From positions 1 to 25,939 of IMG/VR virus record IMGVR_UViG_3300024432_000061: a stretch of DNA of 25,939 nucleotides; one strand, written 5' to 3'. This document shows positions 1-25,939 of this stretch, piece by piece. This stretch comes from a virus. The notes below the pieces were generated by a model. It saw only the letters and a list, made by a program, of their open reading frames with translations, was not told where the DNA came from and did not search any database. Numbering within the stretch: position 1 is the stretch's first letter; the number at the start of each line of letters is the position of its first letter. The position numbers and the translations under genes were made by a program.

Positions 1-2
1 CA

Positions 3-284
3 GAGGCCCTTGATGCCTCCCCTATTGCCTCGGTTATTATTGAGTATATGACAGACAAAACGAACATTAACCTAACAGCTAGTGAATTGTACGCTGATTT
101 ATGTCAGTACGCTGAAAACATGGCTGTTAATACACGACTCAAGACATGGCCAAAGGACCCGAAATGGCTATGGAAAAGGATCAAAGAAGTGAGGCCTAAT
201 CTAATCAAGATCGGCATCAATGCCGAAAAAACGGACGATAGATGTAGTTATATAAAATTATCTAAAGATAGGCAACACAGGTAA
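3..284 (+). CDS. C-terminal part of phage/plasmid primase-helicase-like replication protein (partial)
   Basis: An open frame enters from the left window edge (first full codon at 3) and ends with TAA at 284. An internal ATG at 48 exists, but the residues before it (ALDASPIASVIIEYM) continue the same domain, so this is a truncated longer gene. The pattern 'small residues, aliphatic helix, TASELYADL, TWPKDPKWLWKRIKEVRPNL, GI' matches the C-terminal DNA-binding-like tail common in phage and plasmid primase/helicase proteins, where a W-P-K-x-P motif precedes a helix of type L-x-R-x-x-P-x-L and then GI. The family is recognised by eye only; the catalytic domains lie outside the window. It is the only + strand gene here and converges on the late genes, as expected for an early replication module. 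Confidence 0.7.
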   Translation, partial: EALDASPIASVIIEYMTDKTNINLTASELYADLCQYAENMAVNTRLKTWPKDPKWLWKRIKEVRPNLIKIGINAEKTDDRCSYIKLSKDRQHR

Positions 285-357
285 AAGAGCTATCCCTGTT
301 TGTCATAACTAGGCAATCTTTCCTGTTTTCATGATTACTAAACCGGGAATATGGGGT

Positions 358-385
358 AAAACTAGGCAATGGATTACCTAGTTTT
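358..385. terminator. Bidirectional intrinsic terminator between convergent genes
   Basis: AAAACTAGG (358-366) pairs perfectly with CCTAGTTTT (377-385) across a 10-base loop, giving A/T tracts on both sides. It lies between the stop of the + strand gene (284) and the end of the minus-strand late genes, and it contains the HNH gene stop codon (374-376). A second copy of the left arm (AACTAGGCAAT) occurs near 306-316. Confidence 0.6.
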
Positions 386-703
386 AAAGCTATCATGCAG
401 CCGGTTATGGCACCTAGCACACAGCGGCATAAGATTCTTTTCATTATACTTCACGCCACCGTCTTTTAATGAGATAATGTGATGCGGAAGAATAGAAGGA
501 CGAGTACAAATCTTACACATCGGAAATTTCCTTAGATAATACCGTCTAAAGATATCCCACTTAGAATCGTATCCCCGTTCACGGGCAGATGGCCTGAAAG
601 AATCATTGTATCTATTATTATCTCTTTGATGCTCTTCGCAATATCCTTTTTTAACAAGAGCGCTGCACCCAACCCTTAAACAGGGTTTTTTAGGTTTCCA
701 CAT
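374..703 (-). CDS. HNH endonuclease
   Basis: A 109-residue phage HNH nuclease. The N-terminal half has a Cys/His cluster (CLRVGC, YCEEH) typical of phage HNH proteins. The core has MCKIC, then ILPHHIISLKDGG (His-His general base region), NLMPLC and CARCHNRLH (second zinc pair and metal-binding His). Known phage homologues such as HK97 gp74 act with terminase in packaging and are encoded next to it. Here the gene closes the late region, beside the convergent replication gene, with no terminase in the window. In a circular or terminally redundant genome it could still lie near the packaging site. The upstream SD is weak (GGACGTTTTTAAATATG). Confidence 0.9.
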   Translation of the reverse strand: MWKPKKPCLRVGCSALVKKGYCEEHQRDNNRYNDSFRPSARERGYDSKWDIFRRYYLRKFPMCKICTRPSILPHHIISLKDGGVKYNEKNLMPLCARCHNRLHDSFKTR

Positions 704-726
704 ATTTAAAAACGTCCAATCTAAGA

Positions 727-864
727 TTAACCATGAGCAAAGAACAATCCTCCGCCAGCCTCTTCCGTATATTCCACTTGCATGATCATTCCATGTATTA
801 CTAATTGCATCTCAATATATTCAATCTGGGCAGCCTCTGCCCAAACCTTTAATAAATCAGCCAT
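727..864 (-). CDS. Small hypothetical protein (45 aa) between tail adhesin and HNH
   Basis: An ATG at 864 is preceded by a near-ideal SD (AAAGGAGATATAA then ATG) and opens a 45-codon frame ending in TAA at 727-729. The product begins MADLLKVWAEAAQIEY and is acidic and helical at the start, ending EEAGGGLFFAHG. It fills the space between the tail adhesin (ends 878) and the HNH gene (starts 703). The SD, spacing and absence of a competing gene support it; the function is unknown. Small proteins of this kind often end phage tail-fibre operons as chaperone-like or hypothetical factors, but nothing in the sequence shows that. Confidence 0.7.
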   Translation of the reverse strand: MADLLKVWAEAAQIEYIEMQLVIHGMIMQVEYTEEAGGGLFFAHG

Positions 865-877
865 TTATATCTCCTTT

Positions 878-1873
878 CTAAGCTGTTAAGGTGGCTTTTA
901 TCCCTATTTGCAAACTACTGATTTCAGAAGGAGTAAAAGCAGATGCCGTTATGGGATTATTTTCCCATAATTTAGTAACATATTTCGGGTCCCCCGCCGT
1001 GCCTGGGATTAGGCCAGCGCTAAACATTGCTGTGTTATTATGAGCAATGCCTATCTCAAGGTTTTGTGCATCTGGCGCACCTTCGGTCTCAGCTAATGCT
1101 GATATTTGTATACATTTAATTTCCCCAGCTATACTATCTAGGGCTGATATATTATAGAGGTCTACTGCGCCGGTAGTGTTTATGCTCACACCTTCAACCG
1201 TGGTTGGGGGTATCTCGTTAATGCATGCATAATTCTCGCCGGTAGAGGGTGTCCATCCGGTAGAGCCTCCTGAGCTGTCAGGGACCAGCGCCATTATTTT
1301 TGTCTTGCCCGGAAAAACTGTCGTATCTATAACGATATCATCAACAAGCCGGATTGGATTAATATAATATGTAGCGCCTATACGTAGGATATTAAAATCT
1401 ACATCGTCGACGCCGGCCTTAGTGTTACTTGTAAAATCTATTACCGTCTCTCCATTCACGAGGACTTTGCCTATTCCATTAGCGCTGCTAATTTTACTAT
1501 GAAATTCAATACGATAATTCACGTTTGTTGATAGCGCTGCGGTTGCTGATGAAATACTGACATGTTGGCGATATAGATGTATTACCTCATTTGATGATAA
1601 GCGGACGCTTGAAATCCTTGACGTATTTTTGTCCAGATCGAATATATGTCTTACTGCAATAGAAGCAGCGCCTTGGAAATTAAACTTTCCGGCAAGATAA
1701 ATTTCATTATAGGTAGTACCGAGGGATTTTGATATCCTTGCTCGTCCGGTAATAGATACCGAGTAATCGCCATCAATTGCATTAGCTGTTGTAATTGCTA
1801 CTGTCCCTGCCCCACCTGCCTCCCATAGCCCATAATGTCCATGCTCAAAACCGTCTATAAAAATTCTACCCAT
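878..1873 (-). CDS. Putative tail adhesin with LamG/concanavalin-like domain, copy 2
   Basis: 331 residues starting MGRIFIDGFEHG. The pattern FIDGFEHG...GLWE, G-x-Y-S-V, LGTTYNEIYLAGKF, IFDLDK, VDYRIEF-like (here VNYRIEF) and KVLVNGETVIDF is the beta-sandwich signature of LamG-like domains in phage tail proteins (about residues 1-180). The C-terminal half (about 190-331) is a second conserved domain (IKCIQISALAETEG, ASAFTPSEISSLQIGIKA) also common in tail proteins. It follows its paralogue (1877-2872) after 3 bases, with SD AGGA before ATG. It is probably a virion surface protein with carbohydrate or receptor binding; substrate unknown. Confidence 0.75.
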   Translation of the reverse strand: MGRIFIDGFEHGHYGLWEAGGAGTVAITTANAIDGDYSVSITGRARISKSLGTTYNEIYLAGKFNFQGAASIAVRHIFDLDKNTSRISSVRLSSNEVIHLYRQHVSISSATAALSTNVNYRIEFHSKISSANGIGKVLVNGETVIDFTSNTKAGVDDVDFNILRIGATYYINPIRLVDDIVIDTTVFPGKTKIMALVPDSSGGSTGWTPSTGENYACINEIPPTTVEGVSINTTGAVDLYNISALDSIAGEIKCIQISALAETEGAPDAQNLEIGIAHNNTAMFSAGLIPGTAGDPKYVTKLWENNPITASAFTPSEISSLQIGIKATLTA

Positions 1874-1876
1874 ATA

Positions 1877-2872
1877 TTATCCTGTAGCAGCCTTAACCCC
1901 TATCTGCAAACTGCTAATTTCAGATGGAGTAAAAGCGGCGGTTGTTATTGGATTTTCCTCCCATAATTGAGAAACATGCGCTGGGGATCCCGCTGTGCCC
2001 GGAGTTAAACTTGCGCTAAAAACGACTGAGCTATTATGGCCAAACGCTATCTGCACTTTTGGCACTGTGGTTTCGCTCAGTATCTCGGCCAGTGCGGAAA
2101 TTTGCACGCATTTTATCGCACCGGCCAAACTATTCAACGCCGAGACATTGTAAAGGTCTAGGGCGCTTGCAGTATTTGCATGAACACTATTGTCAGTGGT
2201 CGGCGGTACTTCGTCAACACATTCAAAATTCTCACCAGCGGCTGATGGAGCCCACTCTGTGGAGGCCCCTATTGCATTAGGAAGTAAGCCCATGATTTTT
2301 GTGTTTCCGGGAAAGGCCGTAGTATCGACAATAATATTATCAATAACCATATTTTGCTCATAAGCAAAGTCAGTATCTCCAATCCGCAAAATATTAAAAT
2401 CTTCATCGGCTCCCGGTTTGGTATTGCTAGTCCAATTTATTATAGTTGCACCATCTAAAAGAACTTTCCCTACCCCTGCGGAGCTATCTATTTTTGCTTG
2501 GAATTCAATTAAATAATCGACATTTGAAGATACCTCTCCTGTTGTTGCAGAGGCAATAGCAGTCCCGCCACGATATAAATGTATTACCTTGGCAGTAGAA
2601 ACGCCGATACCTAATATTCTAGTTGTACCTTTGTCAAGATCAAATATATGGCATGAACTAAAATGGGATACGAATCTAAATTTACCGGCAATAAAAATTT
2701 CATTATAAGTGGTGCCGAGCGGCCGGGACATTCTAACAACTTCTGTTAATCTAACGGAATAGTTCCCATCAATTACTCCCGTGCTAATAATAGCAGCCAC
2801 GCCAGTATCGGAATCTATTTCCCATAAACCTAAGCTTCCATGTTCAAATCCATCAATGAAAATTCTACTCAC
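1877..2872 (-). CDS. Putative tail adhesin with LamG/concanavalin-like domain, copy 1 (GTG start)
   Basis: The frame could open further upstream at 2914, but the better start is GTG at 2872. It has AGGAGA at 2880-2885 seven bases upstream, and the product then begins VSRIFIDGFEHG, aligning residue for residue with MGRIFIDGFEHG of the next gene. The protein is about 331 residues, the same length as its paralogue, with the same two-domain plan: LamG-like sandwich, then a C-terminal domain ending in ISSLQIGVKAATG. The upstream gene's stop (2884-2886) overlaps the SD, so translation is probably coupled. Likely a tail-tip or fibre component. Tandem duplication followed by divergence is evident. 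Confidence 0.75.
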   Translation of the reverse strand: MSRIFIDGFEHGSLGLWEIDSDTGVAAIISTGVIDGNYSVRLTEVVRMSRPLGTTYNEIFIAGKFRFVSHFSSCHIFDLDKGTTRILGIGVSTAKVIHLYRGGTAIASATTGEVSSNVDYLIEFQAKIDSSAGVGKVLLDGATIINWTSNTKPGADEDFNILRIGDTDFAYEQNMVIDNIIVDTTAFPGNTKIMGLLPNAIGASTEWAPSAAGENFECVDEVPPTTDNSVHANTASALDLYNVSALNSLAGAIKCVQISALAEILSETTVPKVQIAFGHNSSVVFSASLTPGTAGSPAHVSQLWEENPITTAAFTPSEISSLQIGVKAATG

Positions 2873-2883
2873 GTTAAAATCTC

Positions 2884-3945
2884 CTAAAAATTCTGGCTTG
2901 CATCGGCAAACCATGTGCTATTTGACCGTACAAAGGTCAGCCAATCCGACTTATTGGCCACTGTGGTCATTGTGGGAGCCACGCCCCCTCTCCAGCTAAT
3001 TGTACCTGCTGTAGCGCCTATGGCTAAAGTCCATCCTCCGGTAGCGTCTTGTGCTACCCTTAGCCTATAAACCTGCCCATTAACTCCACCGGTAATAATA
3101 CAAGATGAATTAGTGGTCAAATGTACAAATCTAGTCTCTGCGGTAGAAAAATCTACCGTGAATGTTGAAGCGGAGGCGCCTACTGATGATTCCCTACCTC
3201 CTAAATAATCTGCCGGTTTTTTTCCTGCATCAACCGGCAAGCCCGCAGAGCTTGCGATTAAAATATTTCCTTCGGTTGCCGTACTGCCATGATCCGCAGA
3301 TGAGTCTATGTTGTGTTGTTGGGCGTGGGTGGATATCGCCGCTACTTGTACCGCTAATGTTGAGAGTGCAGTTGTCACTGCCGTTAAGGCAATACCTCCA
3401 TCAATAGGCAAGCCCGCAGAGCTTGCAATTAAAATATTCCCATCGGTTGCCGTGCCGGCATGATCATCGGTTGAATCAATATCATGCTGTTGTGCATGCA
3501 CCGCCGCCGTACTAAGCATTTGTTGGAACGAGGGAAACAAGAGGTGGCAATAAAATTGTTTTGCCGTGGTATTAACCATACCCAAAACAATCCTGCTGGA
3601 AGGTAGTAAGGTTGTCGAGGCGGTTGAAAAGGCTACAAAGGTAGCTGAAATCGTAGCATTATTAACCGTGCTGAGGTCTGCATATACGATACTTCCCGTT
3701 GTGAGAGTTAACGTAGCGGAGGCAATAACATTTGTGAACATTTTACCACTTGAATCCATACCAAGGATTTTAAGCGGATCCGTCCATGTTAACTCACCTG
3801 AAGTGCTGTTAAATGTTATGGTACCATCACAAGAAATCAGCGGTACCTTTGTATTCCTAATAATTTTGTCGAAGGATTCTAAAGGAGGGTTCATGTCAGC
3901 CGGTTTAAATAATGTCGCTGTTGTATAACTACTCGCTAGTATCAT
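2884..3945 (-). CDS. Tail fibre / receptor-binding structural protein with internal repeat
   Basis: 353 residues. The N-terminal ~130 residues are beta-rich (ISCDGTITFNSTSGELTW), typical of phage fibre shafts. Two ~45-residue repeats follow, each with AQQH(D/N)IDS, DH.(G/S)TAT(D/E)GN and ILIASSAGLP (about residues 150-240). The C-terminal domain (GQVYRLRVAQDATGGW, ISWRGG, SDWLTFVRSNSTWF) is a common phage tail-fibre module. The start ATG overlaps the previous stop as ATGA at 3945-3942, with GGGAGG upstream, so it is translationally coupled to the 76-residue gene. Host attachment is inferred from composition and position. Confidence 0.75.
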   Translation of the reverse strand: MILASSYTTATLFKPADMNPPLESFDKIIRNTKVPLISCDGTITFNSTSGELTWTDPLKILGMDSSGKMFTNVIASATLTLTTGSIVYADLSTVNNATISATFVAFSTASTTLLPSSRIVLGMVNTTAKQFYCHLLFPSFQQMLSTAAVHAQQHDIDSTDDHAGTATDGNILIASSAGLPIDGGIALTAVTTALSTLAVQVAAISTHAQQHNIDSSADHGSTATEGNILIASSAGLPVDAGKKPADYLGGRESSVGASASTFTVDFSTAETRFVHLTTNSSCIITGGVNGQVYRLRVAQDATGGWTLAIGATAGTISWRGGVAPTMTTVANKSDWLTFVRSNSTWFADASQNF

Positions 3946-4172
3946 TTATTACCACCTCCCAAGATGTTGAACTTTTCTAATAAGTTGTCGGTTAACTCCT
4001 GACAATGCTTTATTTTATCTTTATTCTCTTCTTCTTTTAATGCACGACCGGATATCTCTTTTTGAATTGTTACCCTTAACAGATTTAATTCAACAAGGAT
4101 AGAATTTAATATTGCTTTTTCCGATAAAGTATGATCAGTCAAGACAGGATTATGTAAGTCATTTAATGGCAT
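3942..4172 (-). CDS. Small helical (coiled-coil) hypothetical protein in fibre module
   Basis: 76 residues, almost entirely predicted helix, rich in Lys/Glu/Leu (IQKEISGRALKEEENKDKI), ending GGGNK. It lies between two fibre genes and overlaps the next gene by ATGA. Position suggests a fibre assembly or trimerisation helper, but no family is recognised. The 80 bases upstream (4173-4252) hold only a weak palindrome (AATTAC...GTAATT) and no gene. Confidence 0.6.
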   Translation of the reverse strand: MPLNDLHNPVLTDHTLSEKAILNSILVELNLLRVTIQKEISGRALKEEENKDKIKHCQELTDNLLEKFNILGGGNK

Positions 4173-4252
4173 ATTTTCTTATAACCGTAACAATATTGCC
4201 TAGTATTACCCCAAATTACCGGTAAAGTAATTTCAATTTAGGCGCATTCCTT

Positions 4253-5341
4253 TTAAGTTGATGTTGAGGTGCTTATCATAACATGATTTACACTCTCAAG
4301 ATCATAATTCAAATGAGCCGTAAATTGAAAAATCGTTCCTATTGTATCCAAATCACTGGTTGATTTTCGATAAGTTAATGATTCTACACTGTTAGTATAA
4401 AATTCCACAGCGGTTGAGTCAGTGGATCCACTTACCAAAGAACCTGACCCACTAATAATTTTTGCAGTACAAAAATAACCTGCGCCAGGCTTACTAACTA
4501 TATTATTATATTGATCTATCACTTTGAATGAAATATCAATCGAAGTATCTAATGTATCAATACTGGTTTTGCTAAATGATGTAAATATTTGATTAGACTC
4601 AGGTATTGAAAAATTATGATTAATGTCTCCCTGGGTTATTGCCGTCATATTGGGATAGACTAAAACAAAACCTAGCTCAACATGCCCACCGGCTATTGCT
4701 TCCCTTGTCGATGCGGTGGCTGTACCTGAGAATGTAGTTCCTTTAAGAACGTCAACAGCCAAATCCGTACCTACTTGTAAAACATCTATTCTAAAAGCAC
4801 TTGTGCTTGCCGCATCTATTGTTTTAACAGCGGCAATATCGTTCATTTTACCGCCATCACCCATGCGGTACAGAGAGGATGAATTCATTGCGATCGCATC
4901 CAATACAAAGGTTGAATTGGCAACCCTAAATGAACCGGTGCGGACCATAAGGGACATTCCGGGATTGTTTGGCTTCCCCAGCAAATTACAACCCAGAGTA
5001 ATTGCTACTCCTGTGCTTACCCCTGGACTTAATGTGGAAACATGCGTACTGCCCGGCACTGCCGTAGGCACTAATATTCCATGTCCGATTAACTCTATTC
5101 TGCCCTGGTTCCCCGAACAATGGGATATCCTTACAGCATTGCCTCTTTTAAGCCATTCCGGAGTCTGTGACCAATTCTCAGGATAATAGGCTAAAATCTG
5201 CCGATCGGAGCCTTGTATTTTTACAAAGGCATAACGGTCAGTGCTGTTTACAGACCAACAAATACCGTCTCTACTCTCTGTGTGTCTAGTATGCCGGTCA
5301 TCAACATAGTTTCTTAATTGTTTAGCGCCATAAAGCCTCAT
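4253..5341 (-). CDS. Tail protein with C-terminal Ig-like (invasin/Big-1-type) domain
   Basis: 362 residues. The N-terminal ~90 residues are a mixed domain (AFVKIQGSDRQILAYYPENW, AVRISHCSGNQGRIELIGHG) often seen at the tail-proximal end of phage fibre proteins. The middle (about 100-250) is a beta-rich domain with Ala/Ser/Thr. The C-terminal ~100 residues (IDISFKVIDQYNNIVSKPG, AKIISGSGSLVSG) look like a bacterial Ig-like group 1 domain. The start overlaps the upstream gene by 20 bases with a GAGGT motif just before ATG. Probably a baseplate or fibre component for surface attachment. Confidence 0.65.
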   Translation of the reverse strand: MRLYGAKQLRNYVDDRHTRHTESRDGICWSVNSTDRYAFVKIQGSDRQILAYYPENWSQTPEWLKRGNAVRISHCSGNQGRIELIGHGILVPTAVPGSTHVSTLSPGVSTGVAITLGCNLLGKPNNPGMSLMVRTGSFRVANSTFVLDAIAMNSSSLYRMGDGGKMNDIAAVKTIDAASTSAFRIDVLQVGTDLAVDVLKGTTFSGTATASTREAIAGGHVELGFVLVYPNMTAITQGDINHNFSIPESNQIFTSFSKTSIDTLDTSIDISFKVIDQYNNIVSKPGAGYFCTAKIISGSGSLVSGSTDSTAVEFYTNSVESLTYRKSTSDLDTIGTIFQFTAHLNYDLESVNHVMISTSTST

Positions 5342-5570
5342 ACCTCGCCTTCCTTATTTGATATTCATTCTTTAGGATAATATTAACATTCCTACCTTCT
5401 TCATCACGTACAATTATTGCTTCACCTGACTGAAGCAATTTTACTACTTGACGAACCTTTTCAATTGTGTCAGTAAGATCGGTACCATCTCTAGTAACAA
5501 ACTCTACTATAATTTCGCATATACGGCTAACCTCCAATGTTTCAATCGGAATCTCAAGCTCAAAGTTCAC
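5322..5570 (-). CDS. Small hypothetical tail-module protein (GTG start)
   Basis: 82 residues beginning GTG AAC TTT GAG; the GTG lies inside the end of the hub gene (11-base overlap). The product MNFELEIPIETLEVSRICEI continues with an acidic, helix-strand pattern (IVRDEEGRNVNIILKN). Its end overlaps the next gene by 20 bases, so the three genes are tightly coupled. No family recognised; a small tail assembly or structural accessory protein is inferred from position. Confidence 0.6.
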   Translation of the reverse strand: MNFELEIPIETLEVSRICEIIVEFVTRDGTDLTDTIEKVRQVVKLLQSGEAIIVRDEEGRNVNIILKNEYQIRKARYEALWR

Positions 5571-8500
5571 TAACTACCCACCCTATAATATGGTCATAAA
5601 AATATCCATCGTTTGTATTTGCCCCGGAGGCTTTTTTATATCTCCGGATTAAATTAACGATAAAGATTTTTAAACTCAGCCCGGTATGGGGATGAACGAT
5701 TTGTATTGTATCGCCATCTTCGTCTTGTAAATGTGCAATCTTGGTTATTCTGATACGCCGCCTTTGGTATTTTACTACCATTAGTTCATGATTTGCCACT
5801 ACAGCACAATCACTCTGTGAATAGCATAATGGGTCTTCCAGTTTTTTCTCAATTACACAGCCTGTTTCTGCCTGAGCTTCGGTGTCGTCTGCACTAGCTT
5901 GAATCGAACGTCTTATCTTGCCCATAGGGAGGGCGTATATTTCATATTGAAAATTACCAATAGAGCAAAGAATAGACAAAACAAAGCTTAAGGATAGATT
6001 TGTCAGTATTCTACCAAAAGAAATCGTCATTCTCCCTGTCTCTACATTCCCAATATCATAGGTTGCCGCTAAAGCAACTAGCCCGCCGACAAGGGCAGGG
6101 ATTAGGTTCGGGGCTTTAACTGTTACAGTGCAATGCTTAAATGTTACCGTGTCTTGGGCAGAGATACTTTCCGATATGGAACCTGCCATCTTAAATGCAA
6201 TAGAGTTAGCTGTTTCAAGTACATTCAATCGAGGATTTTTACAACGCCTACTAGCGTCAGGTGAATAGTAAACCCGGTAATCTTTTTTCGCTCCCCACCA
6301 TCCGGTAGTGCCGTGAAGCTCGCCCACCCTTTCCTCACCAAAGGTTACATCAGTCCATGAGCGCTCTTGGCCCATAACCGTTACCTTGTTGATAAAATTA
6401 GAGTGCCGGTCATCCGGTTCATGGCTTATTATTTTATTCGCAGCCGTGTAAGTGTGATCTACGCTATTATCGTAATGAATTCTTTTACATTCTGCTACAT
6501 GATCAACATCAAATCTAATGTAGTAACCAAACCGGTCACAGATTTGATTAATCACTTCAAAAAGTTCAGTCTCTATCCATTGATGTTCAATTTGTACCCT
6601 ATTATCAAAATTACTTATAGATATATCACCGCTGTCAATAGCTGCCCATGTTTGCAAAACATCCGATATAATGGTTTCGGGAAAGGCCTCGTAATATTCC
6701 GTAGCATAAATATGGTTCTTTTCCCAAATGATCCGTTCATCTTCAGCGATTACGCTAATATTGGTATATTCACCGCGCTCATATCTAAGCCTTGCCTCCG
6801 CTACTACTACGGTACCCATTTTCTGCCAGTATTCGGAGCTTGAGATGATTTCACCAAACCGCAATGTGATCTTGCGGCCTTTTTTAACATACGGAGAAAA
6901 CAGGGAGTTCTTGTTGTAGGGATCAAATAGATGCCCGGCTGCTAAAGTAAATTCCAGCCTAGACGGAGTCCCGTCTATTGACCGCTCAAAGGATATTTCA
7001 TCCTCTCTGGTTAAGTAAGGAGTTAAGTCTAAGGTACTGCCATCTTTGCCCCATTTGATAGAATGCTCAGTCCCATCCACATTCTCGCTGGTCCAGAAGA
7101 CATACATTGATCCCGAATCTCCAGGGTCTACCCAGCCCACAGCTTCATAATCCCTATATCCTTGCACTAAGGCTGCAATGCTTGACCAGTTCCAAGAGGC
7201 CCCTGACTTAGTTCCAACAGTATAAGCAGTTTGTCGCATAGATCCGTGGATAGAAAACATAACAACTCCCTGCCATGCCGAACCGGTACTATCTCCATGT
7301 CCACCAAAAATTAAATCATTAACATCATCATAAAGACAATGCCAGAAATCATTTTCGCCTGAAGATGTCAATCCGGGAATATTAGTATTTGAATGTAGAA
7401 TCCACGAATCATTGCCGATATTATATATAGCTATTCCATAACCAAAATGAGCACAAATTATCTTATTAGGCTCACCTAAACAAAAATCATAAAAATCATA
7501 ATCATTAATAGATGCATAAGAGGGACGATGATAAATAAAGGTATCGTTAGAAAGATCAATTTCAACTATGCCTCGATAATCTTCTTGTGAATAAGAGGAT
7601 GTATAATTCATAGCGCCGTATATTTTCCCACCATAATAGACGAATCTATTAATTCCGTAGTAAGGAAAAGAGGAAAAGAGGCCATGATTATAATATTTCC
7701 AGAGCGCAGTAGTTGACAATGTCCATATACGCATAAATCCATCAAATATAGTATTTTGGAATCCACCGGACAAAATAATCAAATCATCTTCAGGCCTAAC
7801 TTCAAAATATCCATCCGCAGATTTTCCTACGCCTGTAGCCTCATGTTCGGTTATGGTATTTAACTCATTTATAACCTCTGTAAAAGTATAAGGTTCGGCT
7901 CCTTCGGTTAAATCCAAATATCCGATAAATATTCTCCGCGCAGTATAATGATTATCAATCATACAAACCCATAATTTATTGTTAGTTAAATCTATTTGTG
8001 TATGGGTTATTTCTGTATTATTTGATGGTGAAGTCCATGTCACATTTTTCGTTACTCCCCATCCTGTATTTGTATCAAAATAATAATGCGTTATCGTATC
8101 TGCATCTGCATTTAATAAACCAATACATCTACATGGGGCAATGTTTCTATTTGCTATTGGAATTAAATACCTCTCTCCTTTATCTCTATGCCACCAGACA
8201 TGTTGGGTTGCGCTAAACGCGTCAGAACTAAAAGCCGGGGCAGTGCTGACATCCCAACAGTCATCTACGGTCCATGTATCTATATCAATTTTAACTATGC
8301 ATTGAAATTTTTTATATCCTCCGCCACTATAAACATTAGTAACATATAATTTCCTATTAACCGAATCAAAACACATATTTCCGGGAGTATCACCTGACAA
8401 CCAATTCGTTTCACTATCATCCATCTGGAGGGCTGATATTTTACGGGTAAATAGCAGATATTGTTCATCCGCTACCTTTTGTACGGAAACCGCATGATTA

Positions 8501-9309
8501 GCTATTTCGGATTTTAGGGTGTAGCTGGTAACTACATTCCCAACCCCCCACGTTCCTCCGTTGTCGGCTGAGATAGAGTAATATATATTAGTCAAGTCTC
8601 CGCCTGCGGTGGCCTCTACATAATCAAACCATAACCAGATGTCTCCGGAAGCAAGTAAGATTAATGAGGGATTGCGCTTTTCCTTTGTATCATCCAAACC
8701 TCCAACCGCCATTTCAGCCTCACCGGCCCATGAAGTGAAATCGGCGCTGGTACGTTTATAGAAATGATAATGGCTGTCACCAGCTACAAATTTAGTATAA
8801 ACAACTATATAACTATTCGTAGTAATAGTTAGTACCCATGGATCGCCGGTAGTGAGAGTATTGGCCCAATTTGCAATCTCTCCATCAGAGACAGCGACCC
8901 CTTGTTTAGTAATAATACGGTATTTTAATCTATATAAAGTATTGCCCGTGTCGTTAATTAAATACACCATCCCGATATTACCGTTGGTCAACTCACATAG
9001 AGACAAACCGGAAAAATCATCAGTGCCTATATTTATATCAACATACGACCATTCATTTCGGGCGGTATCGGTAAAATAGTATTTGATCAAATAGGCTCCG
9101 GCCTCAGCGCCATATCTAAAACCAAGACATAACCTGCCATCAGAATGTGCTATTGCGGAGGGATGCTTTTCATCAATTGTATTGTCTGTGAGGAGTTGAC
9201 CTGCTAAAGGAATGTCAGTGCCTTGGGGAAGTGATTTGATCTCAACTATAGGGCGGCGGCTTGCACTTTCTTGAGCTGTATTTAAGGTAGCATCAAGACT
9301 AAGAGACAT
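5560..9309 (-). CDS. Giant tail hub/tip protein with N-terminal beta-propeller-like region
   Basis: 1249 residues. The N-terminal ~30-270 resembles a sialidase/BNR propeller: repeated short strands and a clear Asp-box, SADNGGTWG (about residue 245). Residues ~270-740 keep propeller-like blades (CFDSVNRKLYVTNVYSGG, HTQIDLTNNKLWVCMI) without a clean family name. From ~760 a tail-hub type domain follows (LTPYLTREDEISFERSIDG, RLEFTLAAGHLFDPYN, WQKMGTVVVAEARLRYERGE), as in siphovirus hub or gp37-like proteins; the C-terminal ~200 residues mix hydrophobic segments with an RRRIRI stretch. No complete set of sialidase catalytic residues was identified, so glycan binding is more likely than hydrolysis. 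It starts one base after the previous stop (TGATATG). Confidence 0.75.
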   Translation of the reverse strand: MSLSLDATLNTAQESASRRPIVEIKSLPQGTDIPLAGQLLTDNTIDEKHPSAIAHSDGRLCLGFRYGAEAGAYLIKYYFTDTARNEWSYVDINIGTDDFSGLSLCELTNGNIGMVYLINDTGNTLYRLKYRIITKQGVAVSDGEIANWANTLTTGDPWVLTITTNSYIVVYTKFVAGDSHYHFYKRTSADFTSWAGEAEMAVGGLDDTKEKRNPSLILLASGDIWLWFDYVEATAGGDLTNIYYSISADNGGTWGVGNVVTSYTLKSEIANHAVSVQKVADEQYLLFTRKISALQMDDSETNWLSGDTPGNMCFDSVNRKLYVTNVYSGGGYKKFQCIVKIDIDTWTVDDCWDVSTAPAFSSDAFSATQHVWWHRDKGERYLIPIANRNIAPCRCIGLLNADADTITHYYFDTNTGWGVTKNVTWTSPSNNTEITHTQIDLTNNKLWVCMIDNHYTARRIFIGYLDLTEGAEPYTFTEVINELNTITEHEATGVGKSADGYFEVRPEDDLIILSGGFQNTIFDGFMRIWTLSTTALWKYYNHGLFSSFPYYGINRFVYYGGKIYGAMNYTSSYSQEDYRGIVEIDLSNDTFIYHRPSYASINDYDFYDFCLGEPNKIICAHFGYGIAIYNIGNDSWILHSNTNIPGLTSSGENDFWHCLYDDVNDLIFGGHGDSTGSAWQGVVMFSIHGSMRQTAYTVGTKSGASWNWSSIAALVQGYRDYEAVGWVDPGDSGSMYVFWTSENVDGTEHSIKWGKDGSTLDLTPYLTREDEISFERSIDGTPSRLEFTLAAGHLFDPYNKNSLFSPYVKKGRKITLRFGEIISSSEYWQKMGTVVVAEARLRYERGEYTNISVIAEDERIIWEKNHIYATEYYEAFPETIISDVLQTWAAIDSGDISISNFDNRVQIEHQWIETELFEVINQICDRFGYYIRFDVDHVAECKRIHYDNSVDHTYTAANKIISHEPDDRHSNFINKVTVMGQERSWTDVTFGEERVGELHGTTGWWGAKKDYRVYYSPDASRRCKNPRLNVLETANSIAFKMAGSISESISAQDTVTFKHCTVTVKAPNLIPALVGGLVALAATYDIGNVETGRMTISFGRILTNLSLSFVLSILCSIGNFQYEIYALPMGKIRRSIQASADDTEAQAETGCVIEKKLEDPLCYSQSDCAVVANHELMVVKYQRRRIRITKIAHLQDEDGDTIQIVHPHTGLSLKIFIVNLIRRYKKASGANTNDGYFYDHIIGWVVSEL

Positions 9310-9310
9310 A

Positions 9311-9682
9311 TCATGTTACCTCGCTCATTATGAGTAAGTCTAATTGACAGTTAATTCTATTATAATTTGCCGAGGATTCCTGCGATATCCAGTATTCCCC
9401 GGTTAAGTTTAATACTTCGACATTATAGTTAACGGTAGATCCATGAAGTTTAGGCTGCCAGACAACCTGTACGTCTGACTGATAAACTGCATCTAAGGCA
9501 TCAAACATAGTGGAGGGCATTGCGTTCCACTTAAGAGGTATGGTTTTACCTACAATTGCCGTCCCCCATGAAAAATATTGAACGGACGAATATGTTTGCA
9601 CATGAGCGTTAATTTTATCCCCCTTCAGCATTTTCATACTTCCGGGATCAAGCGCAAATGTAGTTGTGGATAATACCATCAT
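9311..9682 (-). CDS. Minor tail protein between tape measure and hub
   Basis: 123 residues, beta-rich (VQYFSWGTAIVGKTIPLKW, VVWQPKLHGSTVNYNVEVL), acidic end. It starts inside the tape-measure stop (TAATG arrangement at 9682), so translation is coupled. In siphoviruses this slot holds lambda gpM/gpL-like or distal-tail proteins; the length is near gpM, but I cannot assign a family. Two adjacent ATG codons are possible starts. Confidence 0.65.
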   Translation of the reverse strand: MMVLSTTTFALDPGSMKMLKGDKINAHVQTYSSVQYFSWGTAIVGKTIPLKWNAMPSTMFDALDAVYQSDVQVVWQPKLHGSTVNYNVEVLNLTGEYWISQESSANYNRINCQLDLLIMSEVT

Positions 9683-12012
9683 TACATATACCTCCTAACT
9701 ACCCGTTCGGTTGCCTCTTCTATTTCCGAGCGCAAGTCGGAACTTAGTCGTGGATTACGCTCCGCAATGGTAACAGGCACTACTATTGAAACACTTCCCT
9801 TGCCTACTTTTTCTTTTGATGTAACCTCTTCGCCAACTTCCATAATAACCCGCCTTTCGTTAGCTTTTAGGCCCTTATGAAGCCTAGGGGCATGATCATA
9901 ATAAGCTTGGGGTATCATGCGCCGCCGCCCCACAAGGCCGCCTTTATGAGCTGCCATCGTAGGGGATGGAGGCGGAGCGGTAGTGGTGCCAGGGGAAGAT
10001 ATACCTTCTAAAAGAACATCCGCCATAGGCCTTATAAGTGCTCGCCTTAGAGTAATCCTCATTAGCTCGGTAATAATATAATCAACCATATCTTTGAAGC
10101 TTGCCTTTCCGGTTTTAATGAAATCAATTATTTGATCTTCAAGTTTTCTAAATACATTGACTATAAGGTCCCCTGTTTGCTGTCCAATATTAGCCAGTTC
10201 GTCTACATATGTTCTTAAGGCTGTTTGCATTCCGTATATAGCCGAGGTATTTTGCTTTACAATGTTTTCTTGATCAATCATCTGCTTCTTTAATTTCTCC
10301 ATAACTTCCACTTCTTCCATGTAAAGGCTTATTTGTTCCTCGGTACCTTGTTTCATGGTACCGAGATATCTATCTCTAAGACTATATTCTTTTTTTAACA
10401 GCTCAAGCCTTTTTTTAGCTATAGTAACTTGACTGTACATGTTTTGTGCAATATCTTTTTCCATCCCGGCAATATCAAGACTTAATCCGCTTATTTCCCG
10501 CTGTTGAGCTATGATATTATATTGTGAGGCAAGGTCCTGTATGCTCTTTGCATATTCAAGGGCATTAATCTTGCCTTTTTCAAATACGGAGATAGAGTCT
10601 TTTAATAATTGATCCAGCCTATCTTGCTCAGGGATAAGCGCTTGCAAAGAATCCTTTACATTGGTCAACGCCCTGTTCTCTTCACCAAGCTTTAGGATTA
10701 TATCAGCTTGATGCTGGAAATTCTTTTGTTTAATAGCGCCGGTCTTTTCGTCCAGCTCGAAACCTGCACGTTTAAGATGATTGTATACATCTTGCTGTTC
10801 ATTAGTGAGGGTGAGAATATAGGCCTCGCTCTTAAGAGTGGCAATATAATCCTTAAGCTTATTTCTAAAGTTATCCATTTGTGTAGATATAACGTCTAAA
10901 GGTTTTTTATCCTTAATATCTATCACAATCTTAACCGGTTCGCTTAATTTCTTAAGCGCCTCATTTATATTATCCAATACCGCCATAACTTCATCCTCAG
11001 CCTTAAAATCCGGATCAATGCTAATAGTAGGTATTTCAAAGGCAAACTTTTTTTGTAAAAAAGCGCCTAGTTTACTTTCCTTTATCTCTTCAACAAGGCT
11101 GTTATATAGTTTTGTAATCCTTATTATTCCGGCCTCAAGGACAACAAATTCAAGCTTGGCAATAGCAGTTAGCCCCAAAAAAGACAGGGCTATTGCCTTA
11201 GTTATGGAGCCTATCGCTTCACCCAATATACGCGCCTTTTCAGACTGCTTAAATAGCATTTTCAATGCCTCTGCCATTTGTATCAAGTCTTCGGACATTC
11301 CGGAAATTACTTGTCGCATAGTTCCTACGCCGATAGATTTCAAGTCCTTGAAACTCATTTTAAGCTTCTCAATTTTTTCACCAACCTCATCTTTAAAGGT
11401 AAGGCCTAACTTCTCAGCTAGAGTGATCCAGTCCTCAAGCACACCTCTTCCTCTGCTAAGCATAGTTACCAATTCCAGCCCACCACCAGTAGCGCCTGCG
11501 CTTGTAGCAAAAAGCTTAGTCGCATAATAGGCTTTAAGCGCACCGTCTTCAATTCCTTTAAATCTATCCGAGATATCAAAGAAGACTTCCTTGAGAGGCC
11601 TCATTGTTCCATCCATGTTTTGAAAATCAATAGTTAAGTCTTTGAATATTTTTGCAGCTTCCCCGCCCTTTGTTTGTGCCAAACTCATCTGAGTCGATAA
11701 TTTCCGGAAGCCTATCTCTAAATGCTTCAGCTTTAAATCAAGCTTATCTGCGATATAGGCAAAACCTGCGAAGTCCTCCGTAGCCATCCCTACGCCCTCC
11801 GCAAGGCGCTTGATTTTATACATAGTTTTAACTGTTTGCTGACCCATGTGGTAAATTTCACGTATCCCCATGCCAAGGCCTACAATTTGTAAACTTTTTT
11901 TAACTACTTTACCAAAAGAACCAACCTTATCAATCAGATGGTCGAAGTCTCCGGATATCTTAGCTATATCTGATGCAACACTGACATATAAGGACCCTAC
12001 TTTAAGTGGCAT
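9682..12012 (-). CDS. Tail tape measure protein
   Basis: 776 residues. The N-terminal part (KVGSLYVSVASDIAKISGDF, then a Gly-rich hydrophobic turn and a helix with RLAEGVGMATEDFAGF) is characteristic of tape measures. Residues ~250-310 are hydrophobic and helical (ALSFLGLTAIAKLEFVVLEA). Residues ~390-600 are coiled coil. The C-terminal region (TGKASFKDMVDYIITELMRI) matches the lambda gpH-type C-terminal domain. At about 1.5 angstroms per residue the tail would be roughly 115 nm. SD AGAGG precedes ATG, just after the stop of the frameshifted chaperone (12021), the usual G-GT-H order. Confidence 0.9.
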   Translation of the reverse strand: MPLKVGSLYVSVASDIAKISGDFDHLIDKVGSFGKVVKKSLQIVGLGMGIREIYHMGQQTVKTMYKIKRLAEGVGMATEDFAGFAYIADKLDLKLKHLEIGFRKLSTQMSLAQTKGGEAAKIFKDLTIDFQNMDGTMRPLKEVFFDISDRFKGIEDGALKAYYATKLFATSAGATGGGLELVTMLSRGRGVLEDWITLAEKLGLTFKDEVGEKIEKLKMSFKDLKSIGVGTMRQVISGMSEDLIQMAEALKMLFKQSEKARILGEAIGSITKAIALSFLGLTAIAKLEFVVLEAGIIRITKLYNSLVEEIKESKLGAFLQKKFAFEIPTISIDPDFKAEDEVMAVLDNINEALKKLSEPVKIVIDIKDKKPLDVISTQMDNFRNKLKDYIATLKSEAYILTLTNEQQDVYNHLKRAGFELDEKTGAIKQKNFQHQADIILKLGEENRALTNVKDSLQALIPEQDRLDQLLKDSISVFEKGKINALEYAKSIQDLASQYNIIAQQREISGLSLDIAGMEKDIAQNMYSQVTIAKKRLELLKKEYSLRDRYLGTMKQGTEEQISLYMEEVEVMEKLKKQMIDQENIVKQNTSAIYGMQTALRTYVDELANIGQQTGDLIVNVFRKLEDQIIDFIKTGKASFKDMVDYIITELMRITLRRALIRPMADVLLEGISSPGTTTAPPPSPTMAAHKGGLVGRRRMIPQAYYDHAPRLHKGLKANERRVIMEVGEEVTSKEKVGKGSVSIVVPVTIAERNPRLSSDLRSEIEEATERVVRRYM

Positions 12013-12020
12013 ATTTCCTC

Positions 12021-12250
12021 TTACCCATGCTGTACATTTTTTATTTTTTGTTGTGACACTATGGCCTTGAATTTAGCTTGTAAATCTTGCTTCGTCTCTT
12101 CCGGTTTTTCATCTTCAAGCATAAAAAATGCTATCCAGCCAGCGAGTTCACGGCTATCCATTTCCGATCTTAGCTGTTTAACCGTTTTTCCCAACTCACG
12201 AGCTAACCGGAAGGTGAACCTAAGCTCGAAGTTGGTGGAGATTCCCCCTT
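12021..12250 (-). CDS. gpT-like extension of tail assembly chaperone, reached by -1 frameshift
   Basis: In the -1 frame relative to the upstream chaperone gene, an open stretch runs from a TAA near 12297 to TAA at 12021-12023. It encodes FTFRLARELGKTVKQLRSEM then SRELAGWIAFFMLEDEKPEE. This matches the conserved tail-assembly protein T pattern (R-x-L-x-x-x-M-x-S-x-E-L-x-x-W) found downstream of G in lambda-like phages. It has no start codon or SD of its own. Slippage on the G run at 12244-12248 would give a G-T fusion of about 189 residues. Protein and position evidence are strong; the exact slip site is inferred. Confidence 0.8.
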
Positions 12251-12589
12251 GATTTGTTCTACTCCTTCCTTGTTCAATCCGTTTAGCTTGGATGCTGCTT
12301 TAAAAATCTTTTCCAATGCCATTCCGGACTTAGTGCTTAACTTTGCTTTATCTTTATTGGTAAATATAAGCTCGCCTTTAGCGTTAGTACAAGTCAAGAC
12401 TACGACTTCCTCCATTAAATCAACAGGGACGTCGCCGGTTGCGGCCCCTACCCGTGCAATAAATTTAGCCCGTTCATTAGCTGTCATTACCTTGACAAAG
12501 CAATACTTCCCCCATTCGCTTATTACTACTTTTTCTAAAGTAATATCATCGACATCGAGGATCTCTTTAGTTAATATTTGAGTTTCCAT
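12203..12589 (-). CDS. Tail assembly chaperone (gpG-like)
   Basis: 128 residues beginning METQILTKEILDVDDITLEK, with a strand-rich N-terminus (WGKYCFVKVMTANERAKF) and helical C-terminal half. It lies between the tail tube and tape measure, the fixed position of gpG-type chaperones that coat the tape measure during tail assembly. SD AAAGGAATTTT precedes ATG. The last 13 residues (ESPPTSSLGSPSG) are read only without frameshifting; the -1 frame continues into the T domain. Confidence 0.8.
   Translation of the reverse strand: METQILTKEILDVDDITLEKVVISEWGKYCFVKVMTANERAKFIARVGAATGDVPVDLMEEVVVLTCTNAKGELIFTNKDKAKLSTKSGMALEKIFKAASKLNGLNKEGVEQIKGESPPTSSLGSPSG
12244..12250 (-). promoter_or_regulatory. 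Putative -1 ribosomal frameshift slippery site
   Basis: On the minus strand the codons AAG-GGG-GAA form the run AAGGGGGAA. A tRNA on GGG can slip back one base onto GGG with full pairing, and the next tRNA (GAA) onto GGA with a U-G middle pair. It lies 41 bases before the zero-frame stop and inside the window where the -1 frame is open, linking the G and T reading frames. No other homopolymer run of this kind is present in the overlap. Confidence 0.6.
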
Positions 12590-12620
12590 AAAATTCCTTT
12601 CTTTAGGTTGATAATCACTA

Positions 12621-13283
12621 CTATTCGTTTATTCTTGTCGAATCGACAACCGGCCCGGTTATTTCAAGCGTAAGACTGGCGCTTATTTTATCGTCAACCG
12701 CCCCTGTGATCTGATGTAGCAGGCAATATGCCTCAAACCATGATCTTGAAGGATATGAGGTTGAGGTAATAAGGGCATCGGTAAACAATATATCAAACAA
12801 CCCTTTTCTGCGAGCCGCCCTATCATTTTTTAATCCGACTTGCCCGGCGTCCGTGGCGTTATAGTTTACCGACATGGTCAATTGCCCTTCGTCCCGCAGG
12901 CCTATCAATTTTTGCTTAGCCGTTGATTGTAAATGAGTTATATCAATTACCGCAGCCCCGCCACCGGGACCGGAAAAATCATTAACCTCTCCAATCTCTT
13001 CCATTAAATGTCCGGTAATAACGATATCAGCGGTTGCGTTTGTTGTTAATATCGGACCATAAACATTAATAGCTGTAGTCACCACTGATTTTATGGGATA
13101 AAAACCGGTATCGACTGAGGAGAATCTAATACAATGATTGGTTGTAAATCCCAAGGCGGCAAAATCAATTGTCCCCGGACAGTCAATCACGGTTGTTTGA
13201 ATATCCATTGCAGTTGCAGCCGAACTATTAACCGTAACGGTAGAGGCCCTTCTTATTCTAAGCCCTTGCGCTTCCATGGCCAT
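12621..13283 (-). CDS. Tail tube protein, paralogue 2 (with insertion)
   Basis: 220 residues. From GEVNDFSGPGGGAAVIDITH through LIGLRDEGQLTMSVNYNATD to the C-terminal SASLTLEITGPV it is highly similar to the smaller paralogue at 13551-13967, the phage lambda gpV-like / HK97-type tail tube fold. It carries about 70 extra residues near the N-terminus (STVTVNSSAATAMDIQTTVI ... VITGHLMEEI), apparently an extra beta domain that could decorate the tube. Strong SD (AAAGGAGGTGATGTT). May form the tube or a variant ring. Confidence 0.8.
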   Translation of the reverse strand: MAMEAQGLRIRRASTVTVNSSAATAMDIQTTVIDCPGTIDFAALGFTTNHCIRFSSVDTGFYPIKSVVTTAINVYGPILTTNATADIVITGHLMEEIGEVNDFSGPGGGAAVIDITHLQSTAKQKLIGLRDEGQLTMSVNYNATDAGQVGLKNDRAARRKGLFDILFTDALITSTSYPSRSWFEAYCLLHQITGAVDDKISASLTLEITGPVVDSTRINE

Positions 13284-13322
13284 AACATCACCTCCTTTGT
13301 TAATTATTTAAAAACTCATTAT

Positions 13323-13538
13323 TTATTTAATATTAATTATCGCCAAAGACCTTTGACTAAACTTAAGCTTAACCAACTCTGTGCCAAAGCCGAGATTATT
13401 TAGCTTCCGTATAGTTTTATTTGCTTTCCCTAGGTCAAGTCTAGTTGCTAAAAGAGGATCGCTAACACAATAAGGCTGATCCCTTATAAATTTTATAAAA
13501 TATCCACTCCCGCTTTTGACAATAAACAGACGTACCAT
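13323..13538 (-). CDS. Small hypothetical protein between tail tube paralogues
   Basis: 71 residues, basic (MVRLFIVKSGSGYFIKFIRD ... LVKLKFSQRSLAIINIK), no family recognised. It sits between the two tail tube genes. A purine run (AAAAAAGG) abuts the ATG with almost no spacing, so the start is uncertain. It does not resemble structural proteins and may be a moron-like insertion between duplicated tail tube genes. Confidence 0.5.
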   Translation of the reverse strand: MVRLFIVKSGSGYFIKFIRDQPYCVSDPLLATRLDLGKANKTIRKLNNLGFGTELVKLKFSQRSLAIINIK

Positions 13539-13550
13539 CCTTTTTTATAT

Positions 13551-13967
13551 CTAGGCCGTTGTGTGTGTCACAGCGCCATCAATCTCTAAAGTAATACTGG
13601 CGGCTATACTATCGTCAACAGCTCCCGTTACCTGGTACAAGAGACAATAGGCATCGAATACGGCACAATTAGTTGCCGCATCATTAAACTTTATCAGAGC
13701 TTTTCTTTTGGTGCGTGTAGCCCTATCGCTTTTTAATGCTATTTGCCCGACATCCGTGGCGTTAAAATTGACCGACATGGTTAATTGCCCCTCGTCCCGG
13801 AGACCTATCAATTTTTCTTTAGCGGTTGACTGTAAATGAGTTACATCAATTACAGCAGCCCCGCCGCCCGGCCCTGAAAAATCCTTTACCTCTCCTATCT
13901 CTTGGGCTGACGAGACAGCGGTGCTCGTAGACCAAAAAAATCTAGTTCCCTGAGCTTCAATAGCCAT
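13551..13967 (-). CDS. Tail tube (major tail) protein, paralogue 1
   Basis: 138 residues starting MAIEAQGTRFFWSTSTAVSS, then EIGEVKDFSGPGGGAAVIDV and LIGLRDEGQLTMSVNFNATD. The order (after tail-completion genes, before chaperone and tape measure), size and Gly-rich pattern fit siphovirus tail tube proteins. SD AAGGAGGAAAT precedes ATG. It is probably the main tube subunit; the larger paralogue follows 71 codons later. Confidence 0.85.
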   Translation of the reverse strand: MAIEAQGTRFFWSTSTAVSSAQEIGEVKDFSGPGGGAAVIDVTHLQSTAKEKLIGLRDEGQLTMSVNFNATDVGQIALKSDRATRTKRKALIKFNDAATNCAVFDAYCLLYQVTGAVDDSIAASITLEIDGAVTHTTA

Positions 13968-13976
13968 ATTTCCTCC

Positions 13977-14351
13977 TTACTCCCGATTCCAGATCGAGAA
14001 CTCTAAGGTTCTTATGAATTGGTTTAATTCATCATCAAAGTCATCAATCGGTGAACTAAACGTCTGTGCAGAGAATTCAACAGAGCTACTCATTGCCTCT
14101 ATTACAGCCTCGCCTATTACCCTTCGGCTGTCAATATCCGAGGTATAGATATTGACATTATAATGGCCGTTCTCTAAACCCGCATATCCTCCCAAGTGAA
14201 CTACCCTATGTCCGCCGGTTCGCTGGTAATCAATTGCGGGCAGGCTGTCATCCTGGTTGCGATGATCCGGATTAATATTCGCAGTGCTGACCTTTGTATT
14301 AATAACCGTGCTAGTTGTCAAGACCTTAAATAGTTTTTCTTCAATGGACAC
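13977..14351 (-). CDS. Tail completion/terminator protein (DUF3168, gp17-like; GTG start)
   Basis: 124 residues. The pattern SIEEKLFKVLTTSTVINTKV, DDSLPAIDYQRTGGHRVVHL, YNVNIYTSDIDSRRVIGEAV is typical of DUF3168 proteins that cap the tail tube at the head-tail joint. The start is GTG at 14351, overlapping the previous stop by 11 bases, with AAGGA upstream. Confidence 0.75.
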   Translation of the reverse strand: MSIEEKLFKVLTTSTVINTKVSTANINPDHRNQDDSLPAIDYQRTGGHRVVHLGGYAGLENGHYNVNIYTSDIDSRRVIGEAVIEAMSSSVEFSAQTFSSPIDDFDDELNQFIRTLEFSIWNRE

Positions 14352-14862
14352 TAGGCCGTTCCTTTAACTCAACAAAGTTTTTATACTTTTTTTGCATTTC
14401 TCTTAATGCTTGACGCCAAGTTTTATCAAAGGCCAATTTCAACCATGGCTTTGCCCTGGCTCCGGGATGTTGCACTTTAACTCCAAGGAAAATACCTTCT
14501 TTTGTTCTTAAAATCTTCTTTCGTTTTACTTTGATTTCGTGCGGAGCTGTGCCGAACTCCACCAGCCGTCCATACCAGCCGTCATACTTGGCTCGTTTAC
14601 CTACCGTATTGCCGACTAGATAAACAAACCTAGTTTTAGGAACTTTACGAAATCTCCGAATCGCAATACTTTTTAGCAAGATACCCCTTTTGACCGGTAC
14701 GGTTTTTCTCGCAGCTTTCGCAAAAACCAGCGCCCCCTTTTTTGTCATAGCAATCGCCCCATCTGTTTGAGCGATAGCGCTAATTTTTTTTAGCCGGTCG
14801 CTTAAAGCCTTTAACCCTTCAACTTTAATAGTAATTCTATAGCCCGGAAAGCTTTGAATCAT
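14341..14862 (-). CDS. HK97 gp10-family head-tail/tail-completion protein
   Basis: 173 residues, basic. Recognisable features: VEGLKALSDRLKKISA, AARKTVPVKRGILLKSI, VGKRAKYDGWYGRLVEFGTA and PGARAKPWLKLAFD, the gp10-like pattern (V-P-V-[KD]-[ST]-G-x-L...Y-x-x-x-V-E-F-G-[TS]...P-x-P-[FW]-[LM]). It works in joining the tail to the head. It sits between the adaptor and DUF3168 genes as expected. Confidence 0.85.
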   Translation of the reverse strand: MIQSFPGYRITIKVEGLKALSDRLKKISAIAQTDGAIAMTKKGALVFAKAARKTVPVKRGILLKSIAIRRFRKVPKTRFVYLVGNTVGKRAKYDGWYGRLVEFGTAPHEIKVKRKKILRTKEGIFLGVKVQHPGARAKPWLKLAFDKTWRQALREMQKKYKNFVELKERPSVH

Positions 14863-14871
14863 AATAATTTA

Positions 14872-15195
14872 TTATTCCAAATTTCTACCTAAAATTAACA
14901 AATCGGTGTGCGCGTAATCGACATCTATAAGCCCCTGGATTTCAAATATATTACCATCGCATGCAATCACTTGTTTTGTATTGATCACAGAGGTATAGCG
15001 TGCTGTGAACTTCATATCCACATCGTAATATCTCTGGTTCTGTAGGAATATTTCTTTACCTTCAACCGGTTCAACCTTTGCCCAAAGATTTTCAATTGTT
15101 GTGGTATAGGTAAATATTTTCCCGCCGTCTGTGCTTCTCGCTGTACTTTTCGGGGAAAGAACATTGATTAAATTATCGAGCTCACCGGCATTCAT
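14872..15195 (-). CDS. Head-tail adaptor (head closure) protein
   Basis: 107 residues. N-terminus MNAGELDNLINVLSPKSTAR, then NLWAKVEPVEGKEIFLQNQR and KFTARYTSVINTKQVI, the SPP1 gp16-like head-tail joining pattern (W-A-x-V-x-P...E...A-R-Y). SD AAGGATAAAAAA precedes ATG. Confidence 0.8.
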   Translation of the reverse strand: MNAGELDNLINVLSPKSTARSTDGGKIFTYTTTIENLWAKVEPVEGKEIFLQNQRYYDVDMKFTARYTSVINTKQVIACDGNIFEIQGLIDVDYAHTDLLILGRNLE

Positions 15196-15222
15196 TTTTT
15201 TATCCTTGTTTTTATGGAACGC

Positions 15223-15822
15223 TTATAGATCGTAGATTATATAATCATCCACCAAACCATCAATAAAATCTCTGCGTAAATTTTGCAGTCTGTCGCCTTC
15301 GTTAATAGGGATACGATATTTATGGTAAATACCGACTTTCTCCATTAACCATAACTTGATTTCTTCAGGCGTTACGGAGGTTTGCCACCCTGATACATAG
15401 TCTACAGTTACAACATTTTTATATGTTCTCACATTTGACGGCCAGCTTGTAGAATATCCTAAATATATTCTACAAGGGACGATATTACGATCTATTTCAT
15501 AATTTGATGAATCAACAACACATGATACCCCTCCGGATGTGGGTATAAAAGAGACGGTGATATCCGTGGATACAGTGGAGAGCGGAGGGGACCGTGGAAG
15601 GACTATCTCAGAAGGGAACGAATCTAAAGATAGTCTATAATTCGTTGGTATTATTGATCTTTTTAAATAATTTTCTGCCTGACGGCTGACTGCTTTAATA
15701 TATATATTCAGTAATGCATCTTCAGCCGTGGTTTGGATTTTAAGATGGGACTTGACCTCATCAACCGAGATAGCCTCAGTAGTTCCTCTCGATGTAACCG
15801 ATAATGATCTTCCTTGAAACAT
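15223..15822 (-). CDS. Head-tail connector protein (HK97 gp6-like)
   Basis: 199 residues. VDEVKSHLKIQTTAEDALLN, IYIKAVSRQAENYLKRSIIP, LPRSPPLSTV and VDYVSGWQTSVTPEEIKLWL fit the gp6/gp15 connector family that forms a ring under the portal: a helical N-terminus, beta middle and helix. SD AAGGAACGTC precedes ATG. Confidence 0.85.
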   Translation of the reverse strand: MFQGRSLSVTSRGTTEAISVDEVKSHLKIQTTAEDALLNIYIKAVSRQAENYLKRSIIPTNYRLSLDSFPSEIVLPRSPPLSTVSTDITVSFIPTSGGVSCVVDSSNYEIDRNIVPCRIYLGYSTSWPSNVRTYKNVVTVDYVSGWQTSVTPEEIKLWLMEKVGIYHKYRIPINEGDRLQNLRRDFIDGLVDDYIIYDL

Positions 15823-15830
15823 GACGTTCC

Positions 15831-16070
15831 TTATTTTATAAACCGAGGGATAAGCTTACCGCCTGAAAAATAGGCGCAAAATCCGCCCATAAAAGCGCCA
15901 ATAAAGGTAAGAAAAGCGCTAATCCTCAATTTTTTGTTGATCTTTTTTTCAAGATGGTCAATGCGTTCATCAACACAAAGCAGATTATTGAATATTGCCG
16001 CAATTTGATCATTTGTTGATAAGTGCAAAAAAGTGTCACTCTCTATTTTTATCCCTTTTTGTCTGGGCAT
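15831..16070 (-). CDS. Small single-pass membrane protein with coiled coil
   Basis: 79 residues: a helical segment (IAAIFNNLLCVDERIDHLEK) then a hydrophobic segment (ISAFLTFIGAFMGGFCAYF) near the C-terminus. The architecture of a coiled coil then one transmembrane helix resembles phage XhlA-like or holin-accessory proteins, but no family motif is certain. Its position in the head-tail connector region is unusual for a lysis protein. It overlaps the upstream gene by 35 bases; SD GAGGT. Confidence 0.6.
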   Translation of the reverse strand: MPRQKGIKIESDTFLHLSTNDQIAAIFNNLLCVDERIDHLEKKINKKLRISAFLTFIGAFMGGFCAYFSGGKLIPRFIK

Positions 16071-16269
16071 TTACAATACCTCGATTTTCGAGCGGAGTTG
16101 TCATCTGAGTCTCAATAGGTCTATTAACTTTACGCAAGGGAATCTTCGCATTTCCTTCGGCAAGATGTCTGGAGGCCTCCATCTCGGAGAGATTAACAAT
16201 CTGGCCCGTTCTAAGCCTTTTTTTGTCATCTTGATTTATACAAGGTGTAACGATTTGTACTTTAATCAT
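16036..16269 (-). CDS. Small hypothetical phage protein
   Basis: 77 residues from ATG at 16269 (MIKVQIVTPCINQDDKKRLR). This start overlaps the upstream stop as ATGA (16269-16266) with GGAAG upstream; another ATG four codons earlier (16281) is possible. The pattern TGQIVNLSEMEASRHLAEGN resembles short phage head-region proteins with a 'G-x-x-V-x-L-x-x-x-x-A-x-x-L' motif. Function unknown. Confidence 0.6.
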   Translation of the reverse strand: MIKVQIVTPCINQDDKKRLRTGQIVNLSEMEASRHLAEGNAKIPLRKVNRPIETQMTTPLENRGIVNAQTKRDKNRE

Positions 16270-16994
16270 AAACTCTTCCATATTTTAATTTGCTCATTGC
16301 ACGCCGAAATCGCCCCCGTGTACTGATCCACTTTCCTTTGTTCGTTCATTACAACTTGTTGTGATTTTACCATTCTTTGTTGCATAGACATTGCTTGATT
16401 CTTTACTTTTTTCATCCATGCATCTTCTTGTTTTTCTTCATAACCATATAAAAATCTGGTCTTAACGAGATCGGCTTCGTCAGGAATATTTATGTTAATT
16501 CCTTTTCCTAGTGCTATGCCGAGAAAAAATTCACACGAGGGTCTTTGGTGATGATATTCGGAGTCTACAGCCATATCCACACCATAAATACCAATCTCCT
16601 TGAATTGCATATAAATAGCTAGGGCAATTTCATAGCTAATGGTATTGGTGAAATATCTTCCGAAGTCTTCGGTTATATCTTTGATGGGATATTCTGTTGA
16701 TGTTGGGACAATGTCCCATTTTTGCTGCATATAAACAGGACATTTTAATTTCCCTAGGCCTGCTATGTAATCATTTACTTTCTGGCCCCTAAAATCATAT
16801 TTCCACCTTCTGGAATAAAGATTGTTTTTACACTCAAAGGGGTGGATCTCAAACCACCGGCTCCAAGGTTTGTCCGGTAGAGTTAAAAATAGATTATTAA
16901 CTCCCCAGAATTCACAGTCTTTGTCATCCCACGGCGTTTCGCTCTTACTGTCCGAACAGCCGACAATCACAACTTTATCGTGCTTTCTTTCCAT
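16266..16994 (-). CDS. Conserved phage protein with Rossmann-like N-terminus
   Basis: 242 residues. VVIVGCSDSKSETPWDDKD, EFWGVNNLF, WSRWFEIHPF, IGIYGVDMAVDSEYHHQRPS and CEFFLGIALGKGININIPDE form a family I recognise from many tailed phages near structural genes. It has a nucleotide-binding-like fold and no proven function. The C-terminal ~50 residues are helical and Gln-rich (KNQAMSMQQRMVKSQQVVM). Its role may be in virion or DNA modification, but this is not shown. Confidence 0.7.
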   Translation of the reverse strand: MERKHDKVVIVGCSDSKSETPWDDKDCEFWGVNNLFLTLPDKPWSRWFEIHPFECKNNLYSRRWKYDFRGQKVNDYIAGLGKLKCPVYMQQKWDIVPTSTEYPIKDITEDFGRYFTNTISYEIALAIYMQFKEIGIYGVDMAVDSEYHHQRPSCEFFLGIALGKGININIPDEADLVKTRFLYGYEEKQEDAWMKKVKNQAMSMQQRMVKSQQVVMNEQRKVDQYTGAISACNEQIKIWKSL

Positions 16995-17053
16995 AACCCT
17001 TTTTCCCTTTCTTAAATTAATTATTATGTTTAATTAATAAATCTTTGTTAATG

Positions 17054-17224
17054 TTATATAAGGCTTAAATGTTTTTCTTTATACCAGCCTTCCTTGTCTT
17101 TAGTTTTAACATAATATACATTCCCGCTCTCATCAAAACCCAGCATACTTATTACTCCTAATTCTTCAAAGAGTGTCTTTACGCGTTCATCTAAGCTGAA
17201 TTTAAAGGTAGTATGAGTTTCCAT
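17054..17224 (-). CDS. Small hypothetical protein (56 aa)
   Basis: ATG at 17224 is preceded by AAGGAGAAATT and opens a 56-codon frame to TAA at 17054-17056. The product begins METHTTFKFSLDERVKTLFE and has GFDESGNVYYVKTKDKEGWY, a compact alpha-beta pattern. It lies between the 277-residue head protein and the Rossmann-like gene. No family recognised. Confidence 0.7.
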   Translation of the reverse strand: METHTTFKFSLDERVKTLFEELGVISMLGFDESGNVYYVKTKDKEGWYKEKHLSLI

Positions 17225-17246
17225 AATTTCTCCTTATAGTAATTGT

Positions 17247-17304
17247 GGGGGGTGGCCCCCGCCGGGGGTTATGGAAACCCACAGCAGGGACCATATCCCC
17301 CCCC
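17247..17304 (-). other. GC-rich alternative-hairpin intergenic region
   Basis: In an AT-rich genome this intergenic stretch holds G6 (17247-17252), C5 (17256-17260), G5 (17264-17268) and C8 (17297-17304) on the + strand. G5-TGG-C5 and C5-GCC-G5 can form two mutually exclusive tight hairpins, and C8 can pair with either G run. No U-tract follows, so it is not a standard intrinsic terminator. It lies between the 277-residue gene and the 56-residue gene and might modulate read-through or RNA stability. Confidence 0.5.
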
Positions 17305-17311
17305 AACTTAT

Positions 17312-18145
17312 TTAGATTGCCCCAGAGGTACTTATGTCTTTTTTATGAAATCCCTGAAAAGATCCGAGATACGCTACATCTCTAAAAATATTAACTGACA
17401 CAGGGATTGCGCTTGAGAGTGTGCAATGGCACAATACACCAAAATTTGTGTATGACGTATTTGTGCTGATTAGATCGGCGGCGTCAAAAGAAATTATGCC
17501 TTGACTTAACTGCGCGTTCGCCATAAATGACCCGGTATCGTTACCTACCGTCGTCTGGGCTGTTACGGTAATATTTAAACCACTGCTTTTTAGGACTTCC
17601 GGCTTGTATTCAACATCTACATACGCTACAGTAGCGCCCGTATTACTAAATGTAGCATTAATATTCGTGGCATGAGCCTGAATTGCAGTGGTTAAACTTT
17701 TTGCCACAGCAGAGGCAGCCCCGGCCCCGATGAATCCAAAAGCCGTAGCAGTCAAGGACGTAGCATAAGTGGCATTACTGGCGCCATGAAAAGTAATACC
17801 ATCCACCTTAATTGTTCTGACAGCCGTGGTCATTGCAGAGCCCAAAACAGAGATTCTACCTTTTAGGCATTTACTTATCACACCGGCTGTACTGGAAGTA
17901 CCAATCGCTAGTGTGGCATTAGTTATTGCTACATAGGAAGAAACCCCCTCAGTAGCGTTCCCTCCCACAATACTAAAATCAATTTGCCCGCCGGTTGCCG
18001 GAATTGCACCAACAACGCAATGAACAGATACTCTATGAACTCCTTTTATGCTATAACTCCCTGAGTATAAAGAACTAGACGTTGCATTAGTTTGTATCGC
18101 AGCATCTACCCTAATATCCTCCAATACAGCCCCTTTCCCTCTCAT
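17312..18145 (-). CDS. Putative head-associated / decoration-like protein
   Basis: 277 residues, rich in Ala/Ser/Thr/Gly with short beta strands (YSIKGVHRVSVHCVVGAIPA, GGQIDFSIVGGNATEG, VAYVDVEYKPEVLKSSG). It follows the capsid gene and has SD AAGGAGGG before ATG. Position and composition suggest a capsid decoration or head-stabilising protein; no family motif is clear. Confidence 0.6.
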   Translation of the reverse strand: MRGKGAVLEDIRVDAAIQTNATSSSLYSGSYSIKGVHRVSVHCVVGAIPATGGQIDFSIVGGNATEGVSSYVAITNATLAIGTSSTAGVISKCLKGRISVLGSAMTTAVRTIKVDGITFHGASNATYATSLTATAFGFIGAGAASAVAKSLTTAIQAHATNINATFSNTGATVAYVDVEYKPEVLKSSGLNITVTAQTTVGNDTGSFMANAQLSQGIISFDAADLISTNTSYTNFGVLCHCTLSSAIPVSVNIFRDVAYLGSFQGFHKKDISTSGAI

Positions 18146-18180
18146 AATCGAACCCTCCTTTATTTTTTTAAGCGTTAATT

Positions 18181-18218
18181 AATTCATGAACTTATGCTTA
18201 ATTCATGAACTTATGCTT
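18181..18218. repeat. Tandem 19-bp direct repeat after capsid gene
   Basis: Two exact copies of AATTCATGAACTTATGCTT (18181-18199 and 18200-18218), immediately downstream of the capsid stop codon and followed by AATT. It sits in the 75-base gap before the next gene. Function unknown; replication slippage would explain it. Confidence 0.85.
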
Positions 18219-18220
18219 AA

Positions 18221-19489
18221 TTATTCTAATATTACTATCGGGCTTATTGTATTAGATGTGGAACCCTCTAGTGGGATTGGCTCTTCCAACCATGGGTGGC
18301 CATCCACATTCCATATAATTCTAAAACAGGTTTGATCGGACGTGAAGAAGACTTCCTTTGACAGATCGACAAACGGTCCCGATCCGTCTTTAATAAGATA
18401 ATAAGACAGGTCCGCTAGTAACAGATCTCCTTTTGTCCCTAACCCCGGACACCGTTCAGCCCAAAGCACGTCAAACCCCATTAGAGTAGGGGGAACGCCT
18501 TGAGTCGCTGACACGTGCCACATATTGTTGTTTGCCGTATCTCTAATATTCACAAGCTGTGGAATGGTAGTTTGACTTGCAAGCCAAACCAGACCCCCTC
18601 CAAACTTAGCTCTAGCATACATCCCAACTATATCTGCATATGCAATTTGTGCAGCCGTGGCCCGGTTGTATGCAATTGCACAAGAGGCGTTAAATACTCC
18701 GGCCGCCTTTGCAGCGCCATCACCTCTTAAAAAATCATAATCTTCGGACCCTATCTTGGCTAACCTCATTTGTTTTTCAACAAATGAAGTACAGGCGTCC
18801 CAATTTCTTAGCAATTCATTCGTGACCACTAAGTATCCTGTCATCTTGTTAGGCTCGAACGTAACCTGCTTAAAAAATATATTAGTTTCGGTTAAATTCG
18901 CCTGTTCACCTTTGTGATAAACAACGACACCTCCGTACATATTCCTATTGGCGCCCTGATCAAGGGTTGGAATAGTTAGTTTTGCATCCGGAGGATCACC
19001 GGCAGCTATAACTGTGGCTCTTGGACGGATTAGAGCTTCCTGGGGCTGAACTTGTTTTACGTTTCTATCAAATTGTTCAGGCAGCACAAACCCGCCTAGC
19101 TGCCCTGTACCAACCTGTTGAGATGCCCTTTTCTCGTCAATTTTCATTAACCGGGGATCACTGCGGTTTGTTGCGATAGTAAAGAAAAATTCCCCTAAAT
19201 TCTTAAAACCATTATCCGGTAAAGCCCTTTGGTTATTGTCGGGCGGGGGTGGAGTTTGACTAACTGTAAATTCACTATTCACGACCTCCAAAGATGTTTC
19301 CAGCGCATGTAATTCCTTTTCACGCGTAATTTCATTATCTAAGTGAGATACGCTGGCCTTTAGCTCTTCATATGTTTTTCCTTCCTCATCCGTTAAATTT
19401 CTTTTCTCCTCATCTGCCTTGGAAACCAAAGCTCTCATTGAGCCTATAGAATCTTTACGCATCTTTTGTAACTTTTGAATTTTATCCAT
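18221..19489 (-). CDS. HK97-type major capsid protein
   Basis: 422 residues from ATG at 19489 (SD GGAGGGAATTG); a TTG one codon upstream is less likely. The N-terminal ~75 residues are a charged coiled coil (scaffolding/delta domain, normally removed by the protease). After a proline-rich linker (PPPPDN) comes the HK97 fold: GGFVLPEQFDRNVKQ, LTETNIFFKQVTFEPNKMTG (E-loop region), YLVVTNELLRNW, DYDFLRGDG and a C-terminal SYYLIKDGSGPFVDLSKEVF. Follows portal and protease in the canonical order. Confidence 0.92.
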   Translation of the reverse strand: MDKIQKLQKMRKDSIGSMRALVSKADEEKRNLTDEEGKTYEELKASVSHLDNEITREKELHALETSLEVVNSEFTVSQTPPPPDNNQRALPDNGFKNLGEFFFTIATNRSDPRLMKIDEKRASQQVGTGQLGGFVLPEQFDRNVKQVQPQEALIRPRATVIAAGDPPDAKLTIPTLDQGANRNMYGGVVVYHKGEQANLTETNIFFKQVTFEPNKMTGYLVVTNELLRNWDACTSFVEKQMRLAKIGSEDYDFLRGDGAAKAAGVFNASCAIAYNRATAAQIAYADIVGMYARAKFGGGLVWLASQTTIPQLVNIRDTANNNMWHVSATQGVPPTLMGFDVLWAERCPGLGTKGDLLLADLSYYLIKDGSGPFVDLSKEVFFTSDQTCFRIIWNVDGHPWLEEPIPLEGSTSNTISPIVILE

Positions 19490-19544
19490 CAATTCCCTCC
19501 TTTAATTAAGATTAACATTTGATAATCCTTTATGAAAATTCTTA

Positions 19545-20183
19545 TTAACCAATTTCCAGTAAGTCAATCTCCTTTCCTAGAAGTGTATTTCTTATAAATT
19601 CCGGAGGACGAGAGATTGATTCCCTCCATTGAGTATGCGATCTTAAAGCTACGTCCGCATCCTCATAAGCTGCGAAAGTAACCGGAGATACGTCCAATAA
19701 CTTAACTTCCTTTAAAATACGTAAATCAGTTTTATCTTTTTCAACTATCCATTCCGTAACAATAGCATTAAAAGAAAAGGACATTTGCGAAATATCCCCA
19801 CGTTCTATTGAAATAACCAAATCCCGTGTATATGAGGTGTCGGCTGGGAAGATTTTTATTGCCAGTCCGACTTCATCCTCTTGAAGTTCTAAGGTTTTAG
19901 ACTTGTTTCGGCCAAGGATATAGTTTGGTTCGTGATTAAAGAGCGCTCTTATATCATCCTCTTTAATCGTTTTTGTAAAAGCTCCGGGTGAAACTTGCTC
20001 TCTAAACCAACCGCCTATATCTGTTATAATATTAAAAACAGCGGCATGGCCGACTATATTTTTAATGCCCTTCTCATCTTTCTCAGTCCTAAATTCTTTA
20101 AAATTAAAGAATCTTCTTTCAGTATTACCCTCAAAATTACTTTCGTCACTACTTCTTCTTTTTCTTTTTTGGCTTTGGGTCAT
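19545..20183 (-). CDS. Prohead protease (HK97 family, U35-type)
   Basis: 212 residues if started at ATG 20183, which has GAGG six bases upstream; ATG codons at 20189, 20195 and 20228 are alternatives. It overlaps the portal end by 35 bases in another frame. The expected family marks are present: GHAAVFN, GAFTKTIKEDDIRALFNHE (catalytic His), ISQMSFSF (catalytic Ser) and LKEVKLLDVSPVTFAAY. It cleaves the capsid N-terminal domain during maturation. Confidence 0.9.
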   Translation of the reverse strand: MTQSQKRKRRSSDESNFEGNTERRFFNFKEFRTEKDEKGIKNIVGHAAVFNIITDIGGWFREQVSPGAFTKTIKEDDIRALFNHEPNYILGRNKSKTLELQEDEVGLAIKIFPADTSYTRDLVISIERGDISQMSFSFNAIVTEWIVEKDKTDLRILKEVKLLDVSPVTFAAYEDADVALRSHTQWRESISRPPEFIRNTLLGKEIDLLEIG

Positions 20184-21522
20184 CGTCATCCTCATTGTCC
20201 GCTTTAGGACTTGTGTTTTTATTATCATCTACATCCGGAGGGTCTTCCCCAGCCTCAATCATATTAACAGGTTCAAGATATCTATCTCCATTTTCTATAG
20301 GATTGTCATTCTCTTTTTTTCTAATATCATTAACAGACAACCAACCCCATTGTCTGCCGAGTGCATATGATTTATTTCTGCTTTCCGTATCGCCTCTTAA
20401 TAAGCCGTTAATTGAGAATTCAGCATATATTTTATCATAATCTTCTTCCGGAGATAGATCGACATTAATTGCCTCTTCAATCCGTTTTAGCCAAGGCGCA
20501 AGGGTGAATTTAACAAATGACAGCATGAATTGCTCTGAGGATGAATGAGTCATCGTCTTGTCAGGATGTCCGATCATAACGGCAGGCATCCTATAAAAAC
20601 GACAAATCTCCTCAACGGAGAATCTTCGGGTCTCAAGGTATTGGCTGTCTTCTTGCGAAATTCCGGTTTCTTTCCACTCAGCGCCCAGATCAAAGACCAT
20701 AACCTTGAATTTATTATCCCCGGTCATACCATAGGTCAATTCCTTGATCATTTTCTCCTTCATGCCTTCTTTGAGCTTGCCCGGGACTTTTACGTATCCC
20801 GAGGTTCTTGCGCCATTCTTATAATAATTAATACCATGATTTTCAGCATGTTGTGACAATCTTATTGATTTTCTAGCGTATTCAATCGGGCTTAAGCCAA
20901 CCACCCCGTCCAGTGATAAGCTTTTAACATGCCAAATTTTATCAGCGCTATAATCTTTTGATACACCCTTATCATTTATATATTTATAAATAATCTCATT
21001 ATCCTTAACCTCCGGTGTCATTTGCTTCGTTTTAAGAGAAATTATTTCAGCGAGCTTGCCGGCTTGGGTATAATTCTTACCGCCGTAATAATTTCCTCTA
21101 AGGGAAAGCATAGCGACAATATTTTCGATAAAACCAATTTTTTTTTGTAATTTGTTTGGTTTTCGAAATAATTTAGCTAAAAAATAATCACTATATTCTT
21201 CTCTTTTATCATCGCTTACTTTTTTATACCATTTTAGCGGCAGCGTGGAAATAGTCTCGCTTAAGACCTTAATGCAAGCAAACACGGTTGACACTTGGAG
21301 TGATTGCTCATCGGATACTTTTTCACCTGACAAGGCATCGGTAATAGTTCCCAACAACCAATGATCCGTAGCAGATAAAGGTTGGCTAGGACCAAATCCT
21401 TTATTGCGAGCTTCAGCCTCCGGTTGAATCTCTTTGTCCTCCGGTTGAATCTCTCTGTCCTCCGGTTGAATCTCTCTGTTGTTATAAAAAAAAGGGAATT
21501 CTCCCTTTAGCCCGATGCCCAT
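20149..21522 (-). CDS. HK97-type portal protein
   Basis: 457 residues. Portal marks: VSTVFACIKVLSETISTLPL, FIENIVAMLSLRGNYYGG, KIWHVKSLSLDGVVGLSPIE, NYYKNGARTSGYVKVPGKL and RRFSVEEICRFYRMPAVMIG. It forms the DNA entry ring at one capsid vertex. The N-terminus has three 7-residue repeats (EIQPED[R/K] type). The C-terminus is Asp-rich then Lys-rich (DDDDPKPKKKKKK). There is no clear SD at the ATG. Terminase genes, normally next upstream, are not seen. Confidence 0.93.
   Translation of the reverse strand: MGIGLKGEFPFFYNNREIQPEDREIQPEDKEIQPEAEARNKGFGPSQPLSATDHWLLGTITDALSGEKVSDEQSLQVSTVFACIKVLSETISTLPLKWYKKVSDDKREEYSDYFLAKLFRKPNKLQKKIGFIENIVAMLSLRGNYYGGKNYTQAGKLAEIISLKTKQMTPEVKDNEIIYKYINDKGVSKDYSADKIWHVKSLSLDGVVGLSPIEYARKSIRLSQHAENHGINYYKNGARTSGYVKVPGKLKEGMKEKMIKELTYGMTGDNKFKVMVFDLGAEWKETGISQEDSQYLETRRFSVEEICRFYRMPAVMIGHPDKTMTHSSSEQFMLSFVKFTLAPWLKRIEEAINVDLSPEEDYDKIYAEFSINGLLRGDTESRNKSYALGRQWGWLSVNDIRKKENDNPIENGDRYLEPVNMIEAGEDPPDVDDNKNTSPKADNEDDDDPKPKKKKKK
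21417..21479. repeat. Three tandem 21-bp repeats in portal N-terminus
   Basis: Three consecutive copies of CCTCCGGTTGAATCTCTCTG plus one base (21417-21437, 21438-21458, 21459-21479; the first differs at one base). In frame they encode the EIQPEDR, EIQPEDK, EIQPEAE repeats before the portal fold. In-frame length change by slippage is possible. Confidence 0.9.
21484..21508 (-). terminator. Candidate intrinsic terminator/attenuator inside portal start
   Basis: On the minus strand AAAGGGA pairs with TCCCTTT across a GAAT loop and is followed by a run of T (complement of 21485-21493). It lies about 90-115 bases after the predicted start of transcription and within the first codons of the portal. 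The stem is only 7 bp and partly A-T, so it is a weak candidate for attenuation. Confidence 0.35.
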
Positions 21523-21601
21523 AGTTTGATTAAAATCATTATTTTAGGTGATAAACTTATTGTTATGATTATGAATTTGTATTCATATATCATTATGTAT
21601 T

Positions 21602-21630
21602 ATTATATATCGGAAAATATAGGAAGACAA
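21602..21630 (-). promoter_or_regulatory. Sigma70-like promoter for the structural operon
   Basis: Minus strand: -35 TTGTCT (21630-21625), 17-base spacer, -10 TATAAT (21607-21602, perfect consensus). It lies in the 135-base AT-rich gap (21523-21657) upstream of the portal; transcription would start near 21595, leaving a ~70-base leader. This gap holds no gene. Confidence 0.65.
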
Positions 21631-21657
21631 AAACGAGGTTGGCTTAATTGATTTAAT

Positions 21658-22047
21658 TTATATTTTAATGCGGTTTTTGTTGGCTAAAACATTAGTCTTT
21701 ATTATTTCTAATATCACAAAAGCTCTTTTCTGCATTTCTTGTATGGCTTCATTAGCCATTTGAGAAGTCTCTTCTCTGTATTCTACTTTTGGATGTGCTA
21801 TTGCCTCTAAATTATTTAAGATATCCGTAAGGGTATTTTCTAATATTTTATATTCTTTTTGAGTTGCTTGTAATGTTCCTCGGGGCGGACATGGCATATC
21901 CGCCTGTTGTCTTTCTTTAAGGCGACATTCACATTCACCATCACCATACACGATCCTACATGCGCAAGCATGAATATGCCCTTGCCCCAGATGCGTATGC
22001 ATATTTCCTGTTGCTCTTTCGCCCTCTGCCTCTGTGTTTAAAATCAT
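21658..22047 (-). CDS. Hypothetical protein following endolysin
   Basis: 129 residues from ATG at 22047, which overlaps the endolysin stop as ATGA (22047-22044). The N-terminal part is His- and Cys-rich (NMHTHLGQGHIHACACRIVY, CECRLKE), suggesting metal binding. The C-terminal part is helical (EYKILENTLTDILNNLEAIA). Possibly a lysis-linked accessory, but no family recognised. Confidence 0.65.
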   Translation of the reverse strand: MILNTEAEGERATGNMHTHLGQGHIHACACRIVYGDGECECRLKERQQADMPCPPRGTLQATQKEYKILENTLTDILNNLEAIAHPKVEYREETSQMANEAIQEMQKRAFVILEIIKTNVLANKNRIKI

Positions 22048-22349
22048 CCGGTACCGGACCTCTCTCCCCAACTATAATGATTCCCGTCCTTCCATCGTCC
22101 GCCCCATGTGCCACCGATCGACTCCCAAAAGAGGCCTAAAGGTTTGTGCGCTTTAGTACTTCGCAAATAGTGTCCGCTGCGGAAAAGGTTGAGATCCGCT
22201 GCTAATTTTTTCTTATGGAATGATCCCCTCTTATGCCCCGTTTTTGAGGTAAAGTCTTCAAAGGTAATCTCATATCCTAATTCATATGCATATAATATGA
22301 GAAGTGGTAATTTGTGAGCAAAAACTGATTGTTTTTGGCGTAAAGTCAT
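22044..22349 (-). CDS. Phage endolysin, M15-type (L-Ala-D-Glu/D-Ala) peptidase
   Basis: 101 residues. It begins MTLRQKQSVFAHKLPLLILY and carries FHKKKLAADLNLF (zinc-binding His45 and Asp52), LGLFWESIGGTWGGRWKDGN and His91 (DGNHYSW). These are the S-x-H-x6-D and G-N-H marks of phage M15 peptidases that cut peptidoglycan cross-links. Its ATG is 17 bases beyond the R' box of the last attC site, with GAGG upstream. Lysis next to the portal and away from a holin is uncommon; the small membrane protein at 15831-16070 is the only holin-like candidate. Confidence 0.88.
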   Translation of the reverse strand: MTLRQKQSVFAHKLPLLILYAYELGYEITFEDFTSKTGHKRGSFHKKKLAADLNLFRSGHYLRSTKAHKPLGLFWESIGGTWGGRWKDGNHYSWGERSGTG

Positions 22350-22365
22350 CCTTTGGTTTTCCTCT

Positions 22366-22430
22366 ATATAACCGATTAATAAGTTGCCAAAATGCCATCT
22401 CCTTTTGGTCAGCTTGATTTAATATTCTTT
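22366..22430 (-). other. attC_1, terminal attC with decayed R'' box
   Basis: Arms AAGTTGCCAAAA (22381-22392) and TTTTGGTCAGCTT (22403-22415) pair with one extra T. The R' box GTTATAT (22372-22366) is intact. Where sister sites attC_4 and attC_12 have GTTAG at the R'' side, this one reads AATATTCTTT, so the R'' box is lost. It ends the array and abuts the endolysin gene. Confidence 0.75.
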
Positions 22431-22684
22431 TATTTCACAAGATATGTCGGCCATCCGCTAGGATAACATCTTCTTGCTATTCTTGTTGTAAGTAAACCTT
22501 GAATTAAATGAACGGCATAGCCAAATTCACGTTTTTCTTCCGGATGTTCAGTAGGAATGTCTAAAAAAATTTGATAACTCTCCATTAATTTATCAAGGAC
22601 TTTTTGTTCTTGATCGGTTAAACCAAGAATATTTTCCTCTTCCGGAACTGGAGGCTTTGCTTTAATCTTGTTTAAGGTATTCAT
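22430..22684 (-). CDS. Cassette 1: hypothetical protein
   Basis: 84 residues, ATG 22684 with AAGGAG eight bases upstream; the stop is at the edge of attC_1. It begins MNTLNKIKAKPPVPEEENIL and has a helical acidic middle (LTDQEQKVLDKLMESYQIFL) and a basic end (TTRIARRCYPSGWPTYLVK). No family recognised. As the last cassette it has its own SD, unlike many neighbours. Confidence 0.7.
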   Translation of the reverse strand: MNTLNKIKAKPPVPEEENILGLTDQEQKVLDKLMESYQIFLDIPTEHPEEKREFGYAVHLIQGLLTTRIARRCYPSGWPTYLVK

Positions 22685-22708
22685 TTTTAATACTCCTTTT
22701 TTTATTTT

Positions 22709-23218
22709 CTATATAACGTAGAAATCACTTGCCAGCGACACTGCCAGCTTTATCGGCAGGGTTGCTGGCAAGTGCATTGGTGGGTTATATTCTTTATCAA
22801 TTGCAATAAAACCTTCCATTGCTTTAATAAATGAATACCATTGCGTGGTATTAAACCTTAACTCATCTATTTGCTCATCTTTTTCCCAAAAACCACAAGA
22901 TGAAATTTTAAATTCTTTATGATCCCACCACGCACCCCTTATAGATGTCCCCCATTCCAATTTATCTATAAAAAATGGCATATTACACAGAAGTAAATAC
23001 CATACATAATTTTCGTTATCGTTATGATATTTAAATGTTTCTCTATTGTTTATTGCAGAGCAAACTTCTAAAGCCTTCTTTGCAAATAATTCATCTATAC
23101 AACCATCATAGGTGGTAAAATTAAAAACATGTAAAGCAAGAAATTCTAAACGGGTTATTTCTTCCTCATCGTCACAACAAACTTTATAACTATGCTCAAG
23201 TAATTTTAAATACTCCAT
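22709..23218 (-). CDS. Cassette 2: hypothetical cassette-family protein reading through attC
   Basis: 169 residues from ATG 23218 (AGGA upstream; a TTG three codons earlier is less likely). The pattern YLKLLEHSYKVC, FNFTTYDGCIDELF, NMPFFIDKLEWGTSIRGAWW and FWEKDEQ resembles a family of unknown function I associate with bacterial mobile or cassette regions. The last ~25 residues (PPMHLPATLPIKLAVSLASD ...) are encoded by attC_2 itself, with the stop at its R' box, so the C-terminus is attC-derived. Confidence 0.7.
   Translation of the reverse strand: MEYLKLLEHSYKVCCDDEEEITRLEFLALHVFNFTTYDGCIDELFAKKALEVCSAINNRETFKYHNDNENYVWYLLLCNMPFFIDKLEWGTSIRGAWWDHKEFKISSCGFWEKDEQIDELRFNTTQWYSFIKAMEGFIAIDKEYNPPMHLPATLPIKLAVSLASDFYVI
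22711..22790 (-). other. attC_2
   Basis: R' side ATATAAC (22711-22717), R'' side GTTATAT (22784-22790). Arms CACTTGCCAGC and GCTGGCAAGTG pair perfectly, so this site lacks the extra T that marks most others. The whole site is translated in frame as the end of the cassette 2 protein. Confidence 0.8.
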
Positions 23219-23237
23219 ATCAAACAATCCTAACTTA

Positions 23238-23315
23238 ATATAACGCAGAAACGACCAGTAAAAGCCTAAGCAGCTTTATCGTTAGGTTTTTACTGCGTCC
23301 GTTGATTTGTTAGAG
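23238..23315 (-). other. attC_3
   Basis: Boxes ATATAAC (23238-23244) and GTTAGAG (23309-23315). Arms CAGTAAAAGCCTAA and TTAGGTTTTTACTG pair with one G-T wobble; an extra C, not T, sits next to the flanking GAC/GTC pair. Confidence 0.8.
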
Positions 23316-23512
23316 AGTTTTTCGACATGCAAAGCGTGCGTTGCTTGCTTCATTAAGACATCTTCTCTTTGGAAGACTTCGCCCCCTGTTAATTTATACA
23401 ATTGAACTTCTTTCGATGCTAGTCTAACAGTTACGATTTCTTCTATTTCCTCTTTTGTAAACCCCTCGTCAGAATCCACCCCATACATTAAAACTGTTCC
23501 GAGCTCAAGCAT
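23282..23512 (-). CDS. Cassette 3: small acidic hypothetical protein
   Basis: 76 residues, ATG 23512 with AGGGAG upstream (this SD overlaps the R' box of attC_4). Product MLELGTVLMYGVDSDEGFTK, then VRLASKEVQLYKLTGGEVF. The final residues (NKSTDAVKT) are encoded by attC_3; the stop is in its loop region. No family recognised. Confidence 0.65.
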   Translation of the reverse strand: MLELGTVLMYGVDSDEGFTKEEIEEIVTVRLASKEVQLYKLTGGEVFQREDVLMKQATHALHVEKLSNKSTDAVKT

Positions 23513-23522
23513 ATTTTTTTCT

Positions 23523-23587
23523 CCCTAGCCGATTAATAAGCTGCCAAAATGCTTTTTATTTTGGTCAGCTTCATTTAATTGTTAGAC
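23523..23587 (-). other. attC_4, with mutated R' box
   Basis: R'' side GTTAGAC (23581-23587) is a perfect box. The R' box on the minus strand reads GCTAGGG instead of GTTAGGG, changing the conserved GTT at the crossover. Arms AAGCTGCCAAAA (23538-23549) and TTTTGGTCAGCTT (23559-23571) pair with the extra T. Same subtype as attC_1 and attC_12. Confidence 0.8.
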
Positions 23588-23766
23588 ATTAAACCATCGT
23601 GTTTTTTATCCCGCCAAGCATAACATCCCAAATGACTAAGAAGCCATGCAAGCGTAGAAATAATTTTGAATTTAAGCGGCATATCTACCATAAGCCAAAA
23701 TAAATTAAATAACCATATGTCGGAAATAAATCCTATCCCAATAACAATATTATAAAATGTTTTCAT
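23575..23766 (-). CDS. Cassette 4: small membrane protein
   Basis: 63 residues from ATG 23766. A longer frame starts at 23805 but that ATG lies inside attC_5, so the later start is preferred. Two hydrophobic segments (YNIVIGIGFISDIWLFNLFW and IISTLAWLLSHLGCYAW) suggest an inner-membrane protein. The stop lies in the R'' box of attC_4. Function unknown; short membrane proteins are frequent in cassettes. Confidence 0.6.
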   Translation of the reverse strand: MKTFYNIVIGIGFISDIWLFNLFWLMVDMPLKFKIISTLAWLLSHLGCYAWRDKKHDGLMSNN

Positions 23767-23775
23767 GTCCAGTGT

Positions 23776-23860
23776 GTCTAACGATAAATTGACTAGCCGA
23801 CACATCCCGTTGAATTAACCAATATCCTTGGATTCGGTCTAGTCGAATGGTTTGTTATGT
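23776..23860 (-). other. attC_5
   Basis: Boxes GTCTAAC (23776-23782; R' on the minus strand GTTAGAC, full consensus) and GTTATGT (23854-23860). Arms GACTAGCCGA (23791-23800) and TCGGTCTAGTC (23834-23844) with extra T. Same subtype as attC_8 and attC_11. Confidence 0.85.
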
Positions 23861-24094
23861 GGCTAACCATGCGAAAGCAAGCCACAATATCCGTATTTTA
23901 AAATAACCGTTTAAATGGTCATATTTTAAATGACCTATTTTACCATACCAAGGATTACCTGTTAATGTTCCACAGTTTGCCATCCATCCTATGCGATATC
24001 GCCTTTTCTTGGTTTTTATTTCAATTGCATATATAGGACGGATAATACATTCTGTGCTGTAACTATCATCTCTAATAGATTTAATTTCCCACAT
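23855..24094 (-). CDS. Cassette 5: hypothetical protein with start codon in the recombination box
   Basis: 79 residues, MWEIKSIRDDSYSTECIIRP, then KTKKRRYRIGWMANCGTLTG and a hydrophobic end (IRILWLAFAWLAT). Its ATG (24094-24092) overlaps the R' box of attC_6 (GTTATG), leaving no room for an SD in the cassette. The stop is in attC_5 R''. No family recognised. Confidence 0.6.
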   Translation of the reverse strand: MWEIKSIRDDSYSTECIIRPIYAIEIKTKKRRYRIGWMANCGTLTGNPWYGKIGHLKYDHLNGYFKIRILWLAFAWLAT

Positions 24095-24157
24095 AACGCA
24101 GAAGTTAGCCGCAAAGGCTGTTGTGTAGCCTTTGTCGGCTACACTGACTTGTTAGGT
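24091..24157 (-). other. attC_6
   Basis: Boxes ACATAAC (24091-24097) and GTTAGGT (24151-24157). Arms TAGCCGCAAAGGCT and AGCCTTTGTCGGCTA pair with the extra T. The R' box contains the start codon of cassette 5. Confidence 0.85.
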
Positions 24158-24304
24158 GTCTTCACGTGGGGCACAAAAAGCCTCCTCACAGATCACAATA
24201 ATCGTCATTATTGAATCTGGTGTCTGAGTTTAGTTGTCTGCTATATTTTTTTACCGGAAAAAGAATATAGTATTTACAACTACTTTCAGTACCCCCGTCA
24301 AGGC
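24158..24304 (-). other. Cassette 6: no convincing gene; hairpins and a possible promoter
   Basis: A 147-base cassette. The only minus-strand frame is 18 codons (MTIIVICEEAFCAPREDT) ending at attC_6 R''. It holds a hairpin CAATAAT-GACG-ATTATTG and a longer one CTATATTCTTTTT...AAAAAAATATAG. A weak promoter-like pair TTGACG (24301-24296) and TAAATA (24276-24271) with 19-base spacing sits just inside the cassette. It may be a non-coding or promoter cassette. Confidence 0.45.
24271..24301 (-). promoter_or_regulatory. Weak candidate promoter inside cassette 6
   Basis: Minus strand TTGACG then TAAATA with a 19-base spacer, right after the attC_7 R' box. The spacing is longer than ideal. If active it would drive cassettes 5 to 1 and possibly the endolysin. 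Confidence 0.3.
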
Positions 24305-24376
24305 ACCTAACGTGAAAATCACTTAACGATAGGCTGTTTCTCAAGCCTAGCGATCAAGTGGATTGCTTGGTTATAG
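24305..24376 (-). other. attC_7
   Basis: Boxes ACCTAAC (24305-24311) and GTTATAG (24370-24376). Arms CACTTAACGATAGGCT and AGCCTAGCGATCAAGTG pair imperfectly with one base extra on the second arm. Confidence 0.8.
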
Positions 24377-24482
24377 GTATCTTAGCGTCCCATGATGATA
24401 ACGCCTTGGTTTTTCTTCTTTATCAAGCAATACATTAACATACTGCCCATGGGCAGACGTAATGCGTCCTCTAATTAATTCA
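24377..24482 (-). pseudogene. Cassette 7: open frame without standard start
   Basis: Minus-strand frame from a TAG in the attC_8 R' box to TAA in attC_7 encodes IELIRGRITSAHGQYVNVLL then DKEEKPRRYHHGTLRYL, without ATG, GTG or TTG in frame near its beginning. The cassette shares its first bases with cassette 12 (TTAGATTGAATTAATTA) but where cassette 12 has ATG this one has AG, as if a base was lost. A damaged gene or non-coding cassette are both possible. Confidence 0.35.
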
Positions 24483-24568
24483 ATCTAACATAGAATTGAC
24501 TAGCCGACTGAGTCGCTCCGATATCTTAATCCCCAGTGATGTCGGTCTAGTCCAAGGATTGGTTATAA
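24483..24568 (-). other. attC_8
   Basis: Boxes ATCTAAC (24483-24489) and GTTATAA (24562-24568). Arms GACTAGCCGAC (24498-24508) and GTCGGTCTAGTC (24541-24552) with extra T. Closely related to attC_11, sharing GACTGAGTCGCTCC beyond the arm. Confidence 0.88.
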
Positions 24569-24700
24569 ATGAATTACGGCAATTAATTTATGATCTGTCC
24601 AAGTAAACATGCCGTCTAAATGTTTTAACAATTCTTTTTCAGAATTTAAAATTATTTCTAATATTTCCCCGTCAGTATTTTTTTTAATTACTTTAAACAT
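24563..24700 (-). CDS. Cassette 8: small hypothetical protein (45 aa)
   Basis: ATG 24700 to TAA 24563-24565, which lies in the R'' box of attC_8. Product begins MFKVIKKNTDGEILEIILNS and ends TDHKLIAVIHL, a compact strand-helix pattern. It fills the cassette exactly between two attC sites. No SD is seen; ATG is about 10 bases after the R' box. Confidence 0.6.
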   Translation of the reverse strand: MFKVIKKNTDGEILEIILNSEKELLKHLDGMFTWTDHKLIAVIHL

Positions 24701-24708
24701 AATATTAT

Positions 24709-24773
24709 TTATAACGCTGAATTAACTTGCCGAGGGTGCTTTTCCCTCGGTCAAGTTCAATGATTTGTTATAT
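24709..24773 (-). other. attC_9
   Basis: Boxes TTATAAC (24709-24715) and GTTATAT (24767-24773). Arms AACTTGCCGAGGG and CCCTCGGTCAAGTT with extra T and a short loop. Cleanest of the array. Confidence 0.88.
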
Positions 24774-24934
24774 TGCTCTTTTAGCCGCTCCGTGCTCCGT
24801 GTTATTTTATATTCTGTCTTATTAAGAATTATTTTTCCTTCTTTCTTTCTCGATCCTATAAATTTTTCTAGCTGTTCGCGAGAATAAGGATTTAATAATA
24901 TTTTTTTTGCTGTAGGAGAAATCCATGCTTTCAT
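24722..24934 (-). CDS. Cassette 9: small basic protein reading into attC
   Basis: 70 residues from ATG 24934. MKAWISPTAKKILLNPYSRE, then RKKEGKIILNKTEYKITRST; strongly basic. The last ~17 residues (NKSLNLTEGKAPSAS) are encoded by attC_9, the stop being in its second arm. No clear SD. Could be nucleic-acid binding, inferred only from charge. Confidence 0.55.
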   Translation of the reverse strand: MKAWISPTAKKILLNPYSREQLEKFIGSRKKEGKIILNKTEYKITRSTERLKEQYNKSLNLTEGKAPSAS

Positions 24935-24956
24935 ATTATATCTTTCTATTTTTTCA

Positions 24957-25023
24957 ATATAACGACAAAATGACTAGTAAAAAATGCTTTTTATTTTTTA
25001 TCTAGTCTATTGTTTTGTTATAT
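24957..25023 (-). other. attC_10
   Basis: Boxes ATATAAC (24957-24963) and GTTATAT (25017-25023). Arms GACTAGTAAAAAAT and ATTTTTTATCTAGTC with extra T. Confidence 0.85.
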
Positions 25024-25244
25024 TTTTTTCCCCAATAATATTTAGTGACGTCCGGCCTCCAACAAAAAGTCCATTGCGTTTTTTTCTTCTTTACGATTAT
25101 TTCTAATGTATACGATGTAGTTTTCATAGTTCCAGCCGTTCCAGATTTATCCCATCGAATGCTAATATTTGGTTTTTTTTCGGGCATTGACTCAGTTTTA
25201 TGTATTAATATTGGGAATATAAAAGTTCGTTTAAATATTTTCAT
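25002..25244 (-). CDS. Cassette 10: hypothetical protein
   Basis: 80 residues from ATG 25244 (a TTG just before it is also in frame). MKIFKRTFIFPILIHKTESM, then IRWDKSGTAGTMKTTSYTLE and WTFCWRPDVTKYYWGKKYNK. The end (NKTID) is read from attC_10. The start is 5 bases after the R' box, without SD. No family recognised. Confidence 0.55.
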   Translation of the reverse strand: MKIFKRTFIFPILIHKTESMPEKKPNISIRWDKSGTAGTMKTTSYTLEIIVKKKKTQWTFCWRPDVTKYYWGKKYNKTID

Positions 25245-25246
25245 CA

Positions 25247-25333
25247 ATATAACAAAGATTTGACTAGCTGACTGAGTCGCTCCACAGGGATTGATCCCTT
25301 AGGATGTCGGTCTAGTCGAATATTGGGTTATAA
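25247..25333 (-). other. attC_11
   Basis: Boxes ATATAAC (25247-25253) and GTTATAA (25327-25333). Arms GACTAGCTGAC (25262-25272) and GTCGGTCTAGTC (25306-25317) with extra T; the central loop holds an AGGGATTGATCCCT hairpin. Confidence 0.88.
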
Positions 25334-25502
25334 ATTCCTTTGCAATAATATAAATGCAATCTCTTTCATGCATAGGTTTATAAGTGCAGTGTCCATCACA
25401 ATAGAAACAATAAGTATGTCCATCACGACTAGATGTATAATCAAAACCTTTAGATATTAATTTTTGAATTATATTTATAGCTTCTATTGATATACCTTTC
25501 AT
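25299..25502 (-). CDS. Cassette 11: small Cys/His zinc-binding-like protein
   Basis: 67 residues from ATG 25502. The central stretch YCFYCDGHCTYKPMHERDC has Cys-x2-Cys-x3-Cys and His-x2-Asp-Cys, a likely zinc site. Similar short C-x2-C...H-x2-D-C proteins occur in phage and cassette genomes. The C-terminus (TQYSTRPTS) is encoded by attC_11. The start follows the R' box by 7 bases, no SD. Confidence 0.65.
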   Translation of the reverse strand: MKGISIEAINIIQKLISKGFDYTSSRDGHTYCFYCDGHCTYKPMHERDCIYIIAKEFITQYSTRPTS

Positions 25503-25505
25503 TAT

Positions 25506-25573
25506 TTATAACGGCACAATAAGCTGCCAAAAGATGCCTCATCCTTTTGGTCAGCTTGATTTATTTGTTAGAT
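25506..25573 (-). other. attC_12
   Basis: Boxes TTATAAC (25506-25512) and GTTAGAT (25567-25573). Arms AAGCTGCCAAAA (25521-25532) and TTTTGGTCAGCTT (25545-25557) with extra T. Intact sister of attC_1 and attC_4. Confidence 0.88.
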
Positions 25574-25820
25574 TTTCTTTATTCTCTTTCAATATTAATA
25601 TTGTTCCATGCCTTTCAATTAAATTTATTAACTTTTCATATATGTCCCAATTATATAAAGCCGTCATATTACGGAGAGCACTAAGATTATTTTTATTTAA
25701 AACAATAGGATATTTACCAAAATTATTTTTGAGACCAATCGCATATCTTTCTGTGCTATGACATAAAAATTGAGCGCCCGAGGGTTTATATGGCAACCAT
25801 GTTATAGGTATTTTTTTCAT
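25551..25820 (-). CDS. Cassette 12: hypothetical protein
   Basis: 89 residues from ATG 25820: MKKIPITWLPYKPSGAQFLC, then AIGLKNNFGKYPIVLNKNNL and a helical end. The final NLTNKSS is encoded by attC_12. The leader TTAGATTGAATTAATT before ATG is shared with cassette 7. No SD. No family recognised. Confidence 0.6.
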   Translation of the reverse strand: MKKIPITWLPYKPSGAQFLCHSTERYAIGLKNNFGKYPIVLNKNNLSALRNMTALYNWDIYEKLINLIERHGTILILKENKENLTNKSS

Positions 25821-25830
25821 AATTAATTCA

Positions 25831-25931
25831 ATCTAACGTAAAGCTCACTTGCCAGTTGGCCTGCCCTCTAAGTCTAGCTCTGTACTAGGATCGGTTCAGG
25901 CCAACTGGTCAAGTGGAGCGTTTGGTTATAA
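25831..25931 (-). other. attC_13
   Basis: Boxes ATCTAAC (25831-25837) and GTTATAA (25925-25931). Arms CACTTGCCAGTTGGCCTG and CAGGCCAACTGGTCAAGTG with extra T; the longest site (101 bp). Its upstream cassette leaves the window at 25932-25939; only a possible TAA stop in the R'' box of this site is seen. Confidence 0.88.
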
Positions 25932-25939
25932 ATTGCCTC

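Follow-up and report, generated by a model that had tools for sequence, protein, structure and literature searches.

Does a row of integron-type gene cassettes that abuts the late genes of a siphovirus-like phage belong to the phage genome, or does it mark a prophage lodged beside an integron of its host? The question arises from the window (the whole stretch of 25,939 nucleotides analysed here, IMG/VR record IMGVR_UViG_3300024432_000061), for which a preliminary description made from the sequence alone had proposed two alternatives: a single phage genome carrying cassettes, or a prophage located distally on a sedentary integron, whose array might drive the lysis genes. The recombination site of a cassette, attC, is an imperfect palindrome (R''-L''...L'-R') with conserved AAC/GTT cores, and its extrahelical base or bases confer polarity on the bottom strand; a cluster of at least two attC sites lacking a neighbouring integron integrase is termed a CALIN.

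The attC sites of the array

All thirteen of the attC-like sites described earlier were recovered, on the minus strand of the window and in one orientation, from 25932 down to 22363 (Table 1). The last R' box (GTTATAT) occupies 22372-22366, in agreement with the end of the array given before, and the ATG of the M15 peptidase gene begins at 22349. In an alignment of 12 sites, 90.7% of the cells of the shared hairpin were paired, a value that fell to about 35% when the structure was slid by one column as a control. Covariation amounted to 0.500 versus 0.200 in shuffled alignments (0/500), doubly compensated cells numbered 37 versus 13.3 in shuffles, and compensatory changes were found at 11 pairs of the structure. 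The core pairs C9-G97 and A7-T99 are present in 12/12 sites and A8-T98 in 11/12. The folding strand is the plus strand of the window, i.e., the bottom strand of the cassettes. Pairing and covariation of the 12 sites relative to shuffles rule out a chance origin, and the array is thereby confirmed as real and far above chance.

Since intergenic hairpins are common among small phage genes, the sites might be ordinary hairpins or terminators rather than attC; this is extremely improbable, because the R''/R' boxes (TAAC/GTTA) base-pair in almost all sites, a single extrahelical base occupies an asymmetric position in the folded bottom strand of most of them (the L arms of attC 12 lack one), and a covariance model built from these sites matches the genuine attC sites of class 1 integrons. 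Terminator-like matches (5 found, 3.0 expected) were near expectation and never coincided with a site, and the terminator reading was rejected.

That model, R2, on which the main claims rest, was built from 12 sites with attC 13 held out, and it recovered attC 13. It also matched two sites (42.6 and 20.6 bits) of the published CALIN in Tetrasphaera phage TJE1, and gave no match in 1.47 Mb of related phage and prophage DNA. An earlier model, R1, whose outer-helix partners sat one column off, had scored attC 13 at 34.2 bits. No Rfam family matched the sites at curated cut-offs, and a hand-written attC pattern that allowed no bulge was too strict, its signal not being separated from shuffles. Exact patterns of the attC subfamilies retrieved only this phage from viral contigs and nothing from genome contigs, while R1 and R2 run over Desulfobacterota genomes yielded weaker, mostly scattered sites.

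Table 1. attC sites, cassette ORFs and flanking phage genes in the window
Feature	Position	Strand	R2 (bits)	Remarks
attC 1	25828..25932	-	56.7	first of array in reading direction; fold z -5.8
attC 2	25503..25574	-	68.4	
attC 3	25244..25334	-	65.2	
attC 4	24954..25024	-	69.3	
attC 5	24706..24774	-	71.3	
attC 6	24480..24569	-	72.7	weak fold, z -2.0
attC 7	24302..24377	-	62.2	
attC 8	24088..24158	-	63.1	
attC 9	23773..23861	-	62.3	weak fold, z -1.3
attC 10	23520..23588	-	55.8	degenerate R' (GGCTAGG)
attC 11	23235..23316	-	56.0	
attC 12	22708..22791	-	58.9	fold z -7.9
attC 13	22363..22434	-	27.8 (22363-22426)	last before M15 gene; R'' decayed
Cassette ORF, 89 aa	25551..25820	-		
Cassette ORF, 67 aa	25299..25502	-		
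Cassette ORF, 81 aa	25002..25247	-		
Cassette ORF, 70 aa	24722..24934	-		
Cassette ORF, 45 aa	24563..24700	-		
Cassette ORF, 79 aa	23855..24094	-		
Cassette ORF, 63 aa	23575..23766	-		76 aa from upstream start
Cassette ORF, 76 aa	23282..23512	-		
Cassette ORF, 172 aa	22709..23227	-		phrog_18399; C-terminus runs into attC 12
Cassette ORF, 84 aa	22430..22684	-		small phage protein family (phrog_13916 / phrog_21487)
M15 peptidase, 101 aa, putative endolysin	22044..22349	-		PF13539, 28.8 bits, above its cut-off; right flank of array
137-aa ORF (X)	21658..22071	-		related to frameshifted X' on left flank of array in the longer contig
Portal protein	20149..21522	-		PF04860, phrog_12
Prohead protease	19545..20228	-		PF04586
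HK97-type major capsid protein	18221..19492	-		PF05065

The cassettes

A single co-directional ORF (45-172 aa) occupies 10 of the 12 inter-site intervals, starting near the R' box and ending within or beside the next attC; intervals 6 and 7 contain no ORF longer than 22 aa. Promoter-like matches in the array were not above chance, and the composition is that of a cassette array, with small promoterless ORFs in the same orientation, one for each of these ten intervals, followed by an attC site. PADLOC found no defence match among the cassette ORFs. Relatives of the 172-aa protein occur in Vibrio phages and in plasmids of Pseudomonas, and with the 84-aa protein there are two cassette proteins with phage or plasmid relatives, which suggests exchange in both directions.

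The array lies within a phage late region

The carrier is a tailed, HK97-type, siphovirus-like phage, with terminase, portal, protease, HK97 capsid, tail tube and tape measure genes all on one molecule. As the preliminary description had it, the array adjoins the late region and shares its strand. The M15 gene is followed by the 137-aa ORF and the portal, protease and capsid genes. The name endolysin given there holds to the extent that the M15 domain is present (phage relatives at 40-76%), and is a label drawn from that domain only.

A longer contig, IMGVR_UViG_3300028835_001459 (G001; 37,448 bp), holds the entire window except for one gap of 46 bp located past R' of attC 1. Upstream of the array and on the same strand it carries terS, terL, sugar genes and an HTH gene, and downstream the M15 peptidase, portal, protease and capsid genes, so that phage core genes stand on both sides. 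A relative has the gene order terS-terL-HTH-portal without cassettes. At the left boundary of the array in G001, near 11317, there is GTTATAAATAA, a motif only. Further clear attC sites are found in G001 at 77, 370, 639 and 8043, and decayed ones at 1010 and 7779; these six form two loci besides the main array, one at the left end of the contig (77-1081) and one between the NeuB gene and the SDR gene downstream of terL. The three cassette loci have attC subfamilies in common, and mean pairwise identity over all 19 sites is 0.58.

Because G001 places the array inside the late region, the choice between a phage genome and a prophage beside an integron is settled for this array: the first alternative of the preliminary description is supported, and the second, with an array driving lysis genes, is not. 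In a rival reading the array is host DNA, the contig being chimeric or the prophage lying where a sedentary chromosomal integron ends. This had some appeal, since the window by itself ends within the array, and a phage excising beside a chromosomal integron is on record (Vibrio anguillarum p16; PMC9892861). It is nevertheless very unlikely and, for the main array, largely refuted, as G001 continues beyond the array with HTH, the sugar genes, terL and terS, all on the strand of the array, and has attC sites between the NeuB and SDR genes too. The array-phage junction is identical in both records, which reduces the worry of a chimera even though they may derive from related samples, and with the phage genes continuing in G001 the chimera reading was rejected. 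The left-end locus, which touches the contig end, could be host DNA.

Extension of the contig upstream, proposed earlier as a check, thus brought the terminase but no intI in the additional 11.5 kb. No attI was recognised next to the array (judged by eye only), neither of the two incomplete contigs has a match to the tyrosine recombinase family PF00589, and no replication or lysogeny module was seen in them beyond DnaA-C and Rha. With 13 attC sites and no neighbouring integron integrase in two incomplete contigs the array is classified as a CALIN, and not as a complete integron, for which intI and attI beside the first cassette were looked for within 11.5 kb upstream. An integron integrase and attI belonging to the phage could lie in the part missing from both records, and some temperate phages do have complete integrons (PMC9892861); we consider this unlikely, because nothing of the kind occurs in the 11.5 kb upstream of the array, the usual place of intI/attI.

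Comparison with known integrons and phage CALINs

The preliminary description treated carriage of cassettes by a phage as outside what was known, but CALINs of virulent and temperate phages, e.g., TJE1, have already been published (Qi et al. 2023; PMC9892861). TJE1 likewise is a tailed phage whose genome contains attC sites with cassette ORFs but no integrase, and sugar-nucleotide genes separate its CALIN from terL; it differs in having 3 attC sites in one cluster, compared with 13 in the present array plus six (two decayed) at two loci, and here the main array is situated between terL and portal. The Shewanella prophage M16-3 (integron plus CALIN) resembles our phage in that structural and terminase genes of the phage border its CALIN, but it is a cryptic prophage with intact intI and attI (PMC9892861), whereas in our phage the late genes seem undamaged and neither intI nor a recognised attI is present. 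Sedentary chromosomal integrons of the Vibrio type likewise have long arrays in which small ORFs without known function each end at an attC; in contrast to their sites, which are uniform as described, those of the phage are diverse, and the array lacks intI and is embedded in phage gene order. Class 1 plasmid integrons show the same attC architecture, and R2 finds their sites, but intI1, attI1, resistance genes and the 3' conserved segment are absent here. Neither the M15 gene nor the 137-aa ORF nor the 172-aa cassette protein, used as queries, led to another phage with adjoining cassettes.

Origin of the array

We think it likely that this is a phage-borne CALIN in the late region, into which cassettes were inserted in trans by the integron integrase of a host. 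The array itself, 13 sites in one orientation, has the terminase side of the phage genome on one flank and the portal side on the other, and runs the same way as the late genes. The cassettes would have arrived as circles, attC recombination being catalysed in trans by the integrase of the host's integron; the first may have used a GTT-type secondary site of the phage, and later ones attC sites already present. Recombination of phage-borne attC sites by IntI1 is an attested precedent (PMC9892861). The array would now be carried as accessory genes (morons) that late transcripts probably include. By itself, on the evidence so far, the phage is unable to shuffle cassettes. The host and its integron were looked for and not found; as the relatives of TerL are in a Syntrophus MAG prophage (58%) and in Firmicutes (44-48%), no host is assigned.

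Block transfer of an existing array would look alike, and it is possible, though the less probable course, that homologous or illegitimate recombination brought the array in ready-made from a host integron, instead of an integrase building it cassette by cassette. Such routes were proposed by Qi et al. (PMC9892861), and the related genes X' (frameshifted) and X flank the array much as a scar of duplication or recombination might, but they are too diverged for dating the event, and since cassettes with related attC subfamilies occupy three separate loci, several events would be needed.

Beyond insertion in trans, we suggest, as a rather doubtful extension, that attC sites at several loci might act as standing entry ports through which host integron integrases repeatedly load and exchange accessory genes, so that moron turnover would be run by integrons, possibly with an integrase of the phage's own in the unsequenced part.

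Integrons stockpile small genes, most of them without a known function, and the routes by which cassettes pass from one bacterial lineage to another are an open question. Phage-borne attC sites were known before, and the present phage is an unusually rich case, which stands out by the size of its array and by having cassettes at three loci. Its late region has 13 cassette sites, and others lie at two further loci; judged from its sequence, the phage is a candidate for a packageable vector of whole arrays, which may move cassettes between integron-bearing hosts, and a phage with a 13-site array makes phage-mediated cassette transfer testable.

The attC array and its recognition elsewhere

Thirteen attC sites lie between 25932 and 22363 on the minus strand of the window (attC 1 to 13, numbered in reading direction). 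Twelve of the 13 were aligned to a structure of R''-R' (6 pairs) and L''-L' (11 pairs, one unpaired column), in which standard pairs made up 90.7% of the cells and both-sided changes were present at 11 of the 17 pairs. The covariation score of this alignment was 0.500 vs. 0.200 (sd 0.027) in 500 shuffles, and pairing dropped to 25-40% in every version in which the structure was slid along the alignment. The plus strand of the window, i.e., the cassette bottom strand, folds into the attC hairpin as single-stranded DNA, and most of the folded sites show one extrahelical base; fold z-scores range from -1.3 to -7.9, the weakest being those of attC 9, 6 and 13. A covariance model (R2) built only from the 12 aligned sites recovered the held-out attC 13 with 27.8 bits. 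The minus-strand reading, the 12-site covariation and this recovery bear out the preliminary description, in which 13 attC-like sites ended at 22366; it was also correct in placing a phage endolysin gene 17 bases beyond the last site on the same strand, with the portal operon after it.

R2 made six matches in five plasmid-borne class 1 integrons, located directly after catB3, aadA1, aadA2 and dfrA5 and, in two cases, at the array end just ahead of qacE. TJE1, a Tetrasphaera phage with a published CALIN (a cluster of attC sites lacking an integron integrase), gave two matches (42.6 and 20.6 bits). In the phages and prophages collected by TerL, capsid or M15 similarity (1.47 Mb of DNA), there was none with E up to 1.

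Cassette content

One ORF in array direction (45 to 172 aa) is present in 10 of the 12 inter-site intervals; it starts within -6 to 24 nt of the point where the previous site ends, and its stop falls inside or beside the attC that follows. In the reverse direction, the longest ORF of an interval measures 23-45 aa, interval 1 (75 aa) being the exception. Intervals 6 and 7 contain no ORF longer than 22 aa. Cassette 7 (window 24159-24301, 143 nt), which has no ORF, could be a non-coding cassette. Promoter matches within the array were not above chance. Most cassette products lack a family assignment. The product of cassette 11 is a member of phrog_18399 (E 9e-46); it has relatives on Pseudomonas plasmids and in Vibrio phages, one Vibrio phage copy lying amid tail genes on the opposite strand. 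For the product of cassette 12, the matches are to families of small phage proteins.

Position of the array in the phage genome

The window is an entire IMG/VR record and ends at the array start. A portal search retrieved G001 (IMGVR_UViG_3300028835_001459, 37,448 bp), a longer contig that extends 11.5 kb past the right end of the window and contains all of it at 100% identity except for a 46-bp stretch (window 25788-25833), the only difference in 25.9 kb. This difference starts inside the R' box of attC 1, four bases in, and takes away the beginning of the first cassette ORF in G001; it represents either a strain variant or an assembly difference.

Order of features in the longer contig G001
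Feature	Position in G001	Strand	Score (bits)
attC sites, left-end locus	77, 370, 639		
Decayed attC site, left-end locus	1010		
DUF1353; Holliday junction resolvase-like gene; DnaA C-terminal domain; Rha (in that order)	between 1010 and terS		
terS	4471	forward	
terL	4941-6500	forward	
NeuB	directly after terL in gene order		
Truncated attC at end of small ORF	7779		19.4
Good attC at end of small ORF	8043		54.1
SDR, cytidylyltransferase, FkbM methyltransferase, HTH gene, X' (in that order)	after attC 8043		
13-site array	11563-15086		
M15 peptidase, X, portal, protease, capsid, connectors, tail tube, tape measure, HNH (in that order)	after array		

The terminase-array-portal order places the array inside the phage late region. 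Of the two readings proposed initially, a single phage genome carrying cassettes is thus supported, the array being situated between terS/terL and the portal gene, whereas a prophage beside a sedentary integron, which the same position speaks against, finds no support; nor does the idea that the array drives lysis genes. Extension of the contig, suggested as a way to find a terminase and intI, revealed terS and terL upstream in G001 but no tyrosine recombinase in either record (control genomes were all positive). Two further cassette loci occur in G001 beyond the main array; the left-end one touches the contig end, so host DNA is possible there. A relative (L012; TerL 55%) shows the order terS-terL-HTH-portal with no cassettes in between.

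Several other features were recorded. Nonulosonic-acid-type sugar genes (NeuB, SDR, PseF-like cytidylyltransferase, FkbM methyltransferase; G001 6493-11003) lie between terL and the HTH gene. A tRNA-like cloverleaf (G001 719-798) lies directly after attC 639-712; with its long variable arm and UGA in the anticodon loop, it resembles tRNA-Ser. Its Rfam match is tRNA-Sec (34.9 bits, below the gathering score), ARAGORN made no call, and what seems to be another, partial tRNA-like stretch comes next (about 805-890). Two tail-tube-like genes (window 12621-13283 and 13551-13967) share a 197-nt stretch of 84% identity and constitute a duplicated major tail protein, two adjacent tail-region genes (878-1873 and 1877-2914) are related over their length (70-81% DNA identity in pieces), and near its start the portal gene carries a 21-nt unit three times in frame (21417-21479; peptide REIQPED).

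Host relationships and known phage CALINs

The best TerL relative in genome contigs was a Syntrophus MAG prophage (58%); the other relatives among the matches listed, whose selection depended on the search patterns, were Firmicutes (44-48%). In some Desulfobacterota genomes there are attC-like sites that score as high as 49 bits. Two Syntrophus-phylum genomes (G040 and G184) contain seven attC-like sites each (E up to 0.01), those of G040 scattered over one 2.5-Mb contig with no single array. One exact attC-subfamily pattern matched nothing in genome contigs, and two such patterns matched only G001 among viral contigs.

Seventeen phage-borne CALINs have been published (PMC9892861), and a cryptic Shewanella prophage has one close to its terminase and structural genes. 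The G001 phage corresponds to the CALIN definition and belongs to this published kind, in which it stands apart by having cassettes at three loci of a single 37-kb contig. TJE1, the only published phage CALIN compared for size, has three attC sites, versus 13 in one array here. A limited literature search found no published description of such a phage.

Proposed acquisition and expression of the cassettes

Integron integrases recombine folded attC bottom strands with attI and other attC sites, and also use GTT-type secondary sites (attG), although less efficiently. At the right boundary of the array, the R' box of attC 13 (GTTATATAG) is directly continuous with the M15 gene leader; at the left boundary, the end of X' falls inside the attC 1 R'' box. 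X' begins after a GTTATAAATAA motif at about position 11317 of G001, and a 28-nt AT-rich palindrome lies ahead of that motif; this single motif in AT-rich DNA could be the first GTT insertion point, which we regard as a lead only. X' (frameshifted, G001 11344-11570) and X (137 aa, window 21658-22071, minus strand) are diverged direct repeats flanking the array and the M15 gene.

Of six attC sites taken from virulent phages, IntI1 integrates five into attI1 (Qi et al. 2023, PMC9892861). For the present phage, capture in trans is the simplest account: it would have obtained its cassettes through host integrase activity in an integron-bearing host, repeatedly and at different places in its genome. 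Members of attC subfamilies occur at different loci of the phage (attC 10 is 79% identical to the site at G001 370, and attC 7 is 71% identical to that at 1010), and such sharing fits either a common cassette pool or movement within the phage. The main array may also, though less probably, have been taken up through ordinary recombination as one ready-made block. Because the array is co-oriented with the late genes, it is plausible that the cassettes are read on late transcripts.
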